Positions 1 through 64,000 of a stretch of DNA of 64,000 nucleotides are shown here, piece after piece. The notes below the pieces were generated by a model that did not search any database, had not been told where the DNA came from, and was given only the letters and a program-made list of their open reading frames with translations. The position numbers and the translations under genes are program-made. Origin of the DNA: Pseudoxanthomonas helianthi (GTDB taxonomy: Bacteria; Pseudomonadota; Gammaproteobacteria; Xanthomonadales; Xanthomonadaceae); contig NZ_JAGKTC010000002.1 of assembly GCF_017939625.1 (NCBI RefSeq), forward strand, positions 473,420 to 537,419, written 5' to 3'. How positions within the stretch are numbered: position 1 is the first letter of the stretch; every line of letters begins with the position of its first letter.

Positions 1-14
1 GAGGAAAATAGTCA

Positions 15-482
15 ATGTCCCGTAAAGGTTCCGCCCCCCAGCGCGCCGTCCTGCCCGATCCGAAGCACGGCAGCCAGACCATCGCCCGTTTCATCAACAT
101 GGTCATGCTCAGCGGCAAGAAGTCCGTCGCCGAGAAGATCGTGTACGGCGCCATGGACGTCATCGGCGAGAAGAATCCCAATGCCCTCGAGCTGGTCGAG
201 AAGGCGCTGGACAACGTCGCTCCCGCGGTCGAAGTGAAGTCGCGTCGCGTCGGCGGCGCCACCTACCAGGTGCCGGTCGAAGTGCGCGCCTCGCGCCGCC
301 TGGCCCTGGCGATGCGCTGGCTGATCGAATCCGCGCGCAAGCGCGGCGAGAACTCGATGCCGCGCAAGCTGGCGGCCGAGCTGCTCGACGCCTCCGAGAA
401 CCGCGGCGGCGCGATCAAGAAGCGCGAAGAAACCCACCGCATGGCCGAGGCCAACAAGGCCTTCGCGCACTACCGCTGGTAA
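15..482 (+). CDS. rpsG: 30S ribosomal protein S7
   Basis: S7 is the primary 16S rRNA-binding protein that organises the head of the 30S subunit and lines the mRNA exit (E) site. The 155-aa product has the family length and the conserved PDPKHGS segment near residue 15, as well as the RNA-binding beta-hairpin [15 protein letters not shown] around residues 77-92. A GAGGA ribosome site lies at bases 1-5, ten bases before the ATG. It is the second gene of a str operon; rpsL would be just outside the left edge. In E. coli S7 represses this operon; that is known for the family but not visible here. Confidence 0.98.
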
Positions 483-662
483 CGGCTTCAGGCCCTTGTT
501 TTCAGGGGCCGGCGACACCATCTAGCAGCACCCCGGCGCTTCGGCGCCGACGCTGAAGCCGAAAGCCGCCTCCGGGCGGCGTTCGGCCATTTGCGAGATG
601 CCCCTCGCAACGCCCGCGCCGCGCGCGAGCTTCCACGAAACACAAACAGTCGAGACATCACC

Positions 663-2759
<2,097 letters not shown>

Positions 2760-2825
2760 GTCCGGGATCCGGAAGGCGATGCCTTCCGGCTTCCCTTCGA
2801 ATCACGAATCACAAGGTAGAAGACA

Positions 2826-4016
2826 ATGGCAAAGGGTAAGTTCGAGCGCACCAAGCCCCACGTGAACGTGGGCACGATTGGTCACGTGGACCACGGCAAG
2901 ACGACGCTGACGGCGGCGCTGACGAAGGTGGGCGCGGAACGTTTCGGCGGCGAGTTCAAGGCGTACGACGCGATCGACGCGGCGCCGGAAGAGAAGGCGC
3001 GCGGCATCACGATCTCGACGGCGCACGTGGAGTACGAAAGCCCGACGCGCCACTACGCGCACGTGGACTGCCCGGGCCACGCCGACTACGTGAAGAACAT
3101 GATCACGGGTGCGGCGCAGATGGACGGCGCGATCCTGGTGTGCTCGGCGGCGGACGGCCCGATGCCGCAGACCCGCGAACACATCCTGCTGTCGCGCCAG
3201 GTGGGCGTGCCGTACATCGTCGTGTACCTGAACAAGGCCGACATGGTGGACGACGCCGAGCTGCTGGAGCTGGTGGAGATGGAAGTCCGCGAACTGCTGA
3301 GCAAGTACGAGTTCCCGGGCGACGACACCCCGATCATCTCGGGTTCGGCGCGCCTGGCGCTGGAAGGCGACCAGTCGGAGATCGGCGTGCCGTCGATCAT
3401 CAAGCTGGTGGACGCGCTGGACACCTGGATCCCGGAACCGCAGCGTGACGTGGACAAGCCGTTCCTGATGCCGGTGGAAGACGTGTTCTCGATCTCGGGC
3501 CGCGGCACCGTGGTGACCGGCCGTATCGAGCGCGGCGTGATCAAGGTGGGCGACGAAATCGAAATCGTCGGTATCCGCCCGACCCAGAAGACCACGGTGA
3601 CCGGCGTGGAAATGTTCCGCAAGCTGCTGGACCAGGGCCAGGCGGGCGACAACGCGGGCCTGCTGCTGCGCGGCACCAAGCGCGACGAAGTGGAGCGCGG
3701 CCAGGTGCTGTGCAAGCCGGGTTCGATCACCCCGCACACCGAGTTCGAGGCCGAGGTGTACGTGCTGTCGAAGGACGAAGGCGGCCGTCATACCCCGTTC
3801 TTCAAGGGCTACCGTCCGCAGTTCTACTTCCGCACCACGGACATCACCGGTGCGGTGCAGCTGCCGGAAGGCGTGGAGATGGTCATGCCGGGCGACAACA
3901 TCAAGATGGTGGTGAGCCTGATCAACCCGGTGGCGATGGACGAAGGCCTGCGCTTCGCGATCCGCGAAGGCGGCCGTACCGTCGGCGCCGGCGTCGTGGC
4001 CAAGATCATCAAGTAA
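2826..4016 (+). CDS. tuf: Elongation factor Tu
   Basis: EF-Tu delivers aminoacyl-tRNA to the ribosomal A site. The 396-aa protein has GHVDHGKT at residues 19-26, [12 protein letters not shown] near residue 136, and the two beta-barrel domains. An AAGGTAGAAG ribosome site precedes the ATG. The codon choice is odd: the first roughly 600 bases are packed with ACG, GCG and GTG codons, whereas fusA and the downstream genes prefer ACC, GCC and GTC. Most proteobacteria carry a second tuf copy near secE; gene conversion with such a copy would explain the difference, but that is inference because the second copy is not in this window. Confidence 0.98.
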
Positions 4017-4025
4017 GTAATTGAA

Positions 4026-4047
4026 AGGGAAGGGGTTTCCCTTCCCT
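4026..4047 (+). terminator. Hairpin at the end of the str operon
   Basis: A 9-bp perfect stem (AGGGAAGGG / CCCTTCCCT, loop GTTT) lies ten bases after the tuf stop codon. No U-run follows, so it may be a weak terminator or an mRNA 3'-end stabiliser. The bases from 4048 to 4193 show no gene or clear signal. Confidence 0.45.
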
Positions 4048-4193
4048 GAGCGTTGTAATGCCGACGCCCTGGGAGGTGGCCGGCCTACCGCGAAAAGAGG
4101 TGCAGGAAGCGCCTCGTGTTCGCCAGACACGGAGTTGTCGCGCATCAGGTCCGATCGGCAGCGATTATTTGCCGAAAAAGACGCGTCCCCGTG

Positions 4194-4222
4194 TTGACGG
4201 GGTCTGGTGCGCGCTCTATACT
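4194..4222 (+). promoter_or_regulatory. Sigma70-type promoter of the S10 operon
   Basis: TTGACG at 4194-4199 and TATACT at 4217-4222 are separated by 17 bases, a near-consensus sigma70 promoter. It is the best promoter in the ribosomal region and lies 190 bases upstream of rpsJ, which makes it the expected start of the S10 operon transcript. Confidence 0.85.
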
Positions 4223-4232
4223 TTTCTGTCTG

Positions 4233-4264
4233 GGCGGGCCGGTTTACCGGCCTGCCTAGTTTTT
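4233..4264 (+). terminator. Terminator-like attenuator in the S10 leader
   Basis: Immediately after the promoter, GGCGGGCCGG (4233-4242) pairs with CCGGCCTGCC (4247-4256) around a TTTA loop, including one G-U pair, and is followed by TAGTTTTT. This has the form of an intrinsic terminator placed about ten bases after the expected transcription start and before rpsJ. An attenuation role, comparable in logic to L4 control of the E. coli S10 leader, is inference. Confidence 0.7.
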
Positions 4265-4412
4265 CAGGAAGAACCCCAGCCTTTGGCGTCAGCGTGGCCT
4301 GCCGGTGCAACCGGCGATCCCGGCCTCGCGGGGAAACCAAAACACTGGACCTAACCGGGGCAAGGCATCCCAGAGGCCGCGCCCGTCGCTCTTTTAACGA
4401 AGGAATTCCGTC

Positions 4413-4724
4413 ATGGCGGACCAAAAGATCCGGATCCGGCTCAAGGCTTTCGATCATCGCTTGATCGACCGCTCGGCCAGCGAGATCGTCGAAACGGCCA
4501 AGCGGACCGGCGCGCAAGTGCGCGGCCCGATCCCGCTGCCCACCAAGATCGAGCGTTACACCATCCTGGTGTCGCCGCACGCCGACAAGGACGCGCGCGA
4601 CCAGTACGAAACCCGCACGCACAAGCGCGTGCTCGACATCGTCGACCCCAACGACAAGACCGTGGACGCGCTGATGAAGCTCGAACTCGCGGCCGGCGTC
4701 GACGTGCAGATCAAGCTGACCTGA
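4413..4724 (+). CDS. rpsJ: 30S ribosomal protein S10 / NusE
   Basis: S10 is a head protein of the 30S subunit and, as NusE, a partner of NusB and NusG in antitermination. The 103-aa length is exactly that of the family, with the typical start [15 protein letters not shown] and the loop [16 protein letters not shown]. The ribosome site GAAGGAATT lies just before the ATG. It is the first gene of the S10 operon, about 190 bases from the promoter and behind a terminator-like hairpin, so its expression may be attenuated. Confidence 0.98.
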
Positions 4725-4734
4725 GGCCACGACC

Positions 4735-5388
4735 ATGACTGCGAAGAAATATTCGTTGGGCATCGTCGGCCGCAAGGCCGGCATGACCCGGGTGTTCACC
4801 GAGGACGGCCAGTCCATCCCGGTCACCCTGATCGAAGCCACCCCGAACCGCATCACCCAGGTGAAGACCCCGGAAACCGACGGCTACAGCGCCGTGCAGG
4901 TCGCCGTCGGTTCGCGCCGCGCCTCGCTGGTGACCAAGCCCGAAGCCGGTCACCTGGCCAAGGCCAAGGTCGAAGCCGGCCGTGGCCTGTGGGAACTGCG
5001 CGTCGAAGCCGACAAGCTGGGCGAATTCGCCGTTGGCGGCGAGATCAAGGCCGACATTTTCGAAGTCGGGCAGATCGTCGACGTCCAGGGCGTGACCAAG
5101 GGCAAGGGCTTCCAAGGCACCATCAAGCGCCACAACTTCCGCATGGGCGACGCGACCCACGGTAACTCGCTGAGCCATCGCGCTCCGGGTTCGATCGGTC
5201 AGCGCCAGACCCCGGGCCGCGTGTTCCCGGGCAAGAAGATGTCCGGCCACATGGGCGCCGAGACCCAGACCACGCAGGGCCTGGAGGTCGTGCGTGTCGA
5301 CGCCGAGCGCGGTTTGATCGCGATTCGCGGCGCTGTCCCGGGTGCCCCGGGTGGCGACGTGGTCGTTCGTCCGACCAGCAAGGCTTGA
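4735..5388 (+). CDS. rplC: 50S ribosomal protein L3
   Basis: L3 binds 23S rRNA domain VI and reaches toward the peptidyl transferase centre. The 217-aa protein carries the conserved loop [20 protein letters not shown] near residues 147-166. It contains the glutamine that PrmB methylates in other bacteria. The gene starts 10 bp after rpsJ, within the S10 operon. Confidence 0.97.
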
Positions 5389-5399
5389 GGAGAATGACG

Positions 5400-6005
5400 A
5401 TGGAACTCGCCATTACGGGTAGCGCCAACAAGCTGTCGGTCTCCGACGCCGTGTTCGGCCGCGAATTCAGCGAAGACCTGGTCCACCAGGTCGTCGTTGC
5501 CTACCGCAACGCCGGTCGTGCCGGCACCAAGGCGCAGAAGACCCGCGCCGAAGTCAACGGCACCACCAAGAAGTCGAAGAAGCAGAAGGGCGGCGGTGCG
5601 CGTCACGGCGCGCTGACGGCCCCGATCTTCGTCGGCGGCGGCGTGACCTTCGCGGCCAAGCCGCGCAGCTTCGAGCAGAAGGTCAACCGCAAGATGTACC
5701 GCGCCGCGATCAGCGCGATCCTGTCGGAACTGAACCGCCAGGACCGCCTGAAGGTCGTCGACTCGTTCGACGTCGACGCCGCGAAGACCTCGGCCCTGGC
5801 CGCCAAGCTCAAGGGCCTGGAAGTCGGTCGTCGTCCGCTGATCGTCACCGAGGACGCCTCGGAAAACCTGTACCTGTCCGCCCGCAACCTGCCCTACGTG
5901 GAAGTGCGCGACGTGCAGGGCCTGGATCCGGCTTCGCTGGTGGGCGCCGACACCGTCGTCATCACCGCCGATGCGGTCAAGAAGATCGAGGAATGGCTGG
6001 CATGA
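5400..6005 (+). CDS. rplD: 50S ribosomal protein L4
   Basis: L4 lines the peptide exit tunnel and in E. coli represses the S10 operon. The 201-aa protein begins [16 protein letters not shown] and contains the tunnel loop rich in Lys/Gly ([20 protein letters not shown]). I chose the ATG at 5400 because GAGGAGA at 5386-5392 sits seven bases upstream; the ATG at 5394 is too close to that site. Its stop overlaps the rplW start as ATGA, indicating translational coupling. Confidence 0.97.
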
Positions 6006-6301
6006 ACGCCAACGAGAAAATCTTCAGCATCCTGCGTGCGCCGCGCGTGTCCGAAAAGACCGCCCGCCTGCAGGAAGTCACCAACCAATACGTCTTCGAA
6101 GTGGCGAACAGTGCGACCAAGGCCGATGTGAAGGCCGCCGTCGAGCAGCTGTTCTCCGTCAAGGTCGAGGCCGTCAACGTGGTCAACGTGAAGGGCAAGA
6201 ACAAGTCCTTCCGTAACCGCGGTGGCCGTCGCGGCGACTGGCGCAAGGCGTACGTTCGTCTGGCCGATGGCCAAGCCATCGACGTCACGGCCACGGCCTG
6301 A
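6002..6301 (+). CDS. rplW: 50S ribosomal protein L23
   Basis: L23 sits at the tunnel exit and is the docking site for trigger factor and SRP. The 99-aa product starts [20 protein letters not shown] and has the basic loop [18 protein letters not shown] near residues 63-80. The start overlaps the rplD stop codon (ATGA). A start nine bases earlier is possible but would break this overlap arrangement. Confidence 0.97.
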
Positions 6302-6312
6302 GGTAGACCCAC

Positions 6313-7140
6313 ATGCCATTGATGAAATTCAAACCCACTTCCGCCGGCCGTCGTAGCGCCGTTCGCGTGGTCACGCCTGGTTTGCACAAGGGTGCGCCGC
6401 ACGCCGCCCTGGTCGAGAAGCAGGGCAAGACCGGCGGCCGCAACAACCATGGCCGCATCACCACCCGCCACATCGGCGGTGGCCACAAGCAGCACTACCG
6501 CCTGATCGACTTCAAGCGCAACAAGGAAGGCATCCCGGCGCGCGTGGAGCGGATCGAATACGATCCGAACCGCACCGCCCACATCGCCCTGCTGTGCTAC
6601 GTCGACGGCGAGCGCCGCTACATCATCGCGCCGAAGGGCCTGAAGGCCGGCGACCAGGTGATCGCGGGCAGCGACGCCCCGATCAAGGCCGGCAACACCC
6701 TGCCGCTGCGCAACATCCCGGTCGGTACCACGGTGCACGGCATCGAGCTGAAGCCCGGCAAGGGCGCCCAGCTGGCCCGCGCCGCCGGCGCCGCGGTGCA
6801 ACTGGTCGCGCGCGAGCAGGGCTTTGCCACGCTGCGCCTGCGTTCCGGCGAAATGCGCAAGGTGCCGGTCGAGTGCCGCGCCACCGTCGGCGAAGTCGGC
6901 AACGACGAGCACAGCCTCGAGAAGCTCGGCAAGGCCGGCGCCAAGCGCTGGCGCGGCGTGCGCCCGACCGTTCGCGGTGCGGCCATGAACCCGGTCGACC
7001 ACCCGCACGGTGGTGGCGAAGCCAAGGCCGGCCAGGGCAATCCGCATCCGGTCACGCCGTGGGGCGTGCCGACCAAGGGCTACAAGACGCGCAAGAACAA
7101 GCGCACCCAGCAATTCATCGTCCGCGATCGTAGGGGCTAA
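6313..7140 (+). CDS. rplB: 50S ribosomal protein L2
   Basis: L2 is needed for subunit association and peptidyl transferase activity. The 275-aa protein shows the C-terminal signature [13 protein letters not shown], which includes the conserved histidine implicated in catalysis or assembly. A GAGGTAGA ribosome site overlaps the rplW stop. Length and motifs are standard. Confidence 0.98.
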
Positions 7141-7146
7141 TCGACC

Positions 7147-7425
7147 ATGGCACGTTCACTCAAGAAGGGCCCGTTCGTCGATCACCACCTCATCAAGAAG
7201 GTGGAGGCCGCCGGCGGCAGCAAGAAGCCGATCAAGACCTGGTCGCGCCGTTCGATGATCCTGCCGGAAATGGTGGGCTTCACCATCGCCGTGCACAACG
7301 GCAAGAACCACGTTCCGGTGCTGGTCAACGAGAACATGGTCGGTCACAAGCTCGGCGAATTCGCCGTCACCCGTACCTTCAAGGGTCACGGTGGCGACAA
7401 GAAAGCCGCCGCGGGCAAGAAGTAA
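7147..7425 (+). CDS. rpsS: 30S ribosomal protein S19
   Basis: S19 forms a complex with S13 in the 30S head near the A-site tRNA. The 92-aa product has the family start [15 protein letters not shown] and the core [20 protein letters not shown]. It begins six bases after rplB in the S10 operon. Confidence 0.98.
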
Positions 7426-7435
7426 GGAGATGACC

Positions 7436-7771
7436 ATGGAAGCGAAAGCCATCCTGCGCACCGCGCGCATCTCCCCGCAGAAGGCCCGCCTGGTCGCAGA
7501 CCAGGTGCGTGGCCTGTCGGCCGAACGCGCCGTCAACCTGCTGAAGTTCTCCGACAAGAAGGCCGCGGCGCTGATCAAGAAGGTCGTCGAATCGGCCATC
7601 GCCAACGCCGAGAACAACCAGGGCGCCGACGTCGACGAGCTGAAGGTCAAGACCATCATGGTCGATGAAGGTCCGACGCTGAAGCGTTTCATGGCCCGCG
7701 CCAAGGGCCGCGGCACGCGCATTCTGAAGCGCACCAGCCACATCACCGTGGTCGTGGGCGAGGGCAAATAA
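7436..7771 (+). CDS. rplV: 50S ribosomal protein L22
   Basis: L22 contacts all domains of 23S rRNA and its beta-hairpin reaches the exit tunnel, where macrolide-resistance changes occur in other bacteria. The 111-aa product starts [20 protein letters not shown] and ends in the hairpin region [20 protein letters not shown]. An AAGGAG site lies six bases before the ATG at 7436, which favours it over the ATG at 7430. Confidence 0.97.
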
Positions 7772-7773
7772 TC

Positions 7774-8523
<750 letters not shown>

Positions 8524-8525
8524 CC

Positions 8526-8939
8526 ATGTTGCAACCCAAGCGAACCAAATACCGCAAGATGCACAAGGGCCGCAATGAAGGCCTGAGCTGGAACGGCAAC
8601 CTCGTCAGCTTCGGCGAGTACGGCCTGAAGGCGACCGCGCACGGCCAGCTGACCGCGCGCCAGATCGAGGCCGCGCGCCGTTCCATCAGCCGCTACGTCA
8701 AGCGCGGCGGCAAGATGTGGATCCGCGTGTTCCCCGACAAGCCGATCACCAAGAAGCCGATCGAAGTCCGCATGGGCTCCGGCAAGGGCAACGTCGAGTA
8801 CTGGGTCGCGCAGATCCAGCCCGGCCGGATGATCTATGAAATCGAGGGCGTCGACGAAGCGACCGCGCGCGAGGCGTTCCGCCTGGCCGCCGCCAAGCTC
8901 TCGGTCACCACCACTTTCGTGACCCGGACGGTGCGCTAA
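8526..8939 (+). CDS. rplP: 50S ribosomal protein L16
   Basis: L16 supports the A-site tRNA elbow in the 50S subunit. The 137-aa product starts [17 protein letters not shown] and carries the core [17 protein letters not shown] around residues 60-76. Its stop overlaps the rpmC start (TAATG), so the two are probably translationally coupled. Confidence 0.98.
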
Positions 8940-9121
8940 TGGAACTCAAGCAACTCCGCGAGAAGTCGGCCGAACAGCTGAACGCCCACCTGGGCGACCT
9001 GCGCAAGGAGCAGTTCTCCCTGCGCATGCAGAAGGCGACCGGCCAACAGCCCAAGACCCATGAAATCCGCCGTGTCCGCCGCGAGATCGCTCGCGTCAAG
9101 ACCCTGCTCGGCGGCAAGTGA
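8939..9121 (+). CDS. rpmC: 50S ribosomal protein L29
   Basis: L29 is a small helical protein near the tunnel exit beside L23. The 60-aa product starts [14 protein letters not shown] and ends [14 protein letters not shown], the two-helix pattern of the family. Its ATG overlaps the last base of the rplP stop codon. Confidence 0.96.
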
Positions 9122-9129
9122 GACCCGAC

Positions 9130-9399
9130 ATGACCGACAACAATACAGAGAAAGCAAAGCGCACGGTTGAAGGCCGGGTCGTCAGCAACAAGATGGACAA
9201 GACCGTCACCGTGCTGGTCGAGCGCCAGGTCAAGCACGCGCTGTACGGCAAGTACATCAAGCGTTCGACCAAGCTGCATGCCCACGACGCCGAGAACGCC
9301 TGCAACGAGGGCGATGTCGTCCGCGTGCAGGAGATCGCGCCGATGTCCAAGACCAAGAACTGGCGCGTGGTCGAAATCGTCGCGCGCGCGGCCGAATAA
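9130..9399 (+). CDS. rpsQ: 30S ribosomal protein S17
   Basis: S17 is an early-assembly OB-fold protein of the 30S body. The 89-aa product has the family core [20 protein letters not shown] and [12 protein letters not shown] chose ATG 9130; a GTG at 9118 would add four residues but overlaps rpmC and has no better ribosome site. Confidence 0.96.
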
Positions 9400-9411
9400 G
9401 GGAGCCAGATC

Positions 9412-9780
9412 ATGATCCAGGTGCAAAGCTACCTCGAAGCCGCCGACAACTCCGGCGCCAAGGAAATGATGTGCATCAAGGTGCTGGGCGGCTCCAAGCG
9501 CCGTTATGCCGGCATCGGCGACATCATCAAGGTGACCGTGAAGGACGCGATCCCGCGCGGCAAGGTCAAGAAGGGCGAAGTCTACGACGCCGTGGTCGTG
9601 CGCACCCGCAAGGGCGTGCGTCGTGCCGACGGTTCGCTGATCCGTTTCGACGGCAACGCCGCGGTCCTGCTCAACAACAAGCAGGAACCGATCGGCACCC
9701 GCATCTTCGGACCGGTGACCCGCGAACTGCGTTCCGAGAAGTTCATGAAGATCGTTTCGCTCGCACCCGAAGTGCTCTGA
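9412..9780 (+). CDS. rplN: 50S ribosomal protein L14
   Basis: L14 lies at the subunit interface and contacts h14 of 16S rRNA. The 122-aa length is standard, starting [18 protein letters not shown] and containing the loop [20 protein letters not shown]. In many bacteria this marks the start of the spc operon; here the 12-bp gap after rpsQ shows no promoter, so S10 and spc are probably co-transcribed. Confidence 0.98.
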
Positions 9781-9795
9781 GCGGAGGACACGAAA

Positions 9796-10113
9796 ATGGC
9801 AAACCGCATCAAGAAAGGCGACCAAGTGGTCGTCATCGCCGGCAAGGACAAGGGCAAGCAAGGCGACGTCGTGCGCGTTGATGGCGACCGCGTGGTCGTC
9901 TCCAACGTCAACGTGGTCAAGCGCCACACCAAGCCGAACCCGCAGGCGGGCATCGCCGGCGGCGTGGTCGAGCGCGAAGCCTCGATCCATATCTCCAACG
10001 TGCAGATCTTCAACCCGGCTTCGGGCAAGGGCGAGCGCGTTGGCTTCAAGGTGCTGGAGGATGGACGCAAACTGCGTGTGTTCCGCTCCAGCGGTGAGGC
10101 GCTCGACGCCTGA
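9796..10113 (+). CDS. rplX: 50S ribosomal protein L24
   Basis: L24 initiates 50S assembly and lies near the tunnel exit. The 105-aa protein has the N-terminal KOW segment [20 protein letters not shown] at residues 6-25. A GCGGAGGA ribosome site is ten bases upstream. Confidence 0.97.
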
Positions 10114-10124
10114 GGAATGAAGTC

Positions 10125-10667
10125 ATGACCACTCGTCTGGAAAAAATCTACAAGGAAGAGGTCGTACCGGCTCTGATCAAGAAGTTCGGTTACGCCAATC
10201 CGATGGAAGTGCCGAAGATCACCAAGATCACCATCAACATGGGTGTGGGTGAAGCGGCGACCAACAAGAAGATCCTGGAAAACGCCGTGGCCGACCTGGC
10301 CGCGATCAGCGGCCAGAAGCCGATCACCACCAAGTCGCGCGTTTCCGTGGCTTCGTTCAAGATCCGCGACGGCTGGCCGATCGGCTGCAAGGTGACCCTG
10401 CGTCGCGGCCACGCCTACGAATTCCTCGACCGCCTGATCAGCATCGCGCTGCCGCGCGTGCGCGACTTCCGCGGCGTGTCGGGCCGTTCGTTCGACGGCC
10501 GCGGCAACTACAACATGGGCGTGAAGGAACAGATCATCTTCCCGGAAATCGACTTCGACAAGGTCGACGCGGTCCGCGGCATGGATATCGCCATCACCAC
10601 CACCGCGAAGAGCGACGCCGAAGCCAAGGCCCTGCTCGAAGCGTTCAAGTTCCCGTTCCGCAACTGA
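10125..10667 (+). CDS. rplE: 50S ribosomal protein L5
   Basis: L5 binds 5S rRNA and contacts the P-site tRNA and S13. The 180-aa product has [16 protein letters not shown] near residues 33-48 and the C-terminal [17 protein letters not shown]. It lies 11 bp after rplX. Confidence 0.98.
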
Positions 10668-10684
10668 TTCGCTAGGAAACCGAC

Positions 10685-10990
10685 ATGGCCAAGACCTCGA
10701 TGGTGAACCGCGATATCAAGCGGGCCAAGCTTGCCAAGCAGCACGCCGCCAAGCGTGCCGCGCTGAAGAAGACCGTCTCCAGCGCCACGGCCAGCTACGA
10801 AGAAAAGATGGAAGCCGCGACCAAGCTGCAGAAGCTGCCGCGCGATTCCTCCCCCAGCCGCCAGCGCACCCGCTGCGAACTTTCGGGCCGCCCGCGCGGC
10901 GTGTACCGCAAGTTCGGCCTGGGCCGCAACAAGCTGCGCGAAGCCACCATGCGTGGCGACGTGCCGGGCCTGCGCAAGGCCAGCTGGTAA
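10685..10990 (+). CDS. rpsN: 30S ribosomal protein S14 (zinc-independent form)
   Basis: S14 is a head protein assembled late. The 101-aa length and the presence of a single cysteine identify the long, zinc-independent (C-minus) form; the short zinc form has two CxxC pairs. The C-terminal core [20 protein letters not shown] is typical. No alternative S14 is present in this window. Confidence 0.97.
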
Positions 10991-11026
10991 GCAGGCGGCC
11001 GGCTGGTAGCAGGCTGGTTCGGCTGC

Positions 11027-11120
11027 TACACTAGGCAGTTCCGCAGGCCGGTTCGTCCGGCCTGCCGCCGTCTCCGACGGCAGGTCCCGCAAGGGATCGA
11101 ACGCCGGGCATCCGCCCGGC
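11027..11120 (+). promoter_or_regulatory. Three-hairpin spacer between rpsN and rpsH
   Basis: The 190-bp gap holds three consecutive perfect stems: 11043-11051 with 11057-11065 (9 bp), 11067-11072 with 11076-11081 (6 bp) and 11103-11109 with 11114-11120 (7 bp). TACACT at 11027-11032 could be a -10 box, but no good -35 box is present. In E. coli S8 represses the spc operon by binding mRNA near rplE; whether these stems serve a similar role is inference. Confidence 0.45.
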
Positions 11121-11180
11121 TCCACAATCCAGACAGATTTCGCGAAAGCGGATATCGGTGCTACTCATAGGTGAATCGCA

Positions 11181-11579
11181 ATGAGCATGACTGATCCCAT
11201 CGCCGACATGCTGGTCCGCATCAAGAATGCGGCCGCGGTCGGCAAGCCGACGGTGAAGATGCCGTCCTCCAACACCAAGGTCGCCATCGCCGGCGTGCTG
11301 AAGGCCGAGGGCTACATCGCCGACTCGCGCGTGACCAAGACCGAGAACAACAAGGCCGAGCTGGAAATCGTCCTGAAGTATTTCGAGGGCAAGCCGGTCA
11401 TCGACAAGCTGCAGCGCGTCTCGCGCTCGGGCCTGCGCCAGTACCGCGGCAAGTCGGAGCTGCCGAAGGTGCTGAACGGCCTCGGCATCGCCATCATTTC
11501 CACCTCCAAGGGCATCATGACCGATGCGCAGGCGCGCCAGCAGGGCGTCGGCGGCGAAGTCCTGTGCTTCGTGGCCTAA
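11181..11579 (+). CDS. rpsH: 30S ribosomal protein S8
   Basis: S8 is a primary 16S rRNA-binding protein and the translational repressor of spc in E. coli. The 132-aa product starts [17 protein letters not shown] and ends GGEVLCFVA, close to the family pattern. It follows an unusually long, structured spacer. Confidence 0.98.
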
Positions 11580-11592
11580 GGGAGAAACCACA

Positions 11593-12120
11593 ATGTCTCG
11601 CGTAGCCAAGAAGCCGATCGCCCTGCCGAAGGGCGTCGAATTCAACCAGCAGGCCGACAGCCTGTCCGTGAAGGGCCCGAAGGGCAACCTGTCGCTGGCC
11701 AAGCCGGCCGGCGTCGAAGTCAAGGTCGAAGACGGCACCGTCAACCTGGCCCCGACCGCTCCCGAGCACGACGCCATGACCGGCACCGTGCGCGCCATCC
11801 TGGCCAACATGGTCAAGGGCGTGTCCGAGGGCTTCGAGCGCAAGCTCGAGCTGGTCGGCGTGGGTTATCGCGCCGCCATGCAGGGCAAGGACCTGAACCT
11901 GTCGCTGGGTTATTCGCACCCGGTGCTGTTCAAGGCCCCCGAGGGCATCACCCTCGCGACCCCGACCCAGACCGAAATCCTGGTGCAGGGCGCCGACAAG
12001 CAGCGCGTCGGCGAAGTCGCCGCCAAGATCCGCGGATTCCGTCCGCCGGAGCCCTACAAGGGCAAGGGCGTGAAGTACTCCGACGAAACCATCATCCGCA
12101 AGGAAGCGAAGAAGGCGTAA
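11593..12120 (+). CDS. rplF: 50S ribosomal protein L6
   Basis: L6 lies near the factor-binding site of the 50S subunit. The 175-aa protein starts [17 protein letters not shown] and ends [20 protein letters not shown], the family signature. A GGGAGAAACCACA ribosome region precedes ATG 11593, which gives the expected N-terminus. Confidence 0.98.
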
Positions 12121-12149
12121 TAACGCCTTCGGCTTCGAGGAAACCGATC

Positions 12150-12506
12150 ATGAGCATCAAGAACAACGCCCGCCTGCGCCGCGCCAAGACCACCCGCGCG
12201 CACATCCGCGACCTCGGCGTGCCGCGCCTGAGCGTGCTGCGCACCGGCCAGCACCTGTACGCGCAGGTGTTCAGCGCCGACGGCTCCAAGGTCATCGCCG
12301 CCGCCAACACCCTGCAGGCCGACGTCAAGGAAGGCCTGAAGAACGGCAAGAACAGCGATGCCGCCGCCCGCGTCGGCAAGATCATCGCCGAGCGCGCCAA
12401 GGCCGCGGGCATCGAGAAGGTCGCGTTCGACCGCTCGGGCTACCGCTACCACGGTCGAGTCAAGGCGCTGGCCGAAGCCGCGCGCGAAGGCGGCCTGCAG
12501 TTCTGA
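12150..12506 (+). CDS. rplR: 50S ribosomal protein L18
   Basis: L18 binds 5S rRNA together with L5 and L25. The 118-aa product has [17 protein letters not shown] near residues 27-43 and the C-terminal [20 protein letters not shown]. The 154-bp gap after it contains a GTGGGG...CCCCAC hairpin near 12518-12534 and no gene. Confidence 0.97.
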
Positions 12507-12660
12507 GTTGAATCGCGTGGGGCGCGTCCCCACGACTTGACCCGCCGGCACGGGATGCGCCGGGCGCGCTGCGGCTTCTGTCCGCTACCGCGTTGCACCG
12601 ATCCACGCCACAACCATAAGCGGCCAAGCCGCAAATCCCTCAACTATCGAGTCAACGAAA

Positions 12661-13209
12661 ATGGCAGAAGAGCAACGTGCACCGCGTGGCCGCGATCGTG
12701 ATCGCGCCCCCCGCGAGGAAAAGATCGACGATGGCATGATCGAGAAGCTGGTCGCGGTCAACCGCGTCAGCAAGACGGTCAAGGGCGGTCGCCAGTTCAC
12801 CTTCACCGCGCTGACCGTGGTCGGCGACGGCAACGGCAAGATCGGCTTCGGTTACGGCAAGGCGCGCGAAGTGCCGGTCGCGATCCAGAAGTCGATGGAG
12901 TACGCCCGCAAGGGCATGCTGAACATCGACCTGAACAACGGCACCCTGTGGCACTCGGTGAAGTCCGGCCACGGCGCGGCCCGCGTGTTCATGCAGCCGG
13001 CCTCGGAAGGTACCGGCGTCATCGCCGGCGGCGCCATGCGCGCCGTGCTGGAAGCGGTGGGCGTGAAGAACGTGCTGGCCAAGGCCACCGGTTCGCGCAA
13101 CCCCATCAACCTGGTGCGCGCCACCCTGCGCGGCCTGAGCGAAATGCAGTCGCCGGCCCGCATCGCGGCCAAGCGCGGCAAGAAGGTGGAGGAACTCACC
13201 CATGGCTAA
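12661..13209 (+). CDS. rpsE: 30S ribosomal protein S5
   Basis: S5 forms part of the mRNA entry channel and the ribosomal accuracy centre. The 182-aa protein has a 25-residue charged N-terminal extension, then the dsRBD-like domain [20 protein letters not shown], where spectinomycin-resistance changes map in other species, and the GFGYGKA motif. Its stop codon overlaps the rpmD start by eight bases. Confidence 0.98.
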
Positions 13210-13399
13210 GCAGTCCAACAACGGCGGAACGGTCAAGGTGCGCCTGGTGCGCGGCCTGCGCGGTTCCCAGTCGATCCATCGCCTGTCGGTGCGTGCGCTG
13301 GGCCTGAACAAGCTCAACGACGTGCGCGAACTGAAGGACAGCCCGCAGGTCCGTGGCCTGATCAACAAGGTCCACTACCTGGTCAAGGTCGAGGAGTAA
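13202..13399 (+). CDS. rpmD: 50S ribosomal protein L30
   Basis: L30 is a small non-essential 50S protein. The 65-aa product has [20 protein letters not shown] at residues 10-29. Its ATG lies inside the end of rpsE, with GGAGG just upstream, indicating coupling. Confidence 0.96.
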
Positions 13400-13403
13400 T
13401 CAC

Positions 13404-13841
13404 ATGCGTCTCAACACTCTCAAGCCCGCAGAGGGCGCCCGCACCGAACGCGTCCGCGTCGGTCGCGGCATTGGTTCCGGCCTGGGCAAGACCGCCGGCC
13501 GCGGCCACAAGGGTTCGTTCGCGCGCGCGGGCAAGGGCAAGATCAAGGCCAAGTTCGAAGGCGGCCAGATGCCCCTGATCAAGCGCCTGCCGAAGGTCGG
13601 CTTCCGCTCCAAGCTGAAGGACGACACCGCCGAAGTGCTGTCGTACCAGCTGGACAAGCTGGCCGCCGGCGAAGTGACCTTCGCCGCGCTGCGCGAAGCC
13701 GGCCTGGTGCCGAGCAAGGCCAAGCGCGCCAAGATCGTCAAGAAGGGCGACCTGACCAAGGCCTTCGTGCTGAAGGGCCTGCTGGCCACGGCCGGCGCCA
13801 AGGCGGCGATCGAAGCCGCCGGCGGCAGCGTGCAGGAGTAA
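13404..13841 (+). CDS. rplO: 50S ribosomal protein L15
   Basis: L15 is a late-assembly core protein of the 50S subunit. The 145-aa product starts [20 protein letters not shown] and has the Gly/Lys-rich [14 protein letters not shown] region. It is followed by secY after seven bases. Confidence 0.97.
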
Positions 13842-13848
13842 CCACGGC

Positions 13849-15192
13849 ATGGCGCAAGGCGACGTGGCGGGTCTGGGCGGTCTGGGCAAGTTCACCGAAC
13901 TGCGCCAGCGACTGTTCTTCGTGCTGGGCGCGCTGGTCGTCTACCGCATCGGTTGCTACGTGCCGGTGCCGGGCGTCAATCCGGACGCGATGCTGCAGCT
14001 GATGCAGAACCAGGGCGGCATCGTGGACATGTTCAACATGTTCTCCGGCGGCGCCCTGCATCGCTTCAGCATCTTCGCCTTGAACGTGATGCCGTACATC
14101 TCGGCATCGATCGTGATGCAGCTGGCCGTGCACATCTTCCCCAGCCTGAAATCGCTGCAGAAGGAAGGCGAGTCGGGCCGTCGCAAGATCAACCAGTGGT
14201 CGCGCTACGGCGCGGTGTTGCTGGCGGTGGTGCAGGGCGGCAGCATCGCCGCCGCGCTGCAGAACCAGGTCGCGCCCGGCGGCGCGCCCGTGGTCTACGC
14301 GCCGGGCATGGGCTTCCTGCTGACCGCGGTGGTCGCGCTGACCGCCGGCACCATCTTCCTGATGTGGCTGGGCGAGCAGGTGACCGAGCGCGGCATCGGC
14401 AACGGCGTGTCGATGATCATCTTCGCCGGCATCGTCGCGGGCCTGCCGCACGCGGTAATCGATACGTTCCAGAAGGCGCAGAACGGCGACATCAGCCCAA
14501 TCGCGTTGATCGTCATTGCATTGGTGGTGTTCGGCTTCACTTGGTTCGTGGTGTTCGTCGAGCGCGGCCAGCGCAGGATCACGGTCAACTACGCGCGCCG
14601 CCAGGGCGGTCGCAACGCGTACATGAACCAGACGTCGTTCCTGCCGCTGAAGCTCAACATGTCGGGCGTGATCCCGCCGATCTTCGCTTCCAGCATCCTG
14701 TCGTTCCCGGCGACCCTGGCCATGTGGTCCGGCCAGAACGGCGGTACGGCGACCAACTGGCTGCAGCGCATCTCCGCGGCGCTGGCGCCGGGCGAGCCGC
14801 TGCACATGATCGTGTTCGCCGCGATGATCATCGGTTTCGCGTACTTCTATACCGCGCTGGTGTTCAACTCGCAGGAAACCGCAGACAACCTGAAGAAGTC
14901 GGGCGCGCTGATCCCGGGCATCCGGCCGGGCAAGGCTACCGCCGACTACATCGACGGCGTGCTGACCCGCCTGACCGGCGCCGGCGCGCTGTATCTGGTG
15001 CTGGTGTGCCTGTTGCCGGAAGTGATGCGTACCTGGCTGAATACGTCGTTCTACTTCGGCGGCACCTCGCTGCTCATTGTGGTGGTGGTGGTGATGGACT
15101 TCATCGCCCAGGTGCAGGCGCACCTGATGTCCCACCAGTACGAAAGCCTGCTGAAGAAAGCGAACCTGAAGGGCGGGGCGCGTTCCCGCTGA
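13849..15192 (+). CDS. secY: Preprotein translocase channel SecY
   Basis: SecY forms the protein-conducting channel of the inner membrane with SecE and SecG. The 447-aa product has about ten hydrophobic segments, the plug region near residues 60-75 ([17 protein letters not shown]) and the conserved cytoplasmic loop [19 protein letters not shown] 13849 is followed by a short amphipathic start as expected. In most gammaproteobacteria rpmJ (L36) follows secY; here it does not. Confidence 0.98.
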
Positions 15193-15578
15193 TCGCAGGA
15201 CGGGCTACGGCCCGCCTTGCGAGGATGTAGAATTCGAGGGGACGGGCCCTGGCCCGTCCAAAGTTCACCCGCCACCGGCCGTCCAGTGCTGGGGGCATTG
15301 ATGGGCGACCTGCGCGGCGGTCTCGGGCGCAGGTGAGAATCGACCAGTCCCTGCGCAAGAGTAGCGCGGGCGGGGTCCCGGAAGGGGCGCCAGGCCGGTT
15401 CCGACGCCGGAGCATGGGCACACTCCCCATGCCGGGCAGGGATTCGTCTCCGGACGGGTTCGGGCTTCCATAACCCCCGGGATCTTGCTAAAATTTTGTG
15501 TTCACTCCGCCCGTATGCCGGGGCCCGCAAGGGTCCTGTGTCGCGTCCGGGCCAATCAACAGTTTGGAGAATCGCGTC
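15193..15578 (+). promoter_or_regulatory. secY-rpsM spacer with hairpin and candidate promoter
   Basis: This 386-bp gap has no gene. It contains a perfect 9-bp stem (GGACGGGCC / GGCCCGTCC) at 15240-15259 and an AT-rich patch with TAAAAT at 15489-15494, preceded 17 bases upstream by a poor -35 box (TTCCAT). The patch stands out against the GC-rich surroundings and could start an alpha-operon transcript. I searched for rpmJ, which has a short Cys-rich product, and found no candidate. Confidence 0.5.
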
Positions 15579-15935
15579 ATGGCGCGTATTGCAGGTGTCA
15601 ACCTGCCTGCCCAGAAGCACGTCTGGGTGGGGCTGCAAAGCATCTACGGCATCGGCCGTACCCGTTCGAAGCAGGTCTGCGAAGCCGCAGGCGTGGCCTC
15701 GACCACCAAGATCCGCGACCTGTCCGAGCCGGAAGTCGAGCGCCTGCGCGCCGAAATCGGCAAGTACGTGGTCGAAGGCGACCTGCGTCGCGAAGTGGGC
15801 ATGGCGATCAAGCGCCTGATGGACCTGGGCTGCTACCGCGGCCTGCGCCATCGTCGCGGCCTGCCGCTGCGCGGCCAGCGCACCCGCACAAACGCCCGTA
15901 CCCGCAAGGGTCCGCGCAAAGCCATCAAGAAGTAA
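15579..15935 (+). CDS. rpsM: 30S ribosomal protein S13
   Basis: S13 contacts the P-site tRNA and bridges to L5 in the 50S subunit. The 118-aa product starts [19 protein letters not shown] and has [20 protein letters not shown] near residues 88-107. TTGGAG lies eleven bases before ATG 15579. It is the first gene of the alpha operon. Confidence 0.98.
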
Positions 15936-15947
15936 GGGGCGCATACC

Positions 15948-16340
15948 ATGGCCAAGCCGGCAGCTGCCAAAGTCAAGAAGAAGATCAAGCGCGTCGTCAC
16001 CGACGGCGTCGCCCACGTCCATGCTTCTTTCAACAACACCATCGTCACCATCACCGACCGCCAGGGCAACGCCCTGTCGTGGGCCACGTCGGGCGGTGCG
16101 GGCTTCCGCGGTTCGCGCAAGTCCACCCCGTTCGCCGCGCAGGTCGCCGCCGAGAAGGCGGGCCGCGCTGCGCTGGACTACGGCCTGAAGTCGCTGGAAG
16201 TGCGCATCAAGGGCCCGGGTCCGGGCCGTGAGTCGGCCGTGCGTTCGCTCAACAACGTCGGCTACAAGATCACCAACATCATCGACGTGACGCCGATCCC
16301 GCACAACGGGTGCCGTCCGCCGAAGAAGCGTCGCGTCTAA
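15948..16340 (+). CDS. rpsK: 30S ribosomal protein S11
   Basis: S11 is on the 30S platform near the Shine-Dalgarno helix. The 130-aa product has [19 protein letters not shown] near residues 24-42 and the C-terminal [18 protein letters not shown]. The asparagine that becomes isoaspartate in E. coli S11 is in the HNG of this tail. Confidence 0.98.
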
Positions 16341-16355
16341 AGGAGCGATAAGACA

Positions 16356-16982
16356 ATGGCACGTTATATCGGTCCTACCTGTAAGCTCGCGCGCCGCGAA
16401 GGCGCCGACCTGTCCCTGAAGAGCCCGGCGCGCGCGCTGGACTCGAAGTGCAAGCTGGAGCAGAAGCCCGGCCAGCACGGCGCCGCCCGCAAGGGCAAGC
16501 TGTCCGACTACGCCACCCAGCTGCGCGAGAAGCAGAAGGTGAAGCGCATCTACGGCCTGCTGGAGCGCCAGTTCCGCAACTACTACAAGAAGGCCAGCAC
16601 CAAGAAGGGCAACACCGGCGAAAACCTGCTGCAGTTGCTGGAAACCCGCCTGGACAACGTCATCTACCGCATGGGCTTCGCCGTCACCCGTCCGTCGGCC
16701 CGCCAGCTGGTCTCGCACCGCGGCGTGCTGGTCAACGGCAAGCCGGTGAACCTGCCTTCGTACCAGGTCAAGGCCGGCGACGCGATCGAGCTGTCGGAAA
16801 AGGCCCAGAAGCAGCTGCGCGTGCAGGAGTCCCTGACCGTCGCGGAGCAGCTGGACCTGAGCCCGTCGTGGGTGGAAGTGGACGCCAAGAAGTTCAGCGG
16901 CGTGTTCAAGGCCGTGCCGGTGCGTTCCGACCTGCCCGCCGACATCAACGAAGCGCTGATCGTCGAGCTGTACTCGAAGTAA
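16356..16982 (+). CDS. rpsD: 30S ribosomal protein S4
   Basis: S4 is a primary 16S rRNA-binding protein and, in E. coli, the repressor of the alpha operon. The 208-aa product starts [19 protein letters not shown] and has an S4 RNA-binding domain near residues 98-160 ([20 protein letters not shown]). Two N-terminal cysteines replace the four-Cys zinc site found in some species. Confidence 0.98.
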
Positions 16983-17033
16983 TCCATTCACGCACCCCCG
17001 TCCCCCGCGGGGGGTTGCAGGAGACCAAGCTAC

Positions 17034-18032
17034 ATGACGGTTACCACTCAGCAGGTGCTGCGCCCGCGCGGCCCGCAAATCGAACGCATCACCGACAACC
17101 GCGCCAAGGTCGTGATCGAACCGCTGGAGCGCGGCTACGGCCACACCCTCGGCAACGCCCTGCGTCGCGTGCTGCTGTCGTCGATCCCCGGCTTCGCCAT
17201 CACCGAGGTCGAAATCGACGGCGTGCTGCATGAGTACAGCACCATCGAAGGTCTGCAGGAAGACGTGCTGGAAGTGCTGTTGAACCTGAAGGATGTCGCC
17301 ATCCGCATCCACACCGGCGACAGCGCCACGCTGACCCTCGGCAAGCAGGGTCCGGGCGTCGTCACCGCCGGCGACATCAAGACCGACCACAACGTCGAGA
17401 TCCTCAATCCCGACCATGTGATCGCGCACCTGACCAAGGACACGGCGCTCAGCCTGCGCCTGAAGATCGAGCGTGGTTTCGGCTACCAGCCGGCCGCCGC
17501 CCGTCGTCGTCCGGATGAAGAGAGCCGCGCAATCGGCCGCCTGGTGCTGGACGCCTCGTTCTCGCCGGTCCGCCGCGTCGCCTACGCGGTGGAAGCCGCG
17601 CGCGTCGAGCAGCGCACCGACCTGGACAAGCTGGTGCTGGAAATCGAAACCAACGGCACGATCGATGCCGAGGAAGCCGTGCGCACCGCCGCCGACATTC
17701 TCACCGACCAGCTGTCGGTGTTCGGCGACTTCACCCATCGCGACCGCGGTGCGCCGAAGCAGGCCGCCAGCGGCGTCGACCCGGTGCTGCTGCGCCCGAT
17801 CGACGACCTCGAGCTGACCGTGCGTTCGGCCAACTGCCTGAAGGCCGAGAGCATCTACTACATCGGCGACTTGATCCAGAAGACCGAAGTGGAACTGCTC
17901 AAGACCCCGAACCTCGGCAAGAAGTCGCTGACCGAGATCAAGGAAGTGCTGGCCCAGCGAGGCCTGTCGCTCGGCATGAAGCTGGAAAACTGGCCGCCGG
18001 CCGGCGTTTCGGCCCACGGCATGCTGGGGTGA
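17034..18032 (+). CDS. rpoA: RNA polymerase alpha subunit
   Basis: Alpha dimerises to nucleate RNA polymerase assembly and its C-terminal domain contacts UP elements and activators. The 332-aa product has the N-terminal domain with [20 protein letters not shown] near residues 38-57, and the C-terminal domain with [18 protein letters not shown] and [14 protein letters not shown]. The ATG follows a GCAGGAG site. Confidence 0.98.
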
Positions 18033-18077
18033 GCAAGCGCGCCCAGCTGGTGCCGCATCGGCACCAGCTGAGCTTGC
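18033..18077 (+). promoter_or_regulatory. Strong hairpin directly after rpoA
   Basis: Starting at the base after the rpoA stop, an outer stem (GCAAGC / GCTTGC) encloses a 12-bp stem at 18044-18055 and 18059-18070. There is no U-run. It lies in a 292-bp spacer before rplQ that also has a GGGCTCC/GGAGCCC stem near 18107-18122, and may control the ratio of alpha to L17 or protect the rpoA mRNA end. Confidence 0.5.
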
Positions 18078-18324
18078 GAACGCCCGGCCATGGATGGACG
18101 GGAAGGGCTCCCCGGAGCCCAAGTTGCAGCGCCATGGACGGCACGATGATGTAACCGAAGCAGTACGCAACACCATCGCCGACGAACCGAAGTTCGCGGC
18201 GCGTCCGGCCAGGGAGGCCGGTCAAGGACCAGCGCAGTCCATCCGCTCCGATCAACGAGCACAACGCCACGATGGCGACAACGAAGTCCAACGCCACAAC
18301 ATTCATTCGTAAGGAACCATTCCC

Positions 18325-18696
18325 ATGCGCCACCAGAAATCCGGCCGCAAGTTCAGCCGCACCAGCTCGCATCGCGATGCGATGTTCACCAACATGGCCG
18401 CTTCGCTGATCAAGCATGGCCTGATCCGCACCACCCTGCCCAAGGCCAAGGAACTGCGCCGCGTCGCCGAGCCGCTGATCACCCTGGCCAAGGTCGACGG
18501 CGTCGCCAACCGCCGCCTGGCGTTCTCGCGCCTGCGCGACAAGGAAGCGGTCGGCACCCTGTTCACCACCCTGGGTCCGCGCTACGCCACCCGTCCGGGC
18601 GGTTACCTGCGCATCCTGAAGTGCGGCTTCCGCGCCGGCGACAACGCGCCGATGGCATACGTCGAACTGGTCGACCGTCCGGAAGCGGCTGAATAA
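18325..18696 (+). CDS. rplQ: 50S ribosomal protein L17
   Basis: L17 lies near the tunnel exit. The 123-aa product starts [20 protein letters not shown] and carries [19 protein letters not shown]. It ends the alpha operon and is followed by a strong terminator. A TAAGGAACC ribosome site precedes the ATG. Confidence 0.98.
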
Positions 18697-18722
18697 GCCA
18701 ACGCTCGACCACGAATACCTTC

Positions 18723-18755
18723 GAAACCCCGGCGCATGCCGGGGTTTCGCGTTTC
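18723..18755 (+). terminator. Terminator of the ribosomal superoperon
   Basis: A perfect 10-bp stem, GAAACCCCGG (18723-18732) with CCGGGGTTTC (18739-18748), closes on CGCATG and is followed by GCGTTTC. It lies 26 bases after the rplQ stop. Confidence 0.8.
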
Positions 18756-18786
18756 AGGCCGCCGAGAAAGCCGACGTGGGGAAGGG

Positions 18787-18840
18787 TTGACAGAATATCT
18801 TTAGATATATATCTTAAGAAATATCTTAAGGCACTTAAGG
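18787..18840 (+). promoter_or_regulatory. Promoter and repeated operator of the PadR gene
   Basis: TTGACA at 18787-18792 is a perfect -35 box. The following 45 bases are AT-rich against a GC-rich background and contain a perfect palindrome AGATATATATCT (18803-18814). They also hold the repeated ATATCTTAAG at 18809-18818 and 18821-18830, with a related ATATCTTTAG at 18795-18804. The -10 box is probably TATCTT at 18810. The repeats overlapping the core promoter look like an autoregulatory operator for the PadR protein just downstream. Confidence 0.75.
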
Positions 18841-18849
18841 AGTGTCGCG

Positions 18850-19533
18850 ATGTTTCGAGGATTCCACCGGCATTTTCGCCATTTCCATGCCGACGCCGAC
18901 CTTTCCGCGCAGGCTCCCCATTGTTTCGCCCACGGACGTGAGCGCGGAGGCGGACGGGGCGGCTTCGATCCCGGAAGAGGGTTCCCCGGCGGGTTCGGAG
19001 GTTTTGGCGGCGGCGGCATGCCCCGCGGTCGCAAGTTCAGCGCCGACGACCTGCAATTGCTGCTGCTGGCGCTGCTGGAGGAAGAGCCGCGCCATGGCTA
19101 CGAGCTCATCAAGGCTTTGCAGGCCCGTTCCAACGGGTTCTACAGCCCCAGCCCCGGCATGGTCTATCCGTCGCTGACCTATCTGGAAGAACTGGGCCAC
19201 GTGACCGTCGAGGCGGAAGGCAATCGCAAGCGCTATGCCCTGGCCGACGGGGGCCGCGAACACCTGGCCGCCCGTCGCGCACGCGTGGACGCCATGTGGG
19301 CCAAGCTCAACCACATCGCGGCGAAGATGGATTCGGTGCGCCGCGCGTTTTCCGGCGAAGACCTGTCCGAGGCCAGCGAAGGCGGCTGGTTGCCGGAGCT
19401 GGCGCAGGCCCGTCGCGCGCTGAAGACCGCATTGTTCCGCCGCCACGACCTGAGCGCCGACGAACAACGCCGTATTGCCGCGATCCTGCAGCGTGCGGCG
19501 CGGGAAATCGAAGGCGAGGGTGGGGCGCGCTGA
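18850..19533 (+). CDS. PadR-family regulator with His-rich N-terminus (YqjI-like)
   Basis: The 227-aa protein has a His/Phe-rich head (FRGFHRHFRHFH, residues 2-13) and a Gly/Arg-rich linker to about residue 57. A PadR winged helix follows at about 66-140, with HGYELIKAL and VYPSLTYLEELG as its clearest segments. The C-terminal region is helical. A His-rich extension ahead of a PadR domain is the arrangement of E. coli YqjI, a nickel-responsive repressor of a ferric reductase gene, so metal sensing is a reasonable guess. The promoter region carries repeated palindromic sites. The next gene, 170 bp downstream on the same strand, is an MFS transporter and a probable target. Confidence 0.85.
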   Translation: MFRGFHRHFRHFHADADLSAQAPHCFAHGRERGGGRGGFDPGRGFPGGFGGFGGGGMPRGRKFSADDLQLLLLALLEEEPRHGYELIKALQARSNGFYSPSPGMVYPSLTYLEELGHVTVEAEGNRKRYALADGGREHLAARRARVDAMWAKLNHIAAKMDSVRRAFSGEDLSEASEGGWLPELAQARRALKTALFRRHDLSADEQRRIAAILQRAAREIEGEGGAR

Positions 19534-19706
19534 TCGCTGCGCCATCCGCAAAGAGAAGACGTTAAACCCGCGACAGGCCACAGGCGCGGGCCGGGCTTTC
19601 GCAAGCGAAAGGCCGGAGACAACCGCAGGCTGCCGGGATCCGCTTGCGCTCCGCGCCCGCGAGCGAACGCTCATCCAAGAAGAACAACAAGAGAAGACCG
19701 AACCGC

Positions 19707-20966
19707 ATGTATTCCCTGAGCCAACCCCAAGAGCGCCGCCTGTTGTGGCTGCTGATGCTGACCCAGTTCACCCTCATCATGGATTTCATGGTGATGATGC
19801 CGCTGGGTCCGCAGATCATGCAGGCACTGCACGTGACACCGGCGCAATTCGCCGCCGCCGTGTCGGCGTATTCGATCTGTGCCGGTTTGTCCGGCCTGCT
19901 GGCGGCGACCTACGTCGACCGCTTCGACCGGCGCAAGCTGCTGCTGGCCATGTATGCGCTGTTCGCGCTGTCCAACCTGGCCTGCGCGCTGGCCAACAGT
20001 TATGCGTTGCTGCTGGCGTCGCGCGCGTTCGCCGGCATCAGCGGCGGCGTGCTTGGCTCTATCGTCATGGCCATCATCGCCGACGTGGTGCCCGCGCAGC
20101 GGCGCGGCGCGGCCACCGGCACGGTGATGACGGCATTCGCCATCGCTTCGGTGCTGGGCGTGCCGGTGGGCGTGTTGCTAGGTGCGCACTTCCACTGGTC
20201 CGCGCCGTTCTGGTTGCTGGTGGTTTTGTCGGCCGGCGTCTGGATGGCCGCGGCGCGCATCGTGCCGGCGCTGAACCAGCATTTGTCGAATACGCCCATG
20301 CCCCTGTCACAGGCCCTGCCCAACCTGTTCAAGTTGTTCGCCAACACGCGCCACCTCAACGCCTTGGCATTGACGTTCATGCTGGTGGTGTCGCAGATGC
20401 TGGTGATTCCCTTCATTTCGCCTGTGCTGGTGGCCAACCACGGGATCGCTCCCGCGCAGATTTCGTGGATGTACATGGCCGGCGGCGTCGCGGCGTTCTT
20501 CAGTTCGCGGTGGATCGGCGGGCTCGCCGACCGGTATGGCAAGCAGCGTGTGTTCCGCATCATGGTGGCGGTGTCGCTGCTGCCCGCGTTGTTGATGACC
20601 CATCTGCCGACAGTGGCGGGTTTCGTGTTCATGCTGCTGTTCTTCCCGGTGTTCATGGTCGCGATGAGCGGACGCATGGTGCCGCTGCAGGCCCTGCAGA
20701 CCACGGTGCCGCAGCCCGCGCAACGCGGCGCCTACCTCAGCGCGCACAGCGCGGTGCTCTCGCTGGGCACCGGTCTGGGCGCATGGTTGGGCGGTCTGCT
20801 GGTCAGCGCCGACGCGGGCGGCCATCTGGTCGGCTACGGCACGGCGGGCTGGGTGGCGGTGACGTTGGCGCTGGGTGCGGCGTGGTGGGTGGGCCGGGTC
20901 GTGCCGGCGGATGCGTCGCCGATCGCGGAGCTGCCGAAGTCGGCGGTGCAGGGCGAAGCGGGCTGA
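19707..20966 (+). CDS. MFS transporter
   Basis: The 419-aa protein has about twelve hydrophobic segments and the MFS loop signatures YVDRFDRRKLLLAMY (between TM2 and TM3) and GLADRYGKQRVFR (the equivalent loop in the second half). It resembles drug-efflux type transporters; the substrate cannot be read from sequence. I chose ATG 19707 because the upstream in-frame extension is a charged, Lys-rich stretch unlike a transporter start. It follows the PadR regulator and may be controlled by it. Confidence 0.88.
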   Translation: MYSLSQPQERRLLWLLMLTQFTLIMDFMVMMPLGPQIMQALHVTPAQFAAAVSAYSICAGLSGLLAATYVDRFDRRKLLLAMYALFALSNLACALANSYALLLASRAFAGISGGVLGSIVMAIIADVVPAQRRGAATGTVMTAFAIASVLGVPVGVLLGAHFHWSAPFWLLVVLSAGVWMAAARIVPALNQHLSNTPMPLSQALPNLFKLFANTRHLNALALTFMLVVSQMLVIPFISPVLVANHGIAPAQISWMYMAGGVAAFFSSRWIGGLADRYGKQRVFRIMVAVSLLPALLMTHLPTVAGFVFMLLFFPVFMVAMSGRMVPLQALQTTVPQPAQRGAYLSAHSAVLSLGTGLGAWLGGLLVSADAGGHLVGYGTAGWVAVTLALGAAWWVGRVVPADASPIAELPKSAVQGEAG

Positions 20967-21082
20967 CGCCGGCACCGAGGATGCGCATGCCGCTTCGGCG
21001 ATGGTCGCGGAACTCGCTTTGCGAATCGCGGTCCATGCCCGACATCGGCTAAATTAGCGCCATCCTTTCCATGCCCCGTGCC

Positions 21083-21586
21083 ATGAATCCTTTCCGCTGG
21101 TCGTTCCGCGCGCAGTTCCTGCTGGGTTTCCTCGTCTGCGTCGCGTTGCTGGGCTATGCGCTGTTCGTGCAGTTCGTGCAGAAGATCGAACCGTGCCCGT
21201 TCTGCATCTTCCAGCGCATCGCCTTTGCCGCGGCGGCGGTGTTCTTCCTTCTCGGCGCGCTGCATGGCCCGACGAGCGTGGGCGGACGCCGCACCTACGG
21301 CGTGTTGGCTTTTCTCGCTGCGGCAACCGGCGTCGGCATCGCCGGGCGCCATGTATGGGTGCAGGTGTTCCCGCCGGCGATGCCCAGCTGCGGGCCGGGC
21401 TGGGATTACCTGGTCGAGACCAGCACCTGGCTGGGGGTGGTGCGCAAAGTGCTGAGCGCGAAGGGCGACTGCAGCACCATCGACTGGAGCTTCCTCGGTT
21501 TGTCGATGCCGATGTGGAGCCTGGTCTGGTTCGTCGCGCTGGCGCTGTGGGCGCTGTACGCCGGCTTCAAGGCGCGCCGTTCCTAA
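21083..21586 (+). CDS. dsbB: Disulfide bond formation protein B
   Basis: DsbB is an inner-membrane quinone reductase that reoxidises DsbA in the periplasm. The 167-aa product has four hydrophobic segments, the first Cys pair CPFC (residues 38 and 41) and a second pair in SCGPG and GDCS in the second periplasmic loop. That is the complete catalytic set. An alternative ATG twelve bases earlier is possible. No dsbA is adjacent. Confidence 0.93.
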   Translation: MNPFRWSFRAQFLLGFLVCVALLGYALFVQFVQKIEPCPFCIFQRIAFAAAAVFFLLGALHGPTSVGGRRTYGVLAFLAAATGVGIAGRHVWVQVFPPAMPSCGPGWDYLVETSTWLGVVRKVLSAKGDCSTIDWSFLGLSMPMWSLVWFVALALWALYAGFKARRS

Positions 21587-21664
21587 GCGGGCCTGTTGCA
21601 CCCGTAACCAAAGTTTCTTGCGTCGCAGCAATCTGGCAACATGGCGGGCCCCGAGGAGTCCGTC

Positions 21665-23059
21665 ATGAGCAGTCCCGAACGCAATCTGCGCGCCGTCAAT
21701 CTTCCCGCCGACTGGTCGCCGGCGTCGTGGCGTTCGCGCCCGGCGTTGCAGATGCCGACTTATCCGGATGCAGCCGCGCTGGAATCGGCGCTGGGCGAAT
21801 TGCGCCAGTTGCCGCCGCTGGTCACTTCGTGGGAAATCTTCTCGCTGAAGCAGCAACTGGCCGAAGCGCAGGAGGGCAAACGCTTCCTGTTGCAGGGCGG
21901 CGACTGCGCGGAGAATTTCAGCGACTGCGAATCCGGCCTGATCACCAACCGGCTGAAGGTGCTGCTGCAGATGAGCCTGGTGCTGGTGCACGGCCTGCGC
22001 CTGCCCGTGGTGCGCGTCGGCCGCTTCGCCGGACAGTACGCCAAGCCGCGTTCCGCCGACACCGAGACGCGCGACGGCGTGACCCTGCCGAGCTATCGCG
22101 GCGACCTGGTCAACCAGCCGGAGTTCACCGCCGAAGCGCGCGTGCCCGATCCGCGCCGGATGATCAAGGCGCATGCGCGTTCGGCGATGACGATGAACTT
22201 CGTCCGCGCGCTGATCGATGGCGGCTTCGCCGACCTGCACCATCCCGAATACTGGAACCTGAGCTGGATGGACTACTCGCCTAACGCCGGCGAGTACCAG
22301 CAGATGGTCAATTCGATCGGCGACGCGGTGCGCTTCATGGAGACGTTGTCCGGCTCGGAAGTGCACAACCTCAACCGCATCGACTTCTACACCTCGCACG
22401 AAGCGCTGCTGTTGCCGTACGAGGAAGCGCTGACCCGTGAAGTGCCGCGGCAGTGGGGCTGGTTCAACCTCAGCACGCATTATCCGTGGATCGGCATGCG
22501 CACCGCGGCGGTCGACGGCGCGCACGTCGAGTACCTGCGTGGCGTGCGCAACCCGATCGCGTTGAAGGTCGGCCCGTCGGTGAACCCCGACCAGTTGCTG
22601 CGCCTGATCGACATCCTCAATCCGGACGACGAACCCGGCCGGCTGACCTTCATCCACCGCATGGGTGCGGCGCAGATCGCCGAAAAGCTGCCGCCGTTGC
22701 TGGAGGCGGTGAAGCGCGACGGGCGCCGCGTGCTGTGGGTCTGCGATCCGATGCACGGCAACACCGAGAGCACCTCCAACGGCTACAAGACGCGCCGCTT
22801 CGATAACGTCCGCGGCGAAGTGGAGCAGTCGTTCGATCTGCACGCGGCCGCCGGCACGCGCCTGGGCGGCGTGCACCTGGAGCTGACCGGCGAGGACGTG
22901 ACCGAATGCACCGGCGGCGCGCGCGAATTGACGGATGCCGACCTGGAACGCGCCTATCGCTCCACCGTCGATCCGCGGCTCAACTACGAGCAGTCGCTGG
23001 AGATCGCGATGTCGATCGTGCGCAAGCAGAACCAGCGCACGGCCGCGACGGCGCGCTGA
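21665..23059 (+). CDS. Class II (plant-type) 3-deoxy-7-phosphoheptulonate synthase
   Basis: DAHP synthase condenses phosphoenolpyruvate and erythrose 4-phosphate in the first step of the shikimate pathway. The 464-aa size and the motifs FLLQGGDCAENF, VVRVGRFAGQYAKPRS, MNFVRALIDGGFADLHHPEY, PSVNPD and VCDPMHGNT identify the class II family, not the AroFGH class I enzymes of enterics. The GAGGAG seven bases before ATG 21665 decides the start. The gene stands alone; no shikimate genes are adjacent. Confidence 0.95.
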   Translation: MSSPERNLRAVNLPADWSPASWRSRPALQMPTYPDAAALESALGELRQLPPLVTSWEIFSLKQQLAEAQEGKRFLLQGGDCAENFSDCESGLITNRLKVLLQMSLVLVHGLRLPVVRVGRFAGQYAKPRSADTETRDGVTLPSYRGDLVNQPEFTAEARVPDPRRMIKAHARSAMTMNFVRALIDGGFADLHHPEYWNLSWMDYSPNAGEYQQMVNSIGDAVRFMETLSGSEVHNLNRIDFYTSHEALLLPYEEALTREVPRQWGWFNLSTHYPWIGMRTAAVDGAHVEYLRGVRNPIALKVGPSVNPDQLLRLIDILNPDDEPGRLTFIHRMGAAQIAEKLPPLLEAVKRDGRRVLWVCDPMHGNTESTSNGYKTRRFDNVRGEVEQSFDLHAAAGTRLGGVHLELTGEDVTECTGGARELTDADLERAYRSTVDPRLNYEQSLEIAMSIVRKQNQRTAATAR

Positions 23060-23066
23060 ATCTTTC

Positions 23067-23227
23067 TTGTAGAGCCGAGCTTGCTCGGCTGCTCTTGCAA
23101 TGGACTTTGTAGAAGCCGGGCTTGTCCCGGCTTGCTTTTTGCCGTTCGCTACGAAGACCAGAAGCGTGCCGGGACAAGCCCGGCACCTACAGAAAGCGAG
23201 TGCAGCCGAGCAAGCTCGGCTCTACAA
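23067..23227. repeat. Nested REP-like inverted repeat array
   Basis: Between the convergent DAHP synthase and amidase genes there are four palindromic units in a nested arrangement. The outer arms (23067-23092 and 23202-23227) are perfect 26-bp inverted copies, each containing AGCCGAGC-TT-GCTCGGCT. The inner arms (about 23109-23135 and 23166-23192) share CCGGGCTTGTCCCGGC. Such GTAGAGCC/GTAGGTGCC units resemble the dispersed REP-like repeats of Xanthomonadaceae genomes. Confidence 0.85.
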
Positions 23228-23234
23228 AACGCGG

Positions 23235-24812
23235 TCAGTGCTTGTCCAGGCTCGGCCGATATTCCGGCGGTTTGCGCGCGCGGGTCAGCTGTTCGTAGGC
23301 GTAGCCCAAGCTGATCAGCCGGGGTTCGCTCCATGCCGTGCCGATGAACACCACGCCCAGCGGCAATCCGTTGCGGCTGCTGCCCATCGGCACGGTCAGG
23401 CTGGGATAACCCGCGACGGCCGCAGCACCGTAACCGGCGCCGGGAAAGCGGTCGCCGTGGGCCAGGTCGGTCGGCCAGGCAGCGCCGGTGGCCGGCGCGA
23501 TCAGCGCGTCCAGTTGCTGCGCCTTCAACGCGGCGTCGATGCCTTCCGGTCCGGCCAGTCGCCGGGCGCGGTTGCGCGCGGTGGTGTATTCCGGATCGCT
23601 GAGTTCGCCCTTGGCCTGGGCCTGTTCGAACAGGTCCTGGCCGAACCACGGCATTTCGGTGTCGGCATTGCGCTGGTTGAATGCGATCAGTTCTTCCAGC
23701 GAGCGAACCGGTGCCGAATGCGAAGCGAGGTAGCGGTTCAAGCCGGACTTGAATTCGTACAGCAGCAGGACGAGTTCGTCGGCATCCCACTGGCCGTCGG
23801 TGGGGATCTCCGCATCGACCACGGTGGCGCCGGCATCGCGCATCACCTTGATCGCCGCCTCCATCGCGGCGCCGGCGTCGGGATCGACCGCGAACTTGCT
23901 GCGCATCACCCCGATGCGCGCACCCTTCAGCGCGTCGGCCTGAAGCCGGGCAGGGTAGTCGAGCGTGGCATTCCACGCGGCGCGGGAGGTGGCCGGGTCG
24001 TTGTCGTCTCGACCGGCCAGCACGCCCAACAGCACGGCAGCATCGGCGACGCTGCGGGTCATTGGGCCTGCGGTGTCCTGGCTATAGGAAATCGGAATGA
24101 TGCCGCTGCGGCTGACCAGGCCGACGGTCGGCTTCAACCCGACCAGGCCGTTGAGCGCCGACGGACAAATAATGCTGCCGTCGGTCTCGGTGCCGATAGC
24201 GGCAGCGGCCAGGTTGGCCGAAACCGCGACCGCGCTGCCGGCGCTGGAACCGCAGGCGTTGTGGTCGAGCACGTAGGGGTTGTGGGTCAGGCCGCCGCGC
24301 GCGCTCCAGCCCGAGGTCGAATGGCTGGAACGGATGTTGGCCCATTCGCTGAGGTTGGTCTTGCCGAGGATCACCGCCCCGGCCTGGCGCAGGCGTCGCA
24401 CCAGGAAAGCGTCTTCCTTCGGCCGGAAATCCTTCAGGGCCAGCGAGCCGGCGGAATTGACCATCGGCACCGCGTCGATGTTGTCCTTCAGCAGGACCGG
24501 AATGCCGTGCAACGGCCCCAGCGCCTTGCCCGCCTTGCGTTCGGCGTCGCGCAACGCGGCTTCGCGCAAGGCGGCGGGGTTCAGTTCGATCACCGAGTTC
24601 AGCTTCGGCCCATTGCGGTCGATGGCGGCGATGCGGTCGAGGTAGGCCTGGGTCAGCGTGCGGCTATCCAGTTCGCCGCGCTGCATGCGCGCCTGCAGGT
24701 CGACGATGTCGAGTTCGGCGTACGGGAAGTCGTTGTGTGAGGCGCTGGAGGGAGCCTGGGGCTTGCAAGCGCACAGGGCCAGGGTTGCGAGCAGCAGCCA
24801 TCGCATCTTCAT
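23235..24812 (-). CDS. Amidase signature-family lipoprotein
   Basis: The 525-aa protein begins with a lipoprotein signal ([16 protein letters not shown], lipobox around Cys14-16), so it is probably periplasmic and membrane-anchored. The amidase domain shows [14 protein letters not shown], with the catalytic Lys, and [14 protein letters not shown] and [20 protein letters not shown] with the serine pair. These complete the Ser-cisSer-Lys triad. It is not the GatA subunit, because it is secreted and lacks gatBC neighbours. Its substrate is unknown. Confidence 0.9.
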
Positions 24813-24883
24813 CGTCTTGGTTCCGCGGCAATCGGACGGCGCAGGCTAACCAGCCGCCGCGACGCTTGCAACGCGGCGCGGGT

Positions 24884-25357
24884 TCAGCCGTTGCGGCGAC
24901 GGAACAGGTCGCGCGCCAGGATCGCGACGACCAGCACGTTGACGATCACCACGGCCCAGGTGTGCCAGCCGCGGTGGTGGTACAGGGCGAAGCCATCCAG
25001 GGGCAGGTAGGCGGCGGTGCCGATGCAGCCCAGCCACGAGGCCCAGGCCTTGGCCCGCCACAGGCCCCAGGCCTCGGCGATGCGTAACGCCGCGTACAAC
25101 ATCACCACGACCACGGCCAGGTGCACGGCGCCGGGGTTGACCGCGTGCAACAGGGTCGGCAGCGCGCCGTGGTTCGGGTCGAGATTGAAGCGGGCGATCA
25201 GCTGATGGATCACCCGGCGGATCGAATCCGGTCCGAACACTTCCAGGCTCGCCGCGGCGACCACCGCCAGCAGTCCCTTCAGCAGCTCGAACACCGCCAG
25301 CACGTGCAGGCCCGGATGCGCGTGCGGATCCGGGTTGTAGGGTCTGTCGTGCGACAT
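24884..25357 (-). CDS. DUF2127-like integral membrane protein
   Basis: The 157-aa protein has about four hydrophobic segments and begins [20 protein letters not shown]. The segments [20 protein letters not shown] and [15 protein letters not shown] are typical of the DUF2127 group, whose function is unknown. I chose ATG 25357; the frame is open further upstream but that region overlaps typA and reads as low-complexity antisense sequence. Confidence 0.75.
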
Positions 25358-25409
25358 GGAAGCGGGTCCAGCGAGGAAGTCAGGACAGACCGGGCGTGGC
25401 CGCGGAAGT

Positions 25410-27239
25410 TCAGGCGGCGCGGCTGGCGCGCTTGCGGTCGCTTTCCAGCAGGAACTTCTTGCGCAGGCGGATTTCCTTCGGCGTGACTTCCACCAGCTCG
25501 TCGTCCTCGATGAAGTCCAGCGCCTGCTCAAGCGTGTACTTGATCGCCGGGGTCAGCTTGATCGCGTCGTCCTTGCCCGAGGCGCGCATGTTGGTCAGCG
25601 GCTTGGTCTTGATCGCGTTGACGGTCAGGTCGTTGTCCTTGGAGTGGATGCCGACCAGCTGGCCTTCGTAGACGTTGTCGCCTTCGGCGGCGAACAGGCG
25701 GCCGCGTTCCTCGAGCGGGCCCAGCGCATAGGCGGGGGTCACGCCCGGCGCGTTGGCGATCATCACGCCGTTCGGGCGCTTGGCGATGGCGCCTTGTTCC
25801 TTCGGGCCGTAATGGTCGAACACGTGGAACAGCAGGCCCGAGCCCTGGGTCAGGGTGCGGAATTCGTTCTGGAAGCCGATCAGGCCGCGCGCCGGGATTT
25901 CATAGTCCAGGCGCACCCGGCCCTTGCCGTCGGATTCCATGTTCTTCAGCTGCGCCTTGCGGATGCCCAGCTTCTCCATGACGCCGCCCTGGTGGATTTC
26001 CTCCACGTCGACGACGAGCTGCTCGATCGGCTCCATCAGCTGGCCGTCGACTTCCTTGATGATCACTTCGGGACGCGACACGGCCAGTTCGTAGCCCTCG
26101 CGGCGCATGTTCTCGATCAGCACCGACAGGTGCAGTTCGCCGCGGCCGCTGACCAGGAATTTGTCGGCGTCTTCGAGCTGTTCGACCTTCAGCGCCACGT
26201 TGTGCACGGTCTCGCGCTCGAGGCGGTCCTTCAGCTGGCGGCTGGTCAGGAACTTGCCGCCCGACAGGTCCTTGTTGCCGGCGAACGGCGAGTTGTTGAC
26301 CTGGAAGGTCATGCTGATGGTCGGCTCGTCGACGGTCAGCGCCGGCAGCTGCTCGGGGAAATCCAGCGCGCAGACGGTGTCGGAGATGGTCAGTTCCTGG
26401 ATGCCGGAAATGGCCACGATGTCGCCGGCCTCGGCGGTGTCCTGTTCGATGCGCTCCAGGCCCATGAAGCCCAGCACCTGCAGCACCTTGCCCTGGCGCT
26501 TGTTGCCGTTGCGGTCGATCACCGCCACCGGCATGTTCTTCTTCAGCGTGCCGCGCTGGATGCGGCCGATGCCGATCACGCCGACGAAGCTGTTGTAGTC
26601 CAGCTGCGAGATGCGCATCTGGAACGGGCCTTCCGGGTCCACGTCGGGCATCGGCGCGTGCTGCATGATCGCTTCGTACAGCGGGGTCATGTCGCCGCTG
26701 CGCGCTTCCGGGTCCAGGCTGGCATAGCCGTTCAGGGCGGAGGCGTAGACGATCGGGAAATCCATCTGCTCGGCGGTCGCACCGAGGCGGTCGAACAGGT
26801 CCCACACCTGTTCCACCACCCATTCCGGACGCGCGCCGGGACGGTCGATCTTGTTGACCACCACGACCGGCTTGAAACCCATGGCGAAGGCCTTCTGGGT
26901 CACGAAGCGGGTCTGCGGCATCGGGCCGTCCATCGCGTCGACCAGGATCAGCACGGTGTCCACCATCGACAGCACGCGCTCCACCTCGCCGCCGAAGTCG
27001 GCGTGTCCGGGGGTGTCGACGATGTTGATGCGGTTGCCCCGCCAGGTGATGGCGGTGTTCTTGGCCAGGATGGTGATGCCGCGTTCCTTTTCCTGGTCGT
27101 TGCTGTCCATCACCCGCTCGGCCAGCACGGTGCGTTCGCTGAGGGTGCCGGACTGCTTCAGCAGGCAGTCGACGAGGGTGGTCTTGCCGTGGTCGACGTG
27201 GGCGACGATGGCGATGTTGCGCAGGTTCTGGATGGACAT
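25410..27239 (-). CDS. typA: Translational GTPase TypA/BipA
   Basis: TypA/BipA is a ribosome-binding GTPase involved in stress responses and 50S assembly. The 609-aa product has [13 protein letters not shown] near residue 12, [31 protein letters not shown] and the BipA-specific C-terminal domain with [19 protein letters not shown]. The ATG at 27239 gives the family start [12 protein letters not shown]. The reading frame happens to stay open far upstream through the opposite strand of ppiB and mdh, which is not coding. Confidence 0.97.
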
Positions 27240-27288
27240 GGGAAAGGCGCGGGCGGGCCGCGCGGGCAGGCAGTGGGGAATGGGGCGT

Positions 27289-27294
27289 ATTATA
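27289..27294 (-). promoter_or_regulatory. Consensus -10 box upstream of typA
   Basis: The minus strand carries a perfect TATAAT about 50 bases before the typA start, in the 105-bp divergent spacer with ppiB. No good -35 box is visible at 16-18 bp spacing, and an overlapping TATTAT faces the ppiB side. Confidence 0.5.
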
Positions 27295-27344
27295 GCCGGC
27301 TGGGTCCGCCAATCGGGCCATCCCCCACCGAATCCGGAGCGAAA

Positions 27345-27839
27345 ATGTCCCTTTACGCCACCTTCAACACCTCGCGCGGCCCGATCAAGGTCGAACTGCT
27401 CGCCGACAAGGCCCCGCTGACCGTGGCCAATTTCGTCAACCTGGCCCAGCGCGGCTTCTACAACGGCCTGAACTTCCACCGGGTCATCGCCGATTTCATG
27501 ATCCAGGGCGGCTGCCCCGAGGGCTCCGGCCGCGGCGGCCCGGGCTACCGTTTCGAGGACGAAACCCGCAACGGCGTCGCCCACGAGCGCGGCGTGCTGT
27601 CGATGGCCAACGCCGGCCCCAACACCAACGGCAGCCAGTTCTTCATCACCCACATCAAGACCGACTGGCTGGACGGCAAGCACACCGTGTTCGGCAAGGT
27701 CGTGGAAGGCCTGGACGTGGTCGATGCGGTCAAGCAGGGCGACCTGATCGAGTCGGTGGTCATCGAGGGCGACGCCGCGCCGGTGCTGGCCGCAAATGCC
27801 GACCGCGTGGCCGAGTGGAACCGCATCCTCGGCGCCTGA
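27345..27839 (+). CDS. ppiB: Cyclophilin-type peptidyl-prolyl isomerase
   Basis: The 164-aa protein is a cytoplasmic cyclophilin that catalyses proline isomerisation. [15 protein letters not shown] contains the catalytic Arg in its usual place, and [16 protein letters not shown] is the family signature. There is no signal peptide. GGAG seven bases upstream supports ATG 27345. Confidence 0.95.
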
Positions 27840-27923
27840 CCCGCGCGGCGGGGTAAAATCCGCCGGCTGCTCCCCGTATCCAGGACGCGTGAACGCGCCC
27901 GTATTTCCCCTCTGGAGAAACAG

Positions 27924-28910
27924 ATGAAAGCTCCCGTTCGTGTTGCCGTGACCGGCGCCGCCGGCCAGATCGGCTATTCGCTGCTGTTCCGCATCGCCTC
28001 CGGCGAAATGCTGGGCAAGGACCAGCCGGTGATCCTGCAGCTGCTGGAACTGCCGATCGACAAGGCCCAGGCCGCGCTGAAGGGCGTGATGATGGAGCTG
28101 GAGGACTGCGCGTTCCCGCTGCTGGCCGGCATGGTCGGCACCGACGATGCCGAGGTCGCGTTCAAGGACGCCGATATCGCCCTGCTGGTCGGCGCGCGTC
28201 CGCGCGGGCCGGGCATGGAGCGCAAGGACCTGCTGCTGGAGAACGCCAAGATCTTCACCGCCCAGGGCGCCGCGCTGAACAAGGTCGCCAGCCGCAACGT
28301 CAAGGTGCTGGTGGTCGGCAACCCGGCCAACACCAACGCCTACATCGCGATGAAGTCGGCGCCGGACCTGCCGGCGAAGAACTTCACCGCGATGCTGCGC
28401 CTGGACCACAACCGCGCGCTGAGCCAGCTCGCCGCCAAGGCCGGGGTCGCCGTCGGCGATATCGAGAAGCTGATCGTGTGGGGCAACCACAGCCCGACCA
28501 TGTATCCGGACTACCGCTTCGCCACCGTCGGCGGCCAGTCGCTGAAGGACAAGATCAACGACGCCGACTGGAACGCCAACACCTTCATCCCGCAGGTCGG
28601 CAAGCGCGGCGCGGCGATCATCGAAGCGCGCGGCCTGTCGTCGGCCGCTTCGGCCGCCAACGCCGCCATCGACCATATCCGCGACTGGGTGCTGGGCAGC
28701 AACGGCAAGTGGGTGACCATGGGCGTGCCCTCGGACGGCAGCTACGGCATCCCGGAAGGCGTGATGTACGGCGTGCCGGTGACCACCGCCAATGGCGAAT
28801 ACACCCGCGTCGAGGGCCTGCCGATCGACGACTTCAGCCGTGCGGCGATGGACAAGACCCTGGCCGAACTGGAAGAAGAGCGTTCCGGCGTGGCGCACCT
28901 GCTGGGCTGA
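27924..28910 (+). CDS. mdh: Malate dehydrogenase
   Basis: The enzyme interconverts malate and oxaloacetate with NAD in the TCA cycle. The 328-aa product has the nucleotide-binding [18 protein letters not shown] (residues 10-27), VGNPANTN and the catalytic-His region [14 protein letters not shown]. It belongs to the cytosolic-type MDH group, not to the shorter enteric enzyme. A CTCTGGAGAAAC ribosome site precedes the ATG. TAAAAT at about 27855 may be its -10 box, and a strong terminator follows. Confidence 0.97.
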
Positions 28911-28931
28911 TCCGAGGTTCGACGCTTCCAC

Positions 28932-28962
28932 GAAAAACGCCGGCTTGCCCGGCGTTTTTCTT
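28932..28962 (+). terminator. Intrinsic terminator after mdh
   Basis: GAAAAACGCCGG (28932-28943) pairs with CCGGCGTTTTTC (28949-28960) and carries its own U-run. The A-run on the other arm would also let it act in the reverse direction. Confidence 0.9.
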
Positions 28963-29042
28963 TGGGTAAGACCAAGGTCGCAAGGCTGCCGGAAGCGCTT
29001 GGGCCTATGCTGGCCGCCGGGCATCGCGGGTCGGAGGCGGTC

Positions 29043-30947
29043 GTGGGCTACGAAGAAACCTATCGTCGTTCCATCGAACAACCAGAAGCGTTCTGGGCCG
29101 AGGAAGCGCGTGCCATCCACTGGCACAAGCCGCCGCAAAGGATCCTCGACTACTCGAATCCACCGTTTCGCCAATGGTTCGTCGGCGGCGAAACCAACCT
29201 CTGCTACAACGCGGTGGACCGGCACCTGGCCGAACGCGCCGACCAGCTGGCGCTGGTCGCCATCTCGACCGAAACCGACACCACCCGCGAGATCTCATAC
29301 CGCGAACTGCATCGCGAGGTGAACGCCTTCGCCGCGGTGCTGAAGAAGCTCGGCGTCGGTCGCGGCGACCGCGTGGTGATCTACATGCCGAACATGGCCG
29401 AAGCGGTATTCGCGATGCTGGCCTGCGCACGGATCGGCGCGGTCCATTCCGTCGTGTTCGGCGGCTTCGCTGCGCACAACTTGGCCCTGCGCATCGACGA
29501 CGCGCAACCGAAGCTGCTGATCGCCGCCGACGCCGGCAGCCGCGGCGGCAAGGTCATTCCGTACAAGCCGCTGGTCGATGAGGCCTGCGCCAAGGCGCAA
29601 ACGCCGCCGCCGAAGGTGCTGATAGTTTCGCGCGGGCTGGATCCGGCCGAGCCGAAGGTCGCAGGTCGCGACGTCGACTACGCCGCATTGCGCGCGGAAG
29701 TCGGCGACGCGGAGGTACCGGTCGAATGGCTGGAATCGAACGAACCCAGCTACCTGCTCTACACCTCCGGCACCACCGGCAAACCGAAAGGCGTGCAGCG
29801 CGACGTCGGCGGTTACGCCGTGGCGATGGCGTTGTCGATGCGCACGGTGTTCGATGTCGGCGCGGGGCAGGTGATGTTCTCCACCTCCGACGTCGGCTGG
29901 GCGGTAGGCCATTCGTACAACGTGTACGGGCCGTTGATCGTCGGCGCGACCTCGCTGCTGTACGAGGGCCTGCCGATCGCGCCCGACGCGGGCATCTGGT
30001 GGTCGCTGTGCGAGAAGTACGGCGTGCGCACGATGTTCTCCTCGCCGACCGCGATCCGCGTGCTGAAGAAGCACGATGTATCGTTCATCCGCGACCATGA
30101 TCTGTCTAGGCTGCGATACCTGTTCCTGGCCGGCGAACCGCTGGACGAACCGACCGCCCAGTGGATCCACGATGCGTTGGGCGACAAGCACGTCATCGAC
30201 AACTACTGGCAGACCGAGACCGGCTGGCCGGCGCTGACCTTGTTGCCGGGACTGGACATGAAGCCGGTGAAGTTCGGTTCGCCCGGTTTTCCCAATCTCG
30301 GTTACGCGATGAAGATCATCGACGAAAACAGCGGCGCGGAGGTGGGACCGGGCGAGAAGGGCGTGCTGGTGATGCAGCCGCCACTGCCGCCGGGCTGCAT
30401 GACCACGATCTGGGGCGACGACGCGCGTTTCGTCGCGAGCTATTTCAGCCACTTCAGGGAACTGCTGTACAGCTCGCTGGACTGGGCGATCCGCGACGCC
30501 GACGGCTACACCTTCATCCTCGGCCGTACCGACGATGTGATCAACGTCGCCGGCCATCGCCTCGGCACCCGCGAAATCGAGGAGTCGGTGTCGTCGTATC
30601 CGGCGGTCGCCGAAGCGGCGGTGATCGGCGTCAACGACGAACTCAAAGGCCAGGTGCCGGTGGTGTTCGCCACGTTGCGCCAGGCCACCGAAGCCGCCGA
30701 TGCGCGCGCTGCCGCGGCCGACGGCATGCGCCTGACGGTCGAACGGAACCTGGGCGCGCTGGCGCGACCGGCACGCGTGTACATCGTCAATGCGTTGCCG
30801 AAGACGCGGTCCGGCAAGTTGTTGCGGCGTTCGTTACAGGCGCTGGCGCAAGGTTCCGATCCGGGCGATCTGTCGACGCTGGACGATCCGAACGCGCTGG
30901 AGGAAGTCAGGCAGGCGTTGCAACGCGGCCCCGAGGCGGGCAGTTGA
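29043..30947 (+). CDS. prpE: Propionyl-CoA synthetase
   Basis: PrpE activates propionate to propionyl-CoA with ATP, feeding the 2-methylcitrate cycle. The protein has the AMP-binding loop LLYTSGTTGKPKGVQRDVGG, YWQTETGWP, and the C-terminal acyl-activation motif TRSGKLLRRS, in which the Lys is the regulatory acetylation site in homologues. GGAGG five bases before GTG 29043 gives a 634-aa protein, close to the family's usual length of about 630. An ATG at 29007 is a less likely alternative. prpB and prpC follow on the same strand. Confidence 0.92.
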   Translation: MGYEETYRRSIEQPEAFWAEEARAIHWHKPPQRILDYSNPPFRQWFVGGETNLCYNAVDRHLAERADQLALVAISTETDTTREISYRELHREVNAFAAVLKKLGVGRGDRVVIYMPNMAEAVFAMLACARIGAVHSVVFGGFAAHNLALRIDDAQPKLLIAADAGSRGGKVIPYKPLVDEACAKAQTPPPKVLIVSRGLDPAEPKVAGRDVDYAALRAEVGDAEVPVEWLESNEPSYLLYTSGTTGKPKGVQRDVGGYAVAMALSMRTVFDVGAGQVMFSTSDVGWAVGHSYNVYGPLIVGATSLLYEGLPIAPDAGIWWSLCEKYGVRTMFSSPTAIRVLKKHDVSFIRDHDLSRLRYLFLAGEPLDEPTAQWIHDALGDKHVIDNYWQTETGWPALTLLPGLDMKPVKFGSPGFPNLGYAMKIIDENSGAEVGPGEKGVLVMQPPLPPGCMTTIWGDDARFVASYFSHFRELLYSSLDWAIRDADGYTFILGRTDDVINVAGHRLGTREIEESVSSYPAVAEAAVIGVNDELKGQVPVVFATLRQATEAADARAAAADGMRLTVERNLGALARPARVYIVNALPKTRSGKLLRRSLQALAQGSDPGDLSTLDDPNALEEVRQALQRGPEAGS

Positions 30948-31073
30948 TCCGCCGCACGGGACCTTTCCCGTCGGATTCGGCGGCCCTGTGGCCTTGGCGC
31001 GCCATGGCGTTCCTAGAGGTGCTCCATTGGTCTGCGTTAAAATGGAACGATTACCCATGAACCGGGGCGTCGC

Positions 31074-31958
31074 ATGACCCAACCGCAATCCGCCGGCGCG
31101 AAGTTCCGCGCCGCGCTCGCCGCCGAGAAGCCCTTGCAGGTGATCGGCGCGATCAACGCCAACCATGCGCTGTTGGCCCGGCGCGCCGGCTACCGCGCGA
31201 TCTACCTGTCCGGCGGTGGTGTCGCTGCGGGTTCGCTCGGCCTGCCGGACCTGGGCATCAACACGCTGGACGACGTACTGATCGACGTACGTCGCATCAC
31301 CGACGTCTGCGACCTGCCGTTGATGGTCGACATCGACACTGGCTTCGGTCCCAGCGCGTTCAACATCGAGCGCACGGTCAAGTCGCTGATCAAGGCCGGC
31401 GCGGCTGCGTGCCACATCGAGGACCAGGTCGGCGCCAAGCGTTGCGGCCATCGGCCGGGCAAGGAGATCGTCTCCGCCGGCGAAATGGCCGACCGGGTCA
31501 AGGCGGCGGCGGATGCGAAGACCGATCCGGATTTCTTCCTGATCGCACGCACCGATGCGATCCAGGTCGAAGGCGTCGAGGCGGCGATCGAACGCGCCAT
31601 CGCCTGCGTCGAGGCCGGCGCCGACGGCATCTTCGCCGAGGCCGCCTACGACCTGCCGACCTACCAGCGCTTCGTCGACGCGGTGAAGGTGCCGGTGCTG
31701 GCCAACATCACCGAATTCGGCAAGACCCCGCTGTTCACCCGCGACGAACTGGCTTCGGTCGGCGTGGCGATCCAGTTGTATCCGCTATCCGCCTTCCGCG
31801 CCGCGAACAAGGCAGCCGAGGCCGTATACACGGCGATCCGCCGCGACGGCCACCAGCAGAACGTGGTCGATTCGATGCAGACGCGCGAAGAGCTGTACGA
31901 CCGCATCGGCTACCACGCCTTCGAACAGAAGCTCGACGCACTGTTCGCGAAGAAATGA
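31074..31958 (+). CDS. prpB: 2-Methylisocitrate lyase
   Basis: PrpB cleaves 2-methylisocitrate to pyruvate and succinate. The 294-aa product has the active-site signature [10 protein letters not shown] around residues 122-131 and the metal-binding VDIDTGFG. The 126-bp gap after prpE contains a TAAAAT box at 31038-31043, so it may have its own promoter, though the -35 region is poor. Confidence 0.95.
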
Positions 31959-32174
31959 CCGCAGTACGCATGCCTTTGCTGGCGGAATGGTCGGCCGGCG
32001 GGCCGGGCACGGCGCGTGCCCTGTCCGGTTCCCCCTCCGGCGCGTGCTGTCGCGGCTTTGCGGCCGCTTCACCGAAGCAAACGCATCCGGGCCGCCCGGT
32101 CGGCCATCGCCGATGACCGCCGCGTTCCGCGCGGACGTGGCGAACGAACAAGACACGATCCAGGAGACCTGACG

Positions 32175-33341
32175 ATGAGCGAGACAAATCCTGCCACCGC
32201 TTCCGCCGGCGCGTTCAAGCCGAAGAAGTCCGTCGCCCTGTCCGGCACCGCCGCCGGCAACACCGCGCTGTGCACGGTCGGTCGTACCGGCAACGACCTG
32301 CACTACCGCGGCTACGACATCCTCGACCTGGCCACCACCAGCGAGTTCGAGGAGATCGCCCACCTGCTGGTGCACGGCAAGCTGCCGAACCAGGCCGAAC
32401 TGCGTGCGTACAAGGCCAAGCTGAAGGCGTTGCGTGGCATCCCGGCGGCGGTCAAGGCCGCGCTGGAGGAACTGCCGCCGTCGGCCCACCCGATGGACGT
32501 GATGCGCACCGCCGTGTCGGTGCTGGGCTGCATGTCGCCGGAAAAGGACGACCACAACCATCCGGGCGCGCGCGATATCGCCGACAAGCTGATGGCGTCG
32601 TTGGGTTCGATGCTGCTGTACTGGTACCACTGGAGCCACAACGGCAAGGTTCTCGACGTCGAGACCGACGACGACAGCATCGGCGGCCACTTCCTGCACC
32701 TGCTGCACGGCGAGCCGCCGCCGGAATCGTGGGTGCGCGCGATGCACACCTCGCTGATCCTGTACGCCGAGCACGAGTTCAACGCATCGACGTTCACCGC
32801 GCGGGTCATCGCCGGTACCGGCAGCGACATGCATTCGTGCATCGCCGGTGCGATCGGCGCGCTGCGCGGGCCCAAGCACGGCGGCGCCAACGAGGTCGCG
32901 TTCGAAGTGCAGAAACGCTACGAAACGCCGGACGAGGCGGAAGCCGACATCAAGGCGCGGGTCGAGCGCAAGGAAGTGGTGATCGGTTTCGGCCACCCGG
33001 TCTACACGGTCGGCGATCCGCGCAACAAGGTGATCAAGCAGGTCGCAAGGGAACTGTCGGAGGAACAGCGGAACACCAAGATGTACGACATCGCCGAGCG
33101 GCTGGAAACGGTGATGTGGGACATCAAGAAGATGTTCCCGAACCTGGACTGGTTCAGCGCGGTCAGCTACCACATGATGGGCGTGCCGACGGCGATGTTC
33201 ACCCCGCTGTTCGTGATCGCGCGGACCAGCGGCTGGAGCGCGCACGTGATCGAACAGCGCATCGACGGCAAGATCATCCGCCCCAGCGCGAACTACACCG
33301 GGCCGGAAGACCTCGAGTTCGTGCCGATCGAGAAGCGTTGA
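32175..33341 (+). CDS. prpC: 2-Methylcitrate synthase
   Basis: PrpC condenses propionyl-CoA with oxaloacetate. The 388-aa citrate synthase-fold protein has [23 protein letters not shown] and [15 protein letters not shown], which contain the catalytic His and Asp region. It resembles methylcitrate synthase more than GltA in length and in the prp context. AGGAGACC lies before ATG 32175. A terminator follows and prpD/acnD/prpF are absent nearby. Confidence 0.94.
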
Positions 33342-33360
33342 TTCTCGCTGCGACACGCAT

Positions 33361-33391
33361 GAAAAAGCCGCGCGACGCGCGGCTTTTTCTT
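33361..33391 (+). terminator. Intrinsic terminator after prpC
   Basis: GAAAAAGCCGCGC pairs with GCGCGGCTTTTTC around a very short loop, ending in a U-run. It closes the prp cluster and, by its symmetry, may also end the convergent hydrolase transcript. Confidence 0.88.
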
Positions 33392-33410
33392 TGCACACCG
33401 GCCGGACCGG

Positions 33411-33866
33411 TCAGCCGCGCGGGCGCAGCTTCTGCACGCGATAGAAAGTGTGGTCGCCGATGGTTGCCACCTGGTAGGCGTTGCGCCAGCTCGGGCTGGC
33501 GATGGCGTGGGCGGCGAAATGGCTGGCGCCCGGCACGATTTCCCTGCGCTGGCCCGGCGGCAACGCCCAGTTGCGTTCCGCGCCCAGCGCAACCTTGATC
33601 GAGGCGGCCCAGGCGTCGTCGTTCTTCAGCCGGGTATTGGCCGGGACCAGGGTTGGGGCGAACTGTTTGCGCGCAGTGACCACCTCGCACATCGAATCGC
33701 CCCACAGGCCGCTGTCGAGGCGGCGCAGGGCGACTTCGGCCACCGCCTGCTGGCCGCGCAGGGTCTGGTCGCGGGCTTCCAGGTACACGGTGGTGGAAAG
33801 GCACAAAGAATCGGCGGCCGGCTGCGGCAACACATGCGACAGCCATAGGATCCAGGCCAGTTTCAT
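33411..33866 (-). CDS. SleB-type cell wall hydrolase
   Basis: The 151-aa protein starts with a short hydrophobic segment (MKLAWILWLSHVLPQPAADS), so it is probably exported. It contains STTVYLEARDQTLRGQQAVAEV, where the Glu of YLEAR matches the catalytic residue of the SleB/CwlJ (Hydrolase_2) family, and the conserved ASHFAAHAI. In non-sporulating bacteria such proteins are thought to act on peptidoglycan in growth or division; the exact role here is unknown. The frame extends upstream of ATG 33866 but without ribosome site or plausible protein. Confidence 0.85.
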   Translation of the reverse strand: MKLAWILWLSHVLPQPAADSLCLSTTVYLEARDQTLRGQQAVAEVALRRLDSGLWGDSMCEVVTARKQFAPTLVPANTRLKNDDAWAASIKVALGAERNWALPPGQRREIVPGASHFAAHAIASPSWRNAYQVATIGDHTFYRVQKLRPRG

Positions 33867-34136
33867 GGGAACTCCTTGCTTCGTCTTGCCCGCGTCCGCG
33901 TCTTCCCTGGTAACGCAGGGAAGGCCGTGGGTTGGACGCGTCTGGGGCGTTATGGGGAGGCAGCCTTCACACGGGCTGCCCGTTGGCCGGCCGAAGATCG
34001 GGGCCGGCTGGGCCTGCCAGAACTGGGTGGCGGGCCGGAAAGTCGGCGCAAGGTACGGGCACAAAGCCGAACATCGGCTGAACCCGCAAGCTTGACTTTC
34101 TGGCTAAGTCACTGATCCGGAATGGAGTTTTTACTC
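33867..34136. other. Noncoding spacer before the REP pair
   Basis: Apart from the REP pair that follows, I see no gene, clear promoter or terminator here. It must contain the start region of the minus-strand hydrolase gene. Confidence 0.5.
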
Positions 34137-36944
<2,808 letters not shown>

Positions 36945-36948
<4 letters not shown>

Positions 36949-38174
36949 CGGCTAGGCAGGTCCGGGGTAGGTGGGCGGTGGTTGCCGGGAGCATCGTCGA
37001 TGGCTTCGGCGATCTGCTCCAGAGCTTGCCGCAGCAGTGGACGCGGCATGGCGAAGTTGAGGCGCACACACTGATCGAAGCCTTCGCCGCATTCGCGGCC
37101 ATCGGTCATCGCGACCCCGGCGTTGTCGCGGAACCAGCGCCCGAGCGGCAAAGGCAGCGCCAGCGCGCTGCAGTCCAGCCAGGCCAGATAGGTGCCTTCG
37201 GGTCGGAAGTGGCCGATCTGCGGCAGGCGTTCGCGCAGGAAATCGGCCAGCAGGTCACGGTTGCCTTGCAGGTAGGCCAGCACCGCCTGCAGCCAGTCGC
37301 CGCCATCTCGATAGGCGGCGATGTGCGCGATCGCGCCCAGCGTGCTGGTGCTGTTGCTGGTCAGCAGGTGGCCGCGACGCTGCCAGGTGCGCAGGTCGTC
37401 GGGATTGGAGAAGACGATCTGCGCGCATTTCATCCCGGCCAGATTCCACGCCTTCGACGCCGAGACGGTGGTGATGGCATGCGCCGCGCTGGCTGGCGAC
37501 AGCGCGGCATAGGGCAGGTGGCGATGCCCGGCGTAGACCAGCGGTGCGTGGATTTCGTCGGCGAACACGCGCGCGCCGTGGCGTTCGACGATGCCGGCCA
37601 GTTGCAGCAGTTCCTCGCGTTCGTATGCGCGGCCGACCGGATTATGCGGATTGCACAGCAGCAGGGCGCGTGCGCCGGAAGCGAAGGCGGCGTCGATGCG
37701 GTCGAAATCCAGGGCGGGACGTTCGCCGTCGCGGCGCAAAGGAATCTGCATCGCCACATGGCCGAGCTGTTCGATCAGCGGCACGAACGGCATGTAGCAC
37801 GGCGTCGGCACGATCACCGGCACGCCCGGGGGCAGGTGGAAGCGCAACATCACTTCCAGCGCCTTGATTACATCCGGCACGGGTCGAATCGCTTGCTCGG
37901 GCACCTGCCAGCCATGCCGTCGTGACAGCGATTGCGCGGCCGCGGCGGCCAGTTCGCCGAACAGCTGGGCGGTGGCATAGCCGAGCCTGCCCCGGGCGAC
38001 CGCTTTGCCCAGCGCTGCGCTCACCGCCGGCGCGGTGCCGAAATCCATCTCGGCGACGAAGGCGCCGATGCAGTCGGGGAACTGGGTCCATTTGGCGCCG
38101 CCGTTGACGCGCAGGCGTTCGATGCCGAGGGCGTCGAAGCGGGCATGCAGTTCGGCGATCGCGGTTTCCGGCAT
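36945..38174 (-). CDS. MalY/PatB-type PLP aminotransferase (C-S lyase)
   Basis: The 409-aa fold-type I PLP enzyme has SASKAWNLAGMKCA, with the PLP-binding Lys, LLLCNPHNPVGRAY and FADEIHAPLVY, and an N-terminal region typical of MalY/PatB. These enzymes cleave cystathionine or related thioethers; the natural substrate cannot be read here. It is coupled to the downstream YczE-like gene, and the combination could suggest transport of a product, which is speculation. Confidence 0.9.
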
Positions 38175-38195
38175 GTCGGAAACAATAGCAGCCGC

Positions 38196-39212
38196 TTACC
38201 AGCCCGACAGCGTCAGCTTGCCGATGCTCGCGCCGGATTCCAGCCGCCGATGCGCTTCGCGCAGGTTCGCCGCGTTGATCGGCGAGAGCGTTGCGGTCTG
38301 CGTGCCGCGTAGCTTGCCGGCATCGACCAGCTCGGCGACGCGCGCGAGGATGCGGCCCTGTTCGGCCATGTCTGCGGTGCGAAAGCGCGGACGAGCGAAC
38401 ATGAATTCCCAATGGATGCCGATGCATTTCATCTTGTACGGGTCGCCGATGCGCAGTTCGCCCTTGGGTTCGACGATCAGGCCGACATGGCCCTGTGGCG
38501 CGAGCAGCTCGCCCAGTTCCTTCCAGTAGTGGTCGGTGTCGGCCAGGTTCAGTGCCGCGTCGACCGACGCGACGCCGAGTTCCTGCAACTGCAGCGCGAG
38601 CGATTCGCGATGGCTGATGACGTGGTCGGCGCCGAGCGATCGGCACCATGCGATGGTTTCCGCGCGGGAAGCGGTGGCCACGACGGAGAAGCCGGCCAGC
38701 TTCGCCAACTGGATGGCGATGGAACCCACGCCGCCAGCACCGCCGATCACCAACAAAGTCTTACCCGCACCGCCGCCCTCGAAGGCATAGGGCATGCGCT
38801 GGAACAGCAATTCCCATGCGGTAAGCGCAGTCAGCGGCAGCGCGGACGCAGCGGCGAAATCCAGCGAAACCGGCTTGTGCGCGGCGAGGCGTGCGTCGAC
38901 CAGCTGGAACTGCGCATTGCTGCCGGGCCGGGTCACGTCGCCTGCGTAGTAGACCGCGTCGCCAGGCCTGAATCCCGAGACATCGGCGCCCACGGCTTCG
39001 ACCACCCCGGCCGCGTCGAAGCCGAGTACCCGCGGTTGCGCTTCGATCTGCGGTTTCGGAGCGCGCAGCTTGGTGTCGACGGGATTGACCGACACGGCTT
39101 CCACCCGGACCAGCAGGTCGTGCGCGCCGGGCTGGGGCTTCGGCAGTTCGATATCGACCAGCGATTGCGGATCGTCGATGGGTAGATAGCGGGTCAGGGC
39201 AACGGCTTTCAT
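38196..39212 (-). CDS. Zinc-less alcohol dehydrogenase-like / quinone oxidoreductase
   Basis: The 338-aa medium-chain dehydrogenase has the GroES-like N-terminal domain (VLGFDAAGVVEAVGADVSGF) and the NADPH-binding VIGGAGGVGSIAIQLAKLAG near residues 154-172. The cysteine cluster of the structural zinc is missing, as in the ZADH1/quinone-reductase group. Its start overlaps the stop of the upstream dioxygenase gene (ATGA), so the two are co-translated. Confidence 0.9.
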   Translation of the reverse strand: MKAVALTRYLPIDDPQSLVDIELPKPQPGAHDLLVRVEAVSVNPVDTKLRAPKPQIEAQPRVLGFDAAGVVEAVGADVSGFRPGDAVYYAGDVTRPGSNAQFQLVDARLAAHKPVSLDFAAASALPLTALTAWELLFQRMPYAFEGGGAGKTLLVIGGAGGVGSIAIQLAKLAGFSVVATASRAETIAWCRSLGADHVISHRESLALQLQELGVASVDAALNLADTDHYWKELGELLAPQGHVGLIVEPKGELRIGDPYKMKCIGIHWEFMFARPRFRTADMAEQGRILARVAELVDAGKLRGTQTATLSPINAANLREAHRRLESGASIGKLTLSGW

Positions 39213-40000
39213 CGGACGGCTCCTTCGAAGGCGAAGGCATCCAGCGCCAGTGCGCCCATTTCCACGTCCCGGTGCAGTAGCCGGCCGCGCGCGCCCTCAC
39301 CGCCGGCGCCGAGCGCCACGTACAACGGGAACAGATGCTCAGGGGTGGGATGGTTGCGTGCTGCCTCCGGGAGTGAGGTCCAGTCCAGCGCGCCGTCGAT
39401 GTCGCCGGCCAGCAGCTTTTCGCGCAGGGGTTCGGTGAATGCGCTCACCCAAGGGAATTCGGGCGCACCCCTTTCGCCCCAGGCCAGGGCACGCAGGTTG
39501 TGCGAGAACCCGCCCGAACCGATCACCAGCACGCCTTCCGCGCGCACGGGCGCCAGGGCGCGGCCCAGCCGGTAATGCCATTCGGCTGTGCGGCGAGGGT
39601 CCACCGACAGCGCGACGACCGGGATGTCGGCTTCAGGATAGATCCGGCGCAAGGGCACCCAGACGCCGTGGTCGATGCCGAGCCCGGGATCCTGGCGGGC
39701 ATCGAAGCCGGCTTCGACCAGCAGGTCCGCAGCCCTCGCCGCCAGCTCGGGCGCGCCCGGAGCCGGGTAGCGGATTTCATACAGAGGAGCTGGAAAGCCG
39801 CCGAAATCATGGATGGTCGCCGGCCGGCTCGTTGCCGTCAGGGTAGGCGAGGGCGCCATGAAATGGGCCGAAGCGACGAGGACTGCCCGTGGCTTGGGGA
39901 ACTGCCCGGACAGACCTTCGAGGAACCTCCCGGTCGGGGAATCCTCGATCGCCAGCATCGGCGAGCCGTGGGAAAGGAACAGCGAAGGCAGAGAGGTCAT
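39209..40000 (-). CDS. LigB/YgiD-type extradiol ring-cleavage dioxygenase
   Basis: The 263-aa protein starts MTSLPSLFLSHGSPM and has the class III extradiol motifs FLSHGSP, VASAHF and GIDHGVWVPLRR, together with GSGGFSHNLR. The His residues at these places bind Fe(II) or Zn in the YgiD/LigB group (4,5-DOPA dioxygenase). Upstream ATGs at 40009 and 40021 are alternatives; none has a clear ribosome site. It is co-translated with the downstream oxidoreductase, which could act on the ring-opened product; that is inference. Confidence 0.88.
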   Translation of the reverse strand: MTSLPSLFLSHGSPMLAIEDSPTGRFLEGLSGQFPKPRAVLVASAHFMAPSPTLTATSRPATIHDFGGFPAPLYEIRYPAPGAPELAARAADLLVEAGFDARQDPGLGIDHGVWVPLRRIYPEADIPVVALSVDPRRTAEWHYRLGRALAPVRAEGVLVIGSGGFSHNLRALAWGERGAPEFPWVSAFTEPLREKLLAGDIDGALDWTSLPEAARNHPTPEHLFPLYVALGAGGEGARGRLLHRDVEMGALALDAFAFEGAVR

Positions 40001-40129
40001 GGCGTCCATGCGGGCCAGCATCGGGCCTGACAGTCATGGCGCCAAGAGCCACGCCAGGACCAATGCGTTGCAGGATGGCAACGACATGCAGGCGCTCCGG
40101 CGATCGATGTTGGCCGCAGGCTGATCGGG

Positions 40130-40150
40130 ACCGGGTATTCTGACTACCCG
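40130..40150. terminator. Small hairpin upstream of ompA
   Basis: CGGGTA...TACCCG stem around TTCTGAC with no U-run, in the divergent spacer. Its role is unclear; it lies just upstream of the candidate ompA promoter. Confidence 0.3.
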
Positions 40151-40186
40151 GCAACCGTGAGCAGGATTAAGACTTGCATGCGACGG

Positions 40187-40216
40187 TTGTTCAGCTACCT
40201 GTATGGCAATTAGAAT
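40187..40216 (+). promoter_or_regulatory. Candidate ompA promoter
   Basis: TTGTTC at 40187-40192 and TAGAAT at 40211-40216 are spaced by 18 bases. The predicted leader is about 180 nt long. It contains a small CGGGT/ACCCG hairpin at 40228-40241 and a perfect 10-bp palindrome GTGTTAACAC at 40263-40272, then otherwise unremarkable sequence to ompA. Confidence 0.6.
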
Positions 40217-40406
40217 AGGGGGTGCGACGGGTTTACACCCGGTGTCCTGCATTGTTATGTTAGTGTTAACACGGCCTTCACTTGGTTTCCCCTAGTCTTT
40301 ACGCCAAGTCGGTTGCGGGTCGTGGCCGTCACATGCGTGCCTGCGGGTTCGGCACGTGGTAGGAAGGCAAACTGGTTTCTTTACAAACCTGATTAAGGAG
40401 CTGCAA

Positions 40407-41426
40407 ATGAATAAAAAACTTCTCTGTGCCGCACTGCTGGCCGGCCTGGGCGTGGCGCAGGCCGCTTCCGCTCAGGAGTTCGACGATCGCTGGTACCTGA
40501 CCGGTTCGGCCGGCGTCAACGTCCAGGACAACGATCGCAATACCGACGACACCAGCTTCGGTGCCATTGGACTGGGCAAGTTCATCAGCCCGAACTGGTC
40601 GGTGGATGGTGAGCTGAACTACCAGAACCCGAACTTGGTCAAGAACGTCGACCTGAACTGGAGCCAGTACGGCATCTCGCTGGATCTGCGCCGTCATTTC
40701 TGGCTGGGCGAGAAGAAGTGGCATCCGTACGTCGTCGCCGGCCTGGGTTACCAGCGTTCGGAAGAAGAATACGTCGTCAACGCGATCGATTCGCCGCACG
40801 AGCGGAAGGAAGGCAATTTCGCTGCCAAGCTGGGTGGCGGTCTCCAGGCTGACGTGGGTCGCGTCGGCGTCCGCGCCGAACTGGCCTATCGCATCGACTT
40901 CGACGACAGCGCCATCGGCCCGTCGTATGACGGCTCGATCGACGACGCCGACAGCTTCGGCGACCTGCTCGCTTCGGTCGGCGTGGTGATCCCGCTGGGC
41001 GCGAAGGCCGAGCCGGCTCCGCCGCCGCCGCCGCCGCCGGCCCCGGCTCCGGAACCCGCTCCGGCCCCGGCCCCGGTCACCATCGACCTGAACGGCGTGA
41101 ACTTCAACTTCGACAAGGCGACCCTGCGTCCTGACGCGGTGGCCATCCTGAACGAAGCGGTGGAAATCCTGAAGCGCTATCCGGACATCCGCGTCGAAGT
41201 GGCCGGCCACACTGACCAGTGCGGCAAGGACACCTACAACCAGGGTCTGTCCGAGCGTCGCGCCAAGGCCGTGTACGACTACCTGACCAGCAACGGCATC
41301 GACGCCGGCCGCCTAGCGGGTCCGACCGGTTACGGCGAGAGCCGCCCGCTGGAAGATTTGGGTCAGAAGTTCCCGGCTTGCAAGAGCGAGAAGAACCGTC
41401 GCACCGAGCTGAACGTCCAGAACTGA
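40407..41426 (+). CDS. ompA: OmpA-family outer membrane protein
   Basis: The 339-aa protein has a signal peptide (MNKKLLCAALLAGLGVAQAASA), an N-terminal eight-strand beta-barrel region to about residue 195, and a Pro/Ala linker (GAKAEPAPPPPPPPAPAPEP). The C-terminal OmpA domain binds peptidoglycan (NFDKATLRPDAVAILNEA, VAGHTDQCGKDTYNQGLSER). Two cysteines in the C-terminal domain could form a disulfide, as in E. coli OmpA. TAAGGAG seven bases before the ATG is a strong ribosome site. Confidence 0.96.
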   Translation: MNKKLLCAALLAGLGVAQAASAQEFDDRWYLTGSAGVNVQDNDRNTDDTSFGAIGLGKFISPNWSVDGELNYQNPNLVKNVDLNWSQYGISLDLRRHFWLGEKKWHPYVVAGLGYQRSEEEYVVNAIDSPHERKEGNFAAKLGGGLQADVGRVGVRAELAYRIDFDDSAIGPSYDGSIDDADSFGDLLASVGVVIPLGAKAEPAPPPPPPPAPAPEPAPAPAPVTIDLNGVNFNFDKATLRPDAVAILNEAVEILKRYPDIRVEVAGHTDQCGKDTYNQGLSERRAKAVYDYLTSNGIDAGRLAGPTGYGESRPLEDLGQKFPACKSEKNRRTELNVQN

Positions 41427-41452
41427 TCGGACGCGAGTTCGCAGCAACACCC

Positions 41453-41483
41453 GAAGCCCGGCTCATGCCGGGCTTCGTTTTTC
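41453..41483 (+). terminator. Intrinsic terminator after ompA
   Basis: GAAGCCCGG (41453-41461) pairs with CCGGGCTTC (41468-41476) around CTCATG, followed by GTTTTTC. Confidence 0.92.
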
Positions 41484-41641
41484 CGGTTCGCGATCCATGG
41501 CCGGCGAGTTCGATTCCATCGCAGTGCGTGTCGGCAAGTGCCTCGATGTTTTGTGCGGTCGATGGCAAGCCGATGAACAGCGCGTTGTGTTTCCGTGCGT
41601 CGCTGCCTAGACTGCGGCGCTATCGAACATGGAGTGACGCG

Positions 41642-42157
41642 ATGCCCCGGATCCATTCGTTCCTGCTGCTGGGTCTGCTGGTTTCCCCAGGCGTGCATGC
41701 GGCGGTCAATTGCGCCGATATCTCGGCGACGCCGCCTTTGTCGGCGAAACCGACGGTGCTGGTGCCGGTTTCCGGCGAGTTCACCAGCATCGCCAGCCAG
41801 TTGGGAGCGCCGCGAGGCGTGCTTGCGCAAGGATTCGACGAAAGCCAATCGGTCGACCAGGTGCTGCTGCGCCTGCGCGTGGAGAGCTGCCACAACACTG
41901 CGTCGCTGCCGGCTCCGGGTGCTGCACGACCCAATGATCCGGCCGCGTACAAACCGAAGACCGCGTTCGACAACACGCCGTATCGCTTCAACATGACCCA
42001 GGGCGGCAAGCGCATGACCGCCGACGACTTCGATGCCTGGTTGAAAGCGAACGGCTACAGCGTCGGCCGTCGCGTGGACACCGCCAAGCCTGCCCCCGCC
42101 GCGCCGGTGGCTGCGCCTGCGGAAGAAACACCGGCGCCGGGCAAAAAGAAGAAGTAA
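41642..42157 (+). CDS. Exported protein of unknown function
   Basis: The 171-aa protein has a clear signal peptide (MPRIHSFLLLGLLVSPGVHA) and then a mature start AVNCADIS. Two cysteines remain in the mature part (NCAD and ESCHN), and the tail is rich in Ala, Pro and Lys, ending GKKKK. I do not recognise the family. ATG 41642 is chosen because it begins the signal peptide. It precedes the pseudouridine synthase gene by eight bases, so they may be co-transcribed. Confidence 0.7.
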   Translation: MPRIHSFLLLGLLVSPGVHAAVNCADISATPPLSAKPTVLVPVSGEFTSIASQLGAPRGVLAQGFDESQSVDQVLLRLRVESCHNTASLPAPGAARPNDPAAYKPKTAFDNTPYRFNMTQGGKRMTADDFDAWLKANGYSVGRRVDTAKPAPAAPVAAPAEETPAPGKKKK

Positions 42158-42165
42158 GCCTCGAA

Positions 42166-42936
42166 GTGCGTCCGCCACGCAAAGCCGGCGCGCGCAGTGC
42201 TCCGCGCCACGGTTTGGCGCGGGTGCTTTCCAAGCGCGGGCTGTGCTCGCGCAGTGAAGCGGCGAAATGGATCGCAGAGGGCCGTGTCCGAGTGGAGGGG
42301 CGTGTCGTCCGGGATCCCGAGTTCCCGATCGTAGACGGCGCCGCGCGCATCGCCGTCGACGACCGCGAGCTGGACGCGCCGCCGCGCCGCATCTACCTGG
42401 CGTTGAACAAGCCCCGCGGGCTGGTGACGACGGCACGCGACGAACAAGGTCGCGACACCGTCTACCGCTGTTTCGACGGCGCGAGCCTGGATGGTGGCGA
42501 GGATATCGGCTGGATCGCGCCGGTCGGGCGCCTCGACAAGGCCAGCGAAGGCCTGCTGCTTTTCAGCAACGATCCAAAATGGGCCGCGCGCATCACCGAT
42601 CCGCTATCCGGCCCGGACAAGACTTACCACGTGCAGGTCGATGCGATCCCGGATGTCGTCCTGTTGGCGCGATTGGTCGATGGCGTCGAAGCCGACGGCG
42701 AGCGGTTGTCGGCGAAGTCGGCCGTGTTGCTGCGTGCCGGCGCGAAGAATGCCTGGTTGGAAATCGTCCTGGACGAAGGCCGCAATCGGCAGATACGGCG
42801 GCTGCTCGCGGCCTTCGACATCAAGGTGCTGCGTTTGGTGCGCGTCGCCATCGGCGAGCTGAAGCTCGGCGAATTGGCGAAAGGGCAGTGGCGCGAGTTG
42901 AGCGCGGCGGAAGTCGCCGCGCTCGGTAGGGGCTGA
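42166..42936 (+). CDS. RsuA/RluB/RluE-family rRNA pseudouridine synthase
   Basis: The 256-aa enzyme converts a specific uridine in rRNA to pseudouridine. It has an N-terminal S4 domain (RVLSKRGLCSRSEAAKWIAE, residues 19-38), RIYLALNKPRGLVTT, and the catalytic VGRLDKASEGLLLFSND, whose Asp is the nucleophile. EGRNRQIRRLLAA is the family motif. The S4 domain points to RsuA/RluB/RluF rather than RluE, but the target site cannot be decided. The start is GTG 42166. Confidence 0.9.
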   Translation: MRPPRKAGARSAPRHGLARVLSKRGLCSRSEAAKWIAEGRVRVEGRVVRDPEFPIVDGAARIAVDDRELDAPPRRIYLALNKPRGLVTTARDEQGRDTVYRCFDGASLDGGEDIGWIAPVGRLDKASEGLLLFSNDPKWAARITDPLSGPDKTYHVQVDAIPDVVLLARLVDGVEADGERLSAKSAVLLRAGAKNAWLEIVLDEGRNRQIRRLLAAFDIKVLRLVRVAIGELKLGELAKGQWRELSAAEVAALGRG

Positions 42937-42941
42937 TCTGC

Positions 42942-44141
42942 TCAGCCTTTCAGCACGCCCAACTCGCGACCGATGCGGATGAAGGCGTCGATCGCGTGGT
43001 CCAGGTGCTCGCGCGTATGCGCGGCGCTCATCTGCGTGCGGATGCGCGCCTGGCCCTTGGGCACGACCGGGAAGAAGAAGCCGATGGCATAGATGCCTTC
43101 TTCCAGCAGGCGCTCGGCGAAGCGCTGCGCCAGCGGCGCGTCGTACAGCATCACCGGGCTGATCGGGTGCACGCCCGGCTTCACGTCGAAACCGGCCGCG
43201 GTCATCTTCTCGCGGAAGTAAGCGGTGTTTTCAGCCAGTTTCTCGCGCAGGTCCCCGGCCGCGGCGAGCATTTCGAAGGCCTTGATGCCTGCAGCCACCA
43301 CGTGCGGCGGCAGCGAGTTGGAGAACAGATAAGGGCGCGAACGTTGGCGCAGCAGTTCGATCACTTCCTTCTTCGCCGTAGTGAAGCCGCCCAGCGCGCC
43401 ACCCATCGCCTTGCCCAGCGTGCCGGTGAAGATGTCGATCTGGTCCAGCACGCCCTTCACTTCGGCCGAGCCGCGCCCGGTCTTGCCGAGAAAGCCGGTG
43501 GCATGGCATTCGTCGATATGCACCAAGGCCCCGTACTTCTTCGCCAGCGCGACGATTTCGTCGAGCGGGGCGATGAAGCCGTCCATCGAGAACACGCCGT
43601 CGGTGGTGATCAACTTGGTCTTGCAGCCAGCCGCCTCGGCCGCCTGCAGTTGCTTCTCCAGGTCGGCCATGTCGCAGTTGGCGTAGCGGAAGCGTTGTGC
43701 CTTGCACAGGCGCACGCCGTCGATGATCGAGGCGTGGTTAAGCGCATCCGAAATGATCGCGTCCTGCTCGCCCAGGAGCGGCTCGAACAGGCCGCCGTTG
43801 GCGTCGAAGCAGGCGGCGTAGAGGATGGTGTCCTCGGTGCCGAAGAAGTCGGCGATGGTCTTCTCCAGTCGCTTGTGCAGGTCTTGCGTGCCGCAGATGA
43901 AGCGCACGCTGGCCATGCCGAAGCCGTGCGTATCCAGCGCTTCTTTCGCCGCGGCGATGATGTCAGGGTGGTCGGCCAGGCCAAGGTAGTTGTTGGCGCA
44001 GAAGTTCAGCACCCTGCGGCCGTCCTCCAGTTCGATCTCGGCCGATTGCGGGCTGGTGATGATGCGCTCGGACTTGAACAAGCCTTGGGCGCGGATGTTT
44101 TCGAGTTCGGCGGCGTAATGGGCGGTGAGCGATGCGGACAT
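42942..44141 (-). CDS. kbl: 2-Amino-3-ketobutyrate CoA ligase (glycine C-acetyltransferase)
   Basis: Kbl cleaves 2-amino-3-ketobutyrate with CoA to glycine and acetyl-CoA, the second step of threonine breakdown. The 399-aa PLP enzyme has [31 protein letters not shown] with the PLP Lys, and [14 protein letters not shown]. The ATG at 44141 gives the family length. Threonine dehydrogenase (tdh), its usual partner, is not adjacent. Confidence 0.95.
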
Positions 44142-44234
44142 GGACGAAGCCGGTGGTGGCAGTGAGGCAGCCATTCTACCAATGGGCCTGCATGGGCACG
44201 TCGCGCCGCCTGCGGGGGCGCAGCGCGCGATTCG

Positions 44235-44777
44235 TCACGGCATCGGATGCATGCAGGCCTCGGCCGCCGCGCCCGTTGGAACGCCATTGCGCAGGCGCCC
44301 ATCGTTGGCCATGACCAGGGTTACCGCCTTGGCAGGGCCGCGGCCATCGCAGACGGTGAAGGTGACATTGGATCCGGCATTGCCGCCATTGGGCTGGAAA
44401 ACCAGCCGGGTGCGGCCCACCGTGCTGCGCAGGTGGACATCGCCACCAAGCGAAACCTGTTCGTGCAACAAGGTTTCGTTGGGAGTGCGCTGGCGATCGC
44501 CATCCAGATCGGCAAAAGCCATCCAGCCATGGCTCCAGTCGATGCTGGCGCGGCAGCCGTTCGCATCGCCGGGGCAGAGCACTACCTCGCTGCCGGTCAA
44601 GGCGGCATGGGAGATCGCCTTCAACAGGCTTTCGCCGACTGCCGCGCGGGCGGCGCCAGCATAGGCGGCCTCACGGGCGCCTTGGTAGGCGGGCAGCGCG
44701 ACGCCCACCAGTATTGCGACGACGGCCATCGCCACCACCATCTCGGCCAGACTGAAACCTGCTTGCGTCCTGCGCAT
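44235..44777 (-). CDS. FimT/GspH-type minor pseudopilin
   Basis: The 180-aa product has a type III signal of prepilins: RRTQAG, then FSLAEMVVAMAVVAILVGVALPAY, with the Glu at position 5 after the cleavage site. The C-terminal half has a Cys pair (VCDG and EACMHP) and PNG-rich loops typical of GspH/FimT. GGAGG before ATG 44777 supports the start. No other pilus or type II secretion gene is adjacent, so it is an orphan; other pseudopilins must be elsewhere. Confidence 0.88.
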   Translation of the reverse strand: MRRTQAGFSLAEMVVAMAVVAILVGVALPAYQGAREAAYAGAARAAVGESLLKAISHAALTGSEVVLCPGDANGCRASIDWSHGWMAFADLDGDRQRTPNETLLHEQVSLGGDVHLRSTVGRTRLVFQPNGGNAGSNVTFTVCDGRGPAKAVTLVMANDGRLRNGVPTGAAAEACMHPMP

Positions 44778-44903
44778 GGGCACACCTCCTTGTGCGTGGA
44801 AGCCAGCTTGGCGCAGGGATGGGCCGGTTCCCATCAGGCGGAGGCGCGATGTACCGTAGGAATAGTCCGGCCCGGCCTTTACAGGTGGAAAACCCGCCGC
44901 GGC

Positions 44904-44909
44904 TATACT
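44904..44909 (+). promoter_or_regulatory. Candidate -10 box of uvrB
   Basis: TATACT lies 26 bases upstream of the uvrB ATG. The nearest -35-like TTTACA (44878-44883) is 20 bases away, which is longer than ideal. I see no LexA box. Confidence 0.45.
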
Positions 44910-44934
44910 GGAATGTCCCCCGCCGGCCACCGCC

Positions 44935-46956
<2,022 letters not shown>

Positions 46957-46966
46957 CAGGCTGGCG

Positions 46967-47710
46967 TCAGCGGTACAGCCGCTGGCATTCCGGGCACCAG
47001 AACGCACGCCGCTTCTTGCGTCCGAGCGCCTTCGCATAGGACAGCCGCGTCCCGTCGCGCGGGCACTCGGTTTTGGTGTGCACCTGGTAGTGCTTGCGCA
47101 GCACGTAAGCCTTTTTCCAGTGGTAGAAGTCGAAGCTGTATTCGCGCGCCTGTTCGACCAGTTCGCGCAGTTTCGTCGGGGGCAGGGCGCCAACGCGGCT
47201 CTCCGGATGCACTCGGATGCGGAACAGCACCTCATTCTTGATGATGTTGCCCACGCCGGAGAACACGTCCTGTTCCAGCAACGCGTCGCAGGCCAGCGTG
47301 TCCGGTTGCGCACGCAGGGCACGCAACGCGGCGCGCGGGTTCCAGGCGTCGCTCATCACGTCCGTGCTGAAGTCGTACAGGCCGTCGATGTCGCCTTCCA
47401 GGTAGCGCACCGAGCAGGCATACAGGTTGAGCCGGCGCCCGCGTGCGAAGCGCAGTTGCAGCCGTGGCACGCGATCGGGCAGGTCCTCGTCGATGGCGTA
47501 CTTGCCGAACAGCATGAAATGCACGCGCAGCACGAAGCCGTCGAACTGGACGAGGAAATGCTTGCCCCAACTGGCCACGCGCCGCACCGCGAGGCCTTTC
47601 ATCCGGAACGGCTCGATCGTACGGGTGTTGCCGCCCACCTGCAGCACGCGTTTGCCGACGAAATCCTCGGTCAGTTCGCGCAGGATGACGATGGACGGAC
47701 CCTCCGGCAT
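46967..47710 (-). CDS. Fpg/Nei-family DNA glycosylase (endonuclease VIII-like)
   Basis: The 247-aa enzyme removes oxidised bases. It starts MPEGPS, with the catalytic Pro2 and Glu3, and has the H2TH region DVFSGVGNIIKNEVLF. The C-terminal zinc-finger region is unusual: CPRDGTRLSYAKALGRKKRR followed by FWCPEC. The second cysteine of the usual first CxxC is Asp (CPRD), so only three of four Cys ligands remain. This may be a normal feature of the subfamily. It is convergent with uvrB, a repair gene. Confidence 0.9.
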   Translation of the reverse strand: MPEGPSIVILRELTEDFVGKRVLQVGGNTRTIEPFRMKGLAVRRVASWGKHFLVQFDGFVLRVHFMLFGKYAIDEDLPDRVPRLQLRFARGRRLNLYACSVRYLEGDIDGLYDFSTDVMSDAWNPRAALRALRAQPDTLACDALLEQDVFSGVGNIIKNEVLFRIRVHPESRVGALPPTKLRELVEQAREYSFDFYHWKKAYVLRKHYQVHTKTECPRDGTRLSYAKALGRKKRRAFWCPECQRLYR

Positions 47711-47774
47711 GCGGCCAGTCTGCCCAGCGCCGGTGGAGGGGATGTATAGAGGATCGAGCCGCGGGCCCGAAAAC

Positions 47775-47800
47775 AAAAAACCGCCAGCGAAGGCGGTTTT
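47775..47800 (-). terminator. Native tRNA-Val terminator, now displaced
   Basis: CCGCC / GGCGG stem with TTTT on + and a six-U run on the minus strand. In the minus direction it lies just past the left attachment repeat, where the tRNA-Val transcript would have ended before the element inserted. The integrated element now separates it from the tRNA by 10.5 kb. Confidence 0.65.
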
Positions 47801-47860
47801 CCTGATCCTTCCGGCATTTCCGGATTCGGGCCAATCGAAGGCGGCTAAGCCGTTGATTCG

Positions 47861-47909
47861 ATTGGTGGGCGGTACAGGGTTCGAACCTGTGACCCCTACC
47901 ATGTCAAGG
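47861..47909. repeat. Left attachment site (attL): tRNA-Val 3' fragment
   Basis: An exact 49-bp copy of the 3' part of tRNA-Val, from the anticodon loop to CCA and the bases after it. It matches 58356-58404 in the same orientation. Identity stops abruptly on both sides (G versus T at the ends), as expected for a recombination core. Confidence 0.95.
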
Positions 47910-47992
47910 GTGAGAATTAGGCTCCCACTAGCCCCCATGAGCATCTAAGTATTTGAATTGTGGACCCATGAGACCCCATACGGACCACTATG

Positions 47993-48014
47993 TTTGCCGT
48001 ACTTTTGCCGTACT
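47993..48014 (+). repeat. Left arm-type integrase site (TTTGCCGTACT x2)
   Basis: Two head-to-tail copies of TTTGCCGTACT at 47993-48003 and 48004-48014, about 85 bp inside attL. The same tandem pair is found at the right end, in the same orientation. Such repeats at both ends of an integrated element are expected to bind the N-terminal domain of the integrase. Confidence 0.85.
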
Positions 48015-48062
48015 CGCCTGATAGACTCCCCGCCCATTGATTCAAGCAGGGGGGACGACGCG

Positions 48063-49211
48063 GTGGCAGATCTGAGTACGGTTCGCAACAGAGAGAGACT
48101 GAAGCCCCGACGCGAACCCTACTGGCACACCTTGGCTACCGGCCAAGCCATTGGCTATCGCCCCTCTACTTCGGGCAAGGGCGGAACGTGGATCGCCAAG
48201 TTCAATGACACAGACAGCAGTAAGCGGTCTTTGCGGTCGCTGGGTGACTTCGGCCACCTTCCGCCAAGCGAACGGTTCGGAGCCGCGACGAAGGAAGCGC
48301 GGGAATGGATGCTGCATCTGTCCGCAGGCGGCTCGACCGAAGCTCTGACCGTGCGCGAAGTGTGCGAACGCTACGCCAAGAACAAGCCCGATGCCGGTAA
48401 GTACTTCACCCGGCATGTCTACGATGATCCCATCGCCAAGGTGCTGGTTCACAAGCTGACAGATCGGCAGGTTCGCGCATGGCGTGACCGGTTGGAAGCG
48501 ACACCGGCCCAAGTCTCGCGTAACAAGGTCGGCCCGCGCGTCACCCGGGAGCGCACGACTGCGAGCGTCAATCGCGTTATGACCCCCTTTCGGGCTGCGC
48601 TCAACATGGCGCTAACCAACGGCGAAGCTCTAACAGCGAACGCGTGGCGCGGGGCCTTGAAGCCCGCTCAGGCCGAAGGGCGGCGGACCCTATACCTCGG
48701 CAAGGAACAGCGCCGCGCACTCCTGAAAGAACTGCCCGCCGACGCTGAAGCATTCTGCCGGGGGTTGTGCCTCCTACCGCTGCGACCCGGTGCGCTGGCC
48801 GAAGCCCGCGTCTCCGACTTCGATTCTCTGCGGGGCACGTTGGTGATTAGCCGCGACAAGGCGGGCGCGGGCCGCTCAATCGTGGTCCCGAAGGAAACCG
48901 CCGACCTCCTGCGCCAACACGTGAAGGGCAAGCTGCCAGCAGCCTTCATCTTCATGCGTGCAGCTGGCGGGCAGTGGAATAAGGATGCTTGGAAGAAGCC
49001 CATCACTGAAGCCGTCCAAGCCGCCGATCTTCCCTCTGGGACGACTGCATACACGCTTCGCCATTCTGCAATCACTGACTTGGTAACAAGCGGACTCGAT
49101 CTATTCACCGTAGCCCAGCTGGCTGGCACGTCCGTTCGCATGATCGAAAAGCACTACGGCCATCTTCAGCAGGAACACGCCACAGCCGCCTTGTCTACGT
49201 TGGCTCTGTGA
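48063..49211 (+). CDS. Tyrosine integrase
   Basis: The 382-aa site-specific recombinase integrates and excises the element at tRNA-Val. The catalytic domain has the first Arg in LPLRPGALAEARVSDFD, the second box YTLRHSAITDLV, where Tyr stands in place of the usual His of HxLR, and the Tyr nucleophile in IEKHYGHL. GTG 48063 is chosen because AGGGGGG lies about nine bases upstream and the protein then starts VADLSTVRNRERLKPRREPYW, a typical Xanthomonadaceae integrase start. A TTG 105 bases earlier would read through the arm-type repeats, which argues against it. Confidence 0.95.
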   Translation: MADLSTVRNRERLKPRREPYWHTLATGQAIGYRPSTSGKGGTWIAKFNDTDSSKRSLRSLGDFGHLPPSERFGAATKEAREWMLHLSAGGSTEALTVREVCERYAKNKPDAGKYFTRHVYDDPIAKVLVHKLTDRQVRAWRDRLEATPAQVSRNKVGPRVTRERTTASVNRVMTPFRAALNMALTNGEALTANAWRGALKPAQAEGRRTLYLGKEQRRALLKELPADAEAFCRGLCLLPLRPGALAEARVSDFDSLRGTLVISRDKAGAGRSIVVPKETADLLRQHVKGKLPAAFIFMRAAGGQWNKDAWKKPITEAVQAADLPSGTTAYTLRHSAITDLVTSGLDLFTVAQLAGTSVRMIEKHYGHLQQEHATAALSTLAL

Positions 49212-49259
49212 TCTAGCTTGCGATAGGGGAACAGTGCGGCAAGCAGACAGGGGGAAGCT

Positions 49260-49775
49260 ATGGCTGCAGGTTTGGGGATTACGGTCGCCCTGGTGGCGTT
49301 CACTGCTTCGGCAGTCGCGATCATCTACCGGCGTAGGTCGAAAGCACTTGTGACGGCGTATCACGCTGGCCGACGCGCGTACGCGTACGCGGCCGATCCC
49401 AAGGCGTTAGAGGACTACGCGGACGAAATGCTGCTAAGGGCTGCTGCCGCCCGGGCACTTGGCAGCCACAAGGCTCTAAATCGCGAGGGCTTCGCTATCG
49501 CCGCTCTCGCACAGGCCGATGACCTCACGCGGAGCCGCCAAGCCCAGCGGACACACTCTCAGATCATCGCTCTGCATCGCGAACTGGGTCCCCGTCAGCT
49601 ACAGGCGGAGCGCATGTTTAGGAGCATGCTCCGTGAAGCTGGTCATCTCGACATGACCACAGCTATGCGCATGCAGCTACAGCACTTCGTGGACACAGGG
49701 GAAGCTGCTTGGATGCAACGCAATGAATCCACAATCGTAGACGCTTCGGCCGAAACACTATCGGCGAACGCATAG
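49260..49775 (+). CDS. Small membrane-anchored protein of unknown function
   Basis: The 171-aa protein has one N-terminal transmembrane segment (residues 5-23, ITVALVAFTASAVAIIY) followed by RRRSK, so its soluble domain is probably cytoplasmic. The rest is helical and rich in Ala and Arg, without recognised motifs. AGGGGGAAGCT precedes the ATG, and it lies 48 bp after the integrase, so the two are probably one operon. Confidence 0.75.
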   Translation: MAAGLGITVALVAFTASAVAIIYRRRSKALVTAYHAGRRAYAYAADPKALEDYADEMLLRAAAARALGSHKALNREGFAIAALAQADDLTRSRQAQRTHSQIIALHRELGPRQLQAERMFRSMLREAGHLDMTTAMRMQLQHFVDTGEAAWMQRNESTIVDASAETLSANA

Positions 49776-49874
49776 GCGCATCGCAAGGGCCGCTAGTTGG
49801 CGTGACGTATCACGCGGGCATCCGGAGAATGCATGCCACTCGCCCACCGTCGGGCGACTACAGGGGAACTACTA

Positions 49875-49994
49875 GTGCTTCTTGAGATTGGCCGTTGTCG
49901 CGTAGAACTGTCCCGTGCATCGCTTTACGTGAAGCTAGGCAGAAAGGAACTCTATTGGAACTGGCATGCCGGGGAGTTCGTCCGCGACTTCTAA
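49875..49994 (+). CDS. 39-aa small protein
   Basis: GTG 49875 with AGGGGA seven bases upstream opens a 39-residue frame, ending at TAA 49992. The product reads LEIGRCRVELSRASLYVKLG then RKELYWNWHAGEFVRDF: aromatic and basic, with a plausible beta pattern. It is followed by a strong intrinsic terminator 33 bases later, which supports it as a real gene. I do not recognise the family. Confidence 0.6.
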   Translation: MLLEIGRCRVELSRASLYVKLGRKELYWNWHAGEFVRDF

Positions 49995-50027
49995 CGCAAC
50001 GCGCCCAATCAAGTCGGAAAGAAAGCT

Positions 50028-50061
50028 GCCGGTGGACCGATGGTCCCCGGCATTCTTTTTT
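50028..50061 (+). terminator. Intrinsic terminator after the int-side genes
   Basis: GCCGG-T-GGACC pairs with GGTCC-CCGGC around GAT, followed by ATTCTTTTTT. It ends the integrase-side transcription unit and isolates the control region that follows. Confidence 0.9.
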
Positions 50062-50080
50062 GTAGCTGCCCGACCCTTCA

Positions 50081-50112
50081 GATATCAAAAATCTGCGAGG
50101 GCATTTGATATC
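50081..50112. repeat. GATATCAAA inverted repeat
   Basis: GATATCAAA (50081-50089) and TTTGATATC (50104-50112) form a 9-bp inverted repeat with a 14-bp spacer. Each arm contains the palindrome GATATC. It looks like a protein-binding site rather than a terminator. Confidence 0.7.
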
Positions 50113-50142
50113 AAGGACGCGCGGCGATTCCCCCCGTAGGGG

Positions 50143-50158
50143 TGTCCCCACTAAAGCG
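50143..50158 (+). promoter_or_regulatory. Variant of the AAGTCCC phage-promoter-like motif
   Basis: TGTCCCCACTAAAGCG resembles the AAGTCCC(A/C) sites farther on. Its CACTAAAG is the core of T3-type phage promoters. It is the most divergent of the five copies, and chance cannot be ruled out. Confidence 0.35.
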
Positions 50159-50192
50159 CAGGGGGTGGGGCGGTTCATCTCGCGTCGCCACC

Positions 50193-50208
50193 AAGTCCCC
50201 GTAATTGG
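50193..50208 (+). promoter_or_regulatory. AAGTCCCC-type motif, copy A
   Basis: AAGTCCCCGTAATTGG, identical over all 16 bases to the copy at 53746-53761, on the other side of the recombinase and nuclease-like genes. Confidence 0.6.
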
Positions 50209-50295
50209 AAGGGCTGGAGGCCCGCCCCTCCGGTCAAACCTTAATGTCTACTGTTAGTAGCTACTGAGAGTTACAGAGGGTGGACTGACGGAACC

Positions 50296-50311
50296 AAGTC
50301 CCACTATACGG
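50296..50311 (+). promoter_or_regulatory. T7-promoter-like motif, copy B
   Basis: AAGTCCCACTATACGG is followed by AGGAGA. T7 promoters have CTCACTATAGGGAGA at the same relative place. Shared bases include CACTATA and the GG(A)GA initiation region. The homology to phage single-subunit RNA polymerase promoters is suggestive but not proven. Confidence 0.5.
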
Positions 50312-50417
50312 AGGAGACTCCCTCCCCTCCGTGGGTCAAACCTCTACGTCTACTGTTAGTAGCTACTGAGGGTTACAGAAGGTGGACTGACCGTGGACTG
50401 TGTCCATCATCATCCAT

Positions 50418-50514
50418 AGACCAAGACCTTGGTCTGCAAGGGTCTACCTTCAGTGGGGACAGACGGTCGGACAGGAGATCCATCGTCTAGACCAACGACC
50501 TTGGTCTACCTTCA
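50418..50514. repeat. Paired AGACCAAG / CTTGGTCT dyads
   Basis: The first dyad, AGACCAAG-AC-CTTGGTCT, is at 50418-50435. The second, AGACCAA-CGACC-TTGGTCT, is at 50489-50507. Each is followed by GTCTACCTTCA (50442-50452 and 50504-50514). A GTGGACTG repeat at 50382 and 50393 lies just upstream. They look like operator sites for a dimeric regulator. Confidence 0.8.
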
Positions 50515-50788
50515 TCGTCGTTAGCTCTTGCCATAGCGCAGCTGCTGGCCGCACCTTCGCGCCGCGCTGCCCTCGGACCGATCATCCCTGCTCTGGATGG
50601 TTGGTCTTTTTTTTCATCCGCCCCCGCTCCGCAGGATCGCTCAGAACGCCGCCAGTCGCCCAAGCGGCGCAGCGTCGCGTCTACCTGAGAGGATCGCACC
50701 GGCTTGTCACAGTCGAGCGGAGAGCGCGGCGCAGGCCGCGTAGCACTTAGCGAGGTCCGGTGCCTCGCGTGCAGGGTCGCCGCGCCCC
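50515..50788. other. Noncoding stretch before the serine recombinase
   Basis: No convincing gene is seen here. An eight-T run near 50607-50614, flanked by GGATG and CATCC, may be a weak terminator. Confidence 0.4.
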
Positions 50789-50824
50789 TTGTATCGTTTC
50801 TAATCGGTGGTATAGTAACGATAC
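50789..50824 (+). promoter_or_regulatory. Serine recombinase promoter within an inverted repeat
   Basis: TTGTAT (50789-50794) and TATAGT (50811-50816) are 16 bp apart. GTATCGTT (50791-50798) and AACGATAC (50817-50824) form an exact 8-bp inverted repeat across the core promoter, so the recombinase may bind here and repress itself, as in resolvase/res systems. Confidence 0.8.
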
Positions 50825-50847
50825 GAAGTCGACAAAGGGCGGCACCA

Positions 50848-51501
50848 ATGCACGGGAAGTTCGTTGCTTACTACCGGGTCTCCACCAAGCGGCAGGGAGA
50901 GTCCGGGCTTGGCTTGGAAGCACAGCGACAGGCCGTGCTTGATTACCTCAATGGCGGGAAGTGGGAACTACTCGCCGAGTACACGGACGTAGAGTCCGGT
51001 GGGGATGACAGCCGCCCCGAACTGGCCCGGGCTATCGACCACGCCAAGAAGGCCAAAGCAACGCTGGTCATCGCGAAGCTGGACCGGCTCAGTCGCAAGG
51101 TCTCTTTTGTGTCGAGCCTGATGGACTCGGGCGTTCGCTTCGTCGCGGCGGACAATCCGTCGGCAAATGAATTGACGATCAATATCCTTGCGGCGGTAGC
51201 GCAGGAAGAGCGACGGCTGATCTCCCAGCGCACCAAGGCCGCCCTGGTGGCCGCCAAGAAGCGGGGCGTGCGGTTGGGCAATCCGCGACTAGACGACGCG
51301 CGTACGGCCGCACAGGAAGCGAGAGAGCAAGGGGCGGACCGCTTCGCCACCAACGTGATCCCTGTGATTCGGCAGGTTCAAGCTGCGGGCTGCACCGGTC
51401 TACGTGAGATTGCCGCAGCATTGGACGCGCGAGGGATCAAGACCCGCCGGGGATCGAACTGGACGGCGGCTGCGGTAAGTCGCGTACTCTCCCGCGCGTG
51501 A
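50848..51501 (+). CDS. Small serine recombinase (resolvase/invertase family)
   Basis: The 217-aa protein has the N-terminal resolvase domain with the catalytic Ser in AYYRVSTKRQGESGLGLEAQ (residue 12) and LVIAKLDRLSRKVSFV. The dimerisation helix follows. A C-terminal helix-turn-helix, ending GLREIAAALDARGIKTRRGS, completes the usual small-recombinase arrangement. ATG 50848 is the first good start after the promoter; an upstream open frame lacks a ribosome site. It is the second recombinase class in the element, and its function could be DNA inversion, cassette exchange or multimer resolution. Confidence 0.93.
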   Translation: MHGKFVAYYRVSTKRQGESGLGLEAQRQAVLDYLNGGKWELLAEYTDVESGGDDSRPELARAIDHAKKAKATLVIAKLDRLSRKVSFVSSLMDSGVRFVAADNPSANELTINILAAVAQEERRLISQRTKAALVAAKKRGVRLGNPRLDDARTAAQEAREQGADRFATNVIPVIRQVQAAGCTGLREIAAALDARGIKTRRGSNWTAAAVSRVLSRA

Positions 51502-51542
51502 TGGGGTATTTATTTTTTTGAGGTCATGGACGGGAGGGGAGC

Positions 51543-52712
51543 ATGCTGGTCACACGCGTACTCGGAGAATGTCCCGCATGCGGCTTTGAGATTTTTGGGA
51601 ACGTCAGCGTCTTGGGCGACTTCGTGCTACGTGGGTGCGGACGTTGCAACTACTCTCAGCGAATCTACCTCCCTCCAGTAAGGAAGAAGGTTCTCTATCT
51701 TGACCAGCCCTTCTTTAGCGGGGCCTTCCGAGGTGGGGATCGCCGGTTTGTAGAACTCGCTGACCGTATCGAACGGATCGCCGCCTCTCAGCTGCTCACC
51801 ATTCCGCGATCCAATATCCATGAAGCCGAGACACGTCTGTGGGCGCGGGCTGATGAACTATTGGAGTTCATAAAGACGACTAGCCGAGGCCATAAGTTTG
51901 AGTCGGATTACCGGGTCGAACGCAGTCAGATAATCAAGGGATTCCGACAGTGGCTAGACAATGGGCCTGTGGAATATCCCATTGAACAAAGGGAAGCATT
52001 GACTGCACGGGTTCACGAGTGGGATAGCTACTTCATAGTCGATGTCAGGCACGCTCCCGGAGATACCGCCCAAGAACGCGAGAACAAGCGGCAGTCCACT
52101 GAGAACTTGGTGAACCTCTTTGATGGCTGGCGGCAATCAAACGATACCTTTGAGCAAGATGTCGCCGGAGAGTTGGATGGCGCGAAGAGGATCTATCTAA
52201 GCTCCTACTTGCGTTACTTCGCTCGGGTAGGTCAAGGCGACTTTGCGGCGCTACTCGATTCCCCAATCGTCTCTAAGGTTGTGGAAGGCATGCGGCATCT
52301 TCTGCCAAGAGAAATGCCATTTCCAATGCAACTAGAACGTTGCGCTCTCTTCTTCGACTCTCAGCACTTCGCGCATCTACCTTTTCAGTACATACGCGCT
52401 AGGTCATTCGCCGTGCTGAAGGCTATGGTTAAGGCCGGTGCGTATGCAAATCGCGAGCGGGCACTACAAAAACTGAGCGGGTTCTATTCGGATGTCGATC
52501 ATATCGCCCATTACGCCCCCTACTGTGACGCTATCGCACTTGACCAGCCCATGGCCGAACTCACAAAGCATCCCGGGTTGGCGTTAGAGGAAGCATTCGG
52601 CGTTAAGGTTTTTAGCCTTAACAACCTCGCTGAGTTCACGGCTTGGCTTGATGAGCTTGAGGCTTCGATGACCGATGAACACCAAGTAGGGCTAAGAGCG
52701 GCGTACGCCTGA
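51543..52712 (+). CDS. Zinc-ribbon protein with PIN-like features
   Basis: The 389-aa protein starts with a zinc ribbon (Cys10, Cys13, Cys32, Cys35 in CPAC and CGRC). Then comes KKVLYLDQPFFSG, with Asp54 at the end of a beta strand. Near the C-terminus are DVDHIAHYAPYCDAIALDQP, with Asp319, Asp329 and Asp334, and a final strand GVKVFSLNNLAEFTAWLDE. This spacing of acidic residues resembles PIN-like nucleases. The middle is helical and not recognised. The codon use is AT-richer than the host. It is coupled to the next gene and may be a defence or exclusion protein; this is inference. Confidence 0.65.
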   Translation: MLVTRVLGECPACGFEIFGNVSVLGDFVLRGCGRCNYSQRIYLPPVRKKVLYLDQPFFSGAFRGGDRRFVELADRIERIAASQLLTIPRSNIHEAETRLWARADELLEFIKTTSRGHKFESDYRVERSQIIKGFRQWLDNGPVEYPIEQREALTARVHEWDSYFIVDVRHAPGDTAQERENKRQSTENLVNLFDGWRQSNDTFEQDVAGELDGAKRIYLSSYLRYFARVGQGDFAALLDSPIVSKVVEGMRHLLPREMPFPMQLERCALFFDSQHFAHLPFQYIRARSFAVLKAMVKAGAYANRERALQKLSGFYSDVDHIAHYAPYCDAIALDQPMAELTKHPGLALEEAFGVKVFSLNNLAEFTAWLDELEASMTDEHQVGLRAAYA

Positions 52713-52715
52713 TTA

Positions 52716-53702
52716 GTGCACATGATCCCGCCCGCCGTGCAAAGGAAGTTTGAGAGCGCATGCAGCGACGCAGGCGGGCTTTGGGACATTAAGCTGCGAC
52801 GGCTAATAGCACTCTTCGAATGGTTCACGTGGGAAGGGCTCGCTGATCCGCACTTTGTGCAGGAACTAGCAGCCGAGGACACGTATCGGGAGCGACTGTC
52901 AGAGATGCTGGTCGCCTACAAGCTGATGCGATCCGGCTATGAGCTTAAAAGTGATTCCGCTGGGCCAGACTTCTGGGCCTACAAAGGCGAGCAAGGATTC
53001 TGGGTCGAGGTTGTAACGCCCCGCCCCACAAGAATCGACCCCGACTACCTCGCCCAGACCGGGGCGACAGATGAGGGCATGCTGGAGTTTCCGGCGGATC
53101 AAGTTCTGAGGCGGTGGACTCAGGCCATCGATAAGAAAGTCGCGGCGCTTCTGGGACCGCGAGAGGGAAGTCCTGATGGAAAGCGGCCCGGCTACCTGCA
53201 CAAAGGAATCGTGAAGGCTACCCAGCCTTACGTCATAGCCGTCAATGGCCGAAACCTGAGAGGCAAGGCAGGAATCGGTTTTAACGGCAGCAGCGGCAAT
53301 CCCTGCGCGGTAGAGGCACTGTTCGCAGTCGGTCCGCTCCACATTCGGTTTGACCCAATAGGGAACGGCTTCATGCGCCCCAGTCTCGGTAGGTCGCAGA
53401 GGGCGAGCATAGAGTCTCCGAATGGTTCTCCTATTCCGCTAACGACGTTCCTCGACGAGACCTATGCGCAAGTGAGCGCGGTGTGGGCGCTAGACATTGA
53501 TGAGGATGAAGTACTGCTAGACCCGGCTTGGCCCAACCTTGAGCGCAACTACTTTGCCTCGGCTGGGGTATTCAATCCGCTAGCTGTCAATCCGCTTGCC
53601 GTCGGGGCCTTCCCGACGTTTGAAGACTGGACGTGCAACATCTCTGGTGACAGCTATCAGCTGACGCATCACAACCGGATCCCGTTCCGCCCGTCCCGCT
53701 GA
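52716..53702 (+). CDS. PD-(D/E)xK-like nuclease fold protein
   Basis: The 328-aa product shows the order E63 in ERLSEMLVAYKL, then SAGPDFWAY with Asp85, then GFWVEVVTP with Glu98. This is the pattern of proteins with a restriction-endonuclease-like core, although the usual Lys after the last Glu is Val. The C-terminal half is not recognised. The start is GTG 52716 or ATG 52722, three or nine bases after the stop of the preceding gene, so the two are probably translated together. Low GC like its partner. Confidence 0.6.
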   Translation: MHMIPPAVQRKFESACSDAGGLWDIKLRRLIALFEWFTWEGLADPHFVQELAAEDTYRERLSEMLVAYKLMRSGYELKSDSAGPDFWAYKGEQGFWVEVVTPRPTRIDPDYLAQTGATDEGMLEFPADQVLRRWTQAIDKKVAALLGPREGSPDGKRPGYLHKGIVKATQPYVIAVNGRNLRGKAGIGFNGSSGNPCAVEALFAVGPLHIRFDPIGNGFMRPSLGRSQRASIESPNGSPIPLTTFLDETYAQVSAVWALDIDEDEVLLDPAWPNLERNYFASAGVFNPLAVNPLAVGAFPTFEDWTCNISGDSYQLTHHNRIPFRPSR

Positions 53703-53745
53703 CCAGCAGCGGCGCTGCGTCGCCGTCTTCCCTTGCCTACGGTCT

Positions 53746-53810
53746 AAGTCCCCGTAATTGGCTAGAACACCCCGCGTCTTCCCGGGACTCCGCTGAGTCC
53801 CACTATTAGG
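53746..53810 (+). promoter_or_regulatory. Second pair of AAGTCCC-type motifs (copies C and D)
   Basis: AAGTCCCCGTAATTGG at 53746-53761 is identical to copy A at 50193. GAGTCCCACTATTAGG at 53795-53810 resembles copy B and is followed by TAAGG. They lie in the 160-bp gap before the HTH gene, in the same order and orientation as A and B. Confidence 0.6.
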
Positions 53811-53862
53811 TAAGGCAGCCGTTCTAAGCCGTTACCCGTCCCTTTCACTACCGACTTTCACC

Positions 53863-54096
53863 ATGACCACCGATTCACAACAAGCAGACCGGCCGCTGAC
53901 CACCAAGCAGGCGGCTGAAGCTCTGAACGTCACCCCGCACACCTTGGAGAACTGGCGGCATGCAGGCCGAGGGCCGCGCTTTATCCGCTATTCCCGCACC
54001 TGCATCCGCTACCGCCCCGCCGATCTAGACGCTTGGCTGGCGCAGCGAGCCGCTGAAAGCGCTACCGACTCGCAGCTGTCCGCTGCCGCGCAGTAA
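53863..54096 (+). CDS. MerR/excisionase-type helix-turn-helix protein
   Basis: The 77-aa protein has LTTKQAAEALNVTPHTLENW followed by RHAGRGPRFIRYSRTCIRYR, the HTH_17/Xis winged-helix pattern, ending with a helix DLDAWLAQRA. Such small proteins act as directionality factors or regulators in integrated elements. A promoter-like motif pair lies just upstream. Confidence 0.88.
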   Translation: MTTDSQQADRPLTTKQAAEALNVTPHTLENWRHAGRGPRFIRYSRTCIRYRPADLDAWLAQRAAESATDSQLSAAAQ

Positions 54097-54105
54097 TCAT
54101 CTCCC

Positions 54106-54143
54106 GCGTCTAGCAGCCCTCGTCGGGGCCGCCCACTAGACGC
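54106..54143. repeat. GCGTCTAG inverted repeat
   Basis: GCGTCTAG (54106-54113) and CTAGACGC (54136-54143) form an 8-bp inverted repeat across a GC-rich loop in the gap after the HTH gene. No U-run follows. It is either an operator or a weak transcription stop. Confidence 0.5.
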
Positions 54144-54220
54144 ATCCCGCGAACTCCCTTGCTGCCCTCTGCCCCGCCCTGGTGGGAGCGGAACGGGCTG
54201 CCTTTGTCTTTGAGATACCC

Positions 54221-54622
54221 ATGAAACGAAACACCAAGCCCGAGACCTTCACCGGTCCCGATGGCACCGCACTTGCTCGCGTACCCCTCGCTGGATCGAA
54301 GGGGCATGCAGTTATCGAATTAGCCGATTATTCGGCGCTGATCGCTGCCGGAGTGTCCCCTTACTGGGCCTTCAGTTCCGCTGCCCCTACCCGAAGCTAC
54401 GTGTGCGTAAAGCGCGGAAGGAAGCTGTTTCCCGTCGCTCGCTTCATCGTCAGTGCTGGTCATAGGCAGGTAGTGCGCTACCGCGATGGCAACCACCTGA
54501 ACCTGAGGCGATCCAATCTGTACATCGATTCCGGTCCTGCGAAGAGCGCATGCGTTGCTGCGCAGCCGCTAGTTGTAGACGGCCGAGGCGCAGCCCCTGC
54601 ATTGAGGATGCAGCATGCCTGA
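54221..54622 (+). CDS. HNH-like DNA-binding protein
   Basis: The 133-aa protein has VRYRDGNHLNLRRSNLYI near its C-terminal third, resembling the V.H.dgn.lDnR..NL core of HNH endonucleases, but with the usual first His replaced. It may be an inactive or variant HNH protein. ATG 54221 is used; an upstream in-frame ATG adds 13 residues. The gene overlaps the next start by eight bases. Confidence 0.6.
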   Translation: MKRNTKPETFTGPDGTALARVPLAGSKGHAVIELADYSALIAAGVSPYWAFSSAAPTRSYVCVKRGRKLFPVARFIVSAGHRQVVRYRDGNHLNLRRSNLYIDSGPAKSACVAAQPLVVDGRGAAPALRMQHA

Positions 54623-57600
54623 CCATCCGAGGGCGACAAATGGTCAGGAGCTAAACGAGTACTTCGCGCTGACGGGTGACGCCACGCCAATCCAGAGCGA
54701 GGCCGAAATTCGGTCCGAGCAATACGCGGCCGAGCAAAAGGCCAAGGCCGTGGACTTCTCTCAGATCTATCAGGCCGGTGTCGAGAACAATCACACCGTC
54801 ACCAACGTGATGCAGTTCATGGAGATGACGGGCTTTGAGTTCGATGACACCTATGAACTTGATCCCGCGAAGTTGGTGAAAGACCTAACGGAGCGCGGCA
54901 TTCCCATTGATTGGACCGACGAATTCGGCGACGTAGTTAGCCAGCAGCACTACGAAGCGAAGCTGAGGGTCTACCAGCAGCGGGCTGAGAACGACCGCAT
55001 GATGACCAACGCGGGCGGAAAGGGCTTCGGCGCAATGCTGCTGTCGAGCCTGTCAGACCCTGTGGCGTTCGCCGTGGATGCCGTCGCTGCGCCACTCTCC
55101 GCAGGCACGAAGGGCGGCAAGCTCTATCGCGTGGGAAAGGCGGCGCTGGGCGCGGGAGTCTCTAACACCATCGCAGGCTCCCTGCAAGGTTTGGCCGATC
55201 CGAACTATGACGCCAATGCCATGCTGGTCGACTTCACGGCGGGAACGAGTCTCGGCGTGCTTATTGAAGGTGGCGGAACGCTACTGCGCAGAGAGGAACG
55301 TAAGGAACTGTTCGACGCATTGAACCGTTCGATGCGCAAGGCCGTCCCTAGTGCCTTCGGTGACGACACGCTGTCGGCCGCACGCGCTAGCGGCACGCAT
55401 GTAGAGAGCCTGGTGGGCGTACAGACCGCACTTGGTGAGGGCCGGGTAAAGTCGGCTCGCGAGGCGTTGGAAGATCTGACCGACGACCTCGGGCCGCTGC
55501 GGTCCGCTATCGATAAGCGCGTCCGTCTGGATGCCATGCGCTATGTGGACCAGCAGGGCGAAACCGGCCGAACGCTGCTACGCGCCCTCCATTCCGACCC
55601 CGTAGGCGTCAAGGGCGACGCCGTGAACGCCACGGGCGCTGTCGAGAGAGCCAATCGTCTCAGAGGCGTTCTGACGCACCTGTGGCGCGTCGGCGATGAC
55701 GGCAGCAGCGGATGGGAAGGCGCGGTGCGTGAATCGTTCGAAGGCCAAGGTAAGCGCGGCGTTCGCGGCTGGTGGAATCGGCAGTTCTCTTTGGATGGCC
55801 GCGAAGGGTTCTCCCGCGCGGTCGGTGAGACAGCACTGACCGGCATGAAGCATGCGGACCCTGCCGTGAACAAAGCGGCGGCGCATCTGGAGTCGGTGGT
55901 CATGCCCCGGGTCTGGGATGAAGGTGCGCGGGCTGGTGTCCGGGGCATGGATGCCAGCGGTGGCCTGATGGGCTACGCGATGCCTCGCGTACTACGTGGC
56001 GATCTGTGGCAGTTCATCCGCGACCTTGGCGGTAAGGACACTCGCGTTCTGGAAGAGCCACTAACGGAGATGTTCGCTGCGGCGATCCGTGGCGGCCGTC
56101 AGGGACTTGGACTGCCTGTAGACGAAGAGACCACCATGAAGGCTGCCAAGGCGTACGTTGGCCGCGTTATGGGAGCGAAGGCTGATCCTCTCGGCGGTAT
56201 CGACCGCATGACTGAACTACGCCTCGACTACCTAGAGGACGTACTGGAAGAGGCAGGAGTAAAGCAGGACGAGATCGCCGAGATCGTCGCGAAGTTCACA
56301 CCTGAGGCGACAAAGGGCGGAGCGGTTCCGACCGCGAGACTGAAGCAGCGTCTGCCGTTGGACATGACAGTAAGCGTCACGCTAGAAGACGGGACGCGGC
56401 TTCGCATGGTCGACCTTTTCGACACCCACGCCGAGCGCGTAGTTGATAACTACCTCCGCGAGATGTCGGGACACATCGCACTTGGACAGAGCGGCTACGG
56501 TTCGTGGCGCGAAGTAGACGGTCTGATTACCCAGCTGCATGCAGTAGAGAAGCAGCTAGACGCCGATGGCGCGAAGGTTGCCCGCATGTTCCTCCGGAAC
56601 ATCCTTGGCAGGCCGATGGTCGAGAGCGAGACGAGCGACTTTGCGCGGATTGCTCGCATGGGGATGGACGTGAATTTCCTATCCACCATGGGTTCTGTGA
56701 TGTTCTCCATGCTGGCGGAGAACGGAAAGGTTCTCGGGCTGACCGGGTTCCGGGCTGCAATGAAGCAAGTTCCCGCGCTGGCATCGGTGGTCAGGCAGGC
56801 GATGAACGGCACGCTTGACGATGGCATGGCCCGTCAGATGGCTAGTCTGTTCGGTACCGGCATGTCGATGCTGAAGAATCAGGTGTCGCTCCGGGCTGAC
56901 GACTACAACATTCCAGGGTTTTCCGATGGGCTGCTTGGGAAGGTGGATCGTGCGGCACAGAGAGCAAAGCGGTTCCAGACCATCGCGTCGGGCCTCGGGC
57001 CAATTACCGACATGCAGCAGCTGTTCTACGGTCGCGCCATGCTCCAGCGCCTTTACGATGACGCACAGCGCGACGGCATGAGCAAAGCCCTTCGCTCCCG
57101 ATTCAAGGACTATGGATTGGGAGAGGAAGAGATTGACGCGGTGCTGCAGCATCTAAAGGGCGCTGAAGCTAAGGGCGGCGTTCTCGTAGATCCCAAGTTG
57201 GACGATCTGCCCGACAAGCTGAAAGTCCGCTTTGCCGAGGCCATGAACCGCGCGACCCGGCACGTCATCCAAGAGTTAGACGTGGGCGCGGTTCCGGAGT
57301 GGATGCATGGAGGCTTCGCTAAACTGCTAATGCAGTTCCGCACCTTCACTATCGGTGCATGGACGCGACACACCCTCCACGGATTCGCGAAGCATGACAG
57401 CATCGCGGCAGTGCAGTTCGCCACGTCCATGGCGTTCTCAGCTGCTGGCTACGTCGGGATGGTCTACGTGAATCATGCGGCCGACGCTGAGCGACGCAAG
57501 CGAATGCTGGAGCCTGAGGCCATCGCCAAGATGGCATTTGCTCGCGCTAGCGATTCGTCGATCGTTCCCATGCTTTGGGACACGGCGGCCGACTTCCTAG

Positions 57601-57869
57601 GGTTTGAACAGCAGTTTAGCTACGGCCGCAGTGGTGGCCTTGGGACTGACTTGGTCGGCGGCAATCCAACCATTAGCACGCTTGATCGGCTGGGCACGGT
57701 CGCCAAGATTCCAGCTAGTGCCGCTCGCGGCGAAGTGACACAGGAACAGGTTCAGGCAGCCATGGGCCTGATCTGGCTAAACCGGCTGCCCGGACTGCTG
57801 AACCTGCAGCACATTCTCTCGGAAGACTTCCCGTCAGCGCGGGACGTGGAAGAGGCTTCGGGGCAGTAG
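54615..57869 (+). CDS. Podovirus-type internal virion (DNA-ejection) protein
   Basis: The 1,084-aa protein is helical, without cysteine-rich or enzyme motifs that I recognise. Its C-terminal third has LLMQFRTFTIGAWTRHTLHG (residues about 904-923) and a hydrophobic segment with SAAGYVGMVYVNHA. Further on, SSIVPMLWDTAADFLGFEQQ leads into a proline-containing tail. This order is typical of the large internal core (ejection) proteins of T7-like podoviruses. The lytic transglycosylase domain of T7 gp16 is not visible. The ATG is inside the end of the HNH-like gene, with GAGGATG upstream. It is the only virion-type gene in the element. Confidence 0.75.
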   Translation: MPDHPRATNGQELNEYFALTGDATPIQSEAEIRSEQYAAEQKAKAVDFSQIYQAGVENNHTVTNVMQFMEMTGFEFDDTYELDPAKLVKDLTERGIPIDWTDEFGDVVSQQHYEAKLRVYQQRAENDRMMTNAGGKGFGAMLLSSLSDPVAFAVDAVAAPLSAGTKGGKLYRVGKAALGAGVSNTIAGSLQGLADPNYDANAMLVDFTAGTSLGVLIEGGGTLLRREERKELFDALNRSMRKAVPSAFGDDTLSAARASGTHVESLVGVQTALGEGRVKSAREALEDLTDDLGPLRSAIDKRVRLDAMRYVDQQGETGRTLLRALHSDPVGVKGDAVNATGAVERANRLRGVLTHLWRVGDDGSSGWEGAVRESFEGQGKRGVRGWWNRQFSLDGREGFSRAVGETALTGMKHADPAVNKAAAHLESVVMPRVWDEGARAGVRGMDASGGLMGYAMPRVLRGDLWQFIRDLGGKDTRVLEEPLTEMFAAAIRGGRQGLGLPVDEETTMKAAKAYVGRVMGAKADPLGGIDRMTELRLDYLEDVLEEAGVKQDEIAEIVAKFTPEATKGGAVPTARLKQRLPLDMTVSVTLEDGTRLRMVDLFDTHAERVVDNYLREMSGHIALGQSGYGSWREVDGLITQLHAVEKQLDADGAKVARMFLRNILGRPMVESETSDFARIARMGMDVNFLSTMGSVMFSMLAENGKVLGLTGFRAAMKQVPALASVVRQAMNGTLDDGMARQMASLFGTGMSMLKNQVSLRADDYNIPGFSDGLLGKVDRAAQRAKRFQTIASGLGPITDMQQLFYGRAMLQRLYDDAQRDGMSKALRSRFKDYGLGEEEIDAVLQHLKGAEAKGGVLVDPKLDDLPDKLKVRFAEAMNRATRHVIQELDVGAVPEWMHGGFAKLLMQFRTFTIGAWTRHTLHGFAKHDSIAAVQFATSMAFSAAGYVGMVYVNHAADAERRKRMLEPEAIAKMAFARASDSSIVPMLWDTAADFLGFEQQFSYGRSGGLGTDLVGGNPTISTLDRLGTVAKIPASAARGEVTQEQVQAAMGLIWLNRLPGLLNLQHILSEDFPSARDVEEASGQ

Positions 57870-57891
57870 CTCCCGCGTTCCACCTTTAACT

Positions 57892-57965
57892 CTCACGCCG
57901 CGCGTAGCGGCGTCCCCTCACCAACTACCACCGGGACCGGTGCGAAGCACTCCGCTTCGCGCCGC
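57892..57965 (+). other. Hairpins in the spacer before the AlpA gene
   Basis: ACGCCGC...GCGGCGT and GCGAAG...CTTCGC stems in a 128-bp gap. Neither has a U-run; they may weaken read-through from the long gene. Confidence 0.4.
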
Positions 57966-57997
57966 GTTTCCGCGTGGCCGAAATCAGAATCTGAAAG

Positions 57998-58234
57998 ATG
58001 AGTGCAACCGAACAAGTAGCCATTCCCGGCATCCCTGATCCGATCCTTCGCGAGAAGCTAGTCCTTCGCGCAACCGGCCTGACCAGTTCCACGCTGGACC
58101 GGCTGGTACGCAGTGGAGCCTTTCCGCCAAAGCTGCGCCTTGGTCCCCGCTCAGTCGGCTGGTTGGCGTCGGCCGTCAATGCATGGATCGCCGCCAAAGT
58201 CGCCGAGGCGCAGTCGGCGCGGCTGGTCGCGTAG
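57998..58234 (+). CDS. AlpA-family regulator / excisionase
   Basis: The 78-aa protein has ILREKLVLRATGLTSSTLDR and LVRSGAFPPKLRLGPRSVGW, the AlpA/Xis pattern, and a final helix VNAWIAAKV. AlpA proteins activate integrase genes or act as excisionases in P4-like and PICI-like elements. It is placed at the opposite end from the integrase. Confidence 0.92.
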   Translation: MSATEQVAIPGIPDPILREKLVLRATGLTSSTLDRLVRSGAFPPKLRLGPRSVGWLASAVNAWIAAKVAEAQSARLVA

Positions 58235-58301
58235 CTGGGAAAGAGAGAAGGCCAGAAAAGCAAAAGGGGAGACGGATGAAAGCCCGGTAACAGCATCGCT
58301 G

Positions 58302-58323
58302 TTTGCCGTACTTTTGCCGTACT
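58302..58323 (+). repeat. Right arm-type integrase site (TTTGCCGTACT x2)
   Basis: The same tandem pair of 11-mers as at 47993-48014 (58302-58312 and 58313-58323), 33 bp inside attR. Orientation is the same as on the left. Confidence 0.85.
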
Positions 58324-58355
58324 CCCCAATACCCAATGAGCTAAGTCATTGTTTT

Positions 58356-58404
58356 ATTGGTGGGCGGTACAGGGTTCGAACCTGTGACCCCTACCATGTC
58401 AAGG
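58356..58404. repeat. Right attachment site (attR)
   Basis: The exact 49-bp partner of attL; it lies within the intact tRNA-Val gene, so integration kept a functional tRNA. Confidence 0.95.
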
Positions 58405-58432
58405 TAGTGCTCTACCGCTGAGCTAACCGCCC
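58358..58432 (-). tRNA. tRNA-Val (anticodon GAC)
   Basis: On the minus strand the sequence folds into a 75-nt tRNA: acceptor GGGCGGT/ACCGCCC, D arm GCTC/GAGC, anticodon stem CTACC/GGTAG with loop TTGACAT (anticodon GAC, valine), T arm ACAGG/CCTGT with TTCGAAC, and encoded CCA. The 3' part is the integration target of the element. Confidence 0.96.
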
Positions 58433-58535
58433 GATTTCGCCCCTTGCGGGGGCGCGCATGATAGCACCGGAAACCGCCGCGGGGAACCTCGCGGGCCGGT
58501 CTGGGTGGCCGGTGCCGACGGGGTCTTGCTCTGTC

Positions 58536-60053
58536 CTACCTCGCCACCGGCTCCGCCTTGCAGTTCTGGGCAATGAATTCCTCGTGTGTGGGCATCAGGT
58601 CGACCACCCCATGCATGACCCGGCGCACGTCGGCCAGCATCCCTTCGACGAAGGCCTCGGGCTTGGCGTCGGCTAGGCCATGGTAGCCGTGCGGGTGGAT
58701 GCCTTGCCCGTACATGACCTGAAACCAGCTGACTTCGCTGAACAACTCGTTGTTGATCCGGTAGACCCGACCGTTGCTGCGGAACAGCTCAACCTTGTGG
58801 CGCAGCGTGTCGGGGATCGGCATCGTGCGGCAGTAGTTCCAGAACTCGGAATCGTCGCGCCGGGTGGCGTGATAGTGCAGGACTATGAAGTCGCGGATCT
58901 GCTCGTATTCCTGTATCGACTGGCGGTTGAATTCGTCGATGTCGGCCTGGTCGAAGTTGCGGTTGGGGAAGAACGCGACCAGCCGGGAAATGGCCTTCTG
59001 CACCAGGTGGATCGAGGTCGATTCCAATGGTTCCATGAAGCCGCCGGCCAAGCCCACGGCGACCACGTTCTTGTTCCAGAACTGCTTGCGCCTGCCGGTG
59101 GTGAACTTGATCGGGCGTGGATCGGCCAACGCTTCGCCATCCAGGTTGCGCATCAGAATGTTGGCGGCCTCGTCATCGCTCATGTACTCGCTGCAATACA
59201 CATGACCATTTCCGATCCGGCTCTGCAGCGGAATGCGCCATTGCCAGCCCGCCTTGTGAGCGGTCGATCGGGTGTAGGGCGTCAGCGGCGACACCGAGGC
59301 GCACGGCACCGCCAGCGCCCGGTTGCAGGGGAGCAAGTGACTCCAATCCTCGTAACCCGTCTGCAAGGTGCGCTCGATCAGAAGGCCGTGGAAGCCCGAG
59401 CAATCGACGAACAGGTCTGCGGCATGGACGTCGCCGTTGGCCAAGGTGACCGATGTGACGAACCCGGATTCAGGGTGCTGCTGCACGCTGGAGATGCGGC
59501 CTTCGATCCGGACGGCGCCATGTTGCTCGGCGTAACGGCGCAGGAAGCGCGCGTACAACCCAGCGTCGAAATGGAAAGCGTGGGCGATGTCCTGCAGCGG
59601 CGAGTTCGGGTACTTGTCCGTCGCCCGCATGAATTTGTTCTTTTCGCAGGCCAGCAGGTTGATCGAATAGTTTTCGAGGCCGTCGGCCTTGCCGGCCTGG
59701 CGCATCTTCAACCAGAAATGCGGGAAATCGACCACTCCGGTGCTGTGGCCCATGGTGCCGAAACCATGCGTGTAGGTTTCGCCGATGGCGCCCCAGTCGC
59801 GGAACTGGATTCCCAGCTTGAACGTGGCCTGGGTCGCCTTGATGAACTCGTCTTCGTCGATGCCGAGCGCCTTGTTGAAATTGACGATTGGGGGAATCGT
59901 CGCTTCGCCGACGCCAACGATGCCGATTTCATCGGACTCGACCAGATGCAGGTCCATGTCCTTGCCGAGGGCCTGGGACAGGAAGGCGGCGGTCATCCAC
60001 CCGGCGCTGCCGCCGCCGACGATGATCACCTTGCGGATGCGGTTGTCGGTCAT
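58536..60053 (-). CDS. Tryptophan halogenase-like flavoprotein
   Basis: The 505-aa FAD-dependent protein has VIIVGGGSAGWMTAAFL at the N-terminus and the GWQWRIPL motif of flavin halogenases. FMEPLESTSIHLVQ contains the Glu of the active site. Real halogenation is not certain; in Xanthomonadaceae such genes often stand next to TonB-dependent receptors, as here, and may act on a nutrient or metabolite. It is separated from the receptor gene by a strong terminator, so it probably has its own promoter. AGAGG before the ATG supports the start. Confidence 0.9.
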   Translation of the reverse strand: MTDNRIRKVIIVGGGSAGWMTAAFLSQALGKDMDLHLVESDEIGIVGVGEATIPPIVNFNKALGIDEDEFIKATQATFKLGIQFRDWGAIGETYTHGFGTMGHSTGVVDFPHFWLKMRQAGKADGLENYSINLLACEKNKFMRATDKYPNSPLQDIAHAFHFDAGLYARFLRRYAEQHGAVRIEGRISSVQQHPESGFVTSVTLANGDVHAADLFVDCSGFHGLLIERTLQTGYEDWSHLLPCNRALAVPCASVSPLTPYTRSTAHKAGWQWRIPLQSRIGNGHVYCSEYMSDDEAANILMRNLDGEALADPRPIKFTTGRRKQFWNKNVVAVGLAGGFMEPLESTSIHLVQKAISRLVAFFPNRNFDQADIDEFNRQSIQEYEQIRDFIVLHYHATRRDDSEFWNYCRTMPIPDTLRHKVELFRSNGRVYRINNELFSEVSWFQVMYGQGIHPHGYHGLADAKPEAFVEGMLADVRRVMHGVVDLMPTHEEFIAQNCKAEPVAR

Positions 60054-60118
60054 TCAAGCCTCTTTCGATACCACGTGCGCCATCTATCGTAATCCGTATC
60101 CTGAGCGAGGCGGGGGCC

Positions 60119-60151
60119 AAAAAAACTTTGCCGACCCGGAGGTCGGCAAAG
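60119..60151 (-). terminator. Terminator after the TonB-dependent receptor
   Basis: On the minus strand CTTTGCCGACC pairs with GGTCGGCAAAG around TCCG and is followed by seven U. It is a perfect 11-bp stem, placed between the receptor and halogenase genes. Confidence 0.95.
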
Positions 60152-60175
60152 CGAGGAACTGCCTGAGGGCTGCGA

Positions 60176-62932
60176 TCAGAACTTGTAGCCGAAGCCCGCC
60201 AGGATCGTCTTTCCGTACTCGAAGTACTTCAGCGGCCGTGAGGCCGAATCGGTGCTGTCTTCCGAACGCGCCGGCTCGTCGCCGATGTTGCTGACCTGCA
60301 GGTACAGCGAGAGGCCCTTCAGCTTGCCGTTGTTGAAGTTGTAGTTGATCTGCGCATCCTGCACCTTCTCGCCGTGGAAGTCTTCGTAGCCGAGGTCGGC
60401 GCCGAAGCCCCGGCTCTCGCCGCGGAACTTGCTGCGGGTGCGCTGGCTGAGCCGGAGGGAAAAGCCGCCGCGCTCGTAGTAGGCGGTCAGACTCGACACG
60501 TACTTCGACCAGCCCGGCAGGCGCTCGCTGGTGCCTGGTCCGTTCGGATGGATGGTCGTGTCGGTTACCGCATAGCTGCCGAGCACGCCGAAACCGTCCA
60601 GACCGCGCCAGATCACGTCGAGCGGTACCGAGAACGAGGCCTCGTAACCGCGCAGCAGGCCGCCGCTGCCGTTGAACTTGCCCTTCAGGTAGCCTTGGGT
60701 GCTGGTGGGGTAGTTGAGTTGGCCGGGCGCAGGCGCCGGCAACGCATAGTCGGCGAAGTCGTACGCAAGGGTGTCCGTGAAGATGTAGTTCAACAGATCC
60801 TTGTAGAAATAAGCCACGCCGAGGAAGCCGGTGTTGCCCGCCTCGGTGGTGAAGTATTTTTCCAGGCTCAGGTCGTAGGCATTGGCCAACCAAGGCTTGA
60901 GTTGCGGATTGCCGCCTTCGCCGCACCAGGTTCCGCCTTGGACCGGGATGTTGTTGCAGTTGCCGGTGGAGATGTTCACGTCGACGTTGGCGCGCATATC
61001 GTCCATGCGCGGGCGCTGCATCTGCCGTGAAGCGCCGAAGCGGATGTAGTACTCGTCCGGGAAGCCCAATGCCAGATTCAGGCTGGGAAGGAAGTTGCTG
61101 TAGTTGGCGTTCTCGGAGATGTTGTCGCCGCTCTCGCTGCCCGCGACGGTGTTGATGCCGTTCGAGGTCTGGTCCGCCTTCACCCACTGCACGCCGACGT
61201 TGCCGCGCAGGGTCAGGTTCTGGCCGATGTCGGTGTTGATGTTGGCCTGGACGTAGAAAGTATCGATTTTCTCGCGGACCGACCAGTTCTTGTTGGCGAT
61301 GTCCTTGTGGTTCTTGCGCACGAGGTCATAGGTGCCGTTGTTCAGCAGTGTTTCCGCGTCGAACATTGCCATGCCGTCGATGCCGCCGAAGCTGAAGTCG
61401 GTCGGGCTGCCGGGGAATGGCGCGGTAGCGCCGACCACGCAGTTGCCCGGCGAGGCCGGGTTGGCCTGCAGGCACAACTTGTATTCCAGCGACGATTTTT
61501 CCTTCTTGCGGATCGTTTCGTTGATGCCGAACGACACGCTTTCGATGAAGCCTTCGTCGAAGGTGCGGGTCAGGTCGATCCGGCCGGCGTTGATGCGGTC
61601 CTTGATCTGGAAATTCTTCAGATAACCGTCCTGGGACCAGTTGCCAGCATCGACCATCTGCAGTTGGTTCGGGTCGTTGAAATCGGCGTCGAAAGCGTAG
61701 CGATTGAAGCCGTTCGGATCGAGGGTCACACGCAGGTTGGTGGTGCCCGCGCCCTTCAGGCCGACGTAGGTTTCGAGGAAATCCATGTCGCGGTGGACGC
61801 GCGAGGTGGAGATGTCCTGAGTCAGGGTCCAATGCTCGCCCAGGCGCCACTTGTTGTTCCAGCCCAACGAGAACAAACGGTCGTCGAGCGGGTTGGAGTC
61901 GGCGCGCAGCACCGGCTTGATTCCCGTCCAGCTACTGTCGGTAACGGTGCCGTTGCCGTTCGCGGTGTAGCCGGGAAGCAAGGTTTCGGTCCCGTTGCTG
62001 CCCCAGGCCGTACCGAATTCGACGCCCGATTTGATCTCGGTCTTCTCGAACTTGGAATAGAACAGGTCGAGCGAGGTCTCGTAGATGTCGCCCGGCTTGT
62101 ACTGAATGGTCAACATCGCGCCGTTGCGCTTGTTGTTGTCGTCGAACTTGTAGACCTTGCCGCCGCCGAAGACATTGTTCCCGTTGAGGGGAGCGCCCCT
62201 CGCACCACCGGTATAGCCCCAGGTCTCGTTCTGGAAACCCGGCTGCGGGCTGTCGATGTGCGCATATCCGAAGGCGACGCCGAGCTTGTTGTCGAGGAAC
62301 TGGTCGATGTAGGAGAAGCTGTAGCGGTTGCCGTTCTCCTTCTGGTCGCGGATCTTGTTCTGCTCGTAGCGGGCGTTGACGGCTATCACCCGTTCGGAGA
62401 AGTCGAGCGGACGCACGGTGCGCAGGTCGACGGTACCCGACAGGCCTTGGCCGACCAGGCGGGCGTCGGGGGTCTTGTAGACCACTGCGGAGCTGAGCAG
62501 CTCGGACGGATACTGGTCGAATTCGACGCCGCGGTTGTCGCTGGTATTGGCCTGCTCGCGGCCGTTGAGCGTGGTGCCGGCGAAGTCGCCGGAGAGGCCG
62601 CGGATGTTGATCTGGGAGGCGCGGCCGCGCTCGCGTTGCGCGGTCAGGCCGGGGAGGCGGGCGATCGAGTCGGCGATCGACGCATCGGGCAGTTTGCCGA
62701 TGTCTTCGGCGGAGACGGCTTCGACGATCGAGGTCGCGGTCTGCTTGGTCTCGAGGGACTTTTCGATGCCGGTGCGGATGCCGACCACCTTGACCTTGTC
62801 CAGGTTGACGGTTTCATCGGTCTTGGCCTTGTCCGCCTCGGTTTGGGCGGCGTCCTGGGCTTGCGCGTTGGCGGCCATCGCCATTGCGGATACGACGGCG
62901 ACGCACAGCAGGTTGCGCTTGAGTTGCAACAT
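60176..62932 (-). CDS. TonB-dependent receptor
   Basis: The 918-aa outer membrane transporter has a signal peptide (MLQLKRNLLCVAVVSAMAMA), then a plug domain with KVKVVGIRTGIEKSLETKQT and IADSIARLPGL. A large beta-barrel follows, and the C-terminal strand ends ILAGFGYKF with the final Phe. It belongs to the family of large receptors that import glycans or other substrates in Xanthomonadaceae; the substrate is unknown. A GGAGGGG ribosome site precedes the ATG. The neighbouring halogenase-like gene and esterase suggest a shared uptake locus. Confidence 0.93.
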   Translation of the reverse strand: MLQLKRNLLCVAVVSAMAMAANAQAQDAAQTEADKAKTDETVNLDKVKVVGIRTGIEKSLETKQTATSIVEAVSAEDIGKLPDASIADSIARLPGLTAQRERGRASQINIRGLSGDFAGTTLNGREQANTSDNRGVEFDQYPSELLSSAVVYKTPDARLVGQGLSGTVDLRTVRPLDFSERVIAVNARYEQNKIRDQKENGNRYSFSYIDQFLDNKLGVAFGYAHIDSPQPGFQNETWGYTGGARGAPLNGNNVFGGGKVYKFDDNNKRNGAMLTIQYKPGDIYETSLDLFYSKFEKTEIKSGVEFGTAWGSNGTETLLPGYTANGNGTVTDSSWTGIKPVLRADSNPLDDRLFSLGWNNKWRLGEHWTLTQDISTSRVHRDMDFLETYVGLKGAGTTNLRVTLDPNGFNRYAFDADFNDPNQLQMVDAGNWSQDGYLKNFQIKDRINAGRIDLTRTFDEGFIESVSFGINETIRKKEKSSLEYKLCLQANPASPGNCVVGATAPFPGSPTDFSFGGIDGMAMFDAETLLNNGTYDLVRKNHKDIANKNWSVREKIDTFYVQANINTDIGQNLTLRGNVGVQWVKADQTSNGINTVAGSESGDNISENANYSNFLPSLNLALGFPDEYYIRFGASRQMQRPRMDDMRANVDVNISTGNCNNIPVQGGTWCGEGGNPQLKPWLANAYDLSLEKYFTTEAGNTGFLGVAYFYKDLLNYIFTDTLAYDFADYALPAPAPGQLNYPTSTQGYLKGKFNGSGGLLRGYEASFSVPLDVIWRGLDGFGVLGSYAVTDTTIHPNGPGTSERLPGWSKYVSSLTAYYERGGFSLRLSQRTRSKFRGESRGFGADLGYEDFHGEKVQDAQINYNFNNGKLKGLSLYLQVSNIGDEPARSEDSTDSASRPLKYFEYGKTILAGFGYKF

Positions 62933-63168
62933 TTTCCCCTCCAGGAATGTTGTCTTGTGTGGATCCGGATTGTTCCGGGACGACCCGGACCGCTGGGGAA
63001 ACCTGGGTCGCCCTGAGCGTGGAGCAATGGTAGACGCGCGAATTGGCGCACAAATCGCCCTGCATACGTATTCATGACAAAAGCGTTAAACGCATGAACG
63101 CGTCGCGCGCGTGTAATCGCCGGTACGGGCGCTTACCGGGCGCAATTCAGCAAGGAGACCCGCTTGGA

Positions 63169-64000
63169 TCAGCGGCCGAGCAGGAACCGCAGCGGCACTT
63201 CGACGCGTTTGCGCCAGGACTTTTCCGAGTGGTCGGCGCCGGGGAATTCGCGGCTGATCCAGTTCACGCCGTTGCGATAACCGGCTCGCTGCATGGCTTG
63301 GTCCATGCGTTGCTGGTACGGCGCGTAGGCGGCGTCGAGGGTGGCGGTACCGTGATCGAAGTAGAAACGGTGCGTCGCCGGATCGGGCAGGTGCTTGCCG
63401 AAATAATCGATGGCCGCGCCGCCGCCAGCCGGCCAATGCGTGGACACGCAGGCGGCGCGACCGAATACCTGCGGGTATTCCGTCAGCGCGTACGCAGAAA
63501 TCAGTCCGCCCATGCTCGATCCCATCAGCATCGTGTCGTCGCGGCCGGGAAGGGTGCGAAAACGTTCGTCGATGAAGGGCTTCAACTCATCGACGAGGAA
63601 GGAGAGATATTCGTCCGAACGCAGGTCGCCGCGCGGCAGGTCGGGCCAGCCGTCGACGAAATGCACTGCGTCGGTGGTCACCGCCTTGGCAGGCATGTAT
63701 TCGGCCAGCCGGGCCGGCGTATTCCACACCGCCACCACGATGGCGGCACGGATACCGCCGCTGGCGATGAGCTTGGTCATCGCCTCGTCGATGCCCCAGG
63801 TCGTGCCGCCGTAAGCGGTGTCGCGGGAGGCGTCGAACAGGTTCTGGCCGTCGTGCAAGTACAGCACCGGGTAGCGCTTGCGCGGATCGCCGTCGTAGCC
63901 TGGCGGCAACCACACGTCGACGTTGCGCGAGGCGACGCGCGCCGAGGAAAACTGGGGAAAATGCAGCAGCTTCCCACCGCCGCTCGCAGGGAACGCCCAA
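63169..64000 (-). CDS. Esterase, D-type alpha/beta hydrolase (5' end outside the window)
   Basis: The visible 277 codons are the C-terminal part of a putative esterase of the Fes/esterase D group. It has VDVWLPPGYDGDPRKRYPVL, YLHDGQNLFDA, the nucleophile elbow LMGSSMGGLISAY, and FPGADHSEKSW with the catalytic His. The frame is open to the window edge on the minus strand, so the start lies beyond base 64000. It could act on substrates imported by the adjacent receptor. Confidence 0.85.
   Translation of the reverse strand, partial: WAFPASGGGKLLHFPQFSSARVASRNVDVWLPPGYDGDPRKRYPVLYLHDGQNLFDASRDTAYGGTTWGIDEAMTKLIASGGIRAAIVVAVWNTPARLAEYMPAKAVTTDAVHFVDGWPDLPRGDLRSDEYLSFLVDELKPFIDERFRTLPGRDDTMLMGSSMGGLISAYALTEYPQVFGRAACVSTHWPAGGGAAIDYFGKHLPDPATHRFYFDHGTATLDAAYAPYQQRMDQAMQRAGYRNGVNWISREFPGADHSEKSWRKRVEVPLRFLLGR

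Follow-up and report, generated by a model that had tools for sequence, protein, structure and literature searches.

The tRNA-Val(GAC) gene in a 64,000-nucleotide stretch of Pseudoxanthomonas helianthi DNA (hereafter the window) carries a 10,544-bp integrative element (positions 47861-58404) whose single virion-type gene encodes a homologue of the T7 ejection protein gp16. From sequence comparisons, we put at about even the chance that this is a satellite-like element that is probably carried in T7-like podophage particles, with a helper phage doing the packaging. Two other elements of the same bacterial family seem to have acquired a gp16 gene of this kind independently, a hint of a poorly known type of phage parasite.

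Structure and gene content of the element

The element is bounded by exact 49-bp repeats of the 3' part of the tRNA gene, the right copy lying within the intact tRNA, and has an integrase at one end and an AlpA-type protein at the other (Table 1); the exact repeats and both end genes are as the initial annotation had proposed. Directly inside both ends is a 28-bp repeat (96% identical) that looks like the arm-type sites of integrases and may act as such. Invariance in a seven-row integrase alignment starts at residue D38 of the long frame. Nine ORFs were scanned against Pfam, PHROGs and NCBIfam. The serine resolvase, a second small helix-turn-helix protein and an HNH_3-like protein had escaped the initial annotation. 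The top matches of the 77-aa helix-turn-helix protein are excisionase-like, and its weak match to the small-terminase family phrog_57 (E 2.5e-4) is read as reflecting the common helix-turn-helix. The 146-aa protein itself has no Pfam match; its homologue in a mini-element of a relative (genome G040, described below) matches HNH_3 with an E of 4.5e-4, short of the cut-off, and the gene is part of a core common to both elements. The repeat-rich stretch upstream of the resolvase gene is partly conserved in G040 and is a candidate origin or control region.

The 389-aa protein is possibly PIN-like and has relatives in plasmids and prophage-type contigs. The similarity of the 328-aa protein to the PD-T7-1 and PD-T7-5 defence proteins is weak and partial, and its PHROGs match, phrog_8571, is a family of unknown function; a motif read by eye makes it a possible nuclease. 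These two genes had been taken for a nuclease-like pair, but the pairing is not fixed, because the two turn up in different genomes and plasmids from one another.

Table 1 Features of the tRNA-Val element and its integration target
Feature	Position	Strand	Evidence
attL, 49-bp copy of tRNA-Val 3' part	47861..47909	.	exact direct repeat
Arm-type-like repeat beside attL, two TTTGCCGTAC units	47991..48018	.	repeat comparison
Tyrosine integrase, about 382 aa from GTG 48063, open frame from 47958	48063..49211	+	PF00589 E 8e-12; phrog_1 E 4e-32
171-aa protein, function unassigned, single N-terminal hydrophobic segment	49260..49775	+	
53-aa ORF, common to G040 mini-element	49833..49994	+	57% over 49 aa
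853-bp stretch without recognised gene	49995..50847	.	two 58-bp repeats, two AGACCAA..TTGGTCT dyads
Short serine recombinase (resolvase/invertase), about 217 aa	50848..51501	+	PF00239 E 9e-29, open frame from 50704
389-aa protein, N-terminal Cys4 motif	51543..52712	+	
328-aa possible nuclease	52716..53702	+	PADLOC PD-T7-1/PD-T7-5, E 5e-6 and 6e-6; phrog_8571 E 6e-9
77-aa HTH_17 protein, excisionase-like	53863..54096	+	PF12728 E 1e-12
146-aa protein, HNH_3-like via G040 homologue	54182..54622	+	43% over 100 aa to G040
T7 gp16-like ejection protein, 1084 aa, without SLT domain	54615..57869	+	phrog_342 E 8e-108
AlpA-type regulator/excisionase	57998..58234	+	PF05930 E 1e-12; 68% to G040 mini-element AlpA
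Arm-type-like repeat beside attR	58300..58327	.	repeat comparison
attR, 49-bp repeat within intact tRNA	58356..58404	.	exact direct repeat
tRNA-Val(GAC), integration target	58358..58432	-	intact, holds right repeat copy

A full-length gp16 gene as the only virion-type gene

The gp16-like gene overlaps the upstream HNH-like gene by 8 bases, and its frame of 1,084 codons is full length and free of stops. The protein matches positions 208-1224 of the 1235 in phrog_342 ('internal virion protein with endolysin domain'), and a four-row gp16 profile matches the T7 gp16 chains 7eyb/6yt5 at E 3.5e-21, with homology over the gp16 C-terminal region. The N-terminal lytic transglycosylase domain is absent: the profile match begins at 208 and Pfam gave no SLT. 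Loss of this domain was considered as a mark of satellites and rejected, because the gp16 proteins of full prophages lack SLT too. Those of G139, G381 and G537 are of about equal length (1,071-1,090 residues stop to stop), and by eye the gp16 of phage contig L134 has no SLT-like N-terminus; an SLT domain is present in the gp16 of phage contig L133.

No other virion family was found among the nine ORFs, nor were capsid, portal, large terminase, tail or replication families (Pfam, PHROGs, NCBIfam), and no packaging or capsid-remodelling gene was recognised among them. Polymerase, primase and helicase families were likewise not found in the element. When proteins of the T7-like phages RHEph01 and BB8 and of the G054 prophage were used as tblastn queries (E 1e-5), none of 14 kinds of T7-like genes was detected within 45001-62000; portal, major capsid, TerL and RNA and DNA polymerase, the genes expected of a T7-like prophage or its remnant, gave no match at that threshold, and T7-type TerS gave none in the element. 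The initial claim of a single virion-type gene, with no capsid, portal, terminase or replication gene, is confirmed by the family scans and by tblastn, as regards the terminase for its large subunit.

The same integrase and the same site in relatives

The tRNA-Val gene is occupied by the integrase family of the element in at least six of 246 other genomes of the family, and tblastn found no T7-like gene in the tRNA-Val regions of these six relatives. G040 has at tRNA-Val a 3.8-kb relative of the element in tandem with an apparently complete prophage, P22-like by our reading, that has its own integrase. This mini-element carries the TTTGCCGTAC double unit once and the single unit once, and lacks both gp16 and the cargo genes. 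The core that it shares with the window element consists of the integrase, the arm-site repeats, the geneless repeat-rich stretch, the HNH-like gene and AlpA. The view that the element is not a prophage is well supported by the six regions free of T7-like genes and by a core that exists without gp16. The initial annotation had named one finding that would overturn this view: a full prophage in relatives at the same tRNA, from which the element could have been left by deletion. Such a prophage was sought and not found in the at least six of 246 genomes.

Contigs with incomplete sets of virion genes (L153, L154 and L157) also carry related integrases, and two of these contigs (L153, L154) have tRNA-Val at one end; AlpA matches came from L154, L155 and L157. 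The 10.3-kb contig L157, whose integrase is a 35% relative, gave matches for major head protein, portal and TerL. Other related integrases lie in genomic islands of G230 (type I-C Cas genes), G299 (a methylase and an MzaC-like helicase) and G308. Because the family occurs in both settings, the phage-satellite part of the initial annotation is likely rather than proven.

Recurrence of a lone gp16 gene

Three elements have gp16 without portal, major capsid or TerL: the window element and those of G027 and L138. Their sites are tRNA-Val, tmRNA and tRNA-Leu. The G027 element has gp15 as well (E 1e-82 to L133, a close phage relative) and a T7-type small terminase, TerS (PF11123, 36.1 bits, cut-off 27.5). 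All three hold an HNH-type gene, HNH_2 in G027, HNH_3 in L138 and, in the window, the gene directly upstream of gp16, HNH_3-like by homology. In the gp16 tree the three element genes fall in three separate places; shuffled labels gave a mean of 2.9 changes against the 3 observed, so that three changes show only that these genes are ungrouped. The sister of the window gp16 is unsure because its long branch meets that of G139.

The GC3 of the window gp16 is like that of the remainder of the element. In G027 (0.87) and L138 (0.83) it is above that of most neighbours within each element, a pattern compatible with both recent acquisition and upkeep. Relics of gp16 do exist: G428 has a decayed fragment of the gene that contains a stop codon.

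As a control, two other T7-like genes, portal and tail tube, were sought in 150 relatives. Each was found in 2 of 150, both in the same two T7-like, apparently full prophages, and no lone copy of either was seen; gp16 was found in four of the 150, in two of them alone, although the sensitivities differ, the former searches using two-row alignments at E 1e-6 and the gp16 search a single protein query at E 0.001. Judging by the tallies (133 good genomes, 88 genera), the searches covered one and the same genome set, and the control covers these two genes and 150 genomes only. Because gp16 was the bait, elements with other lone T7-like genes would have been missed. Among 63 IMG/VR contigs with gp16, many too short for judging, several had few or no structural matches (for example L084-L088, L090, L093, L095, L099, L112 and L132); these may be divergent phages and were left out of the satellite count.

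Discussion

The points counted for a satellite are the att repeats, integrase, AlpA, G040 core, gp16 homology, three gp16 elements, their separate tree places, gp15 and TerS in G027, the 150-genome control, the partial-virion contigs and the published satellites that have few virion genes and lack a terminase. Counted against it are the lack of a packaging, capsid-remodelling or replication gene, the integrase family in ordinary islands, the G428 relic, the high GC3 in G027 and L138, and the finding of no T7-like helper prophage in the P. helianthi genome or G027, each of which gave a single gp16 match and no portal or tail-tube match.

If the element is a satellite, infection by a T7-like phage would lead AlpA and the integrase to excise it, and borrowed machinery would replicate it, starting in the element's repeat region. 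Concatemers would be resolved into monomers by the resolvase, and packaging of the DNA would fall to the helper's terminase. The element's gp16 would enter the internal core of the particle, replacing or joining that of the helper, and would give the element control over entry of its DNA into the next cell. The 389- and 328-aa proteins may be defence cargo against competing phages. We tentatively suggest that such elements could form an undescribed class in the Lysobacteraceae, satellites of T7-like podophages that neither build nor resize capsids and encode their own DNA-ejection protein (in one case together with gp15 and a small terminase of T7 type). Helper particles would then deliver them through a satellite-encoded injection channel, perhaps past the helper's exclusion.

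We consider it rather unlikely that the element is a mobile defence island that phages do not package and that keeps gp16 as anti-phage cargo. Host-made gp16 would then act at the inner membrane or on incoming ejectosomes, blocking entry or poisoning T7-like assembly beside the PD-T7-like nuclease. The missing packaging gene, the resemblance of the 328-aa protein to PD-T7 proteins and the defence-type genes in the G230 and G299 islands are consistent with this, but gp15 and the small terminase beside gp16 in G027 fit packaging better than exclusion, and contigs that hold part of a virion gene set also carry AlpA and related integrases.

A plain genomic island, in which gp16 arrived by chance (for example by HNH-mediated recombination during phage infection) and is functionless for the element, seems improbable. 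HNH-type genes in all three elements and the high GC3 in G027 and L138 would suit it, as would the role of homing nucleases as markers of exchange boundaries in phages, described in PMC10448857. However, the intact frame and matching GC3 in the window suggest residence with upkeep, and recurrence in three elements argues against chance.

Least probable is a deletion remnant of T7-like prophages with gp16, the largest structural gene, kept by chance: although integrase-bearing T7-like phages exist (RHEph01, BB8) and gp16 has decayed in G428, this is disfavoured because the sites of six relatives lack T7-like genes and the 3.8-kb relative, matching in integrase, AlpA, HNH-like gene, repeat stretch and att, lacks gp16, and it is further opposed by the stop-free gp16 frame, the three sightings of gp16 each time (though it was the bait), the lack of lone portal or tail-tube genes among 150 relatives and the failure of tblastn to find any of 14 other T7-like gene kinds in the element.

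The satellites known so far subvert capsid size or the packaging of DNA, and T7-like phages are among the best studied podophages. If the satellite reading is true, replacement of the ejection protein would be a takeover of the delivery step, and T7-like phages would be hosts to satellites. If gp16 is defence cargo only, a phage entry protein would have been turned against phage entry, which would be unusual. With three separate cases, the question becomes testable by removal of one gene.

Comparison with known systems

P4 integrates at a tRNA gene, and the element shares with P4-like satellites an AlpA/Vis-type regulator and a tRNA-associated tyrosine integrase, but no P4-type primase-helicase, psu or sid was among its family matches. 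The int and alpA of PICIs are present without a pri-rep-like family. The initial view that the gene set matches neither PICI nor P4 is supported. An integrase with an AlpA-type regulator is also found in the Pseudomonas AH14b satellite (PMC4936722).

PICMIs, as described in PMC10803314, resemble the element in integrase and AlpA, a minimal gene set without capsid-remodelling gene and putative defence cargo, and would share with it a virulent helper; their int, alpA and prim lie next to fis, whereas the element lies at tRNA-Val, has no detected primase and carries gp16. The cf-PICIs, which average 14 kb according to the same paper, are alike in integrase plus AlpA, own virion genes and a comparable size class, and the 10.3-kb contig L157 has matches to major head protein, portal, TerL and AlpA beside its related integrase. 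In contrast, the window element lacks capsid, protease, portal and terminase, and its virion gene is a T7-type ejection protein.

The E. coli satellites of PMC10448857 are att-flanked, with a tRNA-adjacent tyrosine recombinase; they lack a terminase but have a few virion genes, tape measure among them, and a subset has a serine recombinase, as here. As described there, they have capsid, tape-measure and baseplate parts and RepA_N modules and no AlpA, whereas this element has AlpA and gp16 and RepA_N was not found in it. Finally, a gp16 homologue occurs with an integrase gene in RHEph01 and BB8, and in the T7-like prophages of Coralloluteibacterium stylophorae (G054), Marinicella marina (G139), G381 and G537; all of these carry structural and replication genes, whereas the element has gp16 only.

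Organization of the tRNA-Val element

The exact 49-bp attachment repeats in tRNA-Val, the integrase at one end and the AlpA protein at the other described in the initial annotation were all found. The G+C content is 0.599 within the element versus 0.637 in its flanks. Each end has, directly inside it, a 28-bp repeat that contains two TTTGCCGTAC units; we infer that these repeats are likely the integrase arm sites. The stretch in which no gene was recognized carries two 58-bp repeats plus two AGACCAA..TTGGTCT dyads, parts of which are kept in a 3.8-kb relative (the mini-element of genome G040), and is a possible origin. The upstream end of the neighboring host gene may have been altered by the insertion.

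Features of the tRNA-Val element in order (every gene of the element is on the plus strand)
Feature	Position	Strand	Remarks
Endonuclease VIII-like host gene (by eye)	46967-47944	minus	Open frame extends through attL
Element	47861-58404		10,544 bp; bounded by exact 49-bp repeats of the tRNA-Val(GAC) 3' part
Genes 1-3		plus	Tyrosine integrase; 171-aa protein with one hydrophobic segment; 53-aa ORF
Repeat-rich stretch	49995-50847		853 bp between 53-aa ORF and serine resolvase; no recognized gene
Following genes		plus	Serine resolvase; 389-aa protein; 328-aa protein; HTH_17 protein
Last genes		plus	HNH_3-like protein; gp16-like protein; AlpA
Intact tRNA-Val(GAC)	58358-58432	minus	Integration target

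The lone virion protein is a gp16 homologue

What had been annotated as a lone ejection-like protein is a homologue of gp16, the T7 DNA-ejection protein. The 1,084-aa product matched phrog_342 (internal virion protein) with an E value of 8e-108 over profile positions 208-1224 of 1235, and a four-sequence profile matched the solved T7 gp16 chains (E 3.5e-21) together with other podophage ejection proteins. T7 gp16 is described as having a transglycosylase in residues 1-156, a following part that binds gp15 and a C-terminal part that binds DNA in the cytoplasm of the recipient (PMC8954989). The window protein lacks the first of these parts, but this is not special to it, as the gp16 proteins of three prophages (in G139, G381 and G537) are about as short. 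The window gene was the sole gp16 found in the source genome.

The tRNA-Val site in relatives

The initial annotation had held that the element is not a prophage, and a full prophage at this site, of which it would be a deletion remnant, was sought in 247 family genomes including the source genome. The integrase family of the element was found at tRNA-Val in at least 6 of the 246 other genomes (G040, G047, G230, G298, G299 and G308), in insertions of 3.8 to 51.5 kb. None of 14 T7-like gene kinds taken from phages and a prophage was detected in these six regions (tblastn, E 1e-5), in keeping with that claim. Proteins scanned in G230 (six) belonged to non-phage families, among them type I-C Cas, RHS and an AcrB pump; four G308 proteins fell into AAA, kinase/nuclease and protease families by Pfam. 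Four G299 proteins analyzed with PADLOC were a cytosine methylase, an NsnA/PD-T4-2 match, a helicase with MzaC matches and one protein without a match; PADLOC also gave no match for three G047 proteins, two further G308 proteins and one G298 protein. The G230 island (L051-L053, G230:C3) spans 51 kb in tRNA-Val and its type I-C Cas proteins, accompanied by the RHS and AcrB-type pump, are Csd1 and Cas3-like, and the G299 genes with the methylase, NsnA/PD-T4-2 and MzaC assignments lie in a 16.6-kb tRNA-Val island (L054, G299:C1).

The G040 mini-element shares with the window element the integrase (69%), an HNH-like protein (43%), AlpA (68%), the arm repeats and the 53-aa ORF, and the gp16, resolvase, 389-aa and 328-aa genes are all absent from it. 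Because this relative has the core without gp16, the core does not look to be derived from a T7-like phage, and gp16 looks like an addition to it. The mini-element is adjoined, in tandem at one tRNA-Val with three att copies (L045-L047, G040:C12:77000-121000), by a prophage that appears complete and encodes an integrase of its own. By our own reading this prophage is P22-like; it has portal, TerL, head-closure and tail genes, and a capsid gene was not among the 10 proteins scanned.

gp16 outside prophages

Overlapping searches detected gp16 homologues in 4 of 150 related genomes, in 6 of 397 from the order, in 2 of 38 from the genus, in 1 of 369 from the class (the source genome itself) and at three loci of a genome-contig collection, two of which are contigs of G054 and G139. 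The intact cases total seven genomes. In four of them, Coralloluteibacterium stylophorae (G054), Marinicella marina (G139), G381 and G537, gp16 lies in a T7-like prophage that has capsid, scaffold, portal, TerL and the two tail tubes. The other three are the window element, G027 of the same genus and L138 (CADECF010000003.1), a Xanthomonadaceae MAG locus. A gp16 fragment of 72 residues interrupted by an in-frame stop codon (L072, G428:C42:194563-194778) is a relic of a T7-like gene.

The G027 element (16,427 bp, at the tmRNA 3' end with a 16-bp att) has its integrase and an AlpA-like protein at opposite ends (42% between this protein and the AlpA of the window element), and encodes HNH_2, a 1,348-aa gp16-like protein, a small terminase of Pfam DNA_Packaging_2 and a 742-aa gp15-like protein (E 1e-82 to phage contig L133). 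The L138 element, flanked by 17-bp copies of the tRNA-Leu(CAA) 3' end and about 15.3 kb in size, encodes an integrase, a serine resolvase, HNH_3 and a 1,675-aa gp16-like protein; AlpA was sought there and not found. Two further gene families are common to both elements (30% and 39%) and were not found in viral contigs. The gp16 GC3 exceeds that of most neighbors in G027 (0.87) and L138 (0.83), a sign of recent arrival; that of the window gp16 (0.71) is similar to the rest of its element.

In a gp16 tree of 40 rows including phages and prophages, the three lone proteins fell in three places, and well-supported branches forced three changes. The G027 protein was near L133, L083 and L089 and that of L138 grouped with L134 (L numbers denote loci or viral contigs). 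The window protein formed a long branch adjoining G139, a placement that could be artefactual. To control for the survival of remnants, the 150 relatives were also searched for the T7-type portal and tail-tube protein B, and each was found in two (G054 and G139) versus four for gp16, two of them lone, numbers that are small, come from slightly different search settings and are biased by the use of gp16 as bait. Random decay does not appear to account for the lone-gp16 pattern.

Cargo genes and possible mode of action

The 389-aa and 328-aa proteins had been annotated as a nuclease-like pair. This pairing was not borne out: no 328-aa gene was found next to the 389-aa relative in G157, G309, L145 or L146, and thus the two look like separate cargo. 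Besides two plasmids and two viral contigs, relatives of the 389-aa protein occur in two further genomes of the family. The 328-aa protein has relatives in 22 plasmid records and weak, partial PADLOC matches (E about 5e-6) to PD-T7-5 and to PD-T7-1, a validated anti-phage system (PMC9519451).

The chief rival to a role of gp16 in delivery is that it is anti-phage cargo. The integrative core and gp16 of the window element are intact, and lone gp16 recurs. In the delivery model, the likeliest mode of action, infection by a helper would lead to AlpA action and excision, the replication machinery and terminase of the helper would copy and pack the element DNA, the serine resolvase would cut concatemers down and the element's gp16 would enter the particle core and influence delivery.

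Relation to known satellites

Integrases related to that of the window element are present on nine viral contigs. Two of these, the IMG/VR contigs L153 and L154 (about 10-11 kb), have tRNA-Val(CAC) near one end; both carry genes for a head protease and a tape measure, L154 also one for a capsid protein, and they look like partial-virion satellites. AlpA matches were found in L154, L155 and L157, and none in L153 at E 0.01. The gene set of L157, with major head, portal and TerL matches, is cf-PICI-like; a tRNA search of this contig found none. L155, of which one protein was scanned, resembles L157 by eye.

Published E. coli satellites, in the passages of PMC10448857 that describe them, likewise bring few virion genes, including the tape measure, and terminases are absent. 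In a literature search lying mostly outside subscription journals, no title or abstract among the matches listed concerned satellites with ejection proteins or satellites of T7-like phages. Tape measure proteins and gp16 both aid the passage of DNA across the envelope and, given this shared role, the supply of an entry-channel protein by satellites may, by analogy, be a wider theme.
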